A DNA stretch of 64,000 nt, taken from a virus. Shown here piece by piece: positions 1 to 64,000 of this stretch. The stretch's first letter is position 1, and every line of letters begins with the position of its first letter. A program made the translations under genes and the position numbers. A model generated the notes under the pieces. That model had not been told where the DNA came from. It made no database searches and saw only the letters and a program-made list of their open reading frames with translations. The stretch is taken from positions 62,001-126,000 of the IMG/VR virus record IMGVR_UViG_3300022213_000237; one strand, 5' to 3'.

Positions 1-1
1 C

Positions 2-142
2 GCCCTAGCTGCGGAACAGCTTGCGGACGTCACCAAGCCTTTGTATATGTGGCAACGTGAAGTGTCTCGTATAACCTACGTTGTTGGTGATGTAACCTTC
101 ACCGAAATACTCATCAACTACGGTTACGATTCGGGGGATTAA
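2..142 (+). CDS. 3' end of a + strand phage gene (partial)
   Basis: An open frame enters from the left edge and stops with TAA at 140-142, giving 46 codons with no start needed. The composition looks coding: it includes YMWQREVSRITYVVGD and ends INYGYDSGD. It is convergent with the Thg1-like gene, with 3 nt between the two stops. The other long + strand genes of the window are virion genes, so this is probably the tail of another structural protein. The family cannot be named from the fragment. Confidence 0.55.
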   Translation, partial: ALAAEQLADVTKPLYMWQREVSRITYVVGDVTFTEILINYGYDSGD

Positions 143-145
143 TCG

Positions 146-937
146 TTACGGTACCTTAATTAGGTTTTCTACGAACGACCGATCTTCTTTGAAGATGGGT
201 GTGACGTTGGGCACGTACCATTCAGAACGCTCAATATATACGGGACCTTCTATTTTGGAAAGGAATTGACCGTTCACAGTAATTTCAGCCCGTGCGGCCA
301 ATTCTTTTCGGACCTTGCGTTTAACCACGACTCGACCGTCTTTGGTATGGGAATCTAGCGCCGCCCAGTTAAACCCCTTTTGGAAACACATCTCGTGCTG
401 CTCGGCACGACTTTTGCCGTGTAGCTCTTTGGGAGAATACAGAGATTGCGCAAGCATGGCAAGGCTGTTACGGTTCCAATCTTGTTGCCGCCAGATAAAA
501 TAATTGTTGACTTCGTGTTCTGGTAGAACAAAAGCGCGGGCATCGAATACAGCTTCTTTAACCACTGGTCCGGGGAAGAGTCGAGGACTGAGAGTTGTCA
601 TCTTGGCAGAAGCAGTGGCAGCGGCTACAGACACCATCTTTTGTAGGTTGTTATCAAACCAAGGCGAGGTATCAATATCTTTGTAATTGACCAATAACAA
701 CGAGATTTCGTCACTTTGAGTGTACGCCAATACCGTATTCTGGACTTGATCGCAGAGATGTTTGGCGACGTCATTCATGACTGCCATTAAGTCTTTGGCG
801 TATGGGCGCGCCAAGCCTTTTGTCCAAGTATGGAAGGCTTTGCCGTCCAATCGAATAATCACGGGCAACCGGTTGGGGAGATAATGGCGTGAGGCGCCTT
901 CATACCGTTTCATCCGGTCCCCGAGAGTATCTTTCAT
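146..937 (-). CDS. tRNA-His guanylyltransferase (Thg1)-like protein
   Basis: 263 residues, the usual length for Thg1 and Thg1-like proteins, which add nucleotides to tRNA 5' ends in the 3'-to-5' direction (G-1 of tRNA-His, or repair of truncated tRNAs). Conserved landmarks are in their usual places: RLDGKAFHTWTKG at about 29-41 holds the first metal-binding Asp (D31), and YTQSDEISLLL at about 72-82 holds the second acidic pair (D76, E77). The start is an ATGA overlap with the 56-aa gene upstream. Phage copies are unusual. Likely roles are tRNA repair against anticodon or 5'-end damage, or tRNA-His maturation. Family assignment is from motifs; the substrate is inferred. Confidence 0.93.
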   Translation of the reverse strand: MKDTLGDRMKRYEGASRHYLPNRLPVIIRLDGKAFHTWTKGLARPYAKDLMAVMNDVAKHLCDQVQNTVLAYTQSDEISLLLVNYKDIDTSPWFDNNLQKMVSVAAATASAKMTTLSPRLFPGPVVKEAVFDARAFVLPEHEVNNYFIWRQQDWNRNSLAMLAQSLYSPKELHGKSRAEQHEMCFQKGFNWAALDSHTKDGRVVVKRKVRKELAARAEITVNGQFLSKIEGPVYIERSEWYVPNVTPIFKEDRSFVENLIKVP

Positions 938-1104
938 GATTTGTTCGTATCTGACTGATCATGCTTCCAATCACGACATTCACGCCGAGAACGCTCTTTA
1001 CGTTGATCCTTAGTAGTATTTGCCTTAGTGGCTCCGTTAATGAGCTTAACTAACAGAACGTCACGGGTTTTAAGCTTATTTGGATTTATCGTCTTTGGTT
1101 TCAT
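934..1104 (-). CDS. hypothetical basic microprotein, 56 aa
   Basis: Reading from ATG at 1104 gives 56 codons ending in TGA that overlaps the Thg1 start (ATGA). The product begins MKPKTINPNKLKTRDVLL and is rich in Lys and Arg (KERSRRECRDWKHD near the end). Its 5' end overlaps the 3' end of the upstream gene by 29 nt. The coupling to the Thg1 gene argues that it is translated. No family recognised; the charge would suit nucleic-acid binding, which is a guess. Confidence 0.6.
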   Translation of the reverse strand: MKPKTINPNKLKTRDVLLVKLINGATKANTTKDQRKERSRRECRDWKHDQSDTNKS

Positions 1105-1321
1105 TACGTAATCCCTTAACTCTCATAACTCGACGTTCTTCAGCCTTGCTAGCAAATTCGTATGTTTTGATTTCGCCATCACTATCTGCCACTAGAAAGG
1201 GATTTTGTTCAATACCGGTAAAAAACAATATTGACCCCTTTGACGGGATGAGAGCGGTGACTTCACCTATTTTATTACCTACGGCTACAAACATTCCTAT
1301 TTTAATGTCTTTAGCTTTCAT
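1076..1321 (-). CDS. hypothetical protein, 81 aa
   Basis: 81 residues beginning MKAKDIKIGMFVAVGNKIG, then a short beta-rich stretch (EVTALIPSKGSILFF) and a charged tail. The N-terminal pattern resembles small beta-barrel modules, but no family is recognised. The ATG overlaps the stop of the upstream gene (ATGA). There is no strong Shine-Dalgarno sequence; a TTGACA/TACAAG promoter ends 6 nt before the ATG, so it may also be expressed from a leaderless transcript. Confidence 0.75.
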   Translation of the reverse strand: MKAKDIKIGMFVAVGNKIGEVTALIPSKGSILFFTGIEQNPFLVADSDGEIKTYEFASKAEERRVMRVKGLRNETKDDKSK

Positions 1322-1539
1322 AGGGATCTTGTATCAGATTGATTGCGTCTTGTCAAGATCTTATACTCGGAATATGTTAGCTTAATTTCGCATCTTACGC
1401 ACATATAATAACCGGCGACACGGATTGCGAACGGCAGATCTCTTGGATCTTCTGGTAATTTTCTGTCAGGAAACATTTGATTATAACGTTTAACGGAAAT
1501 ATCTCCACCAGGGATTATTAGCCATTCATGCTCGCACAT
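1318..1539 (-). CDS. small putative zinc-binding protein, 73 aa
   Basis: 73 residues with MCEHEWLIIPGG at the N terminus and YYMCVRCEIKLTYSEYK further on. The CxxC plus an N-terminal Cys-x-His pair could bind one zinc ion, a pattern common in small phage proteins. It starts directly below the HD hydrolase gene and overlaps the next gene by ATGA. Function unknown. Confidence 0.75.
   Translation of the reverse strand: MCEHEWLIIPGGDISVKRYNQMFPDRKLPEDPRDLPFAIRVAGYYMCVRCEIKLTYSEYKILTRRNQSDTRSL
1328..1356 (-). promoter_or_regulatory. sigma70-like promoter ending 6 nt before the ATG at 1321
   Basis: On the - strand: -35 TTGACA (1351-1356), 17 bp spacer, -10 TACAAG (1328-1333), then 6 nt and ATG. 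The predicted transcription start falls on or beside the A of the ATG. It lies inside the 3' end of the neighbouring gene. It is one of five promoters in the window with this geometry. Confidence 0.45.
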
Positions 1540-2073
1540 TCACGGACCCACCTCATCCATCCAAGCGGTATCGCTCATAAGCTTATCGAGATAATCCCAC
1601 ATCTCAAGGTGTTCACCCGAAGAATACAGCTTGGCCGTAAACTCCTCATGCTCTTTACGGTACATTCTGAATAGAGGTGCGTTGCAGGTATGGATGGTAT
1701 GTTCGACGTTTGCAATGCGGTCGGCAAGCTTAAGTTGAGTCGCACCGGGCGTGGCTTTGATTTTAGGGTAAGTTTTAGCCTTACGTTCTTTCCTATTGAC
1801 CCCAGGTTCATCGGTAACTGCCGAAACCAGTTCGGCTACACGTGGACCAAAGAGATCGGCAATGGTCGCACTGGAAACGCCCGTGTCTTCGATAGAGTCA
1901 TGTAGGTATGCGGCACACAGCATGTCCTTATCAGAGACGTGGAACCGCAACGTGAGAGTGTCCACCACTTCGTAAAGATGATAGGAATAAGGGTGGTCAC
2001 CGTATCGCTGTGAGTCGTGGAGCAGCTCCGCGAATCTTCTGGCCGCCTGTACCTTGTTATCGAATTTCACCAT
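1540..2073 (-). CDS. HD-domain phosphohydrolase, SpoT/MESH1-like
   Basis: 177 residues matching the HD hydrolase half of RelA/SpoT proteins and the small alarmone hydrolases. Visible are HPYSYHL (about 27-33), YLHDSIEDTG (about 56-65, with the metal-binding HD and the following ED pair) and LADRIANVEHT (about 116-126, with the late Asp). No synthetase domain is present. Such enzymes remove the 3'-pyrophosphate from (p)ppGpp, so a phage copy could blunt the host stringent response. Substrate is inferred, since related HD enzymes act on other nucleotides. The gene has an AGAGAAC ribosome-binding sequence just before the ATG. Confidence 0.88.
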   Translation of the reverse strand: MVKFDNKVQAARRFAELLHDSQRYGDHPYSYHLYEVVDTLTLRFHVSDKDMLCAAYLHDSIEDTGVSSATIADLFGPRVAELVSAVTDEPGVNRKERKAKTYPKIKATPGATQLKLADRIANVEHTIHTCNAPLFRMYRKEHEEFTAKLYSSGEHLEMWDYLDKLMSDTAWMDEVGP

Positions 2074-2094
2074 GTTCTCTATTAGCTGGTGGAT

Positions 2095-2292
2095 CTAGTA
2101 ATAGTCGTAAGGGTCGCGAATATACTCTTCGGCCAGGTCTCGAGCGAATTGTTTGGGTTCCACGTCTTCAGGGCAGTGTCCAAATTCAAAGCATTCGTAG
2201 CCCGAGTCATCGTCTTCAGGATGAAACTCGATTCTGTGACCACAACAGCCGGTGTCGCAGCCGTAATAGGAATGGTAGACCAAGATTTTCAT
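2095..2292 (-). CDS. hypothetical acidic protein with a CxxxCC cluster, 65 aa
   Basis: Start taken at 2292, where the ATG overlaps the previous stop (ATGA) behind an AAGGGGA ribosome-binding sequence; an in-frame start 7 codons upstream lacks this. The product begins MKILVYHSYYGCDTGCCGH and continues acidic (HPEDDD, YIRDPYDYY). The Cys/His cluster may bind a metal. Very similar 'small phage protein' layouts are common, but the function is unknown. Confidence 0.75.
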   Translation of the reverse strand: MKILVYHSYYGCDTGCCGHRIEFHPEDDDSGYECFEFGHCPEDVEPKQFARDLAEEYIRDPYDYY

Positions 2293-2537
2293 GAGTTGGA
2301 TCCCCTTTTGCATTCATCGCAAGGGGCGTAACCGCTGCAATAGCACGTACGTAAATCGCTAAAATGACTGTGTGGCGCATTGCCACTGTTCTTGCACTTG
2401 TTACAAAACGGAAGCCGCACGTATTCTTTCCAAAACTCTGCTGAATGTTCAGTACAGTAAATAGGCCCGTCGCCTGGCGGGACCATGTAGACGAGGTGTT
2501 TGCAGACCTCGCAGCGGTTCTGTCCCGAATTCCTCAC
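2289..2537 (-). CDS. zinc-ribbon-type small protein, 82 aa
   Basis: 82 residues with four Cys pairs: CEVCKHL (about 9-15), the YCTEHS Cys/His, FCNKCKNSG (about 45-53) and CYCSGYAPCDEC near the C terminus. This is enough for two zinc ribbons. It lies in a tightly packed run of small genes with ATGA overlaps. No specific family can be named. Confidence 0.78.
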   Translation of the reverse strand: MRNSGQNRCEVCKHLVYMVPPGDGPIYCTEHSAEFWKEYVRLPFCNKCKNSGNAPHSHFSDLRTCYCSGYAPCDECKRGSNS

Positions 2538-2768
2538 TCACTTGCCTTCAAACTTTTTCTTGCAGTAGAGGGATTGTTCGATTTTGAGCTTAAGCCACTC
2601 GTCGCGTAATCTATGGGTTTCGTTCTCGAGCCTGTCGAACTCGGGGTCGGGGGATTCGATTGTAGGGTACATACGCGACTCCATGCCACGCATTGCTTCC
2701 CACCATACGAGATCGGCTGCGTATCGTTTCGCTCTTTCAAGCAACTGTTCTTTAGTTAATAGTTTCAT
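2538..2768 (-). CDS. hypothetical protein, paralogue of the 6465-6710 product
   Basis: Start set at 2768 (MKLLTKEQ), which has AAAGG 9 nt upstream; the longer frame to 2813 has no such signal. The 76-aa product shares the layout DPEFDRLENE...LYCKKKFEGK with the 81-aa protein at 6465-6710 (DPQFNELENE...YCSNRLEGK). Both are mostly helical and end in EGK. They are probably paralogues or members of one small phage family. Function unknown. Confidence 0.75.
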   Translation of the reverse strand: MKLLTKEQLLERAKRYAADLVWWEAMRGMESRMYPTIESPDPEFDRLENETHRLRDEWLKLKIEQSLYCKKKFEGK

Positions 2769-2813
2769 GTTCTTAGCCTTTGAGCACGATTTCAAATTCG
2801 GTGGTCTGTTCAT

Positions 2814-3970
2814 CTACGCGAGGCGCACACGGGCCATAGATACGTCGATAGTCATTTTGCAATTACGGCCTTCGCCTACTTTTGAGACCGAGAGCAGGTT
2901 CATTTTCCTAAGCCGGGTCAGATATTTAGACACTACCGACTGAGGACGTCCCAACTGTTTAGCGAGAGCACGCGTCGATATCTGTACCGTCTTACCGGGG
3001 CCGGTGGCGTTTGCTAGGTGTGTAAGTGTCGTGTTCAGGCCGAGTTTCAGGTCCAGGTCTCGAACGTCTTCAAGCTCGGGGAATGGGTTTGTATCTTTGT
3101 CTGTCATAAACCTCCTTTTGGGGGTGTTGGTCTGAAATCCAAAGTAAGAAAAAATTTGATTGTCTTCTTTTAAAATTTTTAATTTTTCGCCTTCGAACGC
3201 CGCTTTGCAAGCTTTAAGCACTTTTTTGAAAATGGGTTTGGCTTCAGTTTTTGCTTTGCTTGCTGATGACAACCCGTTGATGTAGTTATGGAGCGCCAAT
3301 TCCGGGGAATTTTCTGAAAGGTTTGCTCCCGAACTAGCCTTACGAATCAACACCTGAACTCTAGCGGGATTTTGAGAATAGGCAACCGCGAGAGCGGCCT
3401 GTACAGGTGCACGCGACCATCCGGATCCGCTACAGTTTTGAATTACAAAGTCGATTCCATCGCAGTATTTCTCACGTACTTTTTCTTGCTCCAAATACTC
3501 GACCACTCCTACATGGCTCCCTGGGTTGGTGGCTATGAGAATACATCGGGTAATAGCAGCTTGTTTTGATGGAGCAACTAAGCCAGGATTTTTAATGGCC
3601 ATACGTTGTGACGTGCTTCGAGACTGGCCAGAATCAATTACATCGATGGCGTCAGGAACGGCGTTAAAAAGAACCGGCATGCGAACGGCAACTCCGGATT
3701 CTACTATCGCCATTAGCCGGTGTTGGCCATCTTCCAGAAGCCCGGAAGAACTGAACGTAACCCCTTGGCCCGTAGTTAAGAAGCCTCCGGTTTCCATTTT
3801 TTTCGATATAGCGCAACCCGATCGGGTTGAATCCGGCGATTTCTGGTGTTTCGCAGCAGCCAGGATTCAGCTATATCTGGTGTTACTAAAACTAAATGAG
3901 ACTGAAGCTCCTTGGTTTTGAAGACTTCATATGTCCACTTCTGGTACTCTTCTCTTATGACAGATTGCAT
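2814..3970 (-). CDS. ParB/sulfiredoxin-fold-like DNA-binding protein, expressed by -1 frameshift
   Basis: Two overlapping frames make one protein. The first frame starts at 3970 (AAGGA ribosome-binding sequence) and gives 58 codons ending PDRVALYRKK before running out of frame; the second, one base back, continues METGGFLTTGQGVTF then LLEDGQHRLMAIVESGV and on to 2814. The join falls in the middle of a domain known in many phages (TPxxAxxWLxxNTxNRxxxxxxVxxY...DGQHRLxAxVESG), so the fused 385-aa chain is what the family predicts. The C terminus (about 300-380) looks like a winged-helix segment (QLGRPQSVVSKYLTRLRKM). Unfused, the first frame stops 5 codons later. The second frame has an ATG at 3797 but no Shine-Dalgarno sequence. 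Confidence 0.8.
3797..3803 (-). promoter_or_regulatory. candidate -1 ribosomal frameshift site (A7 run)
   Basis: The mRNA reads CGA AAA AAA TGG in the upstream frame, an exact X-XXY-YYZ heptamer (A AAA AAA). A one-base backward slip gives CGA AAA AAA ATG and joins the two halves of the ParB-like domain. A 6-bp hairpin (TCTTCC/GGAAGA) is visible about 50 nt downstream, farther than usual, so the stimulator is unclear. A lost A in a run of eight, by mutation or sequencing error, is the alternative. Confidence 0.6.
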
Positions 3971-3998
3971 TGATTTTCCTTTTAAGGGGTTTCTTGTA

Positions 3999-4319
3999 TT
4001 AATCGGCTTGATCTCTAGTCGTGTCAACCACCGGATACAAGAAATCCAAAACCCTCTCCGTATCGAAGGTGCTTAGTCCCGGCTTAGGACGTAGACTGCA
4101 GCTCACGGTATTGCCTTCAATTTTCACATCCACATCGAGCAAGCTCAACACGTCGTTGCCGTATTGAAAAATAGAATCATATAGAATCTGCTTAATGACA
4201 GCCTTTATAGTATCAGCAAATACAGTACTAACCTTCTGACCTACAAAACGCTCCCGTAAATGCTCGTTGAATCGAGCCTCTAGTTCCTTCTTAAGAAAAT
4301 CCGTTTCTTTACGCGTCAT
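3999..4319 (-). CDS. hypothetical protein, 106 aa
   Basis: 106 residues beginning MTRKETDFLKKELEARFNEH, helical in its first half, with a beta-rich second half (VDVKIEGNTVSCSLRPKPG). The start overlaps the previous stop (ATGA). It is the gene just upstream of the ParB-like protein. No family recognised. Confidence 0.72.
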   Translation of the reverse strand: MTRKETDFLKKELEARFNEHLRERFVGQKVSTVFADTIKAVIKQILYDSIFQYGNDVLSLLDVDVKIEGNTVSCSLRPKPGLSTFDTERVLDFLYPVVDTTRDQAD

Positions 4320-4549
4320 GACACATCATCCTCAATCTCTTTAACTAGAGTCCGATTCTGAACCACATCATCAAGAGCCTCTTCAGGCCCCATGGGGTGG
4401 TATCCGCTTTCTACCTCGTCAAGCATCGATTGCAAATATTCCTCGGCGCGGTCATCACACTGGCCATCGTCCCACGATGCGGGCATTGAGAGGATGACAT
4501 ACTCATTCGCCACCCACACCATACGAAATTTACGGTTTTCTAGGTTCAT
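4316..4549 (-). CDS. hypothetical acidic protein, 77 aa
   Basis: 77 residues beginning MNLENRKFRMVWVANEYV, with an acidic C-terminal half (DDRAEEYLQSMLDEVESGY). It overlaps both neighbours by ATGA, so it is translated as part of the run. No family recognised. Confidence 0.72.
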   Translation of the reverse strand: MNLENRKFRMVWVANEYVILSMPASWDDGQCDDRAEEYLQSMLDEVESGYHPMGPEEALDDVVQNRTLVKEIEDDVS

Positions 4550-4767
4550 AACATTTCGTTGATTTTGCTACCAATTTCGCGTATCATCATAATCACAGCC
4601 GCCGACCCCACAATACACGATAACCCAAGAAAGAACGCGATGTAGGGTTCGGACTCTCCAAGTAGTAACCCCACGGCCACACCTATTCGGTAAACTATGA
4701 ATGCGGTTGCGAAGGCCAGAAACAATGCGAGCACACCTAGACTGAAATCTTCTACAAAGTCTTTCAT
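4546..4767 (-). CDS. small inner-membrane protein, two TM segments
   Basis: 73 residues with two hydrophobic helices: LGVLALFLAFATAFIVYRIG (about 10-29) and IAFFLGLSCIVGSAAVIMMI (about 43-62). Short charged ends flank them. ATGA overlaps on both sides. It could be a host-membrane effector or a holin-like protein; nothing in it decides this. Confidence 0.72.
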   Translation of the reverse strand: MKDFVEDFSLGVLALFLAFATAFIVYRIGVAVGLLLGESEPYIAFFLGLSCIVGSAAVIMMIREIGSKINEML

Positions 4768-4952
4768 TGCTCTGGTCCTATTTCGTCTACTTGGGTAACG
4801 ACCCAGTCGGAAGCCTGTGAGCGCGCCGCCTCAGCCATTGCCTCTTGCTCTTCCTTCCGCGTGAGGTCAGTGGGGTCAGAATCCTCGTCGTGCTCGACCA
4901 CGATTTCTACTTCTCTAATGGCTGTAAGTTCTACGCGTACACGTGTTTTCAT
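4764..4952 (-). CDS. hypothetical acidic protein, 62 aa
   Basis: Start taken at 4952 (MKTRVRVELTAIREVEIVVE) because AAAGGGA lies upstream and the ATG overlaps the previous stop. The product has one beta hairpin-like stretch followed by an acidic helical region (DEDSDPTDLTRKEEQEAMAE). No family recognised. Confidence 0.7.
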   Translation of the reverse strand: MKTRVRVELTAIREVEIVVEHDEDSDPTDLTRKEEQEAMAEAARSQASDWVVTQVDEIGPEQ

Positions 4953-5215
4953 TCTAAATCCCTTTGCAATACCAGCGAGGGTGCAAGCACCGCCTTGGCT
5001 TCTAGCACATAAAAGGATTGGCCTGAAAGTTCGGCGCATTTGGTGGCGCTAGCAACCGCATCTTGAAAAGAAGTATATTTTCTGACGGGAGGGCTATGAG
5101 AGTCAGGATTCCAGAGGATCCAGAACTTCTTGTCTTTGGACTCACGTCCCTCTTCTTCCGGCCACTTCTGACCGGGAAAGTCGTTGCCTAGAATATCGTC
5201 GTAGTAATTGCTCAT
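4949..5215 (-). CDS. hypothetical protein, 88 aa
   Basis: Start set at 5215 (MSNYYDDILGNDFPGQKW), preceded by AGAGAAAG; the longer frame to 5335 would swallow a separate small gene. The 88-aa product has KKFWILWNPDSHSPPVRKY followed by a helix, a pattern like small domains with an aromatic core. Function unknown. ATGA overlap with the next gene. Confidence 0.72.
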   Translation of the reverse strand: MSNYYDDILGNDFPGQKWPEEEGRESKDKKFWILWNPDSHSPPVRKYTSFQDAVASATKCAELSGQSFYVLEAKAVLAPSLVLQRDLE

Positions 5216-5241
5216 TTCTTTCTCTTTAGGGTTAGTTGTTA

Positions 5242-5385
5242 TTAAGTGAGTATCTTCGCCAACCCGCGAATAAACATAAAAATAATGAATGTTACTGTAA
5301 AGGCTCTGGCGTAGAAGAGAAATAGCTCCCACCATGAGAACTCAATCACTTCTCCTTCATCGGTTCTCATTTTAACCTTCTTCAT
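5242..5385 (-). CDS. membrane microprotein, 47 aa
   Basis: ATG at 5385, TAA at 5242-5244. The product has a charged start (MKKVKMRTDEGEVIEF), WWELFLFY, and one transmembrane helix (FTVTFIIFMFIRGL). An AGGAAAG ribosome-binding sequence lies about 12 nt upstream, in the end of the preceding gene. Composition and position argue that it is real. Function unknown. Confidence 0.6.
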   Translation of the reverse strand: MKKVKMRTDEGEVIEFSWWELFLFYARAFTVTFIIFMFIRGLAKILT

Positions 5386-5388
5386 AAT

Positions 5389-5772
5389 TCATTTCTTTCC
5401 TTTGGCCTTATCGCTGTATCTCAACATCGACATCAAACTGGAGAGGTGGGCATGATTCCCAGTAAGGTTACCCTCCTTCTCTATACGCGCTGCCGCCTGC
5501 GTCGGCGTCATGTTCCACTCGGTGCGCGCAATGTCCTTAATCATTTGCTGTACCTGCTTCTTAGTAAGGTGCACGATTTTTGGTTGTGGCGATGGCGTAG
5601 GAGGGTCAAGCATTTCGCCGATTTCGTCTTGGATCAAGGCTAGATCGATAGCCAGGGAGTTAAGGGAATCAATCTTTTCTCTTAAAGCGCCGCGAATAGA
5701 TTTGAGGTCTGCACCCAAGTTGTACAGGGTCCGGCGTTTGAGCGTTACCACTTTTTCTGTGTATTTTTTCAT
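5389..5772 (-). CDS. hypothetical protein, 127 aa
   Basis: 127 residues: a basic N terminus (MKKYTEKVVTLKRRTLYNLG), a coiled-coil-like helix (about 25-52), a Pro-rich linker (LDPPTPSPQPK) and a helical C-terminal part (KQVQQMIKDIARTEW). The start overlaps the upstream stop by 4 nt. No family recognised. Confidence 0.72.
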   Translation of the reverse strand: MKKYTEKVVTLKRRTLYNLGADLKSIRGALREKIDSLNSLAIDLALIQDEIGEMLDPPTPSPQPKIVHLTKKQVQQMIKDIARTEWNMTPTQAAARIEKEGNLTGNHAHLSSLMSMLRYSDKAKGKK

Positions 5773-6212
5773 TTGTCTTCCGGGTCAGGTGCAGTGTGCT
5801 TGTCGAGTAGCGCCATCAGCTGGTCGGAGGAGGACAGGAACTCCAGGTGAAAGAACTCGTCTTTTTCCGTGAAGGAGTTGCGAATCTCCTCAATCTTCTT
5901 GATGAGGCGCCACTTGCGGTTGTCGGCTTTGATGCGGATGGTATCGATCCGGATGCTCTTGGTGACTTCAGCGGTCACAGGCTCCAAAAACGACAGGCTC
6001 CACCCGCTGCCTTTTTTGCCCCAGTTCCATTCCGTGGAGTCTGGGCACAAGGTGACGATTTTCGCCCTGGTCGGAGTGATTCTCTTCACGGTGTGAATCT
6101 GGTAGCCGTAGTCCCGGCTATGGGGCCCATAACCCAGTTGACGGGTCTTGGCAGCTACTTTGTCGCCTGGCTTCAGGCAGTCAAGAAACTTCTTTCTTTC
6201 AGAGAAATCCAT
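5769..6212 (-). CDS. hypothetical protein with beta-barrel-like N terminus, 147 aa
   Basis: Start taken at 6212 (MDFSERKKFLDCLKPGDKVA) with GAGGT upstream; the longer frame to 6431 lies over the neighbouring zinc protein and reads as non-coding. The KPGDKVAAKTR...HTVKRITPTRAKIV stretch has the look of a small KOW/SH3-like barrel, and the C terminus is helical. No family recognised. Confidence 0.72.
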   Translation of the reverse strand: MDFSERKKFLDCLKPGDKVAAKTRQLGYGPHSRDYGYQIHTVKRITPTRAKIVTLCPDSTEWNWGKKGSGWSLSFLEPVTAEVTKSIRIDTIRIKADNRKWRLIKKIEEIRNSFTEKDEFFHLEFLSSSDQLMALLDKHTAPDPEDK

Positions 6213-6219
6213 TATGACC

Positions 6220-6465
6220 TCATTTTGCGAATCTGCACCCAATGCTACAAAACGGGGACCAGCCGTTAAATAGCGGTCGAAACTTGCGTCCACATTCGAT
6301 ACAGACATCGCCGTTGCGCTCCAACCATTCTTCGGCTTCACGGCGATTCCGCTCTTTCGTGTCCTCCAACACCTTAATGGCGGCACCCAGAGCTTCATCG
6401 TGGTCCACGTGGGCACGGGCCAGCTGGACAACCGTCTCCATGAGAGGAATGGTGGCGCGGGGCAT
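6220..6465 (-). CDS. zinc-finger small protein, 81 aa
   Basis: The start at 6465 (MPRATIPLMETVVQLARAHV) is a TAATG stop-start overlap with the gene above. A long helix (about 10-50) is followed by CIECGRKFRPL and WSPFCSIGCRF, a CxxC...CxxxC pair that should hold one zinc ion. Likely a small nucleic-acid- or protein-binding factor; function unknown. Confidence 0.75.
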   Translation of the reverse strand: MPRATIPLMETVVQLARAHVDHDEALGAAIKVLEDTKERNRREAEEWLERNGDVCIECGRKFRPLFNGWSPFCSIGCRFAK

Positions 6466-6710
6466 TATTTGCCTTCTAGGCGATTTGAGCAATACTCTGC
6501 GAGTCGTACTTTAGCTTCATAGGCTTTGACGAAGGCCTTGACGATTTCGTTTTCAAGCTCGTTGAATTGTGGATCTGGAGTCGGGTTTTGTTGCAATAAT
6601 TCCTGCTGAATAAGTTTGTATTTCCTGACGTCTGCCTGGCAGTATGAAAGGTCTCCGGCTTGTTTTCTGACGAGCTTCAAAAAATCTTCTTTGCTCATGG
6701 GTTTTGTCAT
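6465..6710 (-). CDS. hypothetical protein, paralogue of the 2538-2768 product
   Basis: 81 residues beginning MTKPMSKEDFLKLVRKQAGD with AGGATT upstream of the ATG. It shares the order DPxFxxLENE then YC and a C-terminal EGK with the 76-aa protein at 2538-2768. Mostly helical. Function unknown; the pair points to duplication within the early region. Confidence 0.73.
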   Translation of the reverse strand: MTKPMSKEDFLKLVRKQAGDLSYCQADVRKYKLIQQELLQQNPTPDPQFNELENEIVKAFVKAYEAKVRLAEYCSNRLEGK

Positions 6711-6719
6711 GGTCTAATC

Positions 6720-7238
6720 CTATCGTTTTGATCTTGTGGATACACAAGAAGGTGAGTGGCCTGTAGACATCAAGTCCTTCATGTCGCAGCGGCAGGTATC
6801 GGATGCGGAAGGAGCACTCGCGTTTTTGGATTCTTTGTACTCCATGTAACCTTTGTATTTTATAGGATCTACATCGATATCTGGCAGTTGAAATTTCAGA
6901 GTGTCTTGCCAGTGCTTGAGGTTAAAGTTGCTGATACCGCCATAGACAATGCGACTGATTTCGAATGTGACGTACGGTAAGGATCGATTCGTTAGACCCT
7001 CACGGGAAATTACATCAACCAATTTTCGAGCACAACTCATTGGCACGCTCAAAACGCCTTGGTCCGTCTGGAAGACCGCCAATCTCCCCATGCCGTACGT
7101 GTCGGAGAAATACGATACAATTTCTTTTGACTCCAACAACCGGAACCTCAATTTACCGTCCTTGGGGACGGTGATAACTTTTTGTCCTGATTCTCTTTCG
7201 ATTTTGGCGATAAGCTCTTTGTAAGTTGGCAATGTCAT
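6720..7238 (-). CDS. hypothetical protein with C-terminal Cys/His tail, 172 aa
   Basis: Start set at 7238 (MTLPTYKELIAKIERES) behind GGAGTGAG. The body (about 15-135) is a mixed alpha/beta region with no recognised family. The end carries CRCDMKDLMSTGHSPSC, closely similar to CSCDIKNLLSTGHDDGC at the end of the 80-aa product at 7729-7971. The shared CxCD(M/I)K(D/N)LxSTGHxxxC tail probably binds zinc. Confidence 0.75.
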   Translation of the reverse strand: MTLPTYKELIAKIERESGQKVITVPKDGKLRFRLLESKEIVSYFSDTYGMGRLAVFQTDQGVLSVPMSCARKLVDVISREGLTNRSLPYVTFEISRIVYGGISNFNLKHWQDTLKFQLPDIDVDPIKYKGYMEYKESKNASAPSASDTCRCDMKDLMSTGHSPSCVSTRSKR

Positions 7239-7242
7239 GATC

Positions 7243-7470
7243 TCACTCCGGTCGGGGTCCAAGAAGGTTGACACCACGTTTACGCGCGACCGCGTAGATA
7301 ATGTCAATAGCTTTGGTGGCTTTAAAGATCATGCTCACTCCCTTGTTCGCCGTGCGTCTATCGCCCATGTTCGCATACATGGTCGTAATTTTGTCCGCGT
7401 TGGCGAGGAATCCGCGTTGGACCCTGTATTCATCCCACAACTGCTGATTCGTCATGTTCTTGATGAGCAT
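7243..7470 (-). CDS. hypothetical protein, 75 aa
   Basis: Start set at 7470 (MLIKNMTNQQLWDEYRVQRG), the first Met that does not overlap the upstream gene; the ribosome-binding sequence is weak (AAAG). The product is helical and basic towards the C terminus (YAVARKRGVNLLG). Function unknown. Confidence 0.68.
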   Translation of the reverse strand: MLIKNMTNQQLWDEYRVQRGFLANADKITTMYANMGDRRTANKGVSMIFKATKAIDIIYAVARKRGVNLLGPRPE

Positions 7471-7501
7471 GTTGTCTTTATACTTTATTCGGATCTGGAA
7501 G

Positions 7502-7732
7502 TCAAGGCAGGGTCTGTAATTTTTCCGGCAGCATTTTATAGATGCCGAAACCAAGCGGGACCGCGAGGACGAAGATGGTGGCAACCAAAGAAGCGATGTA
7601 ACCGGTTCCATGTGGGCCGCCACCAAACATTTGATCCGCGAGGATCATTACCGCGTATATTGTCACAATCCCCATAGCAAAGCAGACTGTGACGCGGACA
7701 AAGAATTTGGCCAATTTTAAAAGAGTGTTCAT
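7502..7732 (-). CDS. small membrane protein, two TM segments
   Basis: 76 residues starting at 7732 (MNTLLKLAKFFVRVTVCF), with GAGGAA upstream and an ATGA overlap with the preceding gene. Two hydrophobic helices: VTVCFAMGIVTIYAVMILA and YIASLVATIFVLAVPLGFGI. A short cytoplasmic tail follows. Function unknown. Confidence 0.72.
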   Translation of the reverse strand: MNTLLKLAKFFVRVTVCFAMGIVTIYAVMILADQMFGGGPHGTGYIASLVATIFVLAVPLGFGIYKMLPEKLQTLP

Positions 7733-7971
7733 CGCTTCCTCTCGCAACATCCGTCGTCGTGACCTGTCGACAATAAGTTCTTGATATCGCAAGAGCATTT
7801 GGCCGCAAGTGGTTTTAGGTGGTAAGTGTACACCTCAGGCGGAGACAGAATCGTTACCCATTTGATGGATTTGTCCACAATAATAGACCGTTCCCATAGG
7901 TCCTTAAAGGACGCGGGATCAACAGGATCGACGGTGAAGTATTCTGAAAAATGTTTGGTCGAAGTCTTCAT
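7729..7971 (-). CDS. small protein with CxCDxK...GHxxxC tail, 80 aa
   Basis: 80 residues beginning MKTSTKHFSEYFTVDPVD. The C-terminal CSCDIKNLLSTGHDDGC duplicates the tail of the 172-aa protein at 6720-7238, three genes downstream. The conserved Cys and His suggest zinc binding. Function unknown. Confidence 0.75.
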   Translation of the reverse strand: MKTSTKHFSEYFTVDPVDPASFKDLWERSIIVDKSIKWVTILSPPEVYTYHLKPLAAKCSCDIKNLLSTGHDDGCCERKR

Positions 7972-7978
7972 GGTTCAC

Positions 7979-8506
7979 TCATTCCGGCTTGATCAGCAAA
8001 TCCGTTCTCATCACATACTTGGAACCGGATACGACGGTAGTGGATTCATGTAGGCGTGCATGTGGGAATATCAGACATCTGCCCGGTTCCGGCCAAACCG
8101 TCATCTTTCGGCCATTGTCGTCATCCTCGTACAAGACGGTTTTTCCGCCTTCAAAGTCGTTGTTCAAGTAAAGTAGGAGAGTGTGCGTGCTCATACCTCC
8201 AGGCGTGCTGCTGGCGCCGTCACGATGCATTTTAAAGTAGTCGTCGACGTCATAGCGGTAGGCCCGCCATACGGGACTGTATGCGTCACAATGGAAACCT
8301 TTAAAATGTAACTGATCAAATACAAATTCGGTTACATGGTGCCAATCGGTTATGATTTGACGCTTAGCTCTCCTAATGTCTCTACCGTACGCCTTACCAA
8401 AAGGCGCGTCTTGAAGTTGTGTGAGTTGATCTACAATCCGATGACAGAGTGATTCGTGAGCAATTTGGTCGATGACTCTAGTCGTGGCGTAAATTGACAT
8501 GGACAC
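7979..8506 (-). CDS. 2-oxoglutarate/Fe(II)-dependent dioxygenase
   Basis: 175 residues of the prolyl-4-hydroxylase-like 2OG-Fe(II) oxygenase family. The iron triad is visible: FKMHRDGAS gives H94 and D96, and HARLHESTTVVSG gives the distal His (H153). MRTDLL gives the Arg (R167) expected to bind 2-oxoglutarate. An AGGAT ribosome-binding sequence precedes the ATG. Such enzymes hydroxylate proteins or nucleobases; phage copies have been proposed to act in DNA modification, repair or host-protein modification. The substrate cannot be read from sequence. Confidence 0.88.
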   Translation of the reverse strand: MSMSIYATTRVIDQIAHESLCHRIVDQLTQLQDAPFGKAYGRDIRRAKRQIITDWHHVTEFVFDQLHFKGFHCDAYSPVWRAYRYDVDDYFKMHRDGASSTPGGMSTHTLLLYLNNDFEGGKTVLYEDDDNGRKMTVWPEPGRCLIFPHARLHESTTVVSGSKYVMRTDLLIKPE

Positions 8507-8512
8507 ATCCTA

Positions 8513-8587
8513 TCAGTCGGTAAAGCTTTTGACCAGACCCCAACAGGCAGCACCCATTAAGACAAACACTATAAGCTGAGCAATCAC
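8513..8587 (-). CDS. 24-aa single-TM peptide with GTG start
   Basis: A GTG at 8587 overlaps the stop of the 231-aa gene (GTGA). The frame runs 24 codons, encoding a single hydrophobic helix (IAQLIVFVLMGAACWGLV) and a short KSFTD tail. There is no other gene in the 77-nt gap. Short length and lack of a strong ribosome-binding sequence make this tentative; stop-start coupling is the main support. Confidence 0.4.
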   Translation of the reverse strand: MIAQLIVFVLMGAACWGLVKSFTD

Positions 8588-9279
8588 GGCTTCACGTTCC
8601 GAACAATAGGGCCTTTGGTCTGCTGTGTGACTCGAATATATCCGGCTCCAATATCTTTAAATCTTAGCCATTCTCTATCTACCATAGCCATGTTGTAAGA
8701 ATGATCGATATGGACAGGTCTCTTGGCGTACAGGTGATAGCTGTTGTTGGTTTTGAGGAAATTAAAATCCTCGAGAGCCGCTTTCGGAATCTCGGTAAGA
8801 AATGGATGGCCATCGTAGAATTGGAGTTCGCGTTGCCCCACCACTCCGTTGCTCCAGCCAATAAGAATGGTGGCGTTCACACCAAGCTCCTGGTCAGGAC
8901 TTAGGCACGCGGCTCTCGCCTTTAAGATTTGGGGCACAAGCTCTACGTCGCCAATATTACGCAAATATATTGGTTCTAATACTTCGTTACGAAAGTCGTA
9001 GCGCGATTTGGCGCCGGGAACATAAGCCGATACCGGTACAATGATCCAGGCGGGTTTAACGGTGTGTGGATTGAGACCATTGTCGATGGGCGTTCCAAAA
9101 ACATCTAGCAACATGCGTTGAATTTCTGTCACAGAGTCTTTTGAGAGGATTTCCATATTCTTTTCCATTTTGTTAGCTGCGTGTACGAATTTTTCAACTG
9201 CGGCTAAATGTTCTGGAGAATTAACTTCTTCGAGTTTTTGTTCCCAGAAATTAGGGCTTACGCTATTGATGAATTTCAT
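8584..9279 (-). CDS. hypothetical protein, 231 aa
   Basis: 231 residues beginning MKFINSVSPNFWEQKLEEVN. The N-terminal 70 residues are helical; the remainder is alpha/beta with WIIVPVSAYVPGAKSRYDF and LIGWSNGVVGQRELQFYDG. No family recognised. It is the largest unassigned gene of this run. Confidence 0.75.
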   Translation of the reverse strand: MKFINSVSPNFWEQKLEEVNSPEHLAAVEKFVHAANKMEKNMEILSKDSVTEIQRMLLDVFGTPIDNGLNPHTVKPAWIIVPVSAYVPGAKSRYDFRNEVLEPIYLRNIGDVELVPQILKARAACLSPDQELGVNATILIGWSNGVVGQRELQFYDGHPFLTEIPKAALEDFNFLKTNNSYHLYAKRPVHIDHSYNMAMVDREWLRFKDIGAGYIRVTQQTKGPIVRNVKP

Positions 9280-9294
9280 TTTTATGTCGTTTGT

Positions 9295-9561
9295 TTATAC
9301 GCAATAACAATGAGTTGGAGTACATTTATGAACTACACACAGAGACATTTTGGTGCAAACCTTCTGGTTTTCGCCTGGATCCATAAATCCAGTACATTCA
9401 CTTTCTGTCAGAACCGGTGGCCACAAAGGGGGTGTTTCGTGTGGATCAGGAATCTTTTTAGGCTCCGGCTGTTTGTATGCGTCCTTCGGGAGGCAACCAT
9501 TACAGTAGGGAACGTTTTTGTACTTAACGAGTGCCTGAGCGCTGCAGACGTAGCATCTCAT
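9295..9561 (-). CDS. zinc-binding small protein, 88 aa
   Basis: 88 residues: MRCYVCSAQALVKYK and VPYCNGCLPKDAY form a four-Cys ribbon (about 3-24). A Pro-rich linker follows, then a second Cys-rich end (TKMSLCVVHKCTPTHCYCV). GAGTAGG precedes the ATG. Function unknown. Confidence 0.75.
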   Translation of the reverse strand: MRCYVCSAQALVKYKNVPYCNGCLPKDAYKQPEPKKIPDPHETPPLWPPVLTESECTGFMDPGENQKVCTKMSLCVVHKCTPTHCYCV

Positions 9562-9566
9562 GAAGC

Positions 9567-9722
9567 CTACTCTCGAGTGGCTAGGTCAATGAATTGATGG
9601 ATAACAAAACCAAAGAGGAGAGCGGTCCCCGTTTGTATGGAGTACATGCCCGTAATCTCAGCAACGAGGTTGAGGCCGATAAAAGCAAGGCTGGCAATAA
9701 ATTTTGCGGTTGAGCGTTTCAT
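9567..9722 (-). CDS. membrane microprotein, 51 aa, two TM segments
   Basis: ATG at 9722, TAG at 9567-9569. The product begins MKRSTAKFIASLAFIGLNLV and continues through a second hydrophobic helix (TGTALLFGFVIHQFI) to DLATRE. It fills the gap between the AAA ATPase and the zinc protein. Composition is typical of a real small membrane protein. Function unknown. Confidence 0.6.
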   Translation of the reverse strand: MKRSTAKFIASLAFIGLNLVAEITGMYSIQTGTALLFGFVIHQFIDLATRE

Positions 9723-9743
9723 GTCTTGACTGTAGCCACGAGA

Positions 9744-10934
9744 TCATTCTTCAAAAAACTTAGCGATGTCGAAGCGGGGCTCTTCGGAGGCGCTAAACCC
9801 TAAAGCCTTCTTCTTCGGCGAACCCTTCCATCCGGCATGGCGGGCATACTGATAGACGTCCGCGAGTGTGGCCCCACCTTGATTGATTTGTCCCGGGATG
9901 CCATTGCTACCGAGAACTGTCGTAGGTTGTGCTTTCGGTTGGCCAATAAGCTTCAGATAGAGCTTGGTCCCAGCCTCTGACGATAGATTGCCGATATGGA
10001 TTTTACGCGAGAGCCGCCCAGGTCGTACCACAGCGGGGTCAAGCTCTTCGTTCTTCAAGTTAGTGGTGCAAACCAACCTGATATCCAGGGCGGAGCCAAT
10101 AATACCATCACCAAGATTGAGTAGAGCCGATACGGCGTTGACGTTGCTGGCGTCGCGGGAACCAAGACAATCGTCGGCGTCCTCGACTAAGAACACGGTC
10201 GGAGCATTCGCGTCATGGCGACCCGCACGCGTATTCAGCAGCGCGCTCACCATACTTGGATCCGAAAGATGAGGTACGAGCCCCACGGGCACGAGAACGA
10301 ACAGGGCGTTGGGGCAAGCATCGATTAGACCGCGCACCATGTAGGTTTTACCCGTACCTGGAGGTCCGTCGAAGATGGCCAATCTACCCGATGGAGCATC
10401 GCTATTGAGGTCGGAGACGACGGCGTCAAAGTCGCTAACCACCTCTTCAGAGTAGTTATCACGCTCGAGTGGGACCGCCGTACGGCCAATGGATTGGAGC
10501 TTGATTCCGTCCTGGGTCGAAATCAATACGTACGCCCTACCGGACGAAACCTTTGGCCCCACGACTTCGTCGAAGAGGGCGAGAAGTTTCGTCTCCATTT
10601 CGGTAGAAGTAGTACACGCATCGAGGCAGACATCTCCGTCGCCATCCCAGCGAATACTTACCGCCGCGTCGTCTCTAACATAAAAAGAGAATACGCTTTC
10701 TTCTTCGGCGGCGGCAACAGAATCGCGCTTTACACATCTAAAGCCTTCTGCCCCTAACCGGCTTACGACTTCTTGAAACTCTATGCGGGCTGTTCCGTCC
10801 TTAGTCATCTCAATAAGAGGAGGTCCGCCCGCGAGAGCGTCTTCAGCCATGGAATAAATCGCCCAAAAAAGACTTGGGCCCGAGTAGTTCCAGAATTCTT
10901 TACGACCGTGCCACCAAGGTAGAGGATTTTGCAT
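9744..10934 (-). CDS. AAA+ ATPase, 396 aa
   Basis: The C-terminal half is an AAA+ module: Walker A DGPPGTGKTYMV (about residue 188), Walker B VFLVEDADD (about 243), sensor TTN and the RPGRLSRKI segment with the arginine finger. The N-terminal 180 residues are unassigned (WWHGRKEFWNYSG at the start). The single AAA module with ED at the Walker B resembles spastin/BCS1-type ATPases more than clamp loaders. Partner unknown; it is followed by membrane and zinc microproteins and preceded by thioredoxin. Confidence 0.85.
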   Translation of the reverse strand: MQNPLPWWHGRKEFWNYSGPSLFWAIYSMAEDALAGGPPLIEMTKDGTARIEFQEVVSRLGAEGFRCVKRDSVAAAEEESVFSFYVRDDAAVSIRWDGDGDVCLDACTTSTEMETKLLALFDEVVGPKVSSGRAYVLISTQDGIKLQSIGRTAVPLERDNYSEEVVSDFDAVVSDLNSDAPSGRLAIFDGPPGTGKTYMVRGLIDACPNALFVLVPVGLVPHLSDPSMVSALLNTRAGRHDANAPTVFLVEDADDCLGSRDASNVNAVSALLNLGDGIIGSALDIRLVCTTNLKNEELDPAVVRPGRLSRKIHIGNLSSEAGTKLYLKLIGQPKAQPTTVLGSNGIPGQINQGGATLADVYQYARHAGWKGSPKKKALGFSASEEPRFDIAKFFEE

Positions 10935-10957
10935 TACTACCCATCTACCGGGTAGAT

Positions 10958-11290
10958 CTACTTGCCGTCGATAAAGTCTTCTAGTTTTACTTTTGACAAC
11001 GCGCCCACCGAAATTCTATCCGATTTCCCCGCCTCTATGGAGATAAGCGTCGGCACGGAACGAATACCGTATTGGGCCGTAACTTCTTGGGCCTCATCGA
11101 CATCGACCTTAATGACGACGACATCCGCACGGGCCTGTGCCACCGACTCTAACACTGGATTCAGGGCCCGGCATGGACCACACCAAGTGGCGCCAAAATC
11201 CAATAAAACCTTCTTACCGGAAGCCACAGCTTCGGCAAGCATTGGTTGTAAAGTTTTGTCGTCAGCTTTCTTGGTGTATTCGATTCCCAT
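10958..11290 (-). CDS. trxA: thioredoxin
   Basis: 110 residues, the normal thioredoxin length, with the active site ATWCGPCRAL (Cys 37 and Cys 40) and the cis-Pro loop IRSVPTLIS near residue 76. Reduces disulphides in the cytoplasm; in phages it can serve ribonucleotide reduction or act as a polymerase processivity factor, as host thioredoxin does for T7. GAGGG precedes the ATG. The neighbours do not show which role applies. Confidence 0.93.
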   Translation of the reverse strand: MGIEYTKKADDKTLQPMLAEAVASGKKVLLDFGATWCGPCRALNPVLESVAQARADVVVIKVDVDEAQEVTAQYGIRSVPTLISIEAGKSDRISVGALSKVKLEDFIDGK

Positions 11291-11393
11291 GGAGACCCTC
11301 AGATTTGTGGTGTTGACGGAAAGATTCCTACCGAAAGGCGCCTATCTAGCACCCTGAGAGCTGACCTGAGCATAAATAGCTTGATATTCGGCC

Positions 11394-11591
11394 TTAATTT
11401 TTCAATCGCGGCCAACCTTTTTCGTATTGTCCTCGTGCTTCAGCGTAAGCCGTAATCCCCTGAACACAATAGTCGCGGCTATGTGGAGCACCACGCCTAA
11501 GGGCCTCAATAAGGTTATAAAGAGAGATATTTATTTCCTCTAGTTGGGCTAATAGTCCTTCTTTGCCTGTGCCGTTTAGCGGTTCCATCAA
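11394..11591 (-). CDS. hypothetical protein, 65 aa, possibly frameshifted at its end
   Basis: 65 residues beginning MMEPLNGTGKEGLLAQLEEI, helical, ending WPRLKN. Directly after the stop, another frame continues with coding-like text (KAEYQAIYAQVSSQGAR, stop at 11342-11344); a +1 shift at the A5 run just before the stop would join it to the main chain. TATAAG lies 7 nt before the ATG but has no good -35. Function unknown. Confidence 0.6.
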   Translation of the reverse strand: MMEPLNGTGKEGLLAQLEEINISLYNLIEALRRGAPHSRDYCVQGITAYAEARGQYEKGWPRLKN

Positions 11592-11613
11592 CGCACTTAT
11601 AAATTTTGGGTAG

Positions 11614-12192
11614 TCATGCGGTTTGCGTTACCATGACCAACGTAGGAACGAGTTCGAGATCGAATTGTGATTCCTTCATTTGAAAGAGGATCGGCTCCAC
11701 CTTGGGCCAAAATTCCGAAGATGTTAGCAAGATCGTTGCTCGCCCCTCGTGGTTGCCAGTGCCGACCTGCTTTAAACGCACCGCGTGCTTGTTTGATCTA
11801 AGAACAACATGTGCCCCGAGCCTAAACTGCCACTCAAATGAGGGCAGTCTAATGAGCACGCTCTGTTTTGCTGGAAATACAAACAAATCTTCAGGATGAA
11901 CACGCATCACGGCGACTCCGGTTTGGTTATTTTGAGCAATCCTTTGTAGGAGAGTCAAAGAATTTTGTTGAGCGTCGTTGCGGTTTTTGACCAGAGCCAA
12001 ATAAAATTGCCTGAGGACCTCCACATCATCTTTCCGAAACCAAACAACCGAATGCCCGTTACAGCTGTAACGGGCGCGATCCACTTCCCAACTACCGGTA
12101 ACTACATACAAAATCGCCTGACGTAGGCGCTTCCATAATGAAGCGTGGTGTCCCGAAGAGACTAAGATTATTGGGTCTTTGATTTCATTCAT
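11614..12192 (-). CDS. hypothetical protein, 192 aa
   Basis: 192 residues beginning MNEIKDPIILVSSGHHASLW. A middle and C-terminal beta-rich portion (SVLIRLPSFEWQFRLGAHVV, GRATILLTSSEFWPKVEPIL) follows a helical N-terminal part. No family recognised. It opens the first - strand run and is divergent from the + strand gene at 12259; the 66-nt gap should hold promoters for both. Confidence 0.72.
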   Translation of the reverse strand: MNEIKDPIILVSSGHHASLWKRLRQAILYVVTGSWEVDRARYSCNGHSVVWFRKDDVEVLRQFYLALVKNRNDAQQNSLTLLQRIAQNNQTGVAVMRVHPEDLFVFPAKQSVLIRLPSFEWQFRLGAHVVLRSNKHAVRLKQVGTGNHEGRATILLTSSEFWPKVEPILFQMKESQFDLELVPTLVMVTQTA

Positions 12193-12221
12193 AGAGTTTT
12201 CTTTATCCGTAAGATCAGACT

Positions 12222-12235
12222 TAATCTAGGTACCG
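12222..12235 (+). promoter_or_regulatory. TAATCT-N6-CG motif upstream of a + strand gene
   Basis: TAATCT (12222-12227) then six bases and CG, 37 nt before the ATG at 12259. The same word precedes the + strand genes at 26786 and 37315. It may mark a late promoter, or an RNA element in the leader. It lacks a matching sigma70 -35. Confidence 0.35.
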
Positions 12236-12258
12236 AAACCCCATTTTTGGAGTTAAAC

Positions 12259-12609
12259 ATGGCAACCTTATCTCAAGCAGCGTCGAAAGCAATCGCGGTC
12301 GCGCTCGCCAACAACGTAGTAGCACCCGAAGTTATTCAGGCCGTAGCGGATGCCCGCGCTGTCGCAGACCAAGGTGCGGTGATCATCGCCGCCACCATCG
12401 TGGCCACCAGCGTCAGCCAGACCACCGATTTCGGTGCTTTGCTTGAGAACGACATCGTTCTCGTAATCGCAGCCTCTGCCGGAAACGCACATTTCGTGGA
12501 AATCGCCACCGCAGGTGACCTAGGCGAAGCCGCTGTTGTGGGCAGCCTCTACGTTGTGCTTCGCGCGGCTTCATTGCCTGCGGCAGCTGACGTCGCTCCT
12601 ATTTTCTAA
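12259..12609 (+). CDS. small Ala-rich putative virion protein, 116 aa
   Basis: Start at 12259 (MATLSQAASKAIAVALANN) behind GGAG; an in-frame codon 4 upstream lacks a ribosome-binding sequence. The 116-aa product is very Ala- and Val-rich and acidic, with no Cys or Trp. It stands alone on the + strand between two - strand runs and has its own strong terminator, as highly expressed virion or decoration proteins often do. The role is inferred from this context only. Confidence 0.75.
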   Translation: MATLSQAASKAIAVALANNVVAPEVIQAVADARAVADQGAVIIAATIVATSVSQTTDFGALLENDIVLVIAASAGNAHFVEIATAGDLGEAAVVGSLYVVLRAASLPAAADVAPIF

Positions 12610-12613
12610 TTAA

Positions 12614-12633
12614 AAAGGTTGAACACAACCTTT
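12614..12633 (-). terminator. hairpin terminator for - strand transcripts
   Basis: AAAGGTTG and CAACCTTT form an 8-bp stem with loop AACA. On the - strand it is followed by TTAATTAG, so it can end transcripts arriving from the 12671-16938 run. Confidence 0.55.
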
Positions 12634-12634
12634 G

Positions 12635-12674
12635 GCCGGCACCCTTGTGGGGTCGCCGGCTTTTTGTGTTTTAT
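12635..12674 (+). terminator. rho-independent terminator after the 12259 gene
   Basis: Two GCCGGC arms (12635-12640 and 12655-12660) enclose an ACCC/GGGT inner stem and are followed by TTTTTGTGTTTT. This is a strong intrinsic terminator for the + strand gene. Together with the adjacent AAAGGTTG hairpin it insulates convergent units. Confidence 0.85.
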
Positions 12675-12817
12675 TTCATGTTTCGTTCTTGAATATCGGA
12701 GCGATGCCGGCGCAGTTTGAGCATCAGATGATCGAATGCGACGCGAATGTGCGCGCCCGCGACCCCAAAGAACTGGACCACCATCTGGATCTCGTCTTGG
12801 CAGATATGGAAATGCAT
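12671..12817 (-). CDS. 48-aa His-rich microprotein
   Basis: ATG at 12817 with AAAGG 5 nt upstream; TAA at 12671-12673. The product begins MHFHICQDEIQMVVQFFGVA and ends with a basic tail (LKLRRHRSDIQERNMK). I associate MHxHxxxDE openings followed by a hydrophobic stretch with small proteins of many tailed phages. It is probably membrane-associated. Function unknown. Confidence 0.65.
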   Translation of the reverse strand: MHFHICQDEIQMVVQFFGVAGAHIRVAFDHLMLKLRRHRSDIQERNMK

Positions 12818-12826
12818 ATCGCCTTT

Positions 12827-12973
12827 CTAGCACGATCGGATCAAGCTGTCAAGCTTGCTACCAAATACGGCATTAACCGCATAAGAGAACCCGATACTAA
12901 GAACTAGGCCCACAAACAATGCCACGAAGGCACCCAGCATCAATAGGTTGTGGATAGCTTCCACAAGACTCAT
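12827..12973 (-). CDS. membrane microprotein, 48 aa
   Basis: ATG at 12973 overlaps the stop of the lipoprotein gene (ATGA); a second in-frame ATG lies two codons upstream. One long hydrophobic helix (LMLGAFVALFVGLVLSIGF) follows MSLVEAIHN, and the chain ends SKLDSLIRSC. Its place next to two lipoprotein genes suggests an envelope role, but this is not proven. Confidence 0.6.
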   Translation of the reverse strand: MSLVEAIHNLLMLGAFVALFVGLVLSIGFSYAVNAVFGSKLDSLIRSC

Positions 12974-13275
12974 AGACATTTACCGTGCTTGACGAGACCT
13001 TTCTTTAGACCACGTCCGGCATCACAACGACCATTCTCATTGCTTTTCCCAGGTAAATCGAGACCAGCGTCGACGCCCTCGACACTTCCGGAGTCCGGAA
13101 CTTCAGGTTCTCCGGCGTCAACCGGTTCCATGACGATAATTACACGACCATCCTCAACTTCTACCCGAACAGGTATGTACTCAAAGACATCTGTGGCTTC
13201 CGTAGGAATGGAGTGAATAGCAGGATCTCTACCGCACGAGACGAAGAGCAGAGCCAACAAAACGAGTTTTTTCAT
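12970..13275 (-). CDS. lipoprotein with Asp-Ala-Gly-rich region, 101 aa
   Basis: Begins MKKLVLLALLFVSCGRD: a signal peptide with a lipobox ending at Cys 14. The mature chain is acidic and low in complexity (VDAGEPEVPDSGSVEGVDAG) and ends with two Cys in a basic tail. Small phage lipoproteins can be superinfection-exclusion or outer spanin proteins. The DAG-rich text resembles linkers of myxobacterial lipoproteins, a weak host hint. Confidence 0.75.
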   Translation of the reverse strand: MKKLVLLALLFVSCGRDPAIHSIPTEATDVFEYIPVRVEVEDGRVIIVMEPVDAGEPEVPDSGSVEGVDAGLDLPGKSNENGRCDAGRGLKKGLVKHGKCL

Positions 13276-13296
13276 GCAATGATTCTAGCTTCCAGA

Positions 13297-13392
13297 TCAA
13301 TGCATGTCGTCACGCGGGCGATACTGCTCCCATTTGGTATAATGTACTGAAGGATGACGAGCCGCAAAGCACCGCCACCCTAACATGGGCAT
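13297..13392 (-). CDS. 31-aa microprotein
   Basis: Between the two lipoprotein genes, ATG at 13392 opens a 31-codon frame beginning MPMLGWRCFAARHPSVHY and ending YRPRDDMH. A GAG 9 nt upstream is a weak ribosome-binding sequence. The composition is plausible for a real peptide, but length makes it uncertain. Confidence 0.4.
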   Translation of the reverse strand: MPMLGWRCFAARHPSVHYTKWEQYRPRDDMH

Positions 13393-13405
13393 TATCGCTC
13401 GCAAG

Positions 13406-13672
13406 TTAAAATATCTGTCTACCGTATGCGTCGTATTCGTTGGTCCAAAGATTCTCGATGCCGCACGTTTCTTCTAGCCCTCTAGAACGACAATAGGTCT
13501 TACTTTCTGCCACACACGACTTTTCGTTAAAAGGTCGGTAGGGAGGTGAACGTAAACATGCGTGAAGCGATGACCCGGCCTGACGTCTAACACCAGCCCT
13601 TTCTTGGAGTCGAAGGGTTTCGGCATTAAAGGCACAACCGGAGAGCAATGCGGCAAGGAGGATTGTTTTCAT
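13406..13672 (-). CDS. Cys-rich lipoprotein, 88 aa
   Basis: Signal peptide MKTILLAALLSGC with the lipobox Cys at 13. The mature part has Cys at SLHACLRS, KSCVAESKTYC and EETCGIENL, which could form disulphides in the periplasm. The start overlaps the preceding coiled-coil gene by ATGA. It may act at the outer membrane (exclusion, spanin-like or attachment). Function unknown. Confidence 0.72.
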   Translation of the reverse strand: MKTILLAALLSGCAFNAETLRLQERAGVRRQAGSSLHACLRSPPYRPFNEKSCVAESKTYCRSRGLEETCGIENLWTNEYDAYGRQIF

Positions 13673-13821
13673 CCACCTTCCGTATCCGGTGGATCTTTTG
13701 CTTCCTCTTTTGGAGCGAGGAGCCGCTCTAGTCGCGCGACTCTGACCCTTAATTCTTCCAGATGTTTGTATAGTTTTTGAATTTGATTTAAGGGTCTGCT
13801 TGGTGGATATTCATTTTTCAT
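13669..13821 (-). CDS. 50-aa coiled-coil microprotein
   Basis: ATG at 13821, stop overlapping the lipoprotein start. MKNEYPPSRPLNQIQKLYKH begins the chain; the middle is a heptad-rich helix (EELRVRVARLERLL), and the end is acidic. The heptads and coupling to a lipoprotein gene support it. Function unknown. Confidence 0.6.
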   Translation of the reverse strand: MKNEYPPSRPLNQIQKLYKHLEELRVRVARLERLLAPKEEAKDPPDTEGG

Positions 13822-13826
13822 AGATA

Positions 13827-14141
13827 TCAACGGAGATACGCAACACCGTATGGTCCGCAGCCTTCAATTGGGTTGATGGCATGGATATTGCCGCGAGGAT
13901 GACGTTTAGGCTCCGGAGCCTTCCAGCTAGCGGGCTTGAGGATGTTGCCGGTCTCGACTTCGATGAAGCAATAAACCGAAACGCTGACCCCATGCCTCTT
14001 GACGAGGCGGATAAACTTCTTACCGCTGGGGTCGATGGTGACGGTGGTTGCGTCTCCGAGAGCATTTTTCAGCATGACCGAAAGTTGATTCACGAAGTTG
14101 ACCAGTGCGGGGTAGATTTCGGTATTCTCGATTGCGTTCAT
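13827..14141 (-). CDS. hypothetical protein, 104 aa
   Basis: Start at 14141 (MNAIENTEIYPALVNFVNQL); an in-frame GTG 7 codons upstream sits inside the promoter. The chain has an alpha/beta pattern, with DPSGKKFIRLVKRHG in the middle and a conserved-looking Gly/Pro-rich end (EGCGPYGVAYLR). There is no Shine-Dalgarno sequence; the promoter's -10 box ends 6 nt before the ATG. No family recognised. Confidence 0.75.
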   Translation of the reverse strand: MNAIENTEIYPALVNFVNQLSVMLKNALGDATTVTIDPSGKKFIRLVKRHGVSVSVYCFIEVETGNILKPASWKAPEPKRHPRGNIHAINPIEGCGPYGVAYLR

Positions 14142-14147
14142 AACTAC

Positions 14148-14176
14148 TTTATAGCAAATCACTTATCGTCTGTCAA
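14148..14176 (-). promoter_or_regulatory. near-consensus sigma70 promoter ending 6 nt before the ATG at 14141
   Basis: On the - strand: TTGACA (14171-14176), 17 bp, TATAAA (14148-14153), 6 nt, ATG. Transcription should begin at the start codon, giving a leaderless mRNA. It is the best match to host consensus among the five such cases. Confidence 0.7.
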
Positions 14177-14487
14177 TAGGGCCTCAAACCCAGCTCGATC
14201 TGAGTCAAATACAACCTGAATTCGGCGGCTTGAGACTTTAAGTCTCTGATTTCTTTATATATAGAGTCCCGCCTTTCCTTAATCGCGAGCAAAGTAGCAT
14301 CGACATCCACCTCTGAGGAGAGGGATTCGCGCTCGTCAACTAAGGCTCGTTGGGCGTTATCCAGATTGAAAATGACGTGATACTCCAACCAAGTTATCCT
14401 GTCTCGAATCAGACGAAGTTGTAGTCTAGCGTTCCCGACTTTACGCCACCGTAGCCACCACGTCTTTAAATTTTCCCATCTACTCAT
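14173..14487 (-). CDS. coiled-coil protein, 104 aa
   Basis: 104 residues beginning MSRWENLKTWWLRWRKVGN. Most of the chain is a predicted coiled coil of two long helices (about 25-95) ending in a short loop. The start lies 8 nt inside the end of the AAA ATPase gene, so the two are coupled. Possibly an adaptor for that ATPase, by position only. Confidence 0.7.
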   Translation of the reverse strand: MSRWENLKTWWLRWRKVGNARLQLRLIRDRITWLEYHVIFNLDNAQRALVDERESLSSEVDVDATLLAIKERRDSIYKEIRDLKSQAAEFRLYLTQIELGLRPY

Positions 14488-15382
14488 CAGTCAAATCCTT
14501 ACCACGAAGACGTTTGATTTCGGCCTCTAGGTCTCCATCTAGGATCGAAACGGCCACAATCAATTCCTTCAAGTGTGCCATGCTTAGCCCTTTAGACCTT
14601 CTAACCCATAGGTCCAAGGTCAAGTCATTTTTGCATACACCTCGGCTCTTAAGGTATTCCCGACGCATTTCCGCGTTGGGAGCCCCAATTTCAATAATCT
14701 TATCGAATCGAGAGGGCCTATTAGAAATTCGTTCTGGAATACGAGACAGGTAGTTGGTGGTGGCAATATACACTACTCCACCAATTGAGGTGTCGCCGTC
14801 AAGCAGGGCCAAAAGCTGGGATTCGCCAAACCGGAGAAGATTGTCGAGATCCTCCATCACCACCACTAATTGGCGAGTGGGTTCGATGGCACGGAAACTT
14901 GTTAACATCAAAGATAAGCCGTTTGGGTCTTCGGGGGCCATAATAACGACTCCATCTTTTTCGATGGTATCACTCATAACGTGATTAAGCGTAGATGTTT
15001 TACCCGTACCAGGAGGCCCATGAAGCAGGAACCCGCGCTTGTGGATAAAACCGTACTTACGGTATTTTTCTTCTAGGGTCCAGAAGCGGTCGATTTCGGA
15101 AATTACCTCCTTAGCCGACGAATTCCCAGAACGGATGAGGGTGTCGGTGCTGATCGACACCGGCTGGAAGCCAAGATCGAATCCCACTTGACTTACCTTA
15201 TAGACACCGGCAGGTAATTTTGGGGTTGCGGACACGGGCATAGACGGAACAAAGCACCCGCCTCTAGTGTGGTACTCAGACACTTCTTGTATTGTTTTCT
15301 TTTTGTTGATCATATCGTTTTCGGTCTCTTCGTTTTCGTCGTAGTATTCACAGTCGTCAGAGAAGGTTATTACGTCTCGCAT
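14480..15382 (-). CDS. BCS1-like AAA+ ATPase, 300 aa
   Basis: One AAA+ module: Walker A HGPPGTGKTST (about 119-129), Walker B VVVMEDLDN (about 172), sensor ATTNYLSRIPE and RPSRFDKIIEIG with the arginine finger. The order and the RPSRFD signature match BCS1/spastin-type AAA proteins. The N terminus (about 1-90) is acidic then unassigned. It is a second AAA+ ATPase of a similar kind to the 9744-10934 product. Substrate unknown. Confidence 0.85.
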   Translation of the reverse strand: MRDVITFSDDCEYYDENEETENDMINKKKTIQEVSEYHTRGGCFVPSMPVSATPKLPAGVYKVSQVGFDLGFQPVSISTDTLIRSGNSSAKEVISEIDRFWTLEEKYRKYGFIHKRGFLLHGPPGTGKTSTLNHVMSDTIEKDGVVIMAPEDPNGLSLMLTSFRAIEPTRQLVVVMEDLDNLLRFGESQLLALLDGDTSIGGVVYIATTNYLSRIPERISNRPSRFDKIIEIGAPNAEMRREYLKSRGVCKNDLTLDLWVRRSKGLSMAHLKELIVAVSILDGDLEAEIKRLRGKDLTDE

Positions 15383-15389
15383 GATGGTA

Positions 15390-15527
15390 TCATACCTGCT
15401 GATCGTCGCCCTTACCTTGATGGTATTTATCCCAAAGCTTTTTGGCGATTACGCATAAGCTCCACAAAACCAGACCTCCCGGTACCAGGATTATGAGGAT
15501 TGCTAGAGCTATACGCCACCATTTCAT
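15390..15527 (-). CDS. membrane microprotein, 45 aa
   Basis: ATG at 15527 with GAGGT 5 nt upstream; TGA at 15390-15392. The product starts MKWWRIALAILIILVPGGLV, has one transmembrane helix, and ends in a charged tail (KLWDKYHQGKGDDQQV). The good ribosome-binding sequence supports it. Function unknown. Confidence 0.65.
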   Translation of the reverse strand: MKWWRIALAILIILVPGGLVLWSLCVIAKKLWDKYHQGKGDDQQV

Positions 15528-15584
15528 GCTACCTCTTACCCGACTGATCGGTATCAGCATCCGCCCGCTTACTTCAAAAGCGGT

Positions 15585-15689
15585 TTAACGCAAACGATAA
15601 ATCGCTAAACCCGCCACAATCGCGATAGAAGGCAGAGCCAAAATTACGGCCACGCCAATTAAACATTTTACCGCCAATCTCTCTTTCAT
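15585..15689 (-). CDS. membrane microprotein, 34 aa
   Basis: ATG at 15689, TAA at 15585-15587. MKERLAVKCLIGVAVILALP continues as one hydrophobic helix to AGLAIYRLR. Placed between the zinc protein and another membrane microprotein. The upstream GGA is weak. Function unknown. Confidence 0.55.
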   Translation of the reverse strand: MKERLAVKCLIGVAVILALPSIAIVAGLAIYRLR

Positions 15690-15730
15690 TTATTTTTCCG
15701 ACTTTTTGGTTGTGTTGGGGTCAAAAATGT

Positions 15731-16054
15731 TTAAAGCTCTTCTGCTGTGATTTTAAGTCTTTCTTCGCGTTTGGCTTTGGATTCATCCATGCTCTTCGAG
15801 CGTCGTAGCCCCGTGGCAAGGGTTCTTTTGGGCTTGATTTTACCCGCACGACAATCGACGCAATACGATTGAGACGAAAAACGGTTCGGTCTACCGTATG
15901 CGTCTTTATGGGTACGAACACCAAAGAACTTAAACCTTCGGATACGTTCGCATTTTGGACATCGCTTAGTTGAGGGAGCCTGCGCAACCACCCGCTTGCG
16001 TTGAGAGGTAACGTATGCTGCTACTCCGCGAGTCATCTTGAATTTTGTTGTCAT
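15731..16054 (-). CDS. zinc-ribbon protein of a three-member window family, 107 aa
   Basis: The ribbon CPKCERIRRFKFFGVRTHK...GRPNRFSSQSYCVDCR (about 32-69) is nearly the same as that in the 74-aa protein at 52194-52418, and a looser copy ends the 536-aa protein at 50576-52186. Four Cys should hold a zinc ion. The flanks are basic, suggesting nucleic-acid binding. A TTGACT/TATAAG promoter ends 7 nt before the ATG, and the GGAAC after it could also act as a ribosome-binding sequence. Confidence 0.8.
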   Translation of the reverse strand: MTTKFKMTRGVAAYVTSQRKRVVAQAPSTKRCPKCERIRRFKFFGVRTHKDAYGRPNRFSSQSYCVDCRAGKIKPKRTLATGLRRSKSMDESKAKREERLKITAEEL

Positions 16055-16061
16055 AATGTTC

Positions 16062-16091
16062 CTTATAGCAGATCTAGATCCAGAAAGTCAA
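16062..16091 (-). promoter_or_regulatory. sigma70-like promoter ending 7 nt before the ATG at 16054
   Basis: On the - strand: TTGACT (16086-16091), 18 bp, TATAAG (16062-16067), 7 nt, ATG. AAGGA overlaps the end of the -10 box, so if transcription began farther upstream that box would double as a ribosome-binding site. Confidence 0.6.
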
Positions 16092-16639
16092 GAAACTTTG
16101 GTGATATTTGCTTCGCCGATGGCGGGAATGGTGTAAAAGTCACCATGCGGATCCAACATGGGATAGCCCGGAAACGCAGTCCGCAAAGCCTTCCAGAGAC
16201 GATTTTTGGACGTCACCGGAACTTCATTGACGTGAAGGCTTGCGTTCCATCTTCTGCCGGGCACGGAACCTAGTTGTTGGACTCCGATTTCAGTATATGG
16301 GGTGGTGACCAACAGCACTTCTGGACGGTTTGGGTCTTGAAGCACTCGAATGGACATGATGCGGATAGCGATTTTTGACGCCAGTGTAGTAAAGCCAAGA
16401 TGCATGAGTTGGCGGCAAGCATCAACGGCATCCAAGCCGCTTTGTTTATCAGCAATTTCAAAAATAAGGGCATTCGCGAGGGCTCTGTTGTCGTCATTGA
16501 TGAACCCGTCGTATCCGTGTTTTTCTCTACAATCCGGGCCAATGCCCAGCTCCACAGACACAGCGTCTCTTAGGGGCCGAGCGCAGACTGCGCAGTGAGT
16601 GGCGAGAAGTTTAGTGCTTCGAAGGTTCTCGTAGGTCAT
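16088..16639 (-). CDS. protein with N-terminal zinc knuckle (DUF6011-like), 183 aa
   Basis: The N terminus has THCAVCARPLRDAVSVELG followed by GPDCREKHGYD, a CxxC...C...H cluster seen at the head of many phage and actinobacterial proteins of the DUF6011 type. The rest is helical (about 45-95), then beta-rich (EVLLVTTPYTEIGV, WNASLHVNEVPVTSKN). Probably binds nucleic acid; the role is unknown. The -10 box of a TTGACA promoter ends 7 nt before the ATG. Confidence 0.75.
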   Translation of the reverse strand: MTYENLRSTKLLATHCAVCARPLRDAVSVELGIGPDCREKHGYDGFINDDNRALANALIFEIADKQSGLDAVDACRQLMHLGFTTLASKIAIRIMSIRVLQDPNRPEVLLVTTPYTEIGVQQLGSVPGRRWNASLHVNEVPVTSKNRLWKALRTAFPGYPMLDPHGDFYTIPAIGEANITKVS

Positions 16640-16646
16640 GTGGATA

Positions 16647-16676
16647 GTTATACACTTAAACAGATCCGCATGTCAA
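16647..16676 (-). promoter_or_regulatory. sigma70 promoter ending 7 nt before the ATG at 16639
   Basis: On the - strand: TTGACA (16671-16676), 18 bp, TATAAC (16647-16652), 7 nt, ATG. No Shine-Dalgarno sequence fits in the remaining leader, so a leaderless mRNA is predicted. Confidence 0.65.
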
Positions 16677-16689
16677 GGCCTAAAACGAT

Positions 16690-16938
16690 TTACCGGTTCC
16701 GCCTCCTGAACTCACGCCTTTCTTGTTTAAGCCTAGCCTTTTCCAGCCTCTTCTTGAGTACCTCGGCCTTGATAACGCGTTCGGCCACAATTTGGGCCAC
16801 GAAAGCTAACGGTAGCTCGTAGCTTTGATGTCGTCGGTACGGTCGGACAGTGAAGGTGCCCGCTTCTCGGTTTATAAACACCGTAACGCTGTCTGTGCCG
16901 TCAAAACTCCAATCCACTTGAAATTTAGCTGTAGTCAT
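16690..16938 (-). CDS. hypothetical protein, 82 aa
   Basis: 82 residues: a beta-rich first half (FQVDWSFDGTDSVTVFINRE) and a strongly basic helical second half (KKRLEKARLKQERREFRRRN). AAGGATAAAT precedes the ATG. It is the first gene of the - strand run and is divergent from the baseplate gene. Function unknown; the basic tail would suit nucleic-acid contact. Confidence 0.75.
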   Translation of the reverse strand: MTTAKFQVDWSFDGTDSVTVFINREAGTFTVRPYRRHQSYELPLAFVAQIVAERVIKAEVLKKRLEKARLKQERREFRRRNR

Positions 16939-16981
16939 ATTTATCCTTTTTATTCAATAGCTTATTGTCTGCCAGCTTAGT

Positions 16982-17010
16982 CTTGTACCTTTATCGGCAG
17001 ATCTTGTCAA
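16982..17010 (-). promoter_or_regulatory. sigma70-like promoter with a normal leader (gene at 16938)
   Basis: On the - strand: TTGACA (17005-17010), 17 bp, TACAAG (16982-16987), then a leader of about 37 nt carrying AAGGA before the ATG at 16938. It starts the 16938-to-12671 run in the gap between divergent genes. Confidence 0.6.
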
Positions 17011-17026
17011 CCACAATCTTGACATC

Positions 17027-19480
17027 ATGCCCACAGTTCAGATCCAGGCAACCAATTCGGTTCCTGCCAATAAGCACAAATTTTACAGCTCGGACTACGC
17101 AATTAATGCGCAAAATTGGGACCAGTACATGCCTTACCAATTAATCATGGTCAAGGCCTCTGACCCAGATCCACAGACCGGAGAGGTGCAATACACGGAA
17201 CTGCCTATGCGTTTTACGCTACCAATTCCCCCGCAAGAGCTAACAAATGAAATGGCAATAGCGACAACGTTACAAGCGACTCTGACAGGCGTAAGCGCCC
17301 AGCATGGTGGCGCGCCATTTCGGGACATATCTCTTTCTGGCACTACGGGTATCAATCCATCCAAAATCCGTACCGATGAACGTCGCAACGTAGTAGCTGC
17401 GGCGGCAGAGAGCATTTTTGCGGGTACTATCCAAAACGCTTTGCTCGCACAACAATCAGCACAACAAGCCATTTTAGGCGGCTCGTTTCAAAACAACTTC
17501 TATCAAGGGATTACGGAGGGAGATGCGGACGAACCAGATCGCATAGACCGCACTTCCACCGGCTTCTATCAGATGCAGCTGATGGAAAGATTCATCGAAT
17601 CCTACATCGCTCTCAAAACCGATGGACCTGGCGTATTGGTCTCTTCAAAAGATTCACAAGCGGACGCGACCTTAAGAGATTTAGATCCAAGGAAGGTGCG
17701 GCTCGCTTTCTGTATCTGGAGAGAAGAAGCTATTTATTTGGTAGAACCAATGCGGTTTTCGAAACGTCGCTCGGCGCAAAGTCCCATGGAGTATATGTTC
17801 ACACTCCAGCTACGGGCTTATAAACGAATTCGCTTCGAGCGTGCTCCCGAGACATCAGCTCACCATCAGTTTGCTGGTCGTCGGCCATCTATCATTGCCG
17901 AGATTTTTAATCGCGTACGAGCCGCTCGTCGTCTGCTTACGAATCTGAATGACTCTATCGAGAGTATGATTTCCGACCCCGCCAATGTCGTTGGTGAAGC
18001 CATTCGAGAAACTAGTTTGTTCCTCGCCGAAATCTCCGGAGTCAAAGCCTCGCTTGCGGAGCTACCCACGAACATCACCGACGAAATGATTCCTGCCATT
18101 AGGTCTGACTGGGCGACACTTCGAACACGGTATTTGGCGGCAATCAGTCCATCGGTGGACGCTGCTTTGTTACAAACAAATGGATTGGCTCAACTCAAGC
18201 AACCATTAGACCAAGACATTAAAGACGAGCTATACACAAACGTCTTCCCGAATTTAAAGCCCGATCAACTGAGGCTGTCTCCCACCACTCGGACTAAAAT
18301 CAACAACGAGATTGAACGCGTGAAAAAATTTGGAAGATATGACTTCGAGAAAGCGCGCGACCTAGTACTTAAAGCCTCCGCCGACTTTGCAGATAGGGCC
18401 GGGGCCGGGAGCGTTACTTACGCCGAAGTCTATGGGCGTGAGGTCCCGACCGTGTTCACTACCCCCACTAGCACCACAATGGATGTGATTTTTGCCTTCA
18501 ATGAAATGGCAATAAACTTGGACCGTCTCGCTGTAAGCTCAAAAATCGACCCACCGGCACCGACGAGCTTAGAGTATATTGCGGGTCTCGCCGAGGCATC
18601 TGGTATTGCTTTCACGACTCCACGGTCAAAGTTGGCGGTGCCATTTCCTTACGGATTCACTCTCGAGCGCTTGTCTGCATTGTACTTGGGTGACCCCAAC
18701 CGTTGGCACGAAATAGTAGCCCTCAATGGATTGCGTACCCCATACGTAGACGAAGAAGGATTTCAGCTCAGTCTATTAGTGAATGGCGACGGAAACATCG
18801 TTGTCGTGAATGACAGGAAAAACCTTTATATTGGACAAACTGTTTGGCTCGCCGCCAATGCGGTACGACGCGAGAAACGTCATATTGTAAACATAACTGA
18901 AGTCACTGCCCAAGAATACGAAGTAACTCTTGATGGGGCAGCAGACTTAGAGCGCTTTACCGTATCGGATCAAGCAGTGCTTGAAGCTTTCTTGCCAGCC
19001 ACAGTGAATAGCCAACAGTCTATTTATATTCCATCACAGAATGAAGCTCCAGATGACCCACTCACTAAACAGATTCCAGGCGTCGATGAATTCGATGCGT
19101 TGCTACAGGTATCGGGCGTTGATCTGCTCCTGACTCCCGACGGTGACCTTGCAATTACTCCAGATGGAGACTGTAGACTTGCTTACGGATTGGCTAATAT
19201 TGTTCAAACCGTTAAGTTGGCTCTATCTACCCCAAAAGGGGCTCTGCTTCAGCACCCAGAATACGGGCTTGAGATTGTAGCCGGTACCTCTACTGCGGAC
19301 ATAAACGCAGACTCTATCCTTCAGTCCGTGGAGCAAATGTTTAATCGCGACCCCATGTTCTCGGGTGTGCGTTCCGCTTTTGTGGCCAAAAACGGTTCCA
19401 CGTTAACAATCACTCTCGATGTTGGTATTGCCGGGACTTCCAGCTTTATACCAATCACTGTGGCGATAAAGTCTACGTAA
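17027..19480 (+). CDS. baseplate protein with LysM and gp25-like domains
   Basis: 817 residues. The first 300 hold a structural module (PTVQIQATNSVPANKHKFYS; WREEAIYLVEPMRFSKRRS). Around 540-570 a LysM-like stretch reads FTLERLSALYLGDPNRWHEI. The C-terminal 130 residues (PDGDLAITPDGDCRLAYGLA then LSTPKGALLQHPEYGL) match gpW/gp25-type baseplate wedge proteins. The fused LysM and wedge modules suggest a hub-wedge component linking the tail tube and baseplate. No ribosome-binding sequence is obvious before the ATG. It is isolated on the + strand, convergent with the ClpP-like gene. Confidence 0.8.
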   Translation: MPTVQIQATNSVPANKHKFYSSDYAINAQNWDQYMPYQLIMVKASDPDPQTGEVQYTELPMRFTLPIPPQELTNEMAIATTLQATLTGVSAQHGGAPFRDISLSGTTGINPSKIRTDERRNVVAAAAESIFAGTIQNALLAQQSAQQAILGGSFQNNFYQGITEGDADEPDRIDRTSTGFYQMQLMERFIESYIALKTDGPGVLVSSKDSQADATLRDLDPRKVRLAFCIWREEAIYLVEPMRFSKRRSAQSPMEYMFTLQLRAYKRIRFERAPETSAHHQFAGRRPSIIAEIFNRVRAARRLLTNLNDSIESMISDPANVVGEAIRETSLFLAEISGVKASLAELPTNITDEMIPAIRSDWATLRTRYLAAISPSVDAALLQTNGLAQLKQPLDQDIKDELYTNVFPNLKPDQLRLSPTTRTKINNEIERVKKFGRYDFEKARDLVLKASADFADRAGAGSVTYAEVYGREVPTVFTTPTSTTMDVIFAFNEMAINLDRLAVSSKIDPPAPTSLEYIAGLAEASGIAFTTPRSKLAVPFPYGFTLERLSALYLGDPNRWHEIVALNGLRTPYVDEEGFQLSLLVNGDGNIVVVNDRKNLYIGQTVWLAANAVRREKRHIVNITEVTAQEYEVTLDGAADLERFTVSDQAVLEAFLPATVNSQQSIYIPSQNEAPDDPLTKQIPGVDEFDALLQVSGVDLLLTPDGDLAITPDGDCRLAYGLANIVQTVKLALSTPKGALLQHPEYGLEIVAGTSTADINADSILQSVEQMFNRDPMFSGVRSAFVAKNGSTLTITLDVGIAGTSSFIPITVAIKST

Positions 19481-19486
19481 ACTGAG

Positions 19487-20041
19487 TTACGGTTGTGGTA
19501 CGACTCGGTCGACGAAACCACGTGCTAGCGCTTCATCCCAATTCATCCACCACTGGAGACCGCCCACCGTGTTGGCATGCGCTTCTTCAAACGAGGCGTT
19601 TGTTCGGTGGATAGTGTGTTCGAGGAGGGCACGGTTGAGCGCCTTCATCATGGCCACCACCGCTTGCCAATTATTGGGATTACCTTCCATTACACCCGAA
19701 AGCGAAATCTCATGCGCCATTAACGTTGAGCGTTTGGTCATCAAACGGACGTCACAGCTTTGGAGGATGTATAAGGCCATGGACGCGGCCATGCCATCAA
19801 CCACGCACGCGACCGTGCCATCATGCTGTTCGATTGCTTTCGAGAGGGCGAGACCTGCGGGTACTGAACCACCGGGGGAGTCGATTACGATTACGACGTT
19901 ACCGGGAGACTCAAGGGCTTCGATTAGAGGGTCTACAGATTCGTCTGTGACCACGGTATCTAGGCTAAGGTAGTTTGTTTGATTGGCGTGGGCTGGTGTC
20001 GTACACGCGAACAGGAGCAGTAGGGCAAAGAGCTTTCTCAT
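19487..20041 (-). CDS. ClpP/SppA-like serine protease with signal peptide
   Basis: 184 residues. An N-terminal signal sequence (MRKLFALLLLFACTTPAHA) is followed by a ClpP-crotonase fold: IVIDSPGGSVPAGLAL (oxyanion region), DGMAASMALYI (catalytic Ser 87) and MAHEISLSG (catalytic His 110). Cytoplasmic ClpP lacks an export signal, so this copy probably works in the periplasm, cutting envelope proteins or acting like signal-peptide peptidase. Its start overlaps the RNase H gene by ATGA. A second ClpP-type protease, without a signal, is at 47063-47599. Confidence 0.85.
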   Translation of the reverse strand: MRKLFALLLLFACTTPAHANQTNYLSLDTVVTDESVDPLIEALESPGNVVIVIDSPGGSVPAGLALSKAIEQHDGTVACVVDGMAASMALYILQSCDVRLMTKRSTLMAHEISLSGVMEGNPNNWQAVVAMMKALNRALLEHTIHRTNASFEEAHANTVGGLQWWMNWDEALARGFVDRVVPQP

Positions 20042-20493
20042 CTAGATGGAGATTGTGGCTCGATCTGGGCCTTAATCTCGGCTTTGCCCCTGCCAGCTAG
20101 AGAATCCGCCCTTTCGTTCCAGGTGTTCCCCTGATGCCCTCGTACCCATCGGGTCCGGACTTTTAGTTCGTCGTGCAGGTAACGTATTCGTTCCGCCAAT
20201 TCCAGATTAGCAGAAGGCGTGTATCCTCCAGATGCCAGGCCTAAAACATACTGAGAGTCGGACACCAACTCGATCATTTCTTCGGGCCCAATTTCGCCAA
20301 AGGCTTTGCACAATATCACCGCCTCAAGACCCTTAATTGCGGCAGTTAACTCCATGCAATTATTAGTGGTTTTTGGATCTCCACCGTAGTCCGCGTACAG
20401 CACCTGGGTCTCGTCTCGCACCATCACCCAGGCCCAACCTCCAGGCTTACCACCCCGAGAGGAGCTACTGCCGTCAGAATATACGGAAATCAT
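20038..20493 (-). CDS. rnhA: ribonuclease HI
   Basis: 151 residues from the start at 20493 (MISVYSDGSSSSRGGKPGGW); the longer frame to 20577 overlaps the upstream gene. All catalytic residues are visible: D7 in YSDGS, E48 in NCMELTAA, D79 in VSDSQYV, D130 in NERAD, plus H120 in RGHQGNTW. Removes RNA primers or RNA-DNA hybrids during replication. A match to bacterial RNase HI in size. Confidence 0.93.
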   Translation of the reverse strand: MISVYSDGSSSSRGGKPGGWAWVMVRDETQVLYADYGGDPKTTNNCMELTAAIKGLEAVILCKAFGEIGPEEMIELVSDSQYVLGLASGGYTPSANLELAERIRYLHDELKVRTRWVRGHQGNTWNERADSLAGRGKAEIKAQIEPQSPSR

Positions 20494-20500
20494 AAGAGTA

Positions 20501-20788
20501 TTACTGGTTTTCGCGCATCCACAACGTGCCCCCGTCATACTTAACAATACCCAAAAAACGCAAATTCTCTGGATCAAAACTTTCCCCAGACGAGTATCGG
20601 TGAAGCGTTATTGTCTCCGTCTCACTTAATTCACCTAACGGTACGAGCACAATCAGACACAAAAAGGAATCAAACATAGATTCTACTGTGTGCATCTCCA
20701 AGACTTTGCTTCCTTTTGGAAGGTCCAATTTGGTCTCCGACGCCATTGGTTGTGGCAGCCGGTAAGTAAAAATTGTATGTTCAGCCAT
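20501..20788 (-). CDS. hypothetical protein, 95 aa
   Basis: 95 residues beginning MAEHTIFTYRLPQPMASETK, with a beta-rich pattern (KGSKVLEMHTVESMF; NLRFLGIVKYDGGTLWMREN). The layout (short strand, LPxGxxVL, late FLGxVxxxG) resembles a group of small phage proteins of unknown function. The function is not known. Confidence 0.7.
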   Translation of the reverse strand: MAEHTIFTYRLPQPMASETKLDLPKGSKVLEMHTVESMFDSFLCLIVLVPLGELSETETITLHRYSSGESFDPENLRFLGIVKYDGGTLWMRENQ

Positions 20789-20800
20789 ACTCCGTAATAG

Positions 20801-21100
20801 CTAGGCGATCGCCTTGCGACTCACGATCCAAAACTGCTGTTCAATTTGGATGACATCGCCGTCGTCCATGGTGTCGAAGATGTAGCGTTCGCACATTTGC
20901 AAATCCACCGGCTTCTCGTTCTTCTGGAAAAATTGCTGGAGCATGCGATAAAGTTCCTGGACGGTATCCTCTTTGCTCCATCCACACTCTTCGTTCAGGT
21001 GCTTAAATCGAGCCGCGTACTCGCTTTTAGAGACCAAGTCTCGGACATAAAGGTCGTACGTTCCATTATCCCTACGCTTGACAAGGTATTGAGAGGTCAT
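20801..21100 (-). CDS. hypothetical protein, 99 aa
   Basis: 99 residues beginning MTSQYLVKRRDNGTYDLYVR. Alpha/beta composition; MDDGDVIQIEQQFWIVSRK at the end. No family recognised. No Shine-Dalgarno sequence; the -10 box of a TTGACA promoter ends 6 nt before the ATG. Confidence 0.72.
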   Translation of the reverse strand: MTSQYLVKRRDNGTYDLYVRDLVSKSEYAARFKHLNEECGWSKEDTVQELYRMLQQFFQKNEKPVDLQMCERYIFDTMDDGDVIQIEQQFWIVSRKAIA

Positions 21101-21106
21101 ACTTCA

Positions 21107-21135
21107 TTATTATCAAAAACCATAACTACTGTCAA
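21107..21135 (-). promoter_or_regulatory. sigma70 promoter ending 6 nt before the ATG at 21100
   Basis: On the - strand: TTGACA (21130-21135), 17 bp, TAATAA (21107-21112), 6 nt, ATG. It overlaps the 3' end of the small gene above it. Leaderless transcription is predicted. Confidence 0.6.
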
Positions 21136-21323
21136 TACATGGCCTCTTCGTATATCTCATCCAGAGAATCAACTTCAGCGATTCTACGGTCAGAAACCTT
21201 ATTTTGTTTACGCATTTCGGCCTGATGCTCAAGCAGACACTCTTGTGCTTCATCGCGTGTCTCGTGTTCGTGTTCACAGCAATCAAGGCCTTTGGACGTG
21301 AATTTTCCTACGGTAATGAACAT
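21132..21323 (-). CDS. hypothetical protein, 63 aa
   Basis: Start set at 21323 (MFITVGKFTSKGLDCCEHEH), 4 nt after the helicase stop. A CCEHEHETRDEAQEC stretch may bind metal, and the chain ends acidic (DSLDEIYEEAMY). It is translated after the helicase gene. Function unknown. Confidence 0.65.
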   Translation of the reverse strand: MFITVGKFTSKGLDCCEHEHETRDEAQECLLEHQAEMRKQNKVSDRRIAEVDSLDEIYEEAMY

Positions 21324-21327
21324 AATT

Positions 21328-22584
21328 TCAACGGCGTTTCGGGTTTGTGAAACCAAGCTCCTCGTCTTTGGGTTGCCACACAATAGATACATTCTCTTTT
21401 GCTCTAGTCACGGCAGTATAAATCCATCTTCTACCTTCTAGCGTGAAGGGTTGGACCGAGCGCTCAATGACCACGAGCACGTCGCTATATTCCGAGCCCT
21501 GACACTTATGCGCAGTCAACGTGTATCCGAACGAACAATGCAAATACGGAATGTCTCTACCGATTTTGAAGTTACTTACTAATTCTAGGGCGGCGATTCC
21601 TACGTTTTCGCATCGACCAAAGACTGCTTGCGGTGATAGCGAGCACTCTTGGCCCTCAACAAGTCCGACACCAAACGACGAAGAAGTTTCCTGCTGCTTC
21701 CAGTGGTCCCAGACCTTCCACTGCTGGCCGGGGCTGCGCTTCCATTCGTCGAATCGCAGTACTTCGCCATTGAAGCGCTGTAACTGATAGCTGTTGCGCA
21801 ATACCAACAAAGGCTCGCCGTCGTGTAGACTTCGGTCACTTAATTTTTTGTGCTCGCGAATTCTTCGGTTGAGTTCGAGGCGGGAGCTGTTGCGATGACA
21901 AATAGCTACCCCATTTTTAGGTAATATCTCTAAATGCTTTTCCAGCATTTTATCTGTCGAAACTCGGGGCAGCTCCATGACGGCATCAAGGACGTTGCCT
22001 TCTCGTAGTCTCGCTCCCGCACGAATAATAGGGCTTTCTAGCGCTTGGCGTGTAATTTCGGTCAAATCGGATTGAAGGTCGAAGGTGAAGTCCGGAAGGA
22101 GCAGACCAAATGGTTCACTGCTGTCGGTTTGAACCGGTGGCAATTGGAAAGAGTCTCCGACGCAAAGAATATGGCAGTCCAAATTCTTGGCCACGTCAAC
22201 AATATCTTCCCACACTTGAAGACCTACCATCGAAGCTTCTTCTACGACTATCAGACCGCTGTCGGGACGTTCGATATCGTCAACCCCCTTGCGTTGATAA
22301 CGTATTTCGCCAGACAGTGGATCTTGCTTGGGAAGATAGATGAAGCTGTGAATTGTTCGAGCCGGTAGTCCCGTAGCTTCTGTAACACGTACGGAAGCTT
22401 TACCCGTGGGAGCAATGATAGCCATTTCGCCAATTTCGTGCCCGAAGACCCGAATCATGGACGTCTTTCCTGTGCCAGCGGGTCCGCGTAAGACCCCAAT
22501 TTTAGGACGGTCGTGAGGAAGCTTTACGAGCTTCTTGACCATGGCCAGAGCTTCGTGTTGGCCCTTTGTTAGCTCGAAACTCAT
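21328..22584 (-). CDS. SF1B DNA helicase, Dda/RecD2-like
   Basis: 418 residues from ATG 22584 (MSFELTKGQHEAL), which overlaps the stop of the small zinc gene. Motif I is RGPAGTGKTSM (about 33-43), motif II VVEEASMVG, motif III CVGDSFQLPPVQ, and the C-terminal UvrD-like motif reads LTAHKCQGSEYSDVLVV followed by YTAVTRAKENV. This is the size and order of T4 Dda and RecD2-type 5'-to-3' helicases. Likely used in recombination-dependent replication or fork restart. It lies next to RNase H and DUF932 genes. Confidence 0.9.
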   Translation of the reverse strand: MSFELTKGQHEALAMVKKLVKLPHDRPKIGVLRGPAGTGKTSMIRVFGHEIGEMAIIAPTGKASVRVTEATGLPARTIHSFIYLPKQDPLSGEIRYQRKGVDDIERPDSGLIVVEEASMVGLQVWEDIVDVAKNLDCHILCVGDSFQLPPVQTDSSEPFGLLLPDFTFDLQSDLTEITRQALESPIIRAGARLREGNVLDAVMELPRVSTDKMLEKHLEILPKNGVAICHRNSSRLELNRRIREHKKLSDRSLHDGEPLLVLRNSYQLQRFNGEVLRFDEWKRSPGQQWKVWDHWKQQETSSSFGVGLVEGQECSLSPQAVFGRCENVGIAALELVSNFKIGRDIPYLHCSFGYTLTAHKCQGSEYSDVLVVIERSVQPFTLEGRRWIYTAVTRAKENVSIVWQPKDEELGFTNPKRR

Positions 22585-22709
22585 AGATCTACCCAGACAG
22601 GGTGACCGCAACGAGCACAGTTGAAGTCTTCTGGATCTTCATTAAGGTAATGACCTCTAAAGAGGCAAATCAAACGGCGCCAAAGGCTAAATGAGGTGGC
22701 TTCTTCCAC
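22581..22709 (-). CDS. 42-aa zinc-knuckle microprotein with GTG start
   Basis: A frame ending TGA at 22581-22583, overlapping the helicase ATG (ATGA), encodes WRRLICLFRGHYLNEDPEDF and then CARCGHPVWVDL. The C...GH...CxxCGH pattern is a classic small phage zinc motif, so the coding call is good. The start is less sure: GTG at 22709 or 22712, or a later TTG. The first GTG lies in the right arm of a large hairpin. Confidence 0.55.
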   Translation of the reverse strand: MEEATSFSLWRRLICLFRGHYLNEDPEDFNCARCGHPVWVDL

Positions 22710-22721
22710 CACCCCATTTAG
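22687..22721 (-). other. 13-bp hairpin after the DUF932 gene
   Basis: CTAAATGAGGTGG (22687-22699) pairs with CCACCCCATTTAG (22709-22721) around a 9-nt loop, with one G-U or mismatched position. No U-tract follows on either strand, so it is more likely an mRNA-end stabiliser, attenuator or translation-control element for the small zinc gene than a simple terminator. Confidence 0.55.
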
Positions 22722-22733
22722 CAGTTAGATCGT

Positions 22734-23714
22734 TCACGCGATACGCGTCATTTGCATCACGGTCTGGAACGCTTGAGCCTTCATGGCCACTCCGGAACCA
22801 AACCAGGCGGAGGTAGCGCGAGTAGATTCTGCGGTAGCGTCATTGAAGGTACGGGTGCCGCGCTCGTAGTCAACGAACTCAACGACGGCGTTCAGTCCTG
22901 CCCAAGCCGTCCCGACTATGCCTGATTCCTGGTGACCGCGACCTTGAGTAAACAGTTCCACCACTTTCTCGCGATTGGATTCAGTCCTTCCCGACAGCTC
23001 TTTCGTTTCCCCGCTTTCATCTACTTTATTGGGGAACACCGTGGCGGCAAGTTCCTTCATCTGATTATCAGAGAATGGGGTCCGCGCCATCTTGTCGGCG
23101 AGAATCTCGAATTGAGAGTAATAGCTGTTGGCCGCGCCCAGTGACTTGCGAGCCTCATTTAGCTTATTCATTCCCTTCACGGTGTGACGGATTGCAACCG
23201 ATTCGCGAAAGCGATTCATCACGGCCCGGATTTGGTTAGAGCAATACAGGCGGAAGGGTGAGAACAGGGACCGGTACATCTGGCTTCCATCGTGTGAATT
23301 GATGATGGTGAGAAACTTGGCGACTTCGTCACCCGTGGGTCCGATTTTCATCCTCCCAGGTAATTCAAGCGAGAAGAAGGTGGCTGCGCCGCCATTAAAG
23401 GTGCCGGCTCGAATCATCTTGCACCCGCCTTCGTTCACAAAGTCTTCGACGATAGCCAGTGCGTCACGGTTCTGGAACGGTTGGTACTTGGCGCCGACAA
23501 TACCTAGGGGTGCAAGCGTGTCGGTGCGGACGATGGTTTTGAAGTCTGGAACCTCGACAATACGGTCTCCGACCATGGTTTGCACCGGGCCGGGCGCCAC
23601 ATTCCAGTCGAGTCCAGCCATACTTATAGCCGTTTGAAAGTCCCCGGCTTTGCTGATGTCTTTACCAAAGCCGCCTAAGCGGGGTCCAAGTTGGGTGAGA
23701 GTTTGCTTCTGCAT
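22734..23714 (-). CDS. DUF932 phage/plasmid-like protein
   Basis: 326 residues matching the DUF932 family, found in many phages and plasmids and often highly conserved in length. Recognisable stretches are TLAPLGIVGAKYQPFQN (about 66-82), AATFFSLELPGR, LTIINSHDGSQMYRSLFSPF and IRHTVKGMNKLNEA. The biochemical role is not established in my knowledge; association with DNA repair or defence has been suggested. It has the strongest host-type promoter with a normal leader (AGGAG) in the window, suggesting high early expression. Confidence 0.88.
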   Translation of the reverse strand: MQKQTLTQLGPRLGGFGKDISKAGDFQTAISMAGLDWNVAPGPVQTMVGDRIVEVPDFKTIVRTDTLAPLGIVGAKYQPFQNRDALAIVEDFVNEGGCKMIRAGTFNGGAATFFSLELPGRMKIGPTGDEVAKFLTIINSHDGSQMYRSLFSPFRLYCSNQIRAVMNRFRESVAIRHTVKGMNKLNEARKSLGAANSYYSQFEILADKMARTPFSDNQMKELAATVFPNKVDESGETKELSGRTESNREKVVELFTQGRGHQESGIVGTAWAGLNAVVEFVDYERGTRTFNDATAESTRATSAWFGSGVAMKAQAFQTVMQMTRIA

Positions 23715-23749
23715 TGTGTTCTCCTATTTTGCTGCGGTTGATGTTCCTA

Positions 23750-23778
23750 CTTATACAGTACCGTTTAAGTGCTGTCAA
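23750..23778 (-). promoter_or_regulatory. strong sigma70 promoter of the DUF932 gene
   Basis: On the - strand: TTGACA (23773-23778), 17 bp, TATAAG (23750-23755), then a 35-nt stretch with AGGAG before the ATG at 23714. Full -35 match, 17-bp spacing and a ribosome-binding site make it a typical host-dependent early promoter. Confidence 0.85.
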
Positions 23779-23812
23779 GTGGATTGTTTTAACCGTGCAA
23801 TATAGAAGTAAC

Positions 23813-24103
23813 TTAGCGGCCCGAGGGAGTCTCTGGATCCGGCATTAAAGCTTGTTGTTTTTTGACTGTGGGTTTCGGTGGAGACTCTTCTTGTGGCCCG
23901 TTTTTAGCCGACATCCATTTGACGGCGGCGTTCCCTGAAACGTACAGACCAGCGGCGCCAAGCAGGAACATAAACAACTCTGCCAGAGTCACAGCCAAAG
24001 CAGGATATTTGGCCGTAAGTAACCACGCACCTAGACCTAAAATCATGACGATGTACGCCATGACGAGCTTCCTGCTCTTGTATCCACCGTCTCTTCGGTC
24101 CAT
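23813..24103 (-). CDS. holin-like membrane protein, 96 aa
   Basis: Start set at 24103 (MDRRDGGYKSRKLVMAYIVM), after the stop of the upstream gene; a TTG 5 codons upstream is the alternative. Two TM helices (VMAYIVMILGLGAWLLTA; LAVTLAELFMFLLGAAGLYV) precede a cytosolic Pro/Lys-rich tail (ESPPKPTVKKQ). A charged N terminus, two helices and a hydrophilic tail suit a class II holin. No lysis gene is adjacent; the endolysin is at 40236. Confidence 0.7.
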   Translation of the reverse strand: MDRRDGGYKSRKLVMAYIVMILGLGAWLLTAKYPALAVTLAELFMFLLGAAGLYVSGNAAVKWMSAKNGPQEESPPKPTVKKQQALMPDPETPSGR

Positions 24104-24105
24104 TT

Positions 24106-24462
24106 TTATGATGTCCAACCCACGAGCTTCGCGATACTGGCCGCAATGCCAACCAAGACACCTATGAAGGTCATAATTTTTGCGATTGCTCCCACCACAG
24201 CCACATGAGTGGAGATGGGTTTGACCTCGCTTCGAATTTGTTCGAGATGTTGTTCTACTTCGTGACGAAAGGCGTCAAAATGTTGACTGACTTCGGAACG
24301 GTGCTGTTCAAGATTTGCTTCCTGAGTGTCAGACCTTTTGATATGATGTTCGAGCTGAACCGCTTGTCGACCTAGCGTCTTGTCTACACTAGCAAGATGC
24401 TCTGACTGTTTGTCGATTTTAGCTTCTAGGCGGATAACGATGTCTTTGAGCGGGCTCTTCAT
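24106..24462 (-). CDS. coiled-coil protein with C-terminal TM helix, 118 aa
   Basis: The N-terminal 85 residues form a coiled coil (IRLEAKIDKQSEHLASVDKT), followed by one hydrophobic helix (VAVVGAIAKIMTFIGVLVGI) and a short end. AGGGGAGG precedes the ATG, one of the strongest ribosome-binding sequences in the window. It is paired with the holin-like gene, so a lysis or membrane-anchoring role is possible. Confidence 0.72.
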   Translation of the reverse strand: MKSPLKDIVIRLEAKIDKQSEHLASVDKTLGRQAVQLEHHIKRSDTQEANLEQHRSEVSQHFDAFRHEVEQHLEQIRSEVKPISTHVAVVGAIAKIMTFIGVLVGIAASIAKLVGWTS

Positions 24463-24475
24463 CGGCTACCTCCCC

Positions 24476-24781
24476 TTAGAACCAATTCCAGGTACGAGCG
24501 TACATGTCGGTTTGTTCGTTCTGGGTGAGCATCGCGTTCTGAGCCACGGTGTACGCACTGCAATTGTAGAGCGATAGGAGGCTCTCGAGTCGGACAGTTA
24601 GAACCGTAGCGGAAACGATTTCATCGATAATCAATTCCACGGCATCGGTGTTGTCGTCTCTCAAAAAAACACGGGCACCCTTACGAAATCCAGCAGTTGA
24701 AGCAAAAGTTAATCGACCGTTTGATCCGCCATCAACGCTTAATGCTGTACTCTGATAAGGGGTTTGAAGATCTGTCGCCAT
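24476..24781 (-). CDS. hypothetical beta-rich protein, 101 aa
   Basis: 101 residues beginning MATDLQTPYQSTALSVDGGS. A beta pattern (LTFASTAGFRKGARVFLRDD; ELIIDEIVSATVLTVRLESL) like small virion or tail accessory domains. Encoded on the - strand with the holin-like gene. Role unknown. Confidence 0.7.
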   Translation of the reverse strand: MATDLQTPYQSTALSVDGGSNGRLTFASTAGFRKGARVFLRDDNTDAVELIIDEIVSATVLTVRLESLLSLYNCSAYTVAQNAMLTQNEQTDMYARTWNWF

Positions 24782-24847
24782 AGAGAGCCTAACTCCGGTG
24801 AGTTACAATTGTCACCGTGTAGATTACCGCTCTCCAATTTTGCTCAA

Positions 24848-25348
24848 TTACCGGCGTTTCAGGCCGCGTTTCTTCTTAAGTTTAAGCGCCTTGGGTGCAT
24901 CAGGACCCAAAGTCTTCTGGAGTTCAGTTCGTACCAATCCAGGAACGATGTCGAGCCCTTTAGTCAGAGTCTTTTTAGCCTCATGTCGCGCCACGATCCC
25001 AATTTGATTGGCTATTTTAGCTTCCTGCATGAACTTCTCATCTTCGTCAATCCTGTCTGTCTTTTGATGAAGTTGCGATTCAATGCCCAATAATTTATTG
25101 GCCTGGTCAACAGAGTGGGCGTGAAGTCCGTTCACTCTACCCTCCAGCACCACCAGCTGGCCGCGCATTTCCCCAATACGTTGCCCCAATGACCCGAAAA
25201 GTTGAATAATTTGGTCGATCTTTGCGACTTCGTCTGCGTCCCGCGCTTTGCGGGAACAGTAATTTGGGAAAATTTTCATCAACAAACGGGACTTGACGCC
25301 AAGCATTAAATTGAAGAGATTAAGGATAAAAAGTTTGATTTTAGTCAT
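24848..25348 (-). CDS. hypothetical protein with hydrophobic N terminus and coiled coil, 166 aa
   Basis: Begins MTKIKLFILNLFNLMLGVKS, a hydrophobic basic stretch that may be a membrane anchor. A coiled coil follows (about 45-115; GQLVVLEGRVNGLHAHSVDQ), and the end is very basic (KALKLKKKRGLKRR). No family recognised. The 66 nt to the next gene upstream hold no clear signal. Confidence 0.7.
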   Translation of the reverse strand: MTKIKLFILNLFNLMLGVKSRLLMKIFPNYCSRKARDADEVAKIDQIIQLFGSLGQRIGEMRGQLVVLEGRVNGLHAHSVDQANKLLGIESQLHQKTDRIDEDEKFMQEAKIANQIGIVARHEAKKTLTKGLDIVPGLVRTELQKTLGPDAPKALKLKKKRGLKRR

Positions 25349-25369
25349 AGACTCTAATTAGCTGGGAGA

Positions 25370-25933
25370 TCATGTTTGTTGGTCAGTTACTGATGCGGTG
25401 CTCCAATAGTCTTCTCCAAACCATATTTTCCACTCAGCGGGCATCCACGGCTTGTAGCGTAGGCCCTTACGGAAATTCTCTGGAAGACTGTCGGGTTTGA
25501 TTGGTTTGGAACGCAGTCTCATTCCCGCTTCTTGTGGTGTGCGGTCTCTCTTTTTGCCGTTACACTCTACACAGGCAACAACTATGTTGTCCCAAGTTGT
25601 TTTGCCGCCACGAGATTTTGGGATAACGTGGTCGTAAGTGTAGGTGGATCGAGGTACATCTCGTCCGCAGTACTGACACTTCCCAAAATCTCGAGCCCAT
25701 ATGTGGTCTCGTGAAAATTTGAGTGCTTTCTTTTTGGTCTTGCTAAACTTCACGTGGCGAACCACCGAGGGCATACGGTGAGTGGCGTTAGCCGACCGCA
25801 CCACCCTGTCTTCGTAAGTGGATATTATTTCTACTCGTTCCGAGGCCTGCTCCGAATAGAGCTTAATGAATGCGTCTTTCCAGGATACGATATTTACAGG
25901 CTGATAGGCGCTGTTAAGCACTAACACGTCCAC
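25370..25933 (-). CDS. HNH endonuclease-family protein, 187 aa
   Basis: Begins with GTG (MDVLVLNSAYQPVNIVSWKD), the N-terminal signature of a widespread HNH family (often annotated McrA-like or DUF-linked). The HNH is intact: KCQYCGRDVPRS, TYDHVIPKSRGGKTTWDN, then VACVECNGKKRDR. It lacks the repeats of a homing endonuclease and sits in the early region beside dUTPase, so a role in host DNA degradation, packaging or repair is likelier than homing. Substrate unknown. Confidence 0.87.
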   Translation of the reverse strand: MDVLVLNSAYQPVNIVSWKDAFIKLYSEQASERVEIISTYEDRVVRSANATHRMPSVVRHVKFSKTKKKALKFSRDHIWARDFGKCQYCGRDVPRSTYTYDHVIPKSRGGKTTWDNIVVACVECNGKKRDRTPQEAGMRLRSKPIKPDSLPENFRKGLRYKPWMPAEWKIWFGEDYWSTASVTDQQT

Positions 25934-25975
25934 GACGCAACGCCCTTTCTTGAGTGTGTATCCAGGTTTAGTAGC

Positions 25976-26236
25976 TTATTGATCTATAATCAATTCGTAG
26001 GTGCTATTTTCTGTATTGAATACGATTCGTTGTCCGTTATGTGAAGTGATTTGCTTCACTGGAGAGGTTACCACGACACGAGCCCCTACTCCCGTCAGAG
26101 GCTGATCATTAGCCAGTTGAAATGGCCAACCCACTTTTGGTTCGATCAAAAACGAACCACGCACAGAAGCGGTTCGCAACGGGTTGGCGCTTTTGGCTTC
26201 GGTGATGTTCCCGAGCTTGGTGAGTGTGCCAATCAT
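25976..26236 (-). CDS. hypothetical protein, 86 aa
   Basis: 86 residues beginning MIGTLTKLGNITEAKSANPL and ending in strands (RIVFNTENSTYELIIDQ). Its ATG overlaps the dUTPase stop (ATGA). A small beta-rich protein with no recognised family. Confidence 0.72.
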   Translation of the reverse strand: MIGTLTKLGNITEAKSANPLRTASVRGSFLIEPKVGWPFQLANDQPLTGVGARVVVTSPVKQITSHNGQRIVFNTENSTYELIIDQ

Positions 26237-26688
26237 TTGGTGCCGCTGCTCCCGAATCCGCCAGAACCTCTTTGAGTATCAGAGAGTTCCACAACTTCTT
26301 CGACAATGGGCTGAATCACGGGCGCGATCACCAACTGGGCGATTCTATCTCCATCAGAAATAACAACCGGTTCTGTTCCAGTATTCTGAAGGATTACGCA
26401 TACTTCGCCTCTGTAATCGCTATCGATGGTGCCGGGACTGTTGAGAACCATCAGACCTACCTTGAGAGCTAGACCGCTACGCGACCGCACCTGCGCCTCG
26501 TAGCCTGGTGGGATTTCGATGGCGATGCCAGTGGGGATAAGAGCGCGGTTAAAGGCTCTTATCTTCACCTCTTCGTATAAATTTGCGTGAAGGTCCATCC
26601 CCGCGCTACCAGGAGTAGCGTATTGGGGGATTTTGGCTTTTTCTGTCAAGCGTTTAATCTTTACTATGGGTCGTGTATTTATTGTCAT
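26233..26688 (-). CDS. dut: dUTP diphosphatase (trimeric dUTPase)
   Basis: 151 residues with all five trimeric-dUTPase motifs in order: TPGSAGMDLHA (motif 1), RSRSGLALK (2), GTIDSDYRGEV (3, catalytic Asp), DGDRIAQLVIAP (4) and RGSGGFGSSG (5). Hydrolyses dUTP to dUMP, lowering uracil in DNA and feeding dTMP synthesis. GGA precedes the ATG by 9 nt. Confidence 0.96.
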   Translation of the reverse strand: MTINTRPIVKIKRLTEKAKIPQYATPGSAGMDLHANLYEEVKIRAFNRALIPTGIAIEIPPGYEAQVRSRSGLALKVGLMVLNSPGTIDSDYRGEVCVILQNTGTEPVVISDGDRIAQLVIAPVIQPIVEEVVELSDTQRGSGGFGSSGTK

Positions 26689-26729
26689 ATTTTATCCACT
26701 GGCACTTCATATCGGATTGATCTACCAAG

Positions 26730-26754
26730 CATAATCTTGAATACGTGGAAGGTG
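26730..26754 (+). promoter_or_regulatory. CATAATCTT / GGAAGGTG leader motif before the baseplate J gene
   Basis: CATAATCTT (26730-26738), 8 nt, GGAAGGTG (26747-26754), with the ATG at 26786. The leader before 37315 repeats CATAATCTT and GGAAGGTG and then a CCACACCAC similar to CCCACCAC here. It includes the TAATCT-N6-CG word. Candidate phage late-transcription signal. Confidence 0.45.
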
Positions 26755-26785
26755 TGCAAAACCCACCACATACTAAGGATAATTC

Positions 26786-29700
26786 ATGGCAGGCGAAATC
26801 CCCACTCCCAGATCTTACCAGAGTCTCCTTGGAGATATGATTGATGGCTTTTTGAGCCGTTTCGGTCTTCGAGGCTTACGTGTTGGCGGCCCGATTTTAA
26901 GTATTCTGGAAGACGCGGCCCAAAGCGATTTGCGCGGTTCCCAAGATATCTTTAATCTGCTAGACGCCACAGACATTGACAGAGCCACAGGCTTAGCGCT
27001 GGACCGTAAAGCACTGGACGAAGACCTGTCTCGTTTTCCCATAAAGGCGTCGACCGGTTTTTTAACCATCATCGACAATTCTTTTACCAAAATTTCGTCC
27101 AAAGTTTACCCCGGTGCGGCAGCACCTAATGCCGGTACGACTGTCCTGAAGGTATCTGATGCCTCGGACTTTCCATCCACGGGTCAAGTCTATATTGGTC
27201 GCAATACTTCAAATTTTGAAGGTCCACTTTCGTATACGTCACCAGTTGCAGCCGGTACTTATTGGACCATCACTCTGACGAGCCCCACACTCAGATTCCA
27301 TGATGTGAATGAGACCGTGACCGTGGCTCAGGGCGGTGACCGCGTGGTCGCTGCAGGTACCATCGTACGAACATCACTCAATAATGTGGGGCCGAGCGTA
27401 AACTACAGCATCACGAACCCCGCAACCCTAGTAGACGGCGAAACCGAAATCGATGGGGTATCAATTATTTGTCAACAGCCGGGTACGATTGGCAACGTCA
27501 TTGCCGGCGCAATCAGCGAATTCTCCTCGCCCCCATTTGTGGGTGCTACCTGTACTAACCCTTTACCTATCGACAACGGCCAACCCACGGAAAACGACAA
27601 TTCGTTACGTGAACGTATTAAGGCCACGCGCCAATCACGCGCACGAGGAACTCCGTTAGCTCTCATTACTAACGCAAAAGGAGTTGTTGCCCCAGACGAA
27701 AACAAATCTGTCGTTAGCGCCAACGTGTTTCAGCCCGAAGGCGAGCCCGCGATTTTGTTTATTGATGACGGTACGGGATACGAAGAAGTCGATGAGTCTG
27801 TGGCTCTGGACGTTATCGTCGACGAGGCCTTGGGTGGTGAACAATACCTTAAGCTTTCTACCACGCTGCTACCCGTTACTCAAGCATTTGTCACCTCCAC
27901 TAGCACTACACCGTTTGCGATATCGCCTGGAGCCAAATTGGCGATCAAAGTAGCCGGTGTTTTATCCGAACATACTTTTGAAAACAGCGAGTTCAGGAAT
28001 ATATCCAACGCCACCGCTTACGAAGTAGTTTCGGCAATTAACGGCGACCCGGATCTACTATTCTCTGCTCGTACTGCCAACAATGGGACCAAAGTAGTTT
28101 TATTTGCGCGTACTGACAGTAACGAAGACATTGAAGTTGTAACGCCTGATACCGGTATTGACGCCAACACGTATTTCAATTATCCGGTAGGTACTAATTA
28201 TACTTTGCGTCTTTACAAGAACGACCAGCTTCTTTTCAAAGACGGCAAGACCGCAATCGTAGTTTCTGCGCCACAAAGCAATTGGAGCCCTACCATAGCC
28301 TCTGGAGTTTACCTCAAGCTTAAGGTCGATAGTACACCTGCAATGGTCTACAAAATTGTAGACGCGGATTTTATTAACGCAGGCACTGCATACACGACCG
28401 TCGATAAAGACAACTCCCTTGAATCCTGGGCAAGCGTTCTGAATTCTAGAATACCTGGCATTGATTGCACGGTATCCGCTGGACGTTTGCAACTTGTATC
28501 AAACCGTGGAGCTTCTGGCGTTGCAGCCATCACCATTAGTCAACCCTCAGGCGGTGACAAGGATACCGATGGCGTAACCGTAGTTAACCCATCCAACAAC
28601 TTAGTCCAGAAGGGAGTGTTTACCAGCACCATTGGCTTGACGGCCTCTGGTCGTAACAACGACTACACCCTTAATCGTAATACTGGTGAACTTAAGCTTT
28701 CGGTACCTCTCGCCGAAGATGATGTCCTTTCTGCGGGCACGCTCTTCACGCGCGCATACATCCAAAGCGATGAAATCGCGTCTGGTGTTATTACGTTGGC
28801 CTCAAACGCTAACCTGTTTTTTGTCGTAGATGGGGACGCGTCTATCGTTTCGACGGGTTTGACGGCAGCAACGGAGCTGGATTTGACTAACCCCGCAGGA
28901 GAAAGAAGGCGTTATGCTACCAATCCAAGCGTGGCAATTTTTCAAAACGTTCAGGTTGGCGACTGGCTAGCCTTATGGGACCCCGCGTTTACTGTTCGCG
29001 GGGCGTGGCGCGTTTCTTTTGTTGACCCCGCGTTCACGTATTTTGAAGTCGAACGCAACGTCGCTCACGTAAACGAACTCGGAATCGCCCCCGCTGCTAA
29101 CGGCATGGTGTTTGTTCGTACAGCCGCGCCACTACAACAAGTTGTTGTTTCGTCAGGCGCTAATCGCTTGCTTTCGTCCATTGCGACAGACATTACTGAT
29201 GGTCTAGAAGGCGCCACCGCCTCAGCATATCGTTCCACTTATTTGCGAGTGACAACCGACACCTTTGGATCCAACGGTTCTATTTTCCTCGCTACCGCCG
29301 ATACCGTGGGTCAACAGCTTCTGCTGCCTCGTGGTACTTTGAAGGTGAACTCAACTAACCATCTACCCGCAATAGAATCGGCAAATCGCGAGGCGGGAAC
29401 CCCTAATTTTACTCTGGGTACTATTAGTACGTTGCCTGGCACTCTAGGAACTCAACTAACCCAAGCTGGCGCCACGCTCGATATCGGTGGTCTAATTTAT
29501 TGGCCCCGCCGTCTTTATGGCACAAACGGTGGTTTTGGTAATCTGGTAGACCAGTGGACTCCAATTGATAGTGTCGCTGCGGGTACATACGATTTACGTA
29601 AAACCATGGCCGGTGCCGCGCTCAGCGATCCAATCATTTCGGTTTCTCCATACTCTATAAGCTACGAAGATAACTTAAGCGTCATCCTCGACAGGCAAGA

Positions 29701-32410
29701 TGTCAGCAAAAATTACAATATTCCGTTGTGGCGTAAATCTTCTCCAGTACCTGGCCAAAACTACACCGCCGTAAATTTAGAGCTGCTCGACTCAGATAAC
29801 GGAGACGCAGATTTTTCTGCTGCGTTTGGTGACGACGATGCCTTGTTCTTCCAAGACTGGGCGGTGTTCATGCACGCGCGAGCAAAGTCTCATGGTGGCG
29901 ACGGCGGCTCAGCTCCTCCTGGGTATTCCGATAATAAGGCCCTTTTGTGGAGATATACACTCATGGGAGCGGCAGGTAATCGTGCTACCGTGGCTTACGC
30001 CAACCCCATTGCCGCCAACCAACCCATTACGGCCACAACCAGTAATGGAGCTTTGGCTTCGGTTGAAATTAGATTGCCGAGTGGAGCTGCTCGTGGCGGT
30101 CTCAGTCTTCAAGACAACACCCGCTTTACGACCGCTATTGTGGTTGGTGTACCAGACGATGATGTTACCTATTCGTATAGCGATCTAGTTGCTTCTTACA
30201 CCCGCGTTTCTAATGTCGTTACCGTCACCACCACGGGTAATCACGGTTACGCCGCAGGGGATACTGTTTACACTACCACTGCTGACGTTAACTTCCCTAA
30301 CGGACCCAAAACAATTGTTACCACCCCGGCTGGCAACACCTTTACTTACAATGAGGCGGGAATCAATGCCGGCCCGGTAGCGGGAACTTGCTCGAGTGCG
30401 TCCGCCGCTCCTGACTTTTCAAGTGTAGTTGTTGGTGATGTCGTCAATATCGGAGAAAATACTGGATTCGATGAATCGGCCTTTGGTGCCTTCAGGGTCA
30501 CGGCTAAGACGTCGACCACTTTTACAGTCAAGCGGGTGAGCGGTGAGCAGGTAGCAAATGCAACTCCGGTGTCATTAAATGGAGCAAGCAATTTACAATT
30601 CTATCCAATTGATACGGCCAATAGTAGCGCGGCTCAAATCGCGACATGGGTGAATGCAAATATTCCCTCTATAGTAACCGCAGCGGCGGTAGAGAATGGT
30701 GGCGGTAATCCAGGAATTGGGGTCATTGATAGGTCTACCGAAGCCGAATATCTTGAGGGGTACGGAAATACGACTGCCGGAACTCCTGTCCTGTATTATT
30801 CTCTAGTTGACGGAATAAATTGGGTGAAAGACTGCGATATTACTCTAAGTCCGGCCATCTTTTCGTTTAAGAATGATGTCAATACAGATTTAGTATCAAA
30901 CTCGGATTTTGATAATGAAGAATTCCGTCTCGTTCCTATCTTAGCTAAGGGCATTGTCAATTGCCTCTCAAGTCCAGGCACCAGCGGTTTTTATGCTGGC
31001 AGTGAGGAAAAGCGTTCGAGCCGCGCCGCGTACGTTCAATTAAGCTCTCTAACGGCTGGGTCCGACGGAAGCGTACAGGTTACCGGAGGAACGGCTAATT
31101 CTGTAGGCCCTACGGTAATGGGTTCAGGTTCTCAGGTCGATTCTACTTACACCAAAGTGTCAATACCCGCGACACAGGCAAAGGGTTTGGTTGGAGACCA
31201 GTGGTGCGCTCTTCAAGGTAGTGCGGTACAGCCAAAAGATACGCTACTAACCAGTGCGTCGTCAATTGTTTCTATCCAGCCGGACGGAAATGGTAATTGG
31301 GAAATTAAATTTGATGTGGATCTTTGGAATCACGTACACCAGGATTCTGGTGCTGTTAAATTCCAAATCGACAAAGTCGGCAACTACGCACTCGTTACCC
31401 GCTTCACCGGTACTTTTGGCACGGTTGAAGATGGCATGTGGGTACGTTTCACTTGGACTACGTCTAATTCCGCCAACGCGGGTACCTTTAGAGTTGTGCG
31501 CCAGGTAGATACTACCCACATTTGGATTGAAAATCCTGATGCGGTGGCAGAAACCTTCACGTCTGGGGTATCCGATCAAGTAGAAATTTTCTCTTACGAT
31601 GACATCATGCCCGGCGACACTCTGACCATCGACACGTCAGCATACGGGACCAAGAATCGCGGCACGTTTACAGTAGTAGCGAATTCTGAACTCTCAAACG
31701 ATACTACCCAAGTTAGTATTGCTGGCGACATGGAAGCGTATACGGGGCCCACAGTGCTAGGAGGTAATGTCCAGCTGATTCGGTTCCTGGAAGCTGAACC
31801 TGTACGCATCATCAAGCGTATTTGGACTATGGGTCAGAATACGAACAGCTCTAGCGTGATGGATGTTATATTTGTTGGTGAGACGCTTGCGAATAAGCTC
31901 ACAAGCTCGGCTGGGGTTTCAATCCAACCTCTAGACAAGTTTGAATTTACCACGGACTTAGTTGCTGGTGCAGACGCTTACAGCTACGCAGTAGGTCTTA
32001 TCGGCGAAGTCAATAGAGTTGCTTACGGAGATCCAGCTAACCCATCGGTCTATCCTGGTGTTGTTGCAGCCGGCGCTCAAGTTAATATCTCAGGTCCACT
32101 CATTAAACGAGTAACCGTCTCTTTGGCTGTGCGTTTGCGAACCGGAAGCGCGGCGTCGGTGGCTTCTGATACTATCAATCGCATCAAGAGCGCGGTAGCT
32201 AGCGCCGTGAACCAGACCCCCATCGGGACCTCAATTGCTATTTCCAGTCTTGTCTCGGCTGCTCAAGGTGTTGATGGCGTGACCGCTGTTACTGTTCTCA
32301 GTCCTACTTATGCCTCCGGCAACGACTTAATCGCTGTGGGGTCAAACGAAAAACCAAGAGTCTTGGATCTGGACAATGACGTTCTTGTCGTAACTGTCGG
32401 AGGACAGTAA
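26786..32410 (+). CDS. very large baseplate J-like protein
   Basis: 1874 residues; usual baseplate J proteins have 300-500. The start has AAGGATAATTC before the ATG. The N-terminal part (PTPRSYQSLLGDMIDGFLSR) and GNVIAGAISEF...NDNSLRERIKATRQS (about 235-285) are typical of the T4 gp6/P2 J family. The C-terminal 150 residues (ISGPLIKRVTVSLAVRLRTG; TPIGTSIAISSLVSAAQGVD) are the usual J ending. Between them lie about 1,400 residues of inserted beta-rich domains. It should form the baseplate wedge ring, with insertions facing outward, perhaps as host contacts. Confidence 0.85.
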   Translation: MAGEIPTPRSYQSLLGDMIDGFLSRFGLRGLRVGGPILSILEDAAQSDLRGSQDIFNLLDATDIDRATGLALDRKALDEDLSRFPIKASTGFLTIIDNSFTKISSKVYPGAAAPNAGTTVLKVSDASDFPSTGQVYIGRNTSNFEGPLSYTSPVAAGTYWTITLTSPTLRFHDVNETVTVAQGGDRVVAAGTIVRTSLNNVGPSVNYSITNPATLVDGETEIDGVSIICQQPGTIGNVIAGAISEFSSPPFVGATCTNPLPIDNGQPTENDNSLRERIKATRQSRARGTPLALITNAKGVVAPDENKSVVSANVFQPEGEPAILFIDDGTGYEEVDESVALDVIVDEALGGEQYLKLSTTLLPVTQAFVTSTSTTPFAISPGAKLAIKVAGVLSEHTFENSEFRNISNATAYEVVSAINGDPDLLFSARTANNGTKVVLFARTDSNEDIEVVTPDTGIDANTYFNYPVGTNYTLRLYKNDQLLFKDGKTAIVVSAPQSNWSPTIASGVYLKLKVDSTPAMVYKIVDADFINAGTAYTTVDKDNSLESWASVLNSRIPGIDCTVSAGRLQLVSNRGASGVAAITISQPSGGDKDTDGVTVVNPSNNLVQKGVFTSTIGLTASGRNNDYTLNRNTGELKLSVPLAEDDVLSAGTLFTRAYIQSDEIASGVITLASNANLFFVVDGDASIVSTGLTAATELDLTNPAGERRRYATNPSVAIFQNVQVGDWLALWDPAFTVRGAWRVSFVDPAFTYFEVERNVAHVNELGIAPAANGMVFVRTAAPLQQVVVSSGANRLLSSIATDITDGLEGATASAYRSTYLRVTTDTFGSNGSIFLATADTVGQQLLLPRGTLKVNSTNHLPAIESANREAGTPNFTLGTISTLPGTLGTQLTQAGATLDIGGLIYWPRRLYGTNGGFGNLVDQWTPIDSVAAGTYDLRKTMAGAALSDPIISVSPYSISYEDNLSVILDRQDVSKNYNIPLWRKSSPVPGQNYTAVNLELLDSDNGDADFSAAFGDDDALFFQDWAVFMHARAKSHGGDGGSAPPGYSDNKALLWRYTLMGAAGNRATVAYANPIAANQPITATTSNGALASVEIRLPSGAARGGLSLQDNTRFTTAIVVGVPDDDVTYSYSDLVASYTRVSNVVTVTTTGNHGYAAGDTVYTTTADVNFPNGPKTIVTTPAGNTFTYNEAGINAGPVAGTCSSASAAPDFSSVVVGDVVNIGENTGFDESAFGAFRVTAKTSTTFTVKRVSGEQVANATPVSLNGASNLQFYPIDTANSSAAQIATWVNANIPSIVTAAAVENGGGNPGIGVIDRSTEAEYLEGYGNTTAGTPVLYYSLVDGINWVKDCDITLSPAIFSFKNDVNTDLVSNSDFDNEEFRLVPILAKGIVNCLSSPGTSGFYAGSEEKRSSRAAYVQLSSLTAGSDGSVQVTGGTANSVGPTVMGSGSQVDSTYTKVSIPATQAKGLVGDQWCALQGSAVQPKDTLLTSASSIVSIQPDGNGNWEIKFDVDLWNHVHQDSGAVKFQIDKVGNYALVTRFTGTFGTVEDGMWVRFTWTTSNSANAGTFRVVRQVDTTHIWIENPDAVAETFTSGVSDQVEIFSYDDIMPGDTLTIDTSAYGTKNRGTFTVVANSELSNDTTQVSIAGDMEAYTGPTVLGGNVQLIRFLEAEPVRIIKRIWTMGQNTNSSSVMDVIFVGETLANKLTSSAGVSIQPLDKFEFTTDLVAGADAYSYAVGLIGEVNRVAYGDPANPSVYPGVVAAGAQVNISGPLIKRVTVSLAVRLRTGSAASVASDTINRIKSAVASAVNQTPIGTSIAISSLVSAAQGVDGVTAVTVLSPTYASGNDLIAVGSNEKPRVLDLDNDVLVVTVGGQ

Positions 32411-32412
32411 TT

Positions 32413-33522
32413 GTGGCCACCTGGAATTCAGTCGTAAGCGGTACGGGCGAAGATTTATATAGCGTCTGGGGTGCTTCCGCAAATGATGTATGGGCAGTGG
32501 GTACAAATGGCACCATATTACACTGGGATGGAGTAAGCTGGTCTTCGGTTGTCAGCGGTACGGCTGCATCTTTGTTTGGTGTCTGGGGTTTTGCGTCTAA
32601 CGACGTATGGGCCTGCGGCACTGGTGGCACCATATTACACTGGGATGGAGTAAGCTGGTCTTCGGTTGTCAGCGGTACGGCCTCAACGCTATTCCGTATT
32701 TGGGGTATTGCCGCTAACGACATCTGGGTTACCGTCCTTGGGTTTGACGCCAATGTTTATCATTGGGATGGTGTATCGTGGTCTGCTGTTCCTGCATTTA
32801 CGAATACAATTAGCGTCTGGGGAGCAGCATCTAACGACGTCTGGATGGGCAGCAGTGGTGGTAAAATTTACCATTGGGATGGCGTGAACTGGTCTCTGGA
32901 TACTACCATAGGAGCCGCCACCGAATACCTTCGACGTATGCATGGTCAAGGACCTAACGACGTCTGGGTTTCCGGAAGTCTTGATATTACCAATACAACC
33001 GGTTTAGTCTATCACTGGGATGGCGTGAACTGGACGTCCTCCTACGCATCACCTGTGCCGCCAGGATCTCTTGAAGGTGTCTGGAGTTTTACCGCCAACG
33101 ACGTTTGGGCCTCTTCAACCGATGGTTATGTCGTGCACTGGGATGGCGTCAGCTGGACACCAGACAACATTTCGGCTCTACAACTAAAAGGTATTTGGGG
33201 TTTTGCCGCCAACGACGTTTGGGTAGTGGGCTCATCTGGAGAAATATTACATTACACAGATGTAGTTAGCCCTCTTACCTTAGTTCATGCTCAAGCTCCA
33301 GATACTAGGCACGTGGACGTAATCTTCTCATTGCCTGTGGTTGAGCCCGAGGCTTTACTTCCCGAAAATTACGAAATCACTGGGGCCGGCGGGTTAACGG
33401 TTTCGGCGGTGACTAAAAACAGTGCCACAAGTTACAGACTCACTACTGAACGCCATGTTCCCGGCGGGGCCTATACCGTTACAGCCTCCAATATTCATAG
33501 CCTCGACGGGGATCTAATCTAA
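32413..33522 (+). CDS. seven-bladed 'NDVW/HWDG' beta-propeller tail protein
   Basis: 369 residues, GTG start behind GGAGG. Seven repeats, each with NDVW(A/V)xG and most with xxHWDGVxW, spaced about 39-45 residues, form a propeller (about 3-285). A C-terminal Ig-like domain follows (PENYEITGAGGLTVSAVTKN). Repeats of this kind are known to me mainly from secreted proteins of myxobacteria and related bacteria. Position in the tail block and a surface-type fold suggest host recognition. It touches the J gene and the Kelch gene with 1-2 nt overlaps or gaps. Confidence 0.85.
   Translation: MATWNSVVSGTGEDLYSVWGASANDVWAVGTNGTILHWDGVSWSSVVSGTAASLFGVWGFASNDVWACGTGGTILHWDGVSWSSVVSGTASTLFRIWGIAANDIWVTVLGFDANVYHWDGVSWSAVPAFTNTISVWGAASNDVWMGSSGGKIYHWDGVNWSLDTTIGAATEYLRRMHGQGPNDVWVSGSLDITNTTGLVYHWDGVNWTSSYASPVPPGSLEGVWSFTANDVWASSTDGYVVHWDGVSWTPDNISALQLKGIWGFAANDVWVVGSSGEILHYTDVVSPLTLVHAQAPDTRHVDVIFSLPVVEPEALLPENYEITGAGGLTVSAVTKNSATSYRLTTERHVPGGAYTVTASNIHSLDGDLI
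32509..32681 (+). repeat. two 56-nt exact repeats within the propeller gene
   Basis: The segments 32509-32564 and 32626-32681 are identical (117 nt apart, one 39-codon blade). Such identity shows a recent duplication or gene conversion between neighbouring blades. Confidence 0.9.
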
Positions 33523-36500
33523 TGCCATCGTCAACAACATTTACCGGCGCTTCCTTCGCCCTCCTCAGCGTATCTCAACAAGCCCCGGCGGCGCTGCGTC
33601 TTAATTTTACAGATGAGCCTTTGCAAGCGAGTTCGTCCGGTGCCAATGACGGTCTCAATCCTCTAAACTATTCACTCAGTGGGCCCGCTATCAACAGAGT
33701 GAGCAGCGTGCAGACTATTGGTGGAGAACCCCAGTCTCTGTATTTAATTCTCGCCGCCCCCTTGATTCCTGGGACCTGGGAAATATCTGTTTCGAACGTT
33801 GAGACACCTTTGGCGGTTGGTCTTAATAGCCCTTCGGCTCTAACTTTTACGGCTTCAGCTTTATCCTCAATTCCACCGCTTTCGCAAGGCAGTATTAACG
33901 ACGATGAAGAAACTCTGCTTCGTAAGCACTTGCCTATGTCCATGGTTGGACGCGGCTGGGACGCCTTAATTGCGGGTCTGGCTGTTGGTGACCGGTACCG
34001 AAACCAACAAGCTTTACTTGCCTTTGACCAGTTATTCAAAACAAGCGCGAGCGGTATCTATCTCGATCGACGTGCTGCGGATGATGGATTTACGCGGCCC
34101 CCAGATATTGGAATGGGCGATGATGTTTTTCGTAAGTTGGCAATAAAAACAACTGCGCACAAGCAAATCGTGCAAGTAATGCTTGAGACTCTCGAAGCCT
34201 ATTACGGCAGCGACTCTACCCGCGCTCATATCACCACGACCACAGTCGAACCATGGAATATCGAAGACGGAGACACTCTTTTAGTACAGATAAATAACGA
34301 TGTAGTTACCATTACTTTTAGAGACGACGATTTTTCTCTCCCCACTGGAGCTAAAGCAATTGAAGTGGCAGCGGTTATTACCAGAGAATTAGCACGCGTG
34401 GGAGTATCTGGGTACGCAATACCATTTACCGACCCTACAGTAGGAGCCGCCTTCGTCAAAATCTATTCCGGAGCTTTAGGTCTCTCCGGGGCTGTGCGCA
34501 TTCGTGGCGGAAAAGCTCAAAACGAGCTGTTATTCCCTACAGAAATTCATAATTCTGCCGAAGGTCCTCAGCCAACTACGGCCTTCACCATTACTGAAGG
34601 CACAGACCTCAACGGGATCGAAGCAGGACGGGTACGTTTTATTTTTAATAGCGGTACAAATCCACAACTGGTACGTGTTCGAGCAGGCGATTATGTCAAC
34701 ATTTACGGTCCAGTGTTTGCTGCTGGATTTCGTGGCACCTACGAGGTGACCGACGCTTCTCCAGAGTATTTTGAAATCTCTAACAGCCTGCTTACTTGGC
34801 CGGCGTCGGTGACTTTAACGGATTATAACGATATACGGTTCTATCGTCCTAAACGCTATACCATCCTCTCGGAAGAGAGTTATGCTCTAGCCACTCAAGC
34901 AGACCCACGAGTATTGAATGTACTCTTGCCTGCTACGACCGCTGCCGTTAATCGTGAACGCTTCACCGGAGCGTATCTACACGATGGAGAAGCTCTAGAT
35001 ATCTCGAGCGCTACGAGAGACACCACAGGTACTCTCACTATAAATACCGCATCAAACCACGGTCTTGCGGAAGGAGACTGGATATTTATTGACGGGCTAT
35101 ACCCCACTATTGGTGGTGTAGTCGGACTTGGATGGAATGATGCCGACGTCACAACAGACAGTCTGCCTCACCAAGACTCTGCGTCCATAAAGCTGGCGAG
35201 CGGCCAAGTATTACAATGTGGTGGATACACGGTCGGGCCCGTATCACAAACAGATGCACGACTTTTTGATCCAAGCATAGATACATGGACTGTGGCCGCG
35301 AGTATGAGTATTGCCCGCGCAGGCCACACTCTGACGATGTTAAATAGCGGTAAGATTTTGGTCGTTGGTGGTACCGCATCTAAAATAGCAGAACTTTACG
35401 ACGTCGAAGACGACGTCTGGACCGAGACGGGCAGCACAACCGATTCTCATTCTTACCATACAGCTACCTTATTAGCAGACGGCAAGGTGCTGATTACTGG
35501 CGGAGGAGGAAGTGCCGAGTTATATAATCCGGCAACTGGTACGTGGTCCGTGCTTATGAATCAACCAACGGGACGGACCAACCATACAGCAACTTTGCTT
35601 GGCGACAATCGGGTATTGATTACTGGCGGTGCCGGTGGTGGCGATACTGCCGAAGTCTACAATCACGTCAACGGGACTTGGATGGCGACCGGCAACATGA
35701 CGATTGAGCGCGAAAGCCATGTGGCAATTAAGATGCCTACGGGTACGTCCTCGAATGTGTTAATTGTTGGTGGCGTAGATAGCTTAGCAAATCTTCTTTC
35801 GAGCGCGGAAGTATTTAATCCCGCGACTATGAGTTTTACTGCCATCGACCCCATGGGAACCACCCGCTCTGCACCCGGTATCGCTATTCGTTCCGATAAT
35901 AAAATACTGGTGGCTGGCGGCATATACACTGGTGTATCGGTTTCAGATACAGCGGATCTATATGACCCTATTCGTAATAGATGGACGGCGGTAACTGGTA
36001 CCTTCAACACCGCGCGTTCAAATCCCAACACCATTAATTTGGACGATGGTCGTGTTTTATTGGTTGGTGGCACTGGAGCACAGGCGGTAGCACACAAATA
36101 TACCGGTGCTCCCGTAAACTCCGGTTGTCTCAATGGTTTATTCCGAGTAGATTCAATTGTCGATCCCAATACATTGACGGTACTTACGCCCGACACCGCA
36201 ATAGAAGTGACTTGCGGGGCCGTAGGCACGGTGACTCCTACAACGGCAATAACGGACACCACTCCGGGACCATTTATTTTTGATCCTTCCGGCTTGAGTC
36301 CGGCAATCACCGCTGTTTCTACGACTTTGAACCAACAGCTGGTGATTGGTAACAACTACACCTCCATAACACTGACAGACGCTTCTGAATTTCCGGATCA
36401 ATCTGGATGGTTAGTGTTTGGTCATGGAACCGAATCACAGATTGCACCCGTTAAGTATTTGGGACGTATTTCAAACACCGTTATTTTGCTTGACCCCAGC

Positions 36501-36827
36501 TTTGTCTTACCTGAGACATTAGATATCGGCACTGACGTAACCCTGCTCTGGGGTCGAGGCGCGTTTGAACCAGCTGAGGCTGAGTCGGTGGGCGCGTTTT
36601 ATATTACTGCCGCAGCGGCGGGCAGGATAGCGGCGGCCAAAACCATAGACAGTTTAGTCGCAGCAGGAGTACAAGTCGACAAAACCGTTATCTATCCCTC
36701 CGATGTGGGGTTGGGCAACGCCGGATATCCGATATTAGACACAGTTAAAATCTCAGACAAATTACAAATTTGGGGCGGTGACGATATCGACATTGAAGTC
36801 GAAGACGCTCGGGACGGTAAACACTAA
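33522..36827 (+). CDS. tail/baseplate protein with Kelch propeller
   Basis: 1101 residues. An N-terminal Ig-like domain (about 20-110) resembles the one ending the previous gene. Residues 125-300 look like a baseplate or tail module (DEETLLRKHLPMSMVGRGWD; MLETLEAYYG). At about 530-870 there are seven Kelch-type motifs (GKILVVGGTAS, GKVLITGGGG, RVLITGGAGGG, NKILVAGGIYTG, GRVLLVGGTG), giving a second propeller, unrelated in sequence to the first. The C terminus is beta-rich. Together the two genes suggest a rim of carbohydrate- or protein-binding propellers on the baseplate. Confidence 0.82.
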   Translation: MPSSTTFTGASFALLSVSQQAPAALRLNFTDEPLQASSSGANDGLNPLNYSLSGPAINRVSSVQTIGGEPQSLYLILAAPLIPGTWEISVSNVETPLAVGLNSPSALTFTASALSSIPPLSQGSINDDEETLLRKHLPMSMVGRGWDALIAGLAVGDRYRNQQALLAFDQLFKTSASGIYLDRRAADDGFTRPPDIGMGDDVFRKLAIKTTAHKQIVQVMLETLEAYYGSDSTRAHITTTTVEPWNIEDGDTLLVQINNDVVTITFRDDDFSLPTGAKAIEVAAVITRELARVGVSGYAIPFTDPTVGAAFVKIYSGALGLSGAVRIRGGKAQNELLFPTEIHNSAEGPQPTTAFTITEGTDLNGIEAGRVRFIFNSGTNPQLVRVRAGDYVNIYGPVFAAGFRGTYEVTDASPEYFEISNSLLTWPASVTLTDYNDIRFYRPKRYTILSEESYALATQADPRVLNVLLPATTAAVNRERFTGAYLHDGEALDISSATRDTTGTLTINTASNHGLAEGDWIFIDGLYPTIGGVVGLGWNDADVTTDSLPHQDSASIKLASGQVLQCGGYTVGPVSQTDARLFDPSIDTWTVAASMSIARAGHTLTMLNSGKILVVGGTASKIAELYDVEDDVWTETGSTTDSHSYHTATLLADGKVLITGGGGSAELYNPATGTWSVLMNQPTGRTNHTATLLGDNRVLITGGAGGGDTAEVYNHVNGTWMATGNMTIERESHVAIKMPTGTSSNVLIVGGVDSLANLLSSAEVFNPATMSFTAIDPMGTTRSAPGIAIRSDNKILVAGGIYTGVSVSDTADLYDPIRNRWTAVTGTFNTARSNPNTINLDDGRVLLVGGTGAQAVAHKYTGAPVNSGCLNGLFRVDSIVDPNTLTVLTPDTAIEVTCGAVGTVTPTTAITDTTPGPFIFDPSGLSPAITAVSTTLNQQLVIGNNYTSITLTDASEFPDQSGWLVFGHGTESQIAPVKYLGRISNTVILLDPSFVLPETLDIGTDVTLLWGRGAFEPAEAESVGAFYITAAAAGRIAAAKTIDSLVAAGVQVDKTVIYPSDVGLGNAGYPILDTVKISDKLQIWGGDDIDIEVEDARDGKH

Positions 36828-37249
36828 TGACACAACCAAAAGTATTGCGTGGTGCCGATATAAAGGTTTACATCAATGGACAACCCATTGGCGTAGCCAC
36901 TGCCGTTCGTTGGGAAGCTTCAGACGGACGTCACGCCATTTATGGCATTGATCAATATACGCCATTCGAACTCGCGCCCGGACAAACAGAGATTAAAGGC
37001 ACTGTTGAATTGGTACGACTACGTATCGACGGAGGACTTGAGGGTCGAGGTATTCACGCCCCAGAGAGCAAGATCATGCTTGAAAAGTATTTTGCCCTAG
37101 CTTTAGTTGACCGCTCTACCGATACGGCCATACTAGTAGTCGATAATGCTGCTGTAAATCAGCAGAGTTGGCAAGTTATGGCCAAGGGCGAAGTCACCGG
37201 ATCTTTTACCTTCGAAGGAATCGGGTGGACGAACGAAACCGGTCTTTAA
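36827..37249 (+). CDS. tail-tube-like protein, 140 aa
   Basis: 140 residues; the ATG overlaps the preceding stop (TAATG). The pattern VYINGQPIGVATAVRWEASD, then TEIKGTVELVRLR and KGEVTGSFTFEGIGW matches small beta-barrel tail tube or tube-initiator proteins of contractile tails. It lies directly after the baseplate genes, so a baseplate hub or tube initiator is more likely than the major tube. Assignment is from overall pattern only. Confidence 0.65.
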   Translation: MTQPKVLRGADIKVYINGQPIGVATAVRWEASDGRHAIYGIDQYTPFELAPGQTEIKGTVELVRLRIDGGLEGRGIHAPESKIMLEKYFALALVDRSTDTAILVVDNAAVNQQSWQVMAKGEVTGSFTFEGIGWTNETGL

Positions 37250-37251
37250 AT

Positions 37252-37274
37252 CATAATCTTACATTCGGAAGGTG
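37252..37274 (+). promoter_or_regulatory. CATAATCTT / GGAAGGTG leader motif before the tail-fibre gene
   Basis: CATAATCTT (37252-37260), 6 nt, GGAAGGTG (37267-37274), with the ATG at 37315. It repeats the signal before 26786. TAGGAAATAC lies just before the ATG as a ribosome-binding sequence. Confidence 0.45.
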
Positions 37275-37314
37275 GAGCTAAGCGCCCGATTCCACACCAC
37301 TAGGAAATACTAAA

Positions 37315-40149
37315 ATGGCAATTAAGCGACAACAACTGTTTTTGGGTCAGGAGCGTGTTGACGTCTCCGACTTACGCTCAATCGAATCAGCTATCTCCAA
37401 CGATTTCGATGTTCTCGGCGGTAAGATGCTGTCGGGCCGGGCACCTCTTGTCCTACGTGGATTCACCATTTCCACCACCAATACAGTCGGTACTCCCGCC
37501 GACAGTCTCTCGCTCTCAGTAGCTGGTGGCGTGCTCATGCACTATGGTGCGGCAGAAAGTGGTACTCTGTTCGCTGTAGACGACAACGTTACAGCCGAAG
37601 TGCTTGCGGCCACTAACACGAACGTTGAGGGGGCCTTCACAGCCAGCTCTATCAATTATATCGGACTAGACCTTCGCCGTTCGATTGACGCCACCACGAC
37701 TTCACTCAAGCAGTTCCTGGACGCAAATACGAATTTAGAAATACCTAGAAGCGTGCCCGTGGCCCGCACCCTAAATTATGTAATTATTGTTTCCTCACAG
37801 CCATTCAGCGTATCGACCAATATATTGCCAATCGCTGAAGTAGAGACAGATAGCTCTAACTCTGTAGTCACTATCACTGATTGTCGACCGCTAATGTTTC
37901 GTCTTGGGACAGGAAGCGATAATCCTAATCCTGTGGCAGCGTTTTCTTGGCGTGACACCACTCGCAAAGAGAATCATTCACCATACGACCCCGCAAACGC
38001 CTATACTGATGATCCTTTTGCTGGTGGCGACAAAGAAATTAGATCCCTTAAAGAATGGATGGACGCTATTATGTCCGTGCTCTGGGAATCTAAGAGCGGA
38101 GAATATTGGTACAGTCCGACCACCCGCGACGACGTGAAGATGGTTTTTGGTCCCAACGTGTTTATTGCCACTGGAGACAACTTCATCTGGAATTCGACGC
38201 CCGACACTCTCGAGTGGCAGGGGCTGTTTATCGCCTTCGGCAATTCCACTGGTTACTATAACATCATTGACGACGGTACGGCGCTGCTTGATACCGACGG
38301 CCAGTGTCTGTATGTGGACATTCAGCGCGATACGAACGGTGCCACCATCGTTCCTGCCGTAGGCACTTTAACTTCTCTTGGTACGCCTGAATTACCGGGA
38401 TCGCGTTTCATCATTGCGTGGCGTATTGACGGTGAAATGCAGATTCGCGATAAAGCTTACGAAGTGGGCCGTACTTTCCCGATAGCGACAACCACGACCA
38501 CAGGCGATGTGCGGCTAAATGAAGCTGCTGCTACTCCATCGACACCTACGGTAATCACCGTTGGTGTAAATAATCAAGTTCATATCGGTCAAGGCGCTTA
38601 TGCCGCCACTGGCAACAACGACGCGCTGATCGTTGAAGGTAGCGGTACCGGTCGAGCCATACGTGCTGTAGGTGATACTGGGACAGCAATTAGTGCTGTA
38701 GGTGGTGGTTCTGCGGGTGTAGGTGGTGTTGGTGTCGCGGCTGAAGGCGGCGCTTCCACTGGCGCTGCTGGTGGTATTGGCGGCGACTTTTTGGGCGGCG
38801 GCACCTCAGCTGCTAGTGCTGGCGGTGATGGCGTCCACGCTACTGGCGCTGACCATGCTGGTGCAGGTAATGGCGGCAAAGGTATAGTCGCGTTAGGTGG
38901 TACTTCCGACAACGCTGACGGAGGTATTGGTGGAGATTTCACAGGCGGCTTAGCGGGTCCAGGTGCTGGTACGGGCGGAGCCGGTATCGTCACAGTAGGT
39001 GGCGAAGCCGATGTAGGTGCTGGCAACGGTGGCAACGGAATCACCGCCACTGGTGGTGTCTCTGCCAGCGGCATAGGTGGTAACGGTGTTTACGCTACTG
39101 GTAGTACCGGCGGACACGGTGTTGTTGGTACTGGTAGTACCGGCGGACACGGTGTTGTGGGCATCGCCGTCGACGCTACAGGATACGGATTACAGGGCGT
39201 TGGATTCGACAATAACGCCGGTAATGGTTCTGACGGTGCGTCCATCAGCGCAGGCGACGCCACAGGAGCCAACGGCAATGGCGGTGTCGGTATTACTGTA
39301 GTCGGAGGTGATGGTGCCGGAGGCGTAGCCGATGTTGGTGGCAAGGCCGGGGTATTTACCGGTGGTGCAGGTACGACACAAGGCGGTCATGGTATAGAAG
39401 CTACAGGTGGTGCTGCTTCTGGTGGTACCGACGGTGTTGGTGTCGCGGGTACTGGTGGTGGCACAGACGGTATTGGCGTAACCGGAAACGGAGTAGGCAC
39501 GGGCGCTGGTGTAAGTGGAACCGGTGGAGCTAGTATTGGCACTGGTGTTCGTGGGCAAGGCGGTGCTGGTGGAGGAAAGGGCGTAGAAGGTACTGGTGGG
39601 AACGCTGGTGGGCCTGGAGTTTCAGGAATTGGCGGTGCTGGCAACGGTACTGGAGTCGCAGGAGAAGGCAACGGTACTGGGATGGGCGGTGCATTCTATA
39701 ACGGTACTAACGCGACAGGAGCTACTCCACAAGTAGCGTTAGAAGCAGTTAATGGTAATTTTAAAATGTCCGGGACTACGCCTAATAGCGACGTAGCTCC
39801 AGGGGCAAACACTTTGACTCCAGGACTGATACCCAAAGCTTGGGTGGTAATTAATCATAATACGCTTACTGGTGCCAATACTGTAATTGCTGGGCAAAAT
39901 ATACATAGCACCATAGGTGCCAGCGGCAATAACATTACAGTAACACTCCAACAAGCTGTTACTTCCAACAACGTATGTACGGTCGTTACAGGATCATCTC
40001 CTGGTGGGACGAAAGCTTTTTTCTGGACTGCTAGTTCCGGCGCTAATCCAATTACTATTGGAGCTTGGACTGCTACAGGTACTCCTTACAACTTAAATGG
40101 TACAGGCGATGCCTTTACCATTCATGTGGTTGTGTTTGGTCTACAGTAA
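37315..40149 (+). CDS. tail fibre with long Gly-rich region
   Basis: 944 residues. The N-terminal 390 residues include a baseplate-attachment type start (MAIKRQQLFLGQERVDVSDL) and beta-rich domains. From about 400 to 800 the chain is Gly/Ala/Thr-rich with irregular G-G-x-G-V repeats (TGGHGVVGTGSTGGHGVVGI), like collagen-like or Gly-rich shafts of phage fibres. A C-terminal globular domain of about 120 residues (AWVVINHNTLTGANTVIAG) ends the fibre and may be the receptor-binding tip. The endolysin gene follows. Confidence 0.82.
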   Translation: MAIKRQQLFLGQERVDVSDLRSIESAISNDFDVLGGKMLSGRAPLVLRGFTISTTNTVGTPADSLSLSVAGGVLMHYGAAESGTLFAVDDNVTAEVLAATNTNVEGAFTASSINYIGLDLRRSIDATTTSLKQFLDANTNLEIPRSVPVARTLNYVIIVSSQPFSVSTNILPIAEVETDSSNSVVTITDCRPLMFRLGTGSDNPNPVAAFSWRDTTRKENHSPYDPANAYTDDPFAGGDKEIRSLKEWMDAIMSVLWESKSGEYWYSPTTRDDVKMVFGPNVFIATGDNFIWNSTPDTLEWQGLFIAFGNSTGYYNIIDDGTALLDTDGQCLYVDIQRDTNGATIVPAVGTLTSLGTPELPGSRFIIAWRIDGEMQIRDKAYEVGRTFPIATTTTTGDVRLNEAAATPSTPTVITVGVNNQVHIGQGAYAATGNNDALIVEGSGTGRAIRAVGDTGTAISAVGGGSAGVGGVGVAAEGGASTGAAGGIGGDFLGGGTSAASAGGDGVHATGADHAGAGNGGKGIVALGGTSDNADGGIGGDFTGGLAGPGAGTGGAGIVTVGGEADVGAGNGGNGITATGGVSASGIGGNGVYATGSTGGHGVVGTGSTGGHGVVGIAVDATGYGLQGVGFDNNAGNGSDGASISAGDATGANGNGGVGITVVGGDGAGGVADVGGKAGVFTGGAGTTQGGHGIEATGGAASGGTDGVGVAGTGGGTDGIGVTGNGVGTGAGVSGTGGASIGTGVRGQGGAGGGKGVEGTGGNAGGPGVSGIGGAGNGTGVAGEGNGTGMGGAFYNGTNATGATPQVALEAVNGNFKMSGTTPNSDVAPGANTLTPGLIPKAWVVINHNTLTGANTVIAGQNIHSTIGASGNNITVTLQQAVTSNNVCTVVTGSSPGGTKAFFWTASSGANPITIGAWTATGTPYNLNGTGDAFTIHVVVFGLQ
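39097..39158 (+). repeat. 33-nt tandem repeat in the fibre shaft
   Basis: ACTGGTAGTACCGGCGGACA and the next nine bases occur at 39097-39125 and again at 39130-39158, a period of 33 nt (11 codons). It encodes the GSTGGHGVVG motif. This kind of repeat lets the fibre change length by slippage. Confidence 0.85.
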
Positions 40150-40157
40150 GGAAATAT

Positions 40158-40217
40158 ATGTCGACTTTTGAAGAAGCGGTTTCTATAAAGGTACGAGGAA
40201 GACGGACTCGTTTTTGA
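40158..40217 (+). CDS. 19-aa leader-like frame before the endolysin
   Basis: ATG at 40158 with AAGGA 5 nt upstream, stop at 40215-40217. The peptide MSTFEEAVSIKVRGRRTRF resembles the first residues of the endolysin (MSSNFDEAIKVV). It may be a degenerate partial copy of that gene's start or a short leader peptide. Uncertain. Confidence 0.35.
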   Translation: MSTFEEAVSIKVRGRRTRF

Positions 40218-40235
40218 GTAATTTGGGAGAATCCA

Positions 40236-40781
40236 ATGTCATCTAATTTTGATGAGGCAATAAAAGTAGTATTAAGCCATGAAGGCGGTTGGTGCGATAC
40301 GGAAGGTGATTTAGGTGGAGAAACAAACTGGGGTATCAGTACCTTGATAATTAAACGCGCCAATATTACAGCCGAAGAGTTAGGGATTGAACCTAGCACT
40401 ATGTTTCAAAAAGGCTATCTTAAACCAATGAAAGTAGAAGCAGCCAAGGCCGTCTATAAACGGCTTTTTTGGGACCCAGGCCAGTACGCCATGATTGACG
40501 ACCAGACCTGCGCCACCAAAGTTTTTGACTTCGCCATCAATGCCGGCCCAGGCAACTCCGCCAAAGTCGCACAGCGTGCGGCCAACGACTGCGGTCATCA
40601 GCTAGTTGTGGATGGAGACCTAGGACCAAAGTCTTTTGCGGCCATAAATGCTTGTGGTCCGGCATTCGTAGGTACCATGGCCTACGAAATGGGAAAATAT
40701 TACCGTGCGGTTGTTGCCAACAGGCCCGCGAGCGCCAAATTCTTAAAGAATTGGCTCAAGCGTGCGGCCTGGGGTATTTAA
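40236..40781 (+). CDS. GH108 endolysin (muramidase) with peptidoglycan-binding domain
   Basis: 181 residues. The N-terminal domain has LSHEGGWCDTEGDLGGETN, with the catalytic Glu (E16) of glycoside hydrolase family 108. VDGDLGPKSFAAINACG in the C-terminal half is the peptidoglycan-binding type 3 motif. Cleaves host peptidoglycan for lysis. GGGAG precedes the ATG. It has no signal peptide, so it needs a holin; candidates are at 23813 and 24106. Confidence 0.92.
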   Translation: MSSNFDEAIKVVLSHEGGWCDTEGDLGGETNWGISTLIIKRANITAEELGIEPSTMFQKGYLKPMKVEAAKAVYKRLFWDPGQYAMIDDQTCATKVFDFAINAGPGNSAKVAQRAANDCGHQLVVDGDLGPKSFAAINACGPAFVGTMAYEMGKYYRAVVANRPASAKFLKNWLKRAAWGI

Positions 40782-40784
40782 ATC

Positions 40785-41003
40785 ATGCAATGCTATAGAT
40801 GCAAATCATTAAACACCGGCTCCAGTCCGACTGGATGGTGGTGTAATGAATGCGGTGTGTCCGATCCATGTCCATGTTGGCAAATGAAATATTGTGCCGG
40901 ACACAATCCAGACCACATACACGTTTGGAGTATTTTTGGTGAATGTGAGGCCGTAGGTCTTGGTTGTGCAGCCAAAAAGAATTCTACTTCGACAGAGACT
41001 TAA
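40785..41003 (+). CDS. Cys-rich zinc-ribbon protein, 72 aa
   Basis: 72 residues: MQCYRCKSLNTGSSPTGWWC then NECGVSDPCPCWQMKYCAGH. At least eight Cys in CxxC-like pairs could hold two zinc ions. It follows the endolysin by 3 nt and overlaps the 3' end of the convergent deformylase gene by 20 nt. Function unknown. Confidence 0.65.
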   Translation: MQCYRCKSLNTGSSPTGWWCNECGVSDPCPCWQMKYCAGHNPDHIHVWSIFGECEAVGLGCAAKKNSTSTET

Positions 41004-41565
41004 CCATTTGGTTAAATTTTCTCTTCGCGAGCTTGTGCTTCTGGAGAGCGCGCTGACGTTCTGCGCTCGATAATCTGTCGAGATAGGTCTTGCCATCGAG
41101 GTGGTCGATCTCGTGGTAGATGGCGCGAGCCAATTGGTCATCAGCCTTCAAGCTCACAACGTCCCCGTTCTCGTCAAAATAACTAATCTCTACACGCCTA
41201 GGTCTTTTGATGTCCAGGAACAGGCCTGGAAACGAAAGGCATCCTTCTTCTTTCCGCTCAATCTCTTTAGAGACGGAAACAACGGTGGGGTTAATTACCT
41301 TCCGGGGTTCGCCCGTAGAGGGGTCGAGTACTATCATTACTCGCAAGGCAACACCCACCTGGATACCCGCTAAACCAAGGCCTTTCATTTGTTCCATGGT
41401 CATAACCATGTCGTCAAGAAGATTCTGAAGACGAGCATCGCTCTTGATATCTCCTATGACCGGCATAGATACTTGTGTAAGTACTGGGTCAGGGAAACGA
41501 AGAACGCTCAATGTCTTTGGTTGGCGCTGCGGCAGTTGGGACGTAATATTGTCGGTAAAGAGCAT
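40984..41565 (-). CDS. def: peptide deformylase
   Basis: 193 residues from ATG 41565, which has AAAGG upstream. All three deformylase motifs are intact: GLGLAGIQVG (motif 1), EEGCLSFPG (motif 2, metal Cys) and HEIDHLDG (motif 3, two metal His and the catalytic Glu). Removes the formyl group from nascent proteins. Phage-encoded deformylases are known from marine phages and may favour expression of particular host or phage proteins. Confidence 0.95.
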   Translation of the reverse strand: MLFTDNITSQLPQRQPKTLSVLRFPDPVLTQVSMPVIGDIKSDARLQNLLDDMVMTMEQMKGLGLAGIQVGVALRVMIVLDPSTGEPRKVINPTVVSVSKEIERKEEGCLSFPGLFLDIKRPRRVEISYFDENGDVVSLKADDQLARAIYHEIDHLDGKTYLDRLSSAERQRALQKHKLAKRKFNQMVKSLSK

Positions 41566-41574
41566 GTACACCTT

Positions 41575-41907
41575 TTAGCCGGGGATCTCTTCGGTTTGCC
41601 GCCAATGACATTTTTGGCAAACTTTAAGGCGTTTACTTCCGAGATTGACCATTTTCAACGTACCTTCGCAGCCATTTGGGCAAGCGAATACGGGCTTAGT
41701 GGGTTCTATCTCTGCTAATACAGGTGCTTCAATGGGGTCGGTTACGCCCTCACGGTCGTATAGTTCTTGAGTCTTGCGTCGTAGCCGCGCGTTCTCGCGC
41801 CGAAGCTTTTGATTCTGAGCCCGTAGCTCCTGGATTTCGTTCTTAAGCTCGGTGGCTTTAGATTCGGTACGGATACGATGCTGAACCTTGTGGTTCTGTC
41901 GTGTCAT
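41575..41907 (-). CDS. coiled-coil plus zinc-ribbon protein, 110 aa
   Basis: Start at 41907 (MTRQNHKVQHRIRTESKATE) with AAAGG upstream. A heptad helix (about 20-60; RAQNQKLRRENARLRRKTQE) looks like a leucine-zipper or basic coiled coil. A C-terminal ribbon has CPNGCEGTLKMVNLG and VCQKCHWRQ. A DNA-binding or regulatory role is plausible. Function unproven. Confidence 0.75.
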   Translation of the reverse strand: MTRQNHKVQHRIRTESKATELKNEIQELRAQNQKLRRENARLRRKTQELYDREGVTDPIEAPVLAEIEPTKPVFACPNGCEGTLKMVNLGSKRLKVCQKCHWRQTEEIPG

Positions 41908-41914
41908 GGTGCCT

Positions 41915-42160
41915 TTATGACTTAGGAACAACGCCTTCGAATTCGGCGACCCATTTCTGACCATCGTGCCAGATTCGGGCTTTTTCAAAATCTAGGCCTC
42001 CGCATTGGGAGAAAAAGGGGTCGTCAGCTACGTAACGTAACAGTTCTTGTCGCACCATTCTGGATTGGATTGTGCCTTTAATACACTCGTCAGTCTCAAC
42101 CACGGTTCGGTGGCGGACCAACATCTCTCCCACTGGGGTCTTGAAGCGTTGGACGTTCAT
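41915..42160 (-). CDS. hypothetical protein, 81 aa
   Basis: 81 residues beginning MNVQRFKTPVGEMLVRHRTV. It overlaps the end of the MmcB-like gene by 65 nt in another frame; a later ATG at 42124 would reduce this to 29 nt. Both frames look coding in the overlap, so the start is uncertain. Function unknown. Confidence 0.6.
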   Translation of the reverse strand: MNVQRFKTPVGEMLVRHRTVVETDECIKGTIQSRMVRQELLRYVADDPFFSQCGGLDFEKARIWHDGQKWVAEFEGVVPKS

Positions 42161-42731
42161 AGTCGAGTTTTTCCCATTCTTCTAGGCCGATTGTATCGGT
42201 TATAGCCTTTAAGATTGTGGCCTTAACTTCATCTACCTGGGAGATCTCCATATTCGGTAGCTCGTCCAAGGCTATATGCATTCCACATAATTCGCTTGTA
42301 GAACGCCGCTTAATAGCGCGTAAAAACTGGGGATCTGGCTCCTGAACATGCAGTCTCTTTGCGGCCTTCAGAATTCTTGTCCTGTATCCATGTCGTCGCG
42401 ACGGAAAACCGTAGGTCAGTACCCCCGCTTTAGGAAATTTCTCTCGCAAAACCTCTACGGTTTCTGGCCCTAGTTCTGGCGGAACCATAAAATAGAAGTA
42501 ATTTGGAGCCCAGACCGTGTAGTGCTTATAATATTCGTGCTTGGTCTGCTTGTTACGAAACTCAGCAAGCAGATCCGCTTTAGAAACCTTGACTTCGACT
42601 TCGACGATGCTGTTATCGTTGGCGCCTAGAACGTCAGCACTCCATCGCCCACCTTCGGTGCAAACCCAATCAAGCTGTTTCGCGTACCGTAAGAAGCAAA
42701 GTGCCTCGGTTTTAAGCGTACCCGATTTCAC
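42096..42731 (-). CDS. MmcB/PD-(D/E)XK-like nuclease-fold protein, 211 aa
   Basis: GTG start at 42731 behind GAGGACTAA. RWSADVLGANDNSIVEVEVK followed by SKADLLAEFRNKQTKHEYY fits the D...ExK active-site layout of the MmcB-like restriction-endonuclease fold, which many phages encode with a following NYFYFMVPPELG strand. Probably a DNA-processing nuclease. It is not a recognisable restriction enzyme. The C-terminal 60 residues are unassigned. Confidence 0.75.
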   Translation of the reverse strand: MKSGTLKTEALCFLRYAKQLDWVCTEGGRWSADVLGANDNSIVEVEVKVSKADLLAEFRNKQTKHEYYKHYTVWAPNYFYFMVPPELGPETVEVLREKFPKAGVLTYGFPSRRHGYRTRILKAAKRLHVQEPDPQFLRAIKRRSTSELCGMHIALDELPNMEISQVDEVKATILKAITDTIGLEEWEKLDYERPTLQDPSGRDVGPPPNRG

Positions 42732-42887
42732 TTAGTCCTCGTCGGATTCGAATTCAAAAGCACCTTCTTCTTCCATGCGGTCGATTAAGGCGTCAGTAAT
42801 CTCTTCGATTTCGGAAACATCATAATCGTCAATCATATCTATCAAGTTAGTCTCAAGGAAGGACCGCATCTGGCTTTTGGACATCAT
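42732..42887 (-). CDS. acidic 51-aa microprotein
   Basis: ATG at 42887 (a second ATG follows) with AGGAG upstream, one of the better ribosome-binding sites of the run. MMSKSQMRSFLETNLIDMID opens a helical chain that ends very acidic (EEEGAFEFESDED). The next gene's GTG begins right after its stop. Very acidic small proteins can be DNA mimics or inhibitors; no evidence here beyond charge. Confidence 0.7.
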   Translation of the reverse strand: MMSKSQMRSFLETNLIDMIDDYDVSEIEEITDALIDRMEEEGAFEFESDED

Positions 42888-42910
42888 TATATATCTCCTA
42901 GGTTAGGATC

Positions 42911-43999
42911 TTAAGAATTATACCCTATCGATCTTAGGGATGCTGCCAGAGCTTCACAGGCATCGCGTGTGTATTTGTTATTGTTCCCCATCGACATCCG
43001 ATACCACGCCATGCCGTTGGCTCCAATTTCATATGGCCACAAAGCCCCGCAAGCGTTTCCGGGAATAACTTTCACTTTTGAATCAGAGAGCGCTCTGTCC
43101 ATGGTCGCGGCGTCGGATTTAAACCAAGAAAACATTCCGCGCCCATCGGTGGGTACGCCCCGAATTTCGGAGCAAAACGAAGAGAGGGTTTCGCCGAAGA
43201 TTTTGCCATTATCCAACAAAACATTTCTGGCTTTAGCGTAATCCTCTGCGACTCTATCTGGTGAAGTCGCCATAGCGTCCAGGACATCGGCGAGACGCTT
43301 TTGGCTGTCGTTGGGTACACCGCTAGTGGTTTTCTCTACGTATTCGCGTGCGTACTGTGCGATGTCGTCGTCGTCGGTAGTTAGGAAACCAACCCGGATA
43401 CCACTCAGACCTAAAAGCTTTGCCGCACTCCAAATACTGACGGTATGTTGGGGCACGACTTTGGCGCCATAGAGCCAGTGATAATAAGCGGCATCCCAGA
43501 CGTCGCAGTTCTCCATTGATTCCGACCCATCGGGGTTGTTGGGTGAGGTAATGACACGCATGTACTTTGAGTACCCATATTCTTTGGTGTGATTTCGTTC
43601 TTGAGGGGTACGTTCGATAAAGGAGCTGGCAATCGACATCGTCGTTGAACGCATTCCGCTTAATCGAGCCAGTGTTGGGTAACTGGGCCAATATGTGTTG
43701 TCGAGTACGATGTCGCTTTTAGGCTGGAAACCGCGTTCTTTATAGCCGTGAAAGGCGGCGAGGAGAGCTTGTTTGGCTCCCATGGTAACGACGACATGTT
43801 TTTTAGCTTGCTTGATGTGATGTCGAATTAAGTCGATGAGACGTGGATCTCCACCGAAGGGTGGATAGCGAGGCTCCGCCGTCATCACCGATTTAGGAGC
43901 ACACCAGAACGCGGTTTCCTGTAAGAATACGGGTTCCCCGACGGCGAGGTTATAGTAACCAGAAGTTTCTCCACGAAGCATCAATAAGTCATTGGACAT
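42911..43999 (-). CDS. PLP-dependent aminotransferase (fold type I)
   Basis: 362 residues from ATG 43999 (MSNDLLMLRGETSGYYNLAV). The order is class I/II aminotransferase: YPPFGGDPRLIDLIRHH, TMGAKQALLAAFHGY, ITSPNNPDG (cofactor contact), the Lys in VSIWSAAKLLGLSGIRVGFL (Schiff base) and a C-terminal substrate-Arg region. No partner biosynthesis genes are adjacent, so the amino acid substrate is open. Phages rarely encode such enzymes. Possible uses are amino-acid supply, DNA or cell-surface decoration, or interference with a host pathway. Confidence 0.85.
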   Translation of the reverse strand: MSNDLLMLRGETSGYYNLAVGEPVFLQETAFWCAPKSVMTAEPRYPPFGGDPRLIDLIRHHIKQAKKHVVVTMGAKQALLAAFHGYKERGFQPKSDIVLDNTYWPSYPTLARLSGMRSTTMSIASSFIERTPQERNHTKEYGYSKYMRVITSPNNPDGSESMENCDVWDAAYYHWLYGAKVVPQHTVSIWSAAKLLGLSGIRVGFLTTDDDDIAQYAREYVEKTTSGVPNDSQKRLADVLDAMATSPDRVAEDYAKARNVLLDNGKIFGETLSSFCSEIRGVPTDGRGMFSWFKSDAATMDRALSDSKVKVIPGNACGALWPYEIGANGMAWYRMSMGNNNKYTRDACEALAASLRSIGYNS

Positions 44000-44013
44000 G
44001 TACAATTCGTAGC

Positions 44014-44457
44014 TTACAGATCAGTAATCAAACTAGATGAGCCTTTTGCTTGAGCCCCTGCTGCCCCAGGGCATTCTAGTTTTTCTAGTGGGATAAAGGC
44101 CTTGTATTCTGTCTGAGCACCTATTACTTCAGAAACCCACGACACCAAAACTCCACAGACCCTACACTTTTTAGTGAGGTCTTCGAGCTGAACCATTTGG
44201 TGTGGATTTTGAGGTTCAGGTAGCGAGTCATACAGAGTTTTGGATTTAAGTCGTGACTCTTCTAGCTGCTTGGTTTTAATCTCAACGCGCTCTTTGGCCA
44301 TCTTGGATGCGACCTCAATCAACTCCATAAAATCTGCGCCCGAGACTTGAACAAAATTGCCGTCCTGGCGAATCATAATGTCGACAAGATCGCCACTTTC
44401 GGTGAAGGTCAGTCGTGCGTTACCACACATCTTCAAGTAATATTTTTCGTCACTCAT
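44014..44457 (-). CDS. hypothetical protein with CxxC, 147 aa
   Basis: 147 residues beginning MSDEKYYLKMCGNARLTFTE. An N-terminal beta-rich module is followed by a coiled-coil stretch (about 42-75), then KKCRVCGVLVSW (CxxC) and a tail with one further Cys. The start overlaps the end of the ligase gene by 8 nt. No family recognised. Confidence 0.72.
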   Translation of the reverse strand: MSDEKYYLKMCGNARLTFTESGDLVDIMIRQDGNFVQVSGADFMELIEVASKMAKERVEIKTKQLEESRLKSKTLYDSLPEPQNPHQMVQLEDLTKKCRVCGVLVSWVSEVIGAQTEYKAFIPLEKLECPGAAGAQAKGSSSLITDL

Positions 44458-45775
44458 CTTCTTTTTCCTTTAACTGAATATCGTCCTCACTTCGTAAGCC
44501 TCTATAGACTGGGAGACGTGGGACTCGATCATTTGTAAGCTCAAAAAACTTATATGAGCATTTCTTGCCCGGCAGCTCCGCGCGCATCTCCCACAATTCA
44601 GCGCGAGCTTTATCGTCCAGGCCGGTTCCTATTTCGAATTCTACACCTTCGTCCGTCTTGCACTTTAAAGCACCTAGAGTCCCAGCACCCTTTGCGTCGC
44701 GTTGAAGTTCGGCTACTCCGGTGATTACCGCCTCAGCGTCAGAGAACAGTTTAACCTTCAGTAAGGATTTGGAACGCTTATTTTCGACAGGATGATAGTA
44801 CCTTCGAATCATGGCACCTTCATATCGGCGCTCTACGAACTTGGCGCACTCTTCTCTCAGTTTTTCTGTCGTTGGGTCTATAATTACTTGTGATTCTACG
44901 ACACTAATTTTGGTCCCAGTGTAGTATTTTGTTAGTAGGTTTTGAGCAAATTCGAGCCTTAGCGTGTACGGGTCAAGAGGTTTCTTCCATTCGAAGTCAA
45001 AACACGCATCAAAGACAACAAATTTTAAGTCTCCAACTTCGATACCATCTTTTCTCATCATCGTCTTCTGGATGGACTGAAAATCGATACGCCCATCAAC
45101 AATGGATACTACTTCACCGTCGAGATACAGCAACCCAGTATAACCAGCTTCTGCGGCCTCACGCCGTAAGACTTCGAGTTCACTTCTAATGCTCTCAAAA
45201 TTTCCCCACTCTTTGCCGGTGCGAGAAAGCAGGCGGATTGGAGAATCTGAATCAAGGGGTATAATTGCGACGCAGCGCCCGCCATCCAGCTTGGGTTGTA
45301 AACACCATCTACCTTTAAGGTCTTTTTCTTTTACTTTAGCATAGTCTGTAGCTAGCGGTACCTCAAACAGGTAGATGGTATTCTTGCCTAAGGCCTTGTT
45401 TATGTCCTTTGCTCCGATATTGATCCGTAAATCTTGACGAAGAATACGAGTAAACCATTTAAGCTGGGTCTCGTTGCATAGACCCATGTGGGTCGCAACG
45501 GCGTTTAGAGCTTCATTCCCGGTTAGTTTTCGGGCGGCCAATTCGATTAAGATATTGTTCGTCGCATGTAACCATTGTTCGTCGTCTTTAAAGACACACG
45601 GAGCAAGTGCCGGCTCTGGGAGCTTTTTGACCCCAAAGGTTACATCAGGCGATAGAGCAAGGAAAAGGATTCCAACGAGGGATTCGCATTGGGAGTGCGC
45701 TTCTTTAAGCGCCTCAAGTCGGGCATTACCTTGGGCCGCAGCTTCAATCGATTCTAGAGCTTCAATGATGTTCAC
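44450..45775 (-). CDS. ATP-dependent DNA ligase
   Basis: 441 residues, GTG start overlapping the previous stop (GTGA). The adenylation motif CLQPKLDGGRCVAI (Lys about 162) and later motifs LYLDGEVVS and EGAMIRRY, then KSLLKVKLFSDAEAVITG, show an ATP-dependent ligase of the T4/T7-like type with OB-fold end (TLGALKCKTDEGVEFEIGTG). Seals nicks in replication and repair. The N-terminal 150 residues resemble the DNA-binding domain of T4-like ligases. Confidence 0.93.
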   Translation of the reverse strand: MNIIEALESIEAAAQGNARLEALKEAHSQCESLVGILFLALSPDVTFGVKKLPEPALAPCVFKDDEQWLHATNNILIELAARKLTGNEALNAVATHMGLCNETQLKWFTRILRQDLRINIGAKDINKALGKNTIYLFEVPLATDYAKVKEKDLKGRWCLQPKLDGGRCVAIIPLDSDSPIRLLSRTGKEWGNFESIRSELEVLRREAAEAGYTGLLYLDGEVVSIVDGRIDFQSIQKTMMRKDGIEVGDLKFVVFDACFDFEWKKPLDPYTLRLEFAQNLLTKYYTGTKISVVESQVIIDPTTEKLREECAKFVERRYEGAMIRRYYHPVENKRSKSLLKVKLFSDAEAVITGVAELQRDAKGAGTLGALKCKTDEGVEFEIGTGLDDKARAELWEMRAELPGKKCSYKFFELTNDRVPRLPVYRGLRSEDDIQLKEKEDE

Positions 45776-46275
45776 TGTGTACCGATAGCCTCATGATCTG
45801 CAAGATGAACGGCGGCATCGATACCGTACTTGTCCCAACCAGCATGTCCCAATTCTCCGTCCGCATCCTCACATCCTTGCACCACGTGAGCTAGCTCGTG
45901 GGTGAAGGCGCTGCCTTGGACATTAGGTCTATTGGCAACTAACGTTGTATGTGTCGGACAGTCTGTTTCCCCGGTGACGCCCTTTTGGCCACTGTATGGT
46001 GATGTGTAAGTAGGTCCGGTATCATGAAGATACACAGAATGACCTGACAGATATTTACATGTATTCCCAAAATCACCAGCCGCTGGGTCCACAGACTTAA
46101 AAGCTTCTACGGCCCTATCTTCTTGGCGTTGGATATCCTCGCAAGTCCACCCAGCAGGTATGTCCGCATAATGCGTAGCCCCTTCGAACTTAAGTCCGCA
46201 CGTGGTTACGCACAAGGGCTTACCGCAAGCCGTCAACAACAGGAAGATTATCGTACTTTTCTGAAAGGGTGCCAT
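45772..46275 (-). CDS. lipoprotein with HExxH metalloprotease motif
   Basis: 167 residues: signal peptide MAPFQKSTIIFLLLTAC with the lipobox Cys at 17. The mature part has several Cys pairs and FTHELAHVVQGC (about 124-135), the HExxH zinc-protease motif, with further candidate ligands in ELGHAGWD. The start lies 28 nt inside the end of the TM/coiled-coil gene, the arrangement seen for nested spanin genes. It may be an outer-membrane peptidase working with that protein in lysis or exclusion. Activity is inferred from the motif. Confidence 0.75.
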   Translation of the reverse strand: MAPFQKSTIIFLLLTACGKPLCVTTCGLKFEGATHYADIPAGWTCEDIQRQEDRAVEAFKSVDPAAGDFGNTCKYLSGHSVYLHDTGPTYTSPYSGQKGVTGETDCPTHTTLVANRPNVQGSAFTHELAHVVQGCEDADGELGHAGWDKYGIDAAVHLADHEAIGTQ

Positions 46276-47066
46276 GATAGAGACGCTCCAAAATAAGGAG
46301 AAGCGCCGTGATCAACAACAACCCAAGCACGTGGACCTACATCGAACTTTCCGATTTCGACATTGACTCCGCCGCCGGCCAGCAGTCCGGGATTAGTTCC
46401 TACACCGACCTCGGCTGTAAGATCTAGTTTTTCATACCACTTTTCTTCAATGACGGCAGGATTTACGGCACCAAGGGCTATATCTACTTGGAAGTTCTTC
46501 TCTGACGAAGTAGCAGAGGACCGCCAGGCACCGTCTTTGGTCTGAGACACAATGATATTGAGCTTAAGGGGTCTAATTTGAGAGAGCCTGATGCCGTAGG
46601 TGGTTGGACCTGGGTCTGTAACAGAGCAATCAGCAATAGTTTGGCCCACAACTCGAAAAGGCTCTAGGTCCATTCCGGTATCAAAATCGACTTTCACCAT
46701 ATTACCGTGCGGGTCTTTGGTCACACGACCGTTGCCCTTGGATTCAAGATCGTGACGCAGCTTGACGATAATGGTATTTGCGGTGAGAAGTTGGTCCCCG
46801 CTCTTCTTCAGCAATGCCTGTAACTCACTCAATTCTTTGTCTTTTGAATCGAGTAAGCTGCGTAGGTCGTTGGTCTGGATAGCAAGCTTTTGATACACCC
46901 CTTGCTGGACTTCAATTGTTTTGTCGCGGAGCGCTATTTCGTTTTGAAGACGAACAATCCTCTCGTTCGTCTGATGTTCGCGAAAGGTAAAGGCGCCGAC
47001 TACAGCTACCAACACCAACAAGAAAACGCCTACGGCAGCAAGCAATTGCTTGATTGAGATATTCAT
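46248..47066 (-). CDS. TM-anchored coiled-coil protein (i-spanin-like N terminus)
   Basis: 272 residues: one N-terminal TM helix (LLAAVGVFLLVLVAVVGAF), a periplasmic coiled coil (about 32-100) and a beta-rich C-terminal half ending FGASLSWHPFRKVR. TM plus coiled coil followed by an overlapping lipoprotein gene is the layout of inner and outer spanins. The chain is longer than usual i-spanins and has an added beta domain. It starts 4 nt inside the ClpP gene. Confidence 0.7.
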   Translation of the reverse strand: MNISIKQLLAAVGVFLLVLVAVVGAFTFREHQTNERIVRLQNEIALRDKTIEVQQGVYQKLAIQTNDLRSLLDSKDKELSELQALLKKSGDQLLTANTIIVKLRHDLESKGNGRVTKDPHGNMVKVDFDTGMDLEPFRVVGQTIADCSVTDPGPTTYGIRLSQIRPLKLNIIVSQTKDGAWRSSATSSEKNFQVDIALGAVNPAVIEEKWYEKLDLTAEVGVGTNPGLLAGGGVNVEIGKFDVGPRAWVVVDHGASPYFGASLSWHPFRKVR

Positions 47067-47599
47067 TTCTTTTTGTCCTTCTTTTTGGGTTGTCCGAGAA
47101 TTCTATCCGCGAGTCCGCGCTCAATTGCTTCTTCAGGTGTAAGCAAAGTCTCATCCACGCACATCTTCTGGATATCAGCCGGGGTAAGAATGCCACCGCT
47201 GCGAGAGGATAGAGCTTTGTTGTACACGTGCAGTCGCTCGCACTCCGCAACGGAACGACGCATATGGGTTACTGGGCCTTCGCCATGCAAAGACATCTCG
47301 TGCAAAAACAACGAAGCGCTGGGTCCAATCCACCTTTCTGTCCCAGCTTGAAAAATAAGCACGGCAATGGAAGAAACGGCACCTAATCCGGTAGTTACTA
47401 CCTTATTGTTAGCGTTCATCAGAGCGTCAAAAATCGCCATACCGCCTTGAGACCAACCACCATCGGAGGTAATCACAACGTTGATGTCCCCAGCATTTTC
47501 TTCAAGAGAATCAATCACATAGAATTCTCTAAGGAATTCATTTACAAACGCTGGATTTACTTCCTCTGGAGGACAACAAATGATGGAATGTTTGGTCAT
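47063..47599 (-). CDS. ClpP-type serine protease
   Basis: 178 residues with the ClpP signature: VVITSDGGWSQGGMAIFDAL, the catalytic Ser region GLGAVSSIAVLIF (Ser 77) and FLHEMSLHG (His 100), with LTPEEAIERGLAD near the end. It lacks a signal peptide, unlike the protease at 19487. Phages use ClpP-like proteases as prohead proteases or in takeover; its place between the spanin-like genes and the helicase does not settle this. Confidence 0.88.
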   Translation of the reverse strand: MTKHSIICCPPEEVNPAFVNEFLREFYVIDSLEENAGDINVVITSDGGWSQGGMAIFDALMNANNKVVTTGLGAVSSIAVLIFQAGTERWIGPSASLFLHEMSLHGEGPVTHMRRSVAECERLHVYNKALSSRSGGILTPADIQKMCVDETLLTPEEAIERGLADRILGQPKKKDKKK

Positions 47600-47624
47600 T
47601 TACTGTCTTTAGCTAGTCGATCTT

Positions 47625-50261
47625 TTACTTCATCATGGTCATCACCAGATTTGGCTCAATTATTTTCCCGTTGTAAGAGCTGTCCGGCTTGAGGTAGTTT
47701 TCAATAGGGCCTTCAATAGTATCTTCGCCCATGTATCCGGTATTGGGCAACAATCCATCTAAATCCTCACCGTGTGTGAGGCCGTGCTTAAAGTTAGTAC
47801 GAGAAACAATAGCTCTACCAACCTCAGCACTCCTACTTTTGGCCACATACAAAGTGATTCTCTTGTTTACTTGGGCCACAGGTGACCGATTAAGAGTGAT
47901 TACGTTGCTGGCTGCCGTCATCGGACCCCAAGCCTCAAGAACGTCTTCCATTCTAAGCAAGCGATGTGTGGTGTCACCGCGATTAACCTTAGAACCTTCG
48001 CGATTGGTTTGAATAGCCAATAGGGCGTGGAAATCGCACTCGAGTGCCAGCTGGACGTAGTGCTCGTATACGATTTCGATGATGGAACGCATAGCAAGCG
48101 CGCCTTTACCAGCTAAAGCTTGATTGGTGGTCAATTTAGCTGGATAGTCGGAAACCAGGAGATCAAATCCTTTACCGGTTCGGGCTTTGCGTTCGTCCTG
48201 GACGCGACGAATTATGGGCATTATTTCCTCGACCGCCATTCCCGCTTTATTATATGGAATGTAGACGCAATTTTTCGCGATAATGTTCGCGACATGGTTC
48301 AGTAATTGAACCCCCTCAGGGGTTTTATAAAGGCGGAAAAGATCTTCTTCGGACCCCTTCAGACACGCCTTTAAGAGTTTGTTGCGAATATCGTGAGGGC
48401 GGCCTTCATGCGTCATCAATAGCACGCTATTGCCGTTCATAATGTTGTGACGAGCAACTGTAAGAAGGAAGGTGGTGTTGTGTGTAACCGTTAAATCGCC
48501 GAGCAAACAAAGACGGTCGCCATCAAGCGTAAATCCATAATAGTCGCCCTCACCGCAAGGCTCAACTCTAAATCCAGATGTATCGCACGGTTTACTGCCA
48601 TCTTTGGCGCGTTTACGTTCTAATCTGACGGGAATTTCGGATAAAGCTCCGCTTAGACTCAGCGATACATACTGACCCTCGGTTCCGTTTTGATCGGATT
48701 TTGTAATAAGCCTCTCTCCAACTTTAAGACCTAAGCTTCGGGCCAAGAAGGCGATGTCTGCTGCCAGACGTTTGGATTTTTGGGTAATTTCTATCACTTT
48801 ATCTCCTGCCCATCCGTCAGTATCTACGATTCCAGCCAACAACTCTAAACGTTGTTGACGAGATCCAGTAAGATATAAATGAGGGATATGTTTACATCCT
48901 AAAAGGTCTAGGCCTCTGAGACTAGAATGGGCGGTGCCTGACCCGATCGCCCGTATCAACCAAGCTCTATTGTGTGAATTGCCCACTACAGAGATGCCGT
49001 GACCACAGGACCTGATCCATGATTCCCACGTTAACGCCAATTCGTCATCCATAGTGGTTAGCACGGCGCCGGACGAATGCCCATCACCCAACCACATCCC
49101 CAGAACGTAAGCCGGAATCGGCTGATTTTGCTGCTGGAAATCTAACCCAACCCTCCAGAGCTTCATTCTGTTTTTCCAGTTGTTGGATTTCTCTAAATAT
49201 TCATTAAGAGGAATGTTAACAATATCCCCCTTCCATAAGCATGGCTCTCCGTTCCCGCTAGTTGACGAATATCTGCCCCTTTGCCTTTCTTTGGGTTCAT
49301 CGTCTGCACTACATTTTAAGCTTAAGATGTGGACATCGTTACAGATCCACGGATTGCCCCCAGTTTTGGGGATAATCTTAAATAATGGACCATGTCCTTT
49401 GGTGGTGGACAACACTTTGCGAGGTGCCCCATCCGGGCCCATCAATAAATCCCCCGACTTAATGTCCTCTACAGGAACTCTATGTCCCGAAAACATCAGT
49501 ATTTCTGTACCTTTACCCCAGCATTTCCCAACGTTAGATGGAGCGAGAACAACAGTGGTGTCACCGCGTTGCAGTCCACCAGTCGTCTTAATAATACGAC
49601 CTGTACCGGGCAGACCTTTAGCTTTTTCATCCGCATTTTGTTCCCGCTCGACGGCGCCATCGAGCAATGCCTCATCAAGCAAAGGCAGTCCCGTCGACAG
49701 AGCCGCTTTCACGTCGTCGTACTTCTGCTGTAAATAGACTTCTGGATTGAGAAACGAAACCTCACGACCTTCTTCGAAAGAAGCGACACCAAATTGCTTA
49801 ACCGCGTCTTCCATGACGGCAGCGACTTCGCTCCATCGTTGGCGATTCCAGAGGTTTGAGGTCTTGAGAATGGCGTTCTGTAAAACTTTCGATTGTAGCC
49901 ACGCAGTCAACTCCAATCTGATTTTATCCCATCTGATATCGGCTGTACGCTGCAGAGCGATATTCAGACGCGCAGTGAGTCTTTGAGCGGTATCGCTACC
50001 CTCGATCACCCACTCCCTGGAGCCGGTCAACTCGCTCTGGGTTGGTGGTCTTCCAAGTGGGTGACTTATGGACTGGATTATTTTGTATAATTTTTCGTCA
50101 TACGGATTCACGAACCAGTCCGGCTGAACCCTGTGCCCCACCTGCATGAAGATCTTTGGGTCTTGAATGAGGTGGCCGATGAAGGCCGACTGGTAGGCGT
50201 CGCTTAGCGGTAGGGTAGCGCTTACAGGTATTTCCACTTTAAGGGTTTCAACTGACGACAT
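47625..50261 (-). CDS. DnaB-like replicative helicase containing an intein
   Basis: 878 residues from ATG 50261 (MSSVETLKVEIPVSATLPLS), which has AAGGA upstream; a GTG at 50303 would add 14. Extein: N-terminal DnaB domain (about 20-170), linker, then the RecA-like motor. The Walker A motif LAPSNVGK|TTFLL is cut by a 349-residue intein at 247-595. After it come LLMTHEGRPHDIRNKLLKAC, DLLVSDYPAKLT (Walker B) and LLAIQTNREGSKV. The motor cannot bind ATP until the intein is removed, so the gene depends on splicing. Unwinds DNA at the fork. Confidence 0.93.
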   Translation of the reverse strand: MSSVETLKVEIPVSATLPLSDAYQSAFIGHLIQDPKIFMQVGHRVQPDWFVNPYDEKLYKIIQSISHPLGRPPTQSELTGSREWVIEGSDTAQRLTARLNIALQRTADIRWDKIRLELTAWLQSKVLQNAILKTSNLWNRQRWSEVAAVMEDAVKQFGVASFEEGREVSFLNPEVYLQQKYDDVKAALSTGLPLLDEALLDGAVEREQNADEKAKGLPGTGRIIKTTGGLQRGDTTVVLAPSNVGKCWGKGTEILMFSGHRVPVEDIKSGDLLMGPDGAPRKVLSTTKGHGPLFKIIPKTGGNPWICNDVHILSLKCSADDEPKERQRGRYSSTSGNGEPCLWKGDIVNIPLNEYLEKSNNWKNRMKLWRVGLDFQQQNQPIPAYVLGMWLGDGHSSGAVLTTMDDELALTWESWIRSCGHGISVVGNSHNRAWLIRAIGSGTAHSSLRGLDLLGCKHIPHLYLTGSRQQRLELLAGIVDTDGWAGDKVIEITQKSKRLAADIAFLARSLGLKVGERLITKSDQNGTEGQYVSLSLSGALSEIPVRLERKRAKDGSKPCDTSGFRVEPCGEGDYYGFTLDGDRLCLLGDLTVTHNTTFLLTVARHNIMNGNSVLLMTHEGRPHDIRNKLLKACLKGSEEDLFRLYKTPEGVQLLNHVANIIAKNCVYIPYNKAGMAVEEIMPIIRRVQDERKARTGKGFDLLVSDYPAKLTTNQALAGKGALAMRSIIEIVYEHYVQLALECDFHALLAIQTNREGSKVNRGDTTHRLLRMEDVLEAWGPMTAASNVITLNRSPVAQVNKRITLYVAKSRSAEVGRAIVSRTNFKHGLTHGEDLDGLLPNTGYMGEDTIEGPIENYLKPDSSYNGKIIEPNLVMTMMK
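48477..49523 (-). mobile_element. intein with LAGLIDADG homing endonuclease, in the helicase Walker A
   Basis: 349 residues. It begins at Cys 247 (CWGKGTEILMFSGHR; block A) and ends at Asn 595 (GFTLDGDRLCLLGDLTVTHN; blocks F and G, with the penultimate His), and the next extein residue is Thr. Two DOD motifs lie inside: YVLGMWLGDGHS (about 386-396) and LLAGIVDTDGW (about 474-484), each with its acidic residue, so the endonuclease looks active. The insertion after the Lys of GK|TT is a favoured intein site in helicases and ATPases. Confidence 0.95.
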
Positions 50262-50279
50262 GTATGTCCTTAGTCCTTT

Positions 50280-50309
50280 ATCGGGGATACCGACATATAC
50301 CACCCCGAT
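50280..50309 (-). promoter_or_regulatory. hairpin in the helicase leader
   Basis: ATCGGGG (50280-50286) and CCCCGAT (50303-50309) form a 7-bp stem with a 16-nt loop, about 20 nt before the helicase ATG. It could hinder or regulate translation, or be the target of a repressor. The adjoining AAAAGATCGAAAAGATCG repeat is part of the same leader. Confidence 0.35.
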
Positions 50310-50456
50310 CTTTTCGATCTTTTCGATAATATTAAAGCCAAGTTAGCTCGTTGAGGAAGATCACACGCTACCTGTTCAAACAGATGGCGTCTTCGCTTCT
50401 AACAGATAGCTGCTCGATCGTGTGCGCTTCAGTGCTCTATCTCCTTCCTAAAGTGT

Positions 50457-50485
50457 TTGACACCGACAGAATATCGTGTCATTAT
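50457..50485 (+). promoter_or_regulatory. sigma70-like promoter of the + strand unit
   Basis: TTGACA (50457-50462), 17 bp, CATTAT (50480-50485). Transcription would begin near 50492, giving a leader of about 85 nt before the TTG start at 50576. It lies in the 220-nt divergent gap, the largest gap in this half of the window; I see no origin-like iteron array there. Confidence 0.6.
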
Positions 50486-50579
50486 GTCACAGCAACTCAA
50501 TCCAGCTTTATTTCTCGTCGCACCTGAACACATACAGCCATTAACACTGAACAAACGAGCAGTTTGGAGACCATTTTGA
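50484..50579 (+). CDS. 31-aa leader-like frame ahead of the zinc protein
   Basis: ATG at 50484, stop TGA at 50577-50579 overlapping the TTG start of the next gene (TTGA). The peptide MSQQLNPALFLVAPEHIQPL and its basic end look coding. However, its ATG overlaps the -10 box, so it would need another promoter. Possibly a coupling leader peptide. Confidence 0.35.
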   Translation: MSQQLNPALFLVAPEHIQPLTLNKRAVWRPF

Positions 50580-52186
50580 AAACCGAAAACGCCAATCCCC
50601 GCAAAAACCCTGAACTTCAGGGCGCACATATCCTGAAGTCGTACCTCAAGAGTTTGAAGATCCCCTTCGAAATTGGAGGCTCGGAGAATTCTGTTGAAGT
50701 CAAAACCGTTGACGGACAGAAGACCGTCTCTGTGGTGGTTGGCTCCGGCTCAGGTCAGATTCAAATTGATCCTCTAATCATTACCTCTTTTGAGCTATCT
50801 AAGTCTTTGAGTGCCCTGCATCTGGTTACTGAAGCCGCTGGCTATGGGCGACCAAATCCAATTAGCCGTGGTGCTCAATCGACCGGTCGAGTTAACTATC
50901 TCGACAACTTCGAAGACGTGTATTTGCGGCACTCAATTTTTCGTCGGTCCCCGAATCAAAACGATGCCGACTTAGAGCCATTCTTACCAACAATTAAACG
51001 TTGCGCCCGCAAAGCCATGTTTCGTTACAAGAACGTTTTCCAAGCCATGGGCTTTAGCGAGGGAGATCTCATCACCACCGGCATGGTCTACACCGTTTCT
51101 TATCTCCATCACTACAGTTACGCTCCCGACCATATTGATAACGTTAAATTGCTGACAGACTTTCTGAAACAGCGCTTTGGCGAGATGGCTAAAATCACTT
51201 ACAAGAAAGCCCTGAACGCAACCTGTTTGCCGCAAGCCGTGAGAGCTAACGCGCTGAATCACGAAGATGAAGAAACCTCTTACATCGATACCTACGCAGA
51301 ATCCGAAGAATCGTCTCCTGACGACGAATATGGAGAAGATGAATTCCGAGTCACGTTCGCTGGCGGTATTGTCCGCACTCTCATCGTGAAAAACGACGGC
51401 ATGCTCGGCCTCGACCTTTATCTCGACGGCAGGAAGTTAAGACCTTCGGAGGCGCGGAGCTTGACCGAAGATATGCGGCAAGGTCGTGTTAAAAAGGAAC
51501 GAGTACACGATGTTCTCCCCGAACCGGAAGAATCGGAAGCCTCTATGCAAGCCCGTGCCCTTGCTGCCCGCAAGGAATTGATTGAAAAACTTAGGGCCAT
51601 GGATACGGAAACCAGAACCGTGGTACTCGGTTACGCGGCCCTGTCACGAGACTATGCTCCGGATGCTCGACGAGAGGCACGGAATCTTTGCGAAGAATTG
51701 GTGTGTCCGCAATGCGAACGTAAAGTTCCGTCAGGTGCTTATTGTCTGCGATGTGAAGTTGGTGTCGTACCGCTACTCGGCGTGGATTACATGGCTTTTC
51801 GGGAAAAACTGGAAAAGGAGCATCACCCCATGGCAGAAGCTATGTCTGCGCACGTGCCTGAATCGGAAATTCGAGCCCGCGCCAAGAAACCGGTTGTTCA
51901 AACTACGGTGTCTCTTGCTGACGCCACCGAAGCCAAACCGATCGAAATCGTCAAAGTCGTACCCATTATTTCCGCAATCGATCGAGAAGCTCTCAAAAAA
52001 CAGTTGGAAGATGACTTACTTAAGCGACTACCTGCCACCGGGACTTGTCCTTTTTGCAAGAGGGTCTTGCCACAAAAAGATTTTGGTGTTAGGGTGGCCA
52101 ACGACAAAACAACGGGTCTACCCTCGCGTGCATCTAGACAATCCCGTTGCCACCCTTGTCGAGGCAAAAAAGCAAAGAAAGGATAA
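50576..52186 (+). CDS. large protein with possible sigma-region-2-like segment and two zinc ribbons
   Basis: 536 residues from TTG 50576, which has GGAG 6 nt upstream; a TTG 4 codons earlier lacks it. Residues about 115-215 (LPTIKRCARKAMFRYKNVFQ ... GFSEGDLITTGMVYTVSYLH ... LLTDFLKQRFGEMAKIT) recall sigma-70 region 2, with an acidic GDL-type turn between helices. An acidic linker and helical stretches follow. Two ribbons end the chain: CPQCERKVPSGAYCLRC (about 375-391) and CPFCKRVLPQKDFGVR...RCHPCR at the C terminus. It could be a phage transcription factor; this is a hypothesis, not a family match. Confidence 0.6.
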   Translation: MKTENANPRKNPELQGAHILKSYLKSLKIPFEIGGSENSVEVKTVDGQKTVSVVVGSGSGQIQIDPLIITSFELSKSLSALHLVTEAAGYGRPNPISRGAQSTGRVNYLDNFEDVYLRHSIFRRSPNQNDADLEPFLPTIKRCARKAMFRYKNVFQAMGFSEGDLITTGMVYTVSYLHHYSYAPDHIDNVKLLTDFLKQRFGEMAKITYKKALNATCLPQAVRANALNHEDEETSYIDTYAESEESSPDDEYGEDEFRVTFAGGIVRTLIVKNDGMLGLDLYLDGRKLRPSEARSLTEDMRQGRVKKERVHDVLPEPEESEASMQARALAARKELIEKLRAMDTETRTVVLGYAALSRDYAPDARREARNLCEELVCPQCERKVPSGAYCLRCEVGVVPLLGVDYMAFREKLEKEHHPMAEAMSAHVPESEIRARAKKPVVQTTVSLADATEAKPIEIVKVVPIISAIDREALKKQLEDDLLKRLPATGTCPFCKRVLPQKDFGVRVANDKTTGLPSRASRQSRCHPCRGKKAKKG

Positions 52187-52193
52187 AGACAAT

Positions 52194-52418
52194 ATGCTTT
52201 GGAGAGCGATGCAAGCGAAGATGGTTCGCAAGACGGCTGAAAAGACACCAAAGATGAAAGAGTGCCCAAAATGCTATCGGAGGCGCAGTGTCGAAAAGTA
52301 TTTTGGATTTCGGACCCAGCACGGACTAGATGGTAGGCCTCAGAGATCTATGGTCCAGTCCTACTGCGTGGACTGTCGCAAAGAAGCTTCAGCGGGCTCA
52401 AAACTACACACTAATTAA
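52194..52418 (+). CDS. zinc-ribbon protein, homologue of the 15731-16054 product, 74 aa
   Basis: Start at 52194 (MLWRAMQAKMVRKTAEKTPK); AAGGA lies about 12 nt upstream. The ribbon ECPKCYRRRSVEKYFGFRTQ...GRPQRSMVQSYCVDCR matches the protein at 15731-16054 nearly residue for residue in its core, and the end of the gene before it. The frame extends upstream through the previous gene but is not coding there. Probably nucleic-acid binding. Confidence 0.8.
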   Translation: MLWRAMQAKMVRKTAEKTPKMKECPKCYRRRSVEKYFGFRTQHGLDGRPQRSMVQSYCVDCRKEASAGSKLHTN

Positions 52419-53461
52419 TGCCCTAAGAGACCGCCAAGCGAGATATAAATCTTCCCCCTAGGTTCTGGCTTGGCGGTCTTGAAGGCTTCGTAAACCCACT
52501 CTTCAGACATGTCTCCCAAGTCTTTTTCGTTAGCTTCAGAATCAAGATTTAAAAAGTCTTGTGGCGGCTGCAACAAGTAAATTTCCAAGTCTTCCGACAG
52601 GTCGTATGCCAACTTAGTGATTTCGGCTCCGGCATCGGGATCAAGAGCGATATAAAGCTTTTTAACTGAGCGCTTAATCGTACCTATTTGTTCCGCCGAC
52701 ACGGCCTTACCCATGGATGCCACATTCCCACCACATTTATGCGCCTTGATGGCGGTAATAGGACCCTCGGTGAGAATGCAATGCTCTGAACCCTTAAGAC
52801 GGTCCTGGAACATGAGCTGTCGCTGCCCCTTGCCCACAAGACTCTTGCTTGTCAAAATCTTCGGCACCTTGATGACGCGTTGCTGTTCTTCGTCCCAACG
52901 TTCAGTAGGGCCAATAAAGCGGGCTTGCCAACCTATCAGTTTGCCGTCTACCTTTACAGGGAAGATGACACGTTGATCTACGGGACTGTATTTAAGGTCA
53001 TAGGTGGTAACATGTTCGGCACGTAAGCCGCGAGAGTGCAGATACAAAGCACCCTTCCTGAATTTCTCCCACTCGTCCATGCCACAAAAATCAGGCGCCC
53101 AAGAAACTTCGGTGCATGTGGTGACAACGGCTGGAGGCGGGAATGCGTCCTCGTCTTCGTCCCATACGTCATCTAGTTGGATATCTAAAAAGGTAGCTGA
53201 CGAAGGAGTGTAGCCGTAAAGCTTCTTACAGATTTCACCGATGGGTATTCCCAACAATTCGGTGAGCGCGTACTCAGCTTTTCCCTTAAAACCTGTAGCC
53301 CTACAATAGTAGCAGACGAATCCGCCACTATCTTTATACATTGCGAGCTTATCCTTTTTAAGACAGCGGGGACAGGTGAATACATAACTAGTCGCATTGG
53401 ACCTGTAATGTACCCCGCTGTCTTCAATGAGCTTGGCTAAAGCGCTTTGGTCTATTGCCAT
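52415..53461 (-). CDS. DNA primase with zinc and Toprim domains
   Basis: 348 residues. A zinc-binding domain (CPRCLKKDKLAMYKDSGGFV then CYYC; Cys 30, 33, 50, 53) is followed by a Toprim core with LTEGPITAIKAHKCGG (acidic switch) and LYIALDPDAGAE (DxD). This is the plan of DnaG and T7 primase-type enzymes without a helicase domain, which is encoded separately at 47625. Makes RNA primers at the fork. Convergent with the + strand zinc gene by a 4-nt overlap. Confidence 0.9.
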   Translation of the reverse strand: MAIDQSALAKLIEDSGVHYRSNATSYVFTCPRCLKKDKLAMYKDSGGFVCYYCRATGFKGKAEYALTELLGIPIGEICKKLYGYTPSSATFLDIQLDDVWDEDEDAFPPPAVVTTCTEVSWAPDFCGMDEWEKFRKGALYLHSRGLRAEHVTTYDLKYSPVDQRVIFPVKVDGKLIGWQARFIGPTERWDEEQQRVIKVPKILTSKSLVGKGQRQLMFQDRLKGSEHCILTEGPITAIKAHKCGGNVASMGKAVSAEQIGTIKRSVKKLYIALDPDAGAEITKLAYDLSEDLEIYLLQPPQDFLNLDSEANEKDLGDMSEEWVYEAFKTAKPEPRGKIYISLGGLLGH

Positions 53462-53475
53462 GGGCCAATTCTTTT

Positions 53476-54651
53476 TTAGTCTTCTTTACCTTGAAGACTG
53501 TTGTCTTCTCGCAAACCAACTTCAGAATCGCTTTCGCGAATACCGCTAGGCGCAGGTCGCCCAGATTCCATGGCATCAAAGTCCAGACCCCGAACCCTCT
53601 TAAAAATCTCGTTGCAAAGGTCGGGATTGCCTTTTAGCGCGAGAATGAAGTCTTCTCGGGAACCAAATTTTGTGTTCTCTCCCTTGGTGGGATATTCGGG
53701 AACCAAATAAGTGCGGTTATTGGGACGCAACACGATTCCTTGGCCTACGCCTAGCAGGAAGGCTTCTTCGTAAACATTGGTAATGCCTTCGTAGTAGTCG
53801 AGAGTGAACTGTCCTACACGACCGGGAACGCCAGTAGAATTCCCCTTCATTGTGACCCTAATTTTATGCGCAGTTTTCTCCGCATGACCCATGACGTCGG
53901 TTTTTGATTCGTCTTCGAACTTCTGATCAAGAAGGTCTGTTTTCCCGTCTTTTGAACGATTTTGTTCTACGAAGATAAAGTACTCGGCAAAGTGCTGAAG
54001 CGCCCAAGCCCCGGCCATTTTGAGCTTGTTGCCACGCATGATTTCGGTTTGGTCCAACTCCGCTCGGGCCTGGGCAACAAGCGACAAAGCTACTTTGTGG
54101 CGACGTAGGGTGCCCTGCACCATAGCGAGACTGTCTTGAATAGTCTTCGCTTGGTCTCCGATTTGCTGAGTCATTATGGAATCTGCATTAAGGGTTCTGC
54201 GTCCAAGGACGTTGGTTATCGAATCAATGGCCACGTACTTGAGAGGCATTCCGTCCTGAAGGTCTTTTTTGATGTCACCTTCAATGTGGTCAAAAATCTC
54301 GTCAGGCTTATTGGTTTCGTAAATCACCAATCGGTCATCATCAATACCGTATTGCTTGCGCATCAATGGCGTTAATTGGAGCCCGGCGCGCATTTCAGTG
54401 GAGAATAGGATTGCGATAGCATTGGGGTCGGACTGATGAAGTTGTCCAATCTTCATGTACACAGCCAAAGACTTGCCTCCTTTGGGAGGACCCCAAAACA
54501 CCTCGCTGTACCCAAGTGGTAGACCGTGAGTCTTACCGTAAATGTAATCGAAAGACGGCGAGCCGGTACGAAGTACGTGGAGAAATGGATTGTATTCCCA
54601 TTTAACGGCGTTATCTTTCTTAAGTAATCGAGTCATCCACTTGTTAGCCAT
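53476..54651 (-). CDS. uvsX: RecA/UvsX-like recombinase
   Basis: 391 residues. Walker A GPPKGGKSLAVY (about 54-65), Walker B LKYVAIDSI, and the L2-side stretch MVQGTLRRHKVALSLVAQAR place it in the RecA/Rad51 family, closest in plan to phage UvsX. Binds ssDNA and drives strand exchange for recombination-dependent replication and repair. The end is acidic and unstructured. It is placed between the primase and the helical gene upstream, near SSB. Confidence 0.9.
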   Translation of the reverse strand: MANKWMTRLLKKDNAVKWEYNPFLHVLRTGSPSFDYIYGKTHGLPLGYSEVFWGPPKGGKSLAVYMKIGQLHQSDPNAIAILFSTEMRAGLQLTPLMRKQYGIDDDRLVIYETNKPDEIFDHIEGDIKKDLQDGMPLKYVAIDSITNVLGRRTLNADSIMTQQIGDQAKTIQDSLAMVQGTLRRHKVALSLVAQARAELDQTEIMRGNKLKMAGAWALQHFAEYFIFVEQNRSKDGKTDLLDQKFEDESKTDVMGHAEKTAHKIRVTMKGNSTGVPGRVGQFTLDYYEGITNVYEEAFLLGVGQGIVLRPNNRTYLVPEYPTKGENTKFGSREDFILALKGNPDLCNEIFKRVRGLDFDAMESGRPAPSGIRESDSEVGLREDNSLQGKED

Positions 54652-55228
54652 AATGAGGTTTTCCTATAATTTTTTGTTCATCTTCCGATGTGTAAGTAGA
54701 AGCGCTTTGGGGTCGGTTAATGCCGTTAGATAGAGCGTTTACGCTGCTCAAACTGTCGTATACTTTCTTGACGGACATGTAACTTTGCTCGAAAGACTTC
54801 ATTTTAAGCTTCAAAAACTCTACTGCCGCCTCGATCATAGCCACTCGATCCGATAGTTTTTTGTACTCGGCATCTCTTGCAAGCACGGCCCGCCGCATAT
54901 CCTCGCTGCCGGACGGATTGCTAGTTCGTACAAGTCCATGGTCTTTGAAATATTGAGGTGCTATTTCGAGATAAACAATCGCCTTACGTTCTTCAGCGGC
55001 CTGATATGCTTGTTTTAATTCCCATTCCAGTTGCATATGGGCTCTTCCGGATCGCCCATAGCCGTCGATCATAGCCTGCATAAGGTCTGGAGCAGTTACT
55101 TTGTTCACGTGCGCAACTTCTGGCTGCCTAGCTTCAAGGCGGTAGATTTCGTGCATTTCAATCGTAATTGGATCTCGACCCGGTGTACCTGCAGGACAGG
55201 TGAGAATATTACCTAAAGATAGTTCCAT
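54644..55228 (-). CDS. hypothetical helical protein in the recombination cluster, 194 aa
   Basis: Start at 55228 (MELSLGNILTCPAGTPGRDP) with GGGAG upstream. After an N-terminal strand region the chain is mainly helical, with a coiled coil at about 120-165 (KKLSDRVAMIEAAVEFLKLK). It overlaps the recombinase start by 8 nt and follows SSB, so it may help load the recombinase, as mediator proteins do. That is positional inference only. Confidence 0.72.
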   Translation of the reverse strand: MELSLGNILTCPAGTPGRDPITIEMHEIYRLEARQPEVAHVNKVTAPDLMQAMIDGYGRSGRAHMQLEWELKQAYQAAEERKAIVYLEIAPQYFKDHGLVRTSNPSGSEDMRRAVLARDAEYKKLSDRVAMIEAAVEFLKLKMKSFEQSYMSVKKVYDSLSSVNALSNGINRPQSASTYTSEDEQKIIGKPHYG

Positions 55229-55242
55229 AGTGGCTCCCAAAT

Positions 55243-55288
55243 AGAAAGAGGTCGCGTTAAATTGTGTGATAGAACGCGACCCCTTCTT
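55243..55288 (-). terminator. 16-bp hairpin between SSB and the next gene
   Basis: AGAAAGAGGTCGCGTT (55243-55258) and AACGCGACCCCTTCTT (55273-55288) form a 16-bp stem (two G-U positions) around a 14-nt loop. A short U-rich run lies in the arm and just after it on the - strand. It follows the SSB stop by 12 nt and precedes the next gene's GGGAG, so it may terminate most transcripts and leave SSB as the abundant product. Confidence 0.6.
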
Positions 55289-55299
55289 ATTTCTTGGTT

Positions 55300-56445
55300 T
55301 TATTTAGTGACCGAAAAACCAAAACTCTTGATAAACTCGTCGTCACTAAGAGTCTCTGCCGCCGGGGCACTAGCCGTCTTGGAAGTTTCGACGGGTGCGG
55401 ACATACTAGGTGGCACGAAATCGCTGGTCTTAATCCGCTCTGGAGTATTAGCCTTCTTTGCGGCCTCAAGTTCAGCTTTCATCCTGTCCATTTCTGCCTT
55501 CATGGCTGCCATTGGATCTACTACAGCGGGTGTAGTCGGAGCAGGCTGTGTCGAGACAACGACATTGGTGCTTTTGGCTGTGGCGCCCGGTTCCGGTTCA
55601 TCAGCATCAGGCATTGCGGCATTGCTGATTTCGCCAGTAGAGAAAACGGCATCCACTACTTCGGGGTCGCCACCGCTGGTAACGAGGCGGTTGATTTCTT
55701 CGTACGTCAGGGTACGTCCAAGCTGCGACAAATTATGAGCTTCGGAGCCTAGGCGCTGAAGAACTTCTTGGGTCAATGGCGCCGGCTTAATTAGCTGGGT
55801 GTTGACCTTACGACCTCCAACATCCGCAACAACAGTCTCGGTTACTACCGTAACCGTATGCAGCGTCTGGTTGCCTTTGCCTGAACGATTAAAGTTAAAC
55901 CAGACTCCGCCTTCAACACCGATGGGGTCTACGGGAACGCCGCCATTCGACTTACCACTAACCAAGTCATTGATGACAAGCTGTAAAGCCGCGTAAGCCT
56001 TGTGTGGCAGGACCAGGCGCGTAATTTTGCCATCTGCGGTCAGGGCGTTAACATTCCACTTTTTGTCCAAATTATGAGAAAAAAGCCAGTCGGAAAGTGG
56101 TTGTACCGCCTCCTCGATTTCTTTGTCTGACTTACCCTCTTTCTTAAGAGCTTCTTTTCGAGCTTCTTTGCTCGCAGTGTATTGTGCGATTTGGTCGCAC
56201 TCAGGACACTGAACCTTAATCATCTTCGTCTTGTAGTCTTTCTTTTGGATACAACGAAACGGGCGCATGCCCTTAGTTCCCTTGAATCCCCAATGCAGAC
56301 ACTCATAAACGGCCCAAATCCCTTCCTGCGCTAAATCGAACATCGGAGGAAGGATTCGATAAATATTGTCGCCATCTACAAGACGTGAATTGTTCTTCTT
56401 CTTGGCGCCGTATTGCGGAGCCCCAATTGCTACATTCGTACTCAT
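55300..56445 (-). CDS. single-stranded DNA-binding protein
   Basis: 381 residues. The N-terminal third has DGDNIYRILPPMFDLAQEGI and PFRCIQKKDYKTKMIKVQCP, typical of phage gp32-type SSBs. A middle OB-like region, a long low-complexity linker (about 280-360) and the acidic tip ETLSDDEFIKSFGFSVTK follow. Coats ssDNA and recruits helicase, polymerase and recombinase through its tail. AAGG precedes the ATG. It sits between the polymerase and recombinase genes. Confidence 0.82.
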   Translation of the reverse strand: MSTNVAIGAPQYGAKKKNNSRLVDGDNIYRILPPMFDLAQEGIWAVYECLHWGFKGTKGMRPFRCIQKKDYKTKMIKVQCPECDQIAQYTASKEARKEALKKEGKSDKEIEEAVQPLSDWLFSHNLDKKWNVNALTADGKITRLVLPHKAYAALQLVINDLVSGKSNGGVPVDPIGVEGGVWFNFNRSGKGNQTLHTVTVVTETVVADVGGRKVNTQLIKPAPLTQEVLQRLGSEAHNLSQLGRTLTYEEINRLVTSGGDPEVVDAVFSTGEISNAAMPDADEPEPGATAKSTNVVVSTQPAPTTPAVVDPMAAMKAEMDRMKAELEAAKKANTPERIKTSDFVPPSMSAPVETSKTASAPAAETLSDDEFIKSFGFSVTK

Positions 56446-56477
56446 ATTGTCTTACCTTTTGCTGGTGAGTTTGCTCG

Positions 56478-57257
56478 TTACTTCTTGTTATATACTTTAA
56501 GGATCTTTTCGTTTAGTTCTTGAATTAGATCTTCGTCAGTGCTCTGTTCAGTTGCTTCCAATGAAATCGTTGGCGTTGATCTGCCAAAGAGTTTCACCGA
56601 TAAAGATTGCTGCTCATCTGCCGTCAAACCGGTCAAAATACATGGCATTGCGGTAGTAGCGGCCTTGACCTCAAGGGCTTTGGTAAGGATCCGATTCGTG
56701 AGGTCGAAAGCAAGAAGGTCGTCTCCGTTGCTGTTACGAACCGCCTTCTGAACGATATTTTCCACCTCAGCATCGCTTCGGAGCGTCAAATCCATATCCA
56801 TGGAATCTAGTTTGGGCATTTGCAACGTGTGGATCCCGTGCCCTTGCATATATCGCTGCATAACCTGAGTCAGTAGAATCAGCTGCGCCGACATAAACTG
56901 AGGATTCTTTTCATCTAAAGAGGGCCTAACCTGGGCCGCGAATTCCTTGTAAAGAGAGTGACCGTCCACCACCACTGCCCCTTCTTTTCCGGCTCTAACG
57001 GCAAAACTTTCGGCACGAGGTCCGGTCAAAAACACTTTAATGACTGAATTGCTAATCAGTGTCCGATAAGCTTCGGTCAGACTTTTTACCTGATCTTCGG
57101 CTTCCCGCTGGCGAATAACAGCACCGGCACGAGTTGACGCATCCCAGCCATCAAGTGGGGAGTTAAGAACCTTAGTAAAGGCTTCAATATCGTTGAGAAT
57201 GGCTTGAAGTCGTTCTTTTGCTACTTTTGCTTGTTTTTGTTGGTCTGTGAGTTCCAT
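56478..57257 (-). CDS. hypothetical replication-cluster protein, 259 aa
   Basis: Start set at 57257 (MELTDQQKQAKVAKERLQAI) with AGGAG upstream, 5 nt below the polymerase stop. Helical N terminus; SVIKVFLTGPRAESFAVRAG and MPKLDSMDMDLTLRSDAEVE in the middle; acidic end. No family recognised. Its position between the polymerase and SSB suggests a replisome or recombination accessory role. Confidence 0.75.
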   Translation of the reverse strand: MELTDQQKQAKVAKERLQAILNDIEAFTKVLNSPLDGWDASTRAGAVIRQREAEDQVKSLTEAYRTLISNSVIKVFLTGPRAESFAVRAGKEGAVVVDGHSLYKEFAAQVRPSLDEKNPQFMSAQLILLTQVMQRYMQGHGIHTLQMPKLDSMDMDLTLRSDAEVENIVQKAVRNSNGDDLLAFDLTNRILTKALEVKAATTAMPCILTGLTADEQQSLSVKLFGRSTPTISLEATEQSTDEDLIQELNEKILKVYNKK

Positions 57258-57261
57258 TATA

Positions 57262-59355
57262 TTACTCCTGGGAGGTTTCTTCCGGCTCTTCTGAGAGTGG
57301 GGGTGCAACTACTAATATCGCGTCGATCGCAAAAGGTCTGTTGGATTTGTATCGCGTGAGATGCAGTATCGCGATCGACCCAGCCATATCCTTAGGAGCT
57401 TCGAGATGTCCTGATTCTCGATCCGGCCACTTAACGAATAAGAATTGTTCACCATCTACGTCAAAAATTACTTCTACGGCAGATTTAGTTCCACCCTTGT
57501 AGCTGAATCGTCTTTCGGAAATGATATATCCAGCTACCGTGCAGGCAACATGCTGGCCATCATAAATCTCAAATTCTTCGTTATAGTATCTAAGCTGTGC
57601 GCCATCAACCAGCGGCACGGCTTCAAGTTTACGGTCGCTGCCGATACCCATCTGACGCTTCATGTCCGCAATACTTTCTGCAGTACTGGGCAGATACCAA
57701 TAGTTGCCTTTACCGTCGCTAGTGACACCGTCGATCCGCATATCAACCAAAATAGGCACCACGCTGTTGGTGTAAATTGGCAAAATGTTTTTCTGCATCT
57801 GGAATCTAGTCAACGGATTTAAGTCCACGTACTTTTTATCGACTTTACCTTTTTTAGCTTTCTTTCCTGTAAGGGCCTGAGTTACATTCGCCACTTCTTG
57901 TTCGTAATAATCAAGTTTGTCGTTAACGTGTCTCAATTCTGACGGGAAAAGGCTGTCCATAACGCCAGAAACAATTAGCTTGCCGACTACGCCTCTATTT
58001 AGGGCGCTGAGTCCGGCTTTAACTTTTTGCTTACCTTTGGCGTCAAGCATTGGAGTACCGTCTTCGTTTACTCGCAATGTGGCTCCAGCCATCTTTTTGC
58101 GGACTATTTTTTCAACAAAATCGGTGACGCTTAAATATGGGCGACCAGCGCAAAGTTCGGCATGAGCTGTGGGACCAACGCCGTTAATAAAGCTCAAAGG
58201 CGCTCGGATTCTATCGCCCTGGATTTCAAATTCGTCGCCCGAATACCGCACATCCGGTAAGTCGATCCACTGTTTGCAATAACGCCAAAACTTTTCAGCA
58301 ATTTCCTTCTTGTCGGCGTTTTTTAGCACCGCACACCACCACTCGTTGGGGTAGTAATGTTTTAGATAGGCGCAAGCATAGGCGGTGACGGAATAGCAGA
58401 TTGAGTGACTTTTGTTAAAGCCGTATTGTCCAAAGGTGACTATCTGGTTCCAGACCTTCTCCGAGTCTTCTTTACCGATTTTCTCGGAAGCTTTGGCAAT
58501 AAAGTTTGGATACGCTTCCAATACCTTAGCCATCTTCTTCTTCGCAATGTTAGTGCGAAAGGTATTGGCTTCTATGCCAGTGCAACCAGTCAAATGCTGA
58601 TACAACTTCTGTAATTGTTCTTGGTATACAATTACGCCGTAAGTCTCTGGAAGCAGTGCGTCTAGTGCTTTAATTGGATCGGATGGAGGAAGGCCTTTAG
58701 CTCTGTTGGCGTATTCAACCAACATATTATGTTCTCGGCCAGTAATCGGGTCCTTGACCTTAGCATCCAGAGGACCTGGGCGATCTAGAGCCGTGAAGGC
58801 GCTTATTGCTTCAATCGAGTCAATAGCTTTCACACCCGCCGATTTGTCGTAGTTAAATTGAGTCAACCATTGTTTGGCGGAGTTGGTATTGAGCTGGAAT
58901 ACGGTTTCTGTTTTACCTTCGGCAATGTCGTTGAATACGGCTTGGTCTTCGGGAAGGTCCCAAATATCCATTGGCACACCAGTCGTGGGATTGGGTACGA
59001 TACGAAATCCTGGAACTCGGCGACCATTAAGTTTGATATCGGATTCAAAGTCTCGGTCTGGGTATTTTGCTTGAATGAGCTTAATTGCGGCACCGATGTC
59101 CTTCAGGGAATTGAGCCCGAGGAAATCCATTTTCAAACCACCTACGGCCTCAACACTCCCCGCCGTGTATTGGGTGGTACGAAATCCGCTGATAGTGGTC
59201 GTGGGTATGAAATTACTGATGGGCTCATTTGCGATGACAAAGCCGCAATTATGCATTACAACGCCAGAGGCGTGAACGAAACTATGGTGTTCGTGATTAA
59301 CAGATAAATCATATACCTGTTCTGGTTCTTTTATTCGTGCTGATATTATCTTCAT
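57262..59355 (-). CDS. dnaE: C-terminal half of the DNA polymerase III alpha-type polymerase, with intein C-half
   Basis: 697 residues. The first 36 are the intein C-half, ending HASGVVMHN; Cys 37 starts the extein (CGFVIANEPISN). Then come GLKMDFLGLNSLKDIGAA (with the third catalytic Asp), FTALDRPGPLDAK, YQEQLQKLYQHLTGCTG and GQYGFNKSHSICYS, all typical of the PolIII alpha palm and fingers. The C-terminal part (about 480-690) has an OB-like domain (YEVEIF-like strands; VACTVAGYIISERRFSYKGG). Inactive alone, since the first two catalytic Asp are in the other half. Confidence 0.93.
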   Translation of the reverse strand: MKIISARIKEPEQVYDLSVNHEHHSFVHASGVVMHNCGFVIANEPISNFIPTTTISGFRTTQYTAGSVEAVGGLKMDFLGLNSLKDIGAAIKLIQAKYPDRDFESDIKLNGRRVPGFRIVPNPTTGVPMDIWDLPEDQAVFNDIAEGKTETVFQLNTNSAKQWLTQFNYDKSAGVKAIDSIEAISAFTALDRPGPLDAKVKDPITGREHNMLVEYANRAKGLPPSDPIKALDALLPETYGVIVYQEQLQKLYQHLTGCTGIEANTFRTNIAKKKMAKVLEAYPNFIAKASEKIGKEDSEKVWNQIVTFGQYGFNKSHSICYSVTAYACAYLKHYYPNEWWCAVLKNADKKEIAEKFWRYCKQWIDLPDVRYSGDEFEIQGDRIRAPLSFINGVGPTAHAELCAGRPYLSVTDFVEKIVRKKMAGATLRVNEDGTPMLDAKGKQKVKAGLSALNRGVVGKLIVSGVMDSLFPSELRHVNDKLDYYEQEVANVTQALTGKKAKKGKVDKKYVDLNPLTRFQMQKNILPIYTNSVVPILVDMRIDGVTSDGKGNYWYLPSTAESIADMKRQMGIGSDRKLEAVPLVDGAQLRYYNEEFEIYDGQHVACTVAGYIISERRFSYKGGTKSAVEVIFDVDGEQFLFVKWPDRESGHLEAPKDMAGSIAILHLTRYKSNRPFAIDAILVVAPPLSEEPEETSQE
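59248..59355 (-). mobile_element. split-intein C-half (36 aa)
   Basis: Residues 1-36 of the polymerase C-terminal gene: MKIISARIKEPEQVYDLSVN, then HEHHSFVHASGVVMHN. This is intein block F followed by block G with the terminal His-Asn, and the next residue is Cys, the nucleophile for trans-splicing. It resembles the C-halves of DnaE split inteins. Confidence 0.95.
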
Positions 59356-60122
59356 GGATCTATCTTACTAAGTAGCTTTCCGATCTCCAACATCACTTCG
59401 TACGATACATATCTTCCACGCATCCAATTACAGCGTAAACAAGACGGTACACAGTTTTTCTTAATGTGACCTATGTCATTGTTTTTACGATCCAGACCGG
59501 TAGCAGGTCTTCCGCAATAACAACAAGGAGAACTGCGAGCCTCTAACACGTCATCCACGGTAAGATCAAAATCCCTTCTTTTGTCTTTATCTCTTCTAAC
59601 GTAAGAGTGAAGAAGTTTTTTAGCTGCCCGAAGAGTGTTTTGAATTGGGGAGTCTTTAAATCTAGTAGACTTTACACATTCTTTACACCAATAATTCTGT
59701 AGACGTATCACTGACCAACGCTGTTTCCAGCGATGGCCTACAGCGCATTCCCAAGTCGAATGGCATGAAGCTTTGTCGGACCATTCAATCAACTTACCTC
59801 CCTTGAGCTTAACGTATTCGATTGCCTCCTTTTTTAGTGGGCGTTGGCGACGAGAACAAATCCTACATGGATTACGCGGCGGTTCAACCGAACGATAACT
59901 TCCTAATATTGTACTTCCACATTGGATATGGGTAAGTTTCAGGTTAGGTTCTGAAACCCCCTTGTAGTCTCCAGGATTTTCTACTCGATACCCCCATGAA
60001 AACAACTGAGATTCTATGAATTCTTTACTGTGCTTGGTTCTACCAGATCCACGCCTAGCTCGAATGCCTTTTGAATTCCCATCCACCCCTCTACGGTAAG
60101 TATTTGGTGGTCTGGAGTACAA
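59352..60122 (-). CDS. freestanding HNH endonuclease between the two halves of the polymerase gene
   Basis: 256 residues from ATG 60122 (MLYSRPPNTYRRGVDGNSKG), which has GGAG 8 nt upstream. It starts 109 nt inside the end of the polymerase N-terminal gene (another frame) and stops in an ATGA overlap with the C-terminal gene. Two zinc-ribbon modules (CGSTILGS...CRICSRR; WECAVGHRWKQRW...WCKECV) precede an HNH with CCYCGRPATGLDRKNNDIGH and PSCLRCNWMRG. This is the form of group I intron/intein-type HNH homing enzymes. It probably mobilises the split element. Confidence 0.9.
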   Translation of the reverse strand: MYSRPPNTYRRGVDGNSKGIRARRGSGRTKHSKEFIESQLFSWGYRVENPGDYKGVSEPNLKLTHIQCGSTILGSYRSVEPPRNPCRICSRRQRPLKKEAIEYVKLKGGKLIEWSDKASCHSTWECAVGHRWKQRWSVIRLQNYWCKECVKSTRFKDSPIQNTLRAAKKLLHSYVRRDKDKRRDFDLTVDDVLEARSSPCCYCGRPATGLDRKNNDIGHIKKNCVPSCLRCNWMRGRYVSYEVMLEIGKLLSKIDP

Positions 60123-62188
60123 CATAGCTTTGCTCCATTTTCTAATGTGTATTCCGTTATCGTTCGAACCCCCTGATTTATTAAAAGGGCCGTGGCGTTG
60201 GCGCCTTGTCCTGTATTTATTATTTGTTCGTTGCATTCGACAATATCCTTTATTTGTCCGTCAGAAAGTAAGATTGCCTCCCGCGCCGGAAGACAGGCGT
60301 GGCGGCTTTTTTGTCGTGCGATACCCAACATTTTCTTAACGATTTCCCATTCTTGTGGGTATCTCTGAATATACTCCTTAAGCTCCTGAGATTCGTCAAT
60401 CAAACCTCTTATTTCTTTTCCGTCGTCACCCGTGTACCCAAACACAAAATCGGCATCATCAACACCCTGAGGCGGCATCGGAAGCTTTTTGCATAAGACT
60501 TCAATCTCAGCATCTACGTGGCCATGTAGTGAACGATGAACATCTTTGATAGATGACTTGAGACGTAGCATCGTATTCGTTGAAATTGCGGCCACGCAAT
60601 CGGCAAAGCGATTAAACAACCACCCGCGCTCGGGGTCGATAAGGGGGTCTCTATCCGGAAAATCCATGTCAATGTCCGGCAGCTTCCCGTCCTCGATACG
60701 GTCCTTCGTCAGAAAGCGGTCTTCTGAGAGGTCGTACTTGAGTGGGTCGACGTGAGTGACACCAAGATAGTAAACTGCGGATAGGCCGCCTGCGGAGCCA
60801 CGACCCGCACCGCTAAGTAATCGTTGTTGTTCGTAAAAGGAACAAACTTCTTCGGCAATAAACAAGTAAGGCAGGAGATCTATTTTGCCGTTGTGATGTA
60901 ACAGTTCTACTTCTTTCTTTAAACGGGATACGCGTGTCGGATTACCCCAATCCATGCGCCCGTGTTTGTCGAGCAGGATCTTAAAATACTTAAGAGTATT
61001 TGATGGATAGAATGACGCAGGTAAGGATTTGCGATCTGTGAATTTGAAGTCCTTGAAACGCTGACTCCATTCAATATTTGAGTCTACCATGGATTCGAAG
61101 TCGCTCTCCGACATCCCCATCACACCTTTAAAGTAAGACCATGCTTCAGCAGAATCGAACCTGTGATACGAATTTGCGAATTTCCACGAACCACCAGAGC
61201 TTCCGAGACGGGAATCCTGGACAATCTTTTCATCTTTGGTGGCGAAATGCGCATCGTCGGAAAGCAATATTTTATCGCCACGAGTTCTAGCGAGATGCAA
61301 CATGAATCGATTGGCGGCCAACTGAACATCGCCATCAGGACACCAAGGCTGGCATTCATTCTTTAGAAAGTCCTCAACGAGCTTGCACTCGACAATGACT
61401 TTGGGTTCGCGTTCCTCCCATTTACGGTTATTCATTACCGCAACCAACAAGCCAACATCCTTACCCCGTGAAACAGCTTTGGCTAAGTCTTCGGCACTGA
61501 CGCCATCCGAGAATTTAGTGGTCTTAAGCTTTTTCTCTTTCCAGAACTTAAATTTCTCTCCGCCTTCAATAGTAACAAAGACACCATTGACCCAGTATTT
61601 GTCACAAACATGCGGAAATACTTCAACGTAGAACTTGTTTCCAAACATCGACTTGAGACGTTCGTAGTATTTAATGGCAATGTCTGGGCGATCCGAAAGC
61701 AGGTGGCGTTGCACCATGCCGATTAGACATCCGGAAGTAGCGGTAATGTTGTATTGTGAGAGTCTTTCTAGATTTTCCCAAGAGAACAACGGCTTCCTTT
61801 CGGAGCCGTGCTGCTCTGCGCGAGCATCAGCTAAAGAAAGTTCTTTGACTAACGCCTCGTATCCCTTTTGGTCTTGGGCGTGAAGCGTAATGTGGTAGTA
61901 TTTGTTGTAGGAGGCGAAAGTTCCTTTAGCGTCCTTTTCGATACCTGCTGCCTTGAGAATCGGGCAATCATCATCTCTAAAATAGCCCTCGACACCCAAA
62001 ATAGGAATAATGTTGTTCTTTTTGGCAAGGTCGTACACTTCACGACATGCGCCCATAGAACCGTGATCAGTACACGTTGTCACTCCCGTACCAAGCTGTA
62101 TTTCTCTTTCTACAAACGCTTCTGGGGTGGAAGCCGTATCTAATGATTGTTGGTGACAGTGAGGAGTTGGAAAATTCTTAAAAGCCAT
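60014..62188 (-). CDS. dnaE: N-terminal half of the DNA polymerase III alpha-type polymerase, with intein N-half
   Basis: 724 residues. PHP domain at the start (PTPHCHQQSLDTASTPEAFV, VTTCTDHGSMGACREV). The palm includes SGAGRGSAGGLSAVYYLG and the catalytic pair KLPDIDMDFPDRD. The extein ends RQKSRHA, the point where normal DnaE continues with CxFVIS. The last 93 residues are the intein N-half. The third catalytic Asp and the rest of the enzyme are encoded at 57262. The gene is split, not decayed: both pieces are intact and in order. Confidence 0.94.
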   Translation of the reverse strand: MAFKNFPTPHCHQQSLDTASTPEAFVEREIQLGTGVTTCTDHGSMGACREVYDLAKKNNIIPILGVEGYFRDDDCPILKAAGIEKDAKGTFASYNKYYHITLHAQDQKGYEALVKELSLADARAEQHGSERKPLFSWENLERLSQYNITATSGCLIGMVQRHLLSDRPDIAIKYYERLKSMFGNKFYVEVFPHVCDKYWVNGVFVTIEGGEKFKFWKEKKLKTTKFSDGVSAEDLAKAVSRGKDVGLLVAVMNNRKWEEREPKVIVECKLVEDFLKNECQPWCPDGDVQLAANRFMLHLARTRGDKILLSDDAHFATKDEKIVQDSRLGSSGGSWKFANSYHRFDSAEAWSYFKGVMGMSESDFESMVDSNIEWSQRFKDFKFTDRKSLPASFYPSNTLKYFKILLDKHGRMDWGNPTRVSRLKKEVELLHHNGKIDLLPYLFIAEEVCSFYEQQRLLSGAGRGSAGGLSAVYYLGVTHVDPLKYDLSEDRFLTKDRIEDGKLPDIDMDFPDRDPLIDPERGWLFNRFADCVAAISTNTMLRLKSSIKDVHRSLHGHVDAEIEVLCKKLPMPPQGVDDADFVFGYTGDDGKEIRGLIDESQELKEYIQRYPQEWEIVKKMLGIARQKSRHACLPAREAILLSDGQIKDIVECNEQIINTGQGANATALLINQGVRTITEYTLENGAKLCCTPDHQILTVEGWMGIQKAFELGVDLVEPSTVKNS
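60017..60295 (-). mobile_element. split-intein N-half (93 aa)
   Basis: The last 93 residues of the polymerase N-terminal gene. It starts at a Cys (CLPAREAILLSDGQIKDIVE; block A) right after RQKSRHA and has block B in AKLCCTPDHQILTVEGW with the conserved Thr-Pro-Asp-His. It stops after VEPSTVKNS. With the 36-residue C-half it makes a mini-intein of 129 residues with no endonuclease domain. Confidence 0.95.
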
Positions 62189-62197
62189 TACCCCTGA

Positions 62198-62419
62198 CTA
62201 TATCGAGGGATCTGCTAACTTAGCTCTCAACCTCATGACGATATCGTTATAGATCCGATGAACGTCTTCAGCGGTAATCATAAGAGCCTGGGCGACGGTT
62301 CGGTCGGGTGCGCCCTCAGGAAAGCGCTCAATCACTCTAGTCAGACTGTAGTCCAATCTCTTGAGGTAAACAAACTCTGGGTCATTGTTGATACGAAACA
62401 AAGCTTCTTCAGTCGTCAT
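62198..62419 (-). CDS. hypothetical helical protein, 73 aa
   Basis: 73 residues beginning MTTEEALFRINNDPEFVYLK. RTVAQALMITAEDVHRIYND followed by IVMRLRAKL has the look of a helix-turn-helix, as in sigma region 4 or small regulators. It lies 9 nt before the polymerase gene and overlaps the gene above by 11 nt. Regulatory role is a guess. Confidence 0.7.
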   Translation of the reverse strand: MTTEEALFRINNDPEFVYLKRLDYSLTRVIERFPEGAPDRTVAQALMITAEDVHRIYNDIVMRLRAKLADPSI

Positions 62420-62777
62420 GTGGGAACCTGATGATACGGCCCAAATTAACTTGGGCGGCTTGGACTCTAACGCTCTCTAGGTTCTCTTCATGTTCTCGGA
62501 TTTTTTCTTCTATGGCCTTAAGTTTTTCGTCGTCGTTCTTAATTTGTGTCTCGATGTGATGAAGAAATGTTTCCACAGACCTCCATTCCGAAAGCAAACA
62601 AATTTTGGCCGACTTCATACTCTTCAGGTGCTGTCTGTATTTTCTTCTATGCTCTTTAAAATTCTCAATACTTTCTAGAAGCGATGACCGTTCTTTACGT
62701 GCATCCCATATCTTGGTCTTAATTCTTTCGTATTCGCTTTCGCTATCAAGGGCGATAGCCTCGTTATCTCGACTCAC
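62409..62777 (-). CDS. coiled-coil protein, 122 aa
   Basis: 122 residues, almost all coiled coil (WDARKERSSLLESIENFKEH; ETQIKNDDEKLKAIEEKIRE), with a short end (LGRIIRFPHDD). It follows the metallophosphoesterase gene directly. An SbcC/Rad50-like partner would be much larger and carry Walker motifs, which are absent here. Function unknown. Confidence 0.7.
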   Translation of the reverse strand: MSRDNEAIALDSESEYERIKTKIWDARKERSSLLESIENFKEHRRKYRQHLKSMKSAKICLLSEWRSVETFLHHIETQIKNDDEKLKAIEEKIREHEENLESVRVQAAQVNLGRIIRFPHDD

Positions 62778-64000
62778 TTAGAAACCATCAAAAGCCTTGA
62801 TGATTTCATCTAACGATTCATCTTTATCATGAGTGCTATTTACGTTAATAAAGCGGTAGTCTCCGACAACAAAACCAGGAGACGATTCCCACATGCTCTG
62901 TCCACACGCACTCTCAAAGAGGCCGATGGAAATTGAGTATTGGTCGGAGGGAATGAGGGCGCCGTTGGTGATTAAGATGGCGCCGTTACCCATATGAATT
63001 ACCGTGCCTACGTGAACGTGGCCGATAAAAAAGAGCTTGTATTCGTCGGCGTTAGGTAGGCTGGCGTTAATGCGATTGATTTGGGCCTCAAGATTTTTGG
63101 CATTGATGACACTGCCAGGATAGCCTGGATTCAACACCGTGTCTCCGTGGGTACCAAAACACCGCTGTCCAAAAGATTCGTAAGTCACGTATGGTTTTAA
63201 GGTGATGTCGAACTTAACGTTTTTAAGATTCTTAGCAGCGGTCTTAAGCGAGTAATAGATAATAGTAGCAAGGCTGTCTGTTTTTTCGTAAGTGGCACGA
63301 TCTTTATGACGTGAAGTAAAGCGATCGTGATTACCGGGAGCACAATCAACAATCACTTCCGAGAATTCCCCAGAAAAATATTCAATTGCTTGAAGTAGGA
63401 GGTGGATAGCACGAGCCACCTGTGCGGCGAGAATATCTCCATCTCGTAAATCATGAAGCTGGCCCTGGATGATGTCTCCAGCAAGATGAACACGCAATCT
63501 CGTCTCGCTTCTGTGGTCGCGTTTGTAATTACATACGGACTTGACCACATGGGCTAGCCGTCTAGCTTCTTCTACAGTCCCGTATTTAAGTGGACCATAT
63601 TTGGGGTCTAGATCGCTACCAAAATGAAGATCGCTTAGAAGTATGTTCAGCTCCCTCGTTATGCCTCCACGAGCTTTTTTAGGAGGCTTTACCGATAAGG
63701 CCTTCGATTTTGCGGCACCAATTTTATTCGATAACCCCTCAAATCTGTCCCAAAAGGCTTGTTCGCGTGCAGCCGTCTTTGCTTCTTTTCGATTCGTCGA
63801 GGCCGTGTCTCGTACTTGGACAGCACGTACCGGTATCTGTTTTCTGTCAGATAAGTCTCTAGAAAATGCGGCATCACGCAATGCTGTGAAGCCCCCAAGT
63901 TCTTTTATACGAGGAGCATTGTCTGATAACCATTTGTCTTCGTTTGCTTTCATGTACTTCTGAAGCTGGTTATATGCGAGGTCGTATTCTTTTACACCTA
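62778..64000 (-). CDS. metallophosphoesterase (calcineurin-like), 5' end outside the window
   Basis: The frame stays open to the right edge, and the residues before the first Met (VKEYDLAYNQLQKYMKANED) look coding, so the true start is probably beyond 64000; the first visible ATG is at 63953. Calcineurin-like motifs are present: LLSDLHFGSDLD, HLAGDIIQG, APGNHDRFTSRH and FIGHVHVGT. Phage enzymes of this plan are annotated as phosphoesterases or Mre11/SbcD-like nucleases. Substrate unknown. A basic helical N-terminal part (about 100 residues) precedes the catalytic domain. Confidence 0.85.
   Translation of the reverse strand, partial: GVKEYDLAYNQLQKYMKANEDKWLSDNAPRIKELGGFTALRDAAFSRDLSDRKQIPVRAVQVRDTASTNRKEAKTAAREQAFWDRFEGLSNKIGAAKSKALSVKPPKKARGGITRELNILLSDLHFGSDLDPKYGPLKYGTVEEARRLAHVVKSVCNYKRDHRSETRLRVHLAGDIIQGQLHDLRDGDILAAQVARAIHLLLQAIEYFSGEFSEVIVDCAPGNHDRFTSRHKDRATYEKTDSLATIIYYSLKTAAKNLKNVKFDITLKPYVTYESFGQRCFGTHGDTVLNPGYPGSVINAKNLEAQINRINASLPNADEYKLFFIGHVHVGTVIHMGNGAILITNGALIPSDQYSISIGLFESACGQSMWESSPGFVVGDYRFINVNSTHDKDESLDEIIKAFDGF

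Follow-up and report, generated by a model that had tools for sequence, protein, structure and literature searches.

The phage Mx1 (OR576727), with a genome of 169,621 bp, infects Myxococcus (PMC10720576). It is the first known Myxococcus phage and an old cultivated model on Myxococcus xanthus; no work on its receptor was found in the open-access literature. Donor-strand complementation in pili is defined by two features, namely that one protein lacks its last strand and that the protein after it carries a donor segment (PMC6615685), and no donor-strand joint in a phage baseplate was found in the open-access literature.

We analysed a 64,000-nt stretch of viral DNA (the window), which covers bases 62001-126000 of a virus record of 169,567 bases. 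The window phage was sister to Mx1 in a tree (support 96/99), and Mx1 is its closest named phage. An earlier interpretation made from the letters alone (the sequence-only reading) had placed two adjacent tail genes at 32413-36827. These ORF coordinates proved right: gene 1 occupies 32413-33522 (369 aa) and gene 2 occupies 33522-36827 (1101 aa), both 3' of a Baseplate_J gene and in an order collinear with Mx1, which agrees with their description as tail genes (Table 1).

Gene organization of the locus

The order baseplate J, Kelch protein, 140-aa protein, fibre-like protein and endolysin is common to the window and Mx1, with identities of 49% for J, 42% for the Kelch protein, 62% for the small virion protein and 60% for the N-terminus of the fibre. 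Unlike the window, Mx1 has no gene between J and the Kelch protein, and so lacks the NDVW propeller gene; its Kelch protein begins at the position matching gene 2 residue 117, without the N-terminal Ig-like domain, and the C-terminus of its fibre differs. The long Gly-rich remainder of the window's fibre-like protein (37315-40149), which is unlike Mx1, adds another variable part to this block. A further block at 19487-26688, between two tail genes, carries helicase, RNase H, Clp protease, DUF932 and HNH genes; its Mx1 counterpart (L004, 3017-9124) carries NAD-salvage and adenylyltransferase genes instead.

Table 1. Features of gene 1, gene 2 and their neighbours, in window coordinates
Feature	Position	Strand	Evidence
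Baseplate J-like protein (1874 aa), upstream neighbour	26786..32410	+	Baseplate_J PF04865, 2.6e-10; 49% identity to Mx1 baseplate J over 98%
Gene 1 residues 1-283, seven-bladed NDVW/HWDG propeller	32413..33261	+	AF2; Foldseek; 46% identity to a Myxococcales protein
57-nt perfect direct repeat, copy 1 (blade 1)	32508..32564	+	Sequence; D1/D4 repeats
57-nt perfect direct repeat, copy 2 (blade 2)	32625..32681	+	Sequence
Gene 1 C-terminal Ig-like domain (Ig1); ORF stops before expected last strand	33262..33519	+	Nine-phage alignment; relatives match Big_5 PF13205
TAATG stop/start overlap, gene 1/gene 2	33520..33524	+	Sequence; junctions of relatives
Gene 2 residues 1-9 (MPSSTTFTG), F-x-G head, proposed donor strand	33522..33548	+	Conserved in nine phages
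Gene 2 N-terminal Ig-like domain (IgN), residues 12-111	33555..33854	+	AF2 strands; conserved in nine phages; absent in Mx1
Conserved baseplate-region core, N part, residues 117-484	33870..34973	+	77 phage loci
Small beta insert, first half, residues ~490-530	34989..35111	+	Without Kelch in L010
Seven-bladed Kelch propeller, residues ~538-860	35133..36101	+	Pfam; AF2; Foldseek
Small beta insert, second half, residues ~866-912	36117..36257	+	Alignment with L010 and Mx1
Conserved baseplate-region core, C part, residues 916-1101	36267..36824	+	Related loci
Small virion protein	36827..37249	+	62% identity to Mx1; PHROG tail/head matches
Fibre-like protein	37315..40149	+	N-terminal 415 aa 60% identical to Mx1; Gly-rich rest not common to both

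The gene 1 propeller

Seven ND[VI]W motifs were found in gene 1 (residues 24, 63, 102, 141, 182, 229 and 267), together with six HWDG motifs and one degenerate copy (HYTD). AlphaFold2 (AF2), run on an alignment of only 13 rows, modelled a propeller of about 28 strands with a mean pLDDT above 90 over most of residues 1-283 and of 70 and 78 in the lowest 10-residue blocks. The seven NDVW/HWDG blades claimed in the sequence-only reading were thus recovered as seven ND[VI]W motifs in a confident propeller, but the last HWDG is degenerate.

In Foldseek the best match of the propeller was the seven-bladed YCF48 (5ojp; E 1.7e-14, target TM 0.73), which is its closest solved fold; WD40 propellers and the lectin tectonin 2 ranked lower. 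Two homologues of gene 1 (L089 and L093) match PF14870 (YCF48/PSII_BNR). On the other hand, gene 1 itself had no PF14870 match listed at E up to 10, and its identity to YCF48 is 16-18%. Weak Pfam matches on gene 1 (DUF2510 and others) were below cut-off and were set aside. Phage propellers also serve as enzymes (K1F endosialidase) or as parts of the nozzle (T7 and SU10) (PMC10607447), and propeller 1 could likewise have an enzymatic role or act as a spacer in the baseplate structure instead of being a receptor-binding head. However, the Pfam search gave no enzyme family match for gene 1, the nearest folds are YCF48, with the D1 peptide bound in several of the matched entries, and further down tectonin 2, and gene 1 is accessory, being absent in Mx1. 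We therefore regard an enzyme or spacer as distinctly unlikely.

The 57-nt repeat common to blades 1 and 2 points to a recent event, either duplication of a blade or gene conversion; propellers are known to evolve by the amplification of single blades (PMC9218822). A diversity-generating retroelement was also considered, and no reverse transcriptase match was present in the virus record. The same record holds no second copy of gene 1.

The best bacterial matches to the propeller came from metagenome-assembled genomes (MAGs) of Myxococcales and Deltaproteobacteria, and several of these proteins have signal or lipobox-like starts. Such secreted Myxococcota proteins (e.g. L084-L087) carry the same blade motif as gene 1 and are 35-46% identical to it over most of the propeller; unlike gene 1, they are bacterial, several have putative signal or lipobox sequences, and they lack the phage Ig junction. 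As many as 64 stretches of one bacterial genome gave a match. At E <= 1e-20, propeller 1 had matches in 34 out of 114 genomes from the same phylum as a Myxococcales MAG, compared with 0/113 for the phylum of an Acidobacteria MAG and 0/200 for that of a Gammaproteobacteria MAG; the phyla were deduced from the titles of the records. For the NDVW type, this host-side search bears out the earlier statement on secreted proteins of myxobacteria-like hosts.

The NDVW propeller was not found in other phage records. Its gene was absent from the records of five relatives searched one by one (Mx1 and four of 160-170 kb), and two viral-contig scans gave no match; these scans were pattern-seeded, so the absence is suggestive only. 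Pattern-seeded scans with the queries P0002 alone, A2 and P0003 likewise gave no match, and because of the seeding this null is weak; the A2 and P0003 scans missed J homologues that exist next to L007-L083. A capture of the gene 1 propeller from a host-like source is credible on the strength of these sequence comparisons and of the Myxococcus host of the relative Mx1.

Gene 2 and its nested Kelch propeller

Gene 2 contains seven GG Kelch motifs (at 567, 616, 660, 702, 750, 799 and 849), and its Pfam matches to Kelch_6 (8.9e-23; 79.9 bits, cut-off 25.3) and Kelch_1 (71.5 bits, cut-off 20.1) are well above threshold (PF01344/PF13964). AF2 and Foldseek placed a propeller at residues ~538-860 of a gene 2 model with a pTM of 0.41, the nearest solved structures being Keap1/KLHL and designed Kelch proteins (target TM about 0.75). 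The seven Kelch motifs of the sequence-only reading were therefore confirmed, and structure prediction on both proteins (AF2, Foldseek) upheld its view that both folds are propellers.

A scan with the window/Mx1 alignment as query returned 77 viral loci. Most of these encode a core of ~535 aa, without an insert, directly after J. In one relative (L010) the small beta insert stands alone at the loop where Kelch sits in others, and in Mx1, L007, L008, L009 and the window the Kelch domain lies inside this insert; larger inserts with Kelch matches were seen in some Ig-bearing relatives. The Kelch propeller is nested in a loop of a conserved protein and recurs across the Mx1-like clade. In addition, the gene 2 Kelch matches a PHROG family; bacterial replicons encode similar Kelch domains (39% identity), as do the phages phiERICV and D6. 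Since it recurs at one site in Mx1-like phages and matches a PHROG, the Kelch propeller is not a private capture of the window phage.

It is apparent that the two propellers have different histories; of the two, only the gene 1 propeller is well supported as a domain captured from a host-like source. The proposal that both are captured host domains is accordingly credible for the first, but not for a domain that recurs at the same site in Mx1-like phages. A similar division applies to the claim that these propeller types are rare in phage tails: the NDVW type was found in no other virus by the record searches and pattern-seeded scans made here, whereas Kelch recurs in Mx1-like phages and matches a PHROG. 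Propellers in general, taken as a fold, are no rarity among the structural proteins of phages, as seen here and as exemplified by phi11, PhiKZ and PRD1 (PMC4901313).

Several other variations were observed at the related loci. In L011 (10082-14866) the core gene appears split, with Kelch and the C part in the second ORF. In L008 a 903-aa ORF (7265-9976) that resembles a beta-helix spike by eye occupies the interval from J to the core, which in other relatives is empty or holds an Ig gene. Small GIY-YIG-like endonuclease ORFs lie between baseplate J and the core in L024 (2996-3709; a SegE_GIY-YIG match just under cut-off), L026 (5293-6006), L035 (3460-4170) and L052 (9291-9989).

The junction between gene 1 and gene 2

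In the AF2 model of gene 2 alone, IgN is a beta-sandwich with strands within residues 12-111 and its own last strand, and residues 1-9 are disordered (pLDDT <50). Ig1 was modelled poorly (block means 32-66), which may only result from the shallow alignment. Similar Ig-like domains at the end of gene 1 and the start of gene 2 had been noticed earlier; both are there, but their likeness is weak (profile-profile E = 0.002, probability 13%). Neither window protein has a Pfam match to Big_5 (PF13205), which is above cut-off in the relatives L108, L110 and L111.

A scan with the N-terminal Ig-like domain added further Ig-bearing phages, several of them contigs of 160-170 kb, and a later scan added one more. 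In ten phages (the window phage, L007, L009, L108, L110, L111, L112, L113, L115 and L117) an upstream gene ends in a homologous Ig-like domain and the downstream gene opens with an F-x-G head followed by IgN. The stop position of the upstream ORF ('..SNIHDLQGNLI' and variants) is identical in 9/10; that of L007 ends earlier. The F and G of the head are invariant in 9/9 phages, which share ancestry and do not count as nine independent events, and [FY][TSIV]G occurs in 1.4% of background ORF starts. The upstream heads range from 218 to 728 aa, and only that of the window phage is an NDVW propeller.

IgN and the upstream Ig gene are both present in 10 of the 15 Mx1-like members, and the five members without IgN (Mx1, L008, L010, L011 and L029) have no upstream Ig gene either. 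At least four changes are needed to explain the distribution of IgN on the core tree, and a single clade was rejected (p-AU 9e-50); in a first, smaller tree IgN monophyly was not rejected (p 0.072), and it was rejected once seven phages had been added. Therefore, the gene pair is gained or lost as a unit. As judged from this conservation, the Ig-like domains belong to a conserved junction that spans both genes, something the sequence-only reading was unable to see.

Structural proteins of phages often carry added Ig-like domains, and the two products could be independent tail proteins whose Ig-like domains are ordinary decorations, with no docking of gene 1 on gene 2 and an incidental break within Ig. 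This would agree with the outcome of the HMM tests described below, which do not confirm strand sharing. However, the same break residue in nine of the ten phages, the joint presence or absence of the pair over at least four changes, and the F-x-G start in all nine against the 1.4% background argue against independence, which we consider rather unlikely.

Ribosomal frameshifting at the overlap could instead yield one fused protein. The window and several relatives have a 1-nt TAATG overlap, and a fusion would restore the Ig strand order. In contrast, the intergenic gaps at the junction range from -1 to 751 nt, being +21 in L007 and +751 nt with an inserted ORF in L115. In the window the gene 2 frame has a stop at 33498-33500, no slippery site is evident by eye, and most members have a Shine-Dalgarno-like AAGG, AGGG or GGGG before the gene 2 ATG. 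The variable gaps and the extra ORF in L115 indicate two separate polypeptides, and a frameshift fusion is highly improbable. The L115 ORF (6914-7639), exactly between the junction genes, is by eye homing endonuclease-like, with a weak HTH match alone in Pfam.

For two separate polypeptides, a possible mode of contact is suggested by the place where the upstream ORF stops. The Big_5 match ends at profile position 93 of 105 in the terminal Ig-like domains of two relatives, ~12 positions short, and it also stops at position 95 on one internal Ig-like domain (L111). HMM matches stop at 74-85 of 99-101. The F-x-G segment opening gene 2 resembles the apparently missing last strand of the upstream domain, and the last internal Ig-like domains of upstream genes end in [FY]-[TSVI]-G, the motif that opens the next gene. 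The proposed head strand has few alternating hydrophobic residues, and in two HMM tests the addition of the gene 2 head to Ig1 brought no significant gain in fit beyond shuffles in most phages. We propose tentatively, as a possibility and not as the expected outcome, that the split Ig is a standard socket in Mx1-like phages, in which the N-terminus of a baseplate protein would give the last strand to the final Ig-like domain of a separately encoded adhesin, so that heads, including propellers acquired from bacteria of the host group, could be exchanged with the baseplate gene untouched.

Discussion

On balance, we think it somewhat more likely than not that gene 1 and gene 2 together specify a two-part adhesin module of the baseplate in an Mx1-like phage, in which the gene 1 head docks on gene 2 via an Ig-Ig joint and the propellers bind the host surface. 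In such a module, gene 2 would be a conserved baseplate-region protein of the virion bearing a Kelch propeller in a loop, and gene 1 would be a separate, exchangeable head, which in the window phage is a propeller of the type secreted by Myxococcota. The head would be mounted on gene 2 via the Ig-Ig junction, the likely docking mode being completion in trans of Ig1, which appears to lack its final strand, by the first residues of gene 2. Any upstream protein with this terminal Ig-like domain could then be plugged in. The position of the genes and the precedent of other phage propellers suggest that the propellers may bind molecules, probably glycans, on the surface of a myxobacterium-like host.

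If true, the locus would be a specific example of a phage that has mounted a propeller acquired from bacteria of the group it infects. The gene pair, conserved and present or absent as a whole, would also provide a testable docking rule for swapping receptor-binding parts.

PhiKZ gp131C and phi11 Gp45 resemble the window proteins in having propeller domains in baseplate or receptor-binding proteins of phages (PMC4901313). Neither was found as a sequence homologue here, and the phi11 propeller has five blades. To our knowledge, no Ig junction is known for either protein. Chaperone-usher pilins (PMC6615685) are similar to the junction in that an incomplete Ig-like fold could be completed by the N-terminal segment of the next protein, a parallel that makes strand sharing, the most specific form of the docking hypothesis, attractive. 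The junction differs from them in that its partners are phage proteins with Big_5-like instead of pilin domains, and in that strand insertion is hypothetical here; judged by the open-access literature, a baseplate joint of the pilus type would be a novelty.
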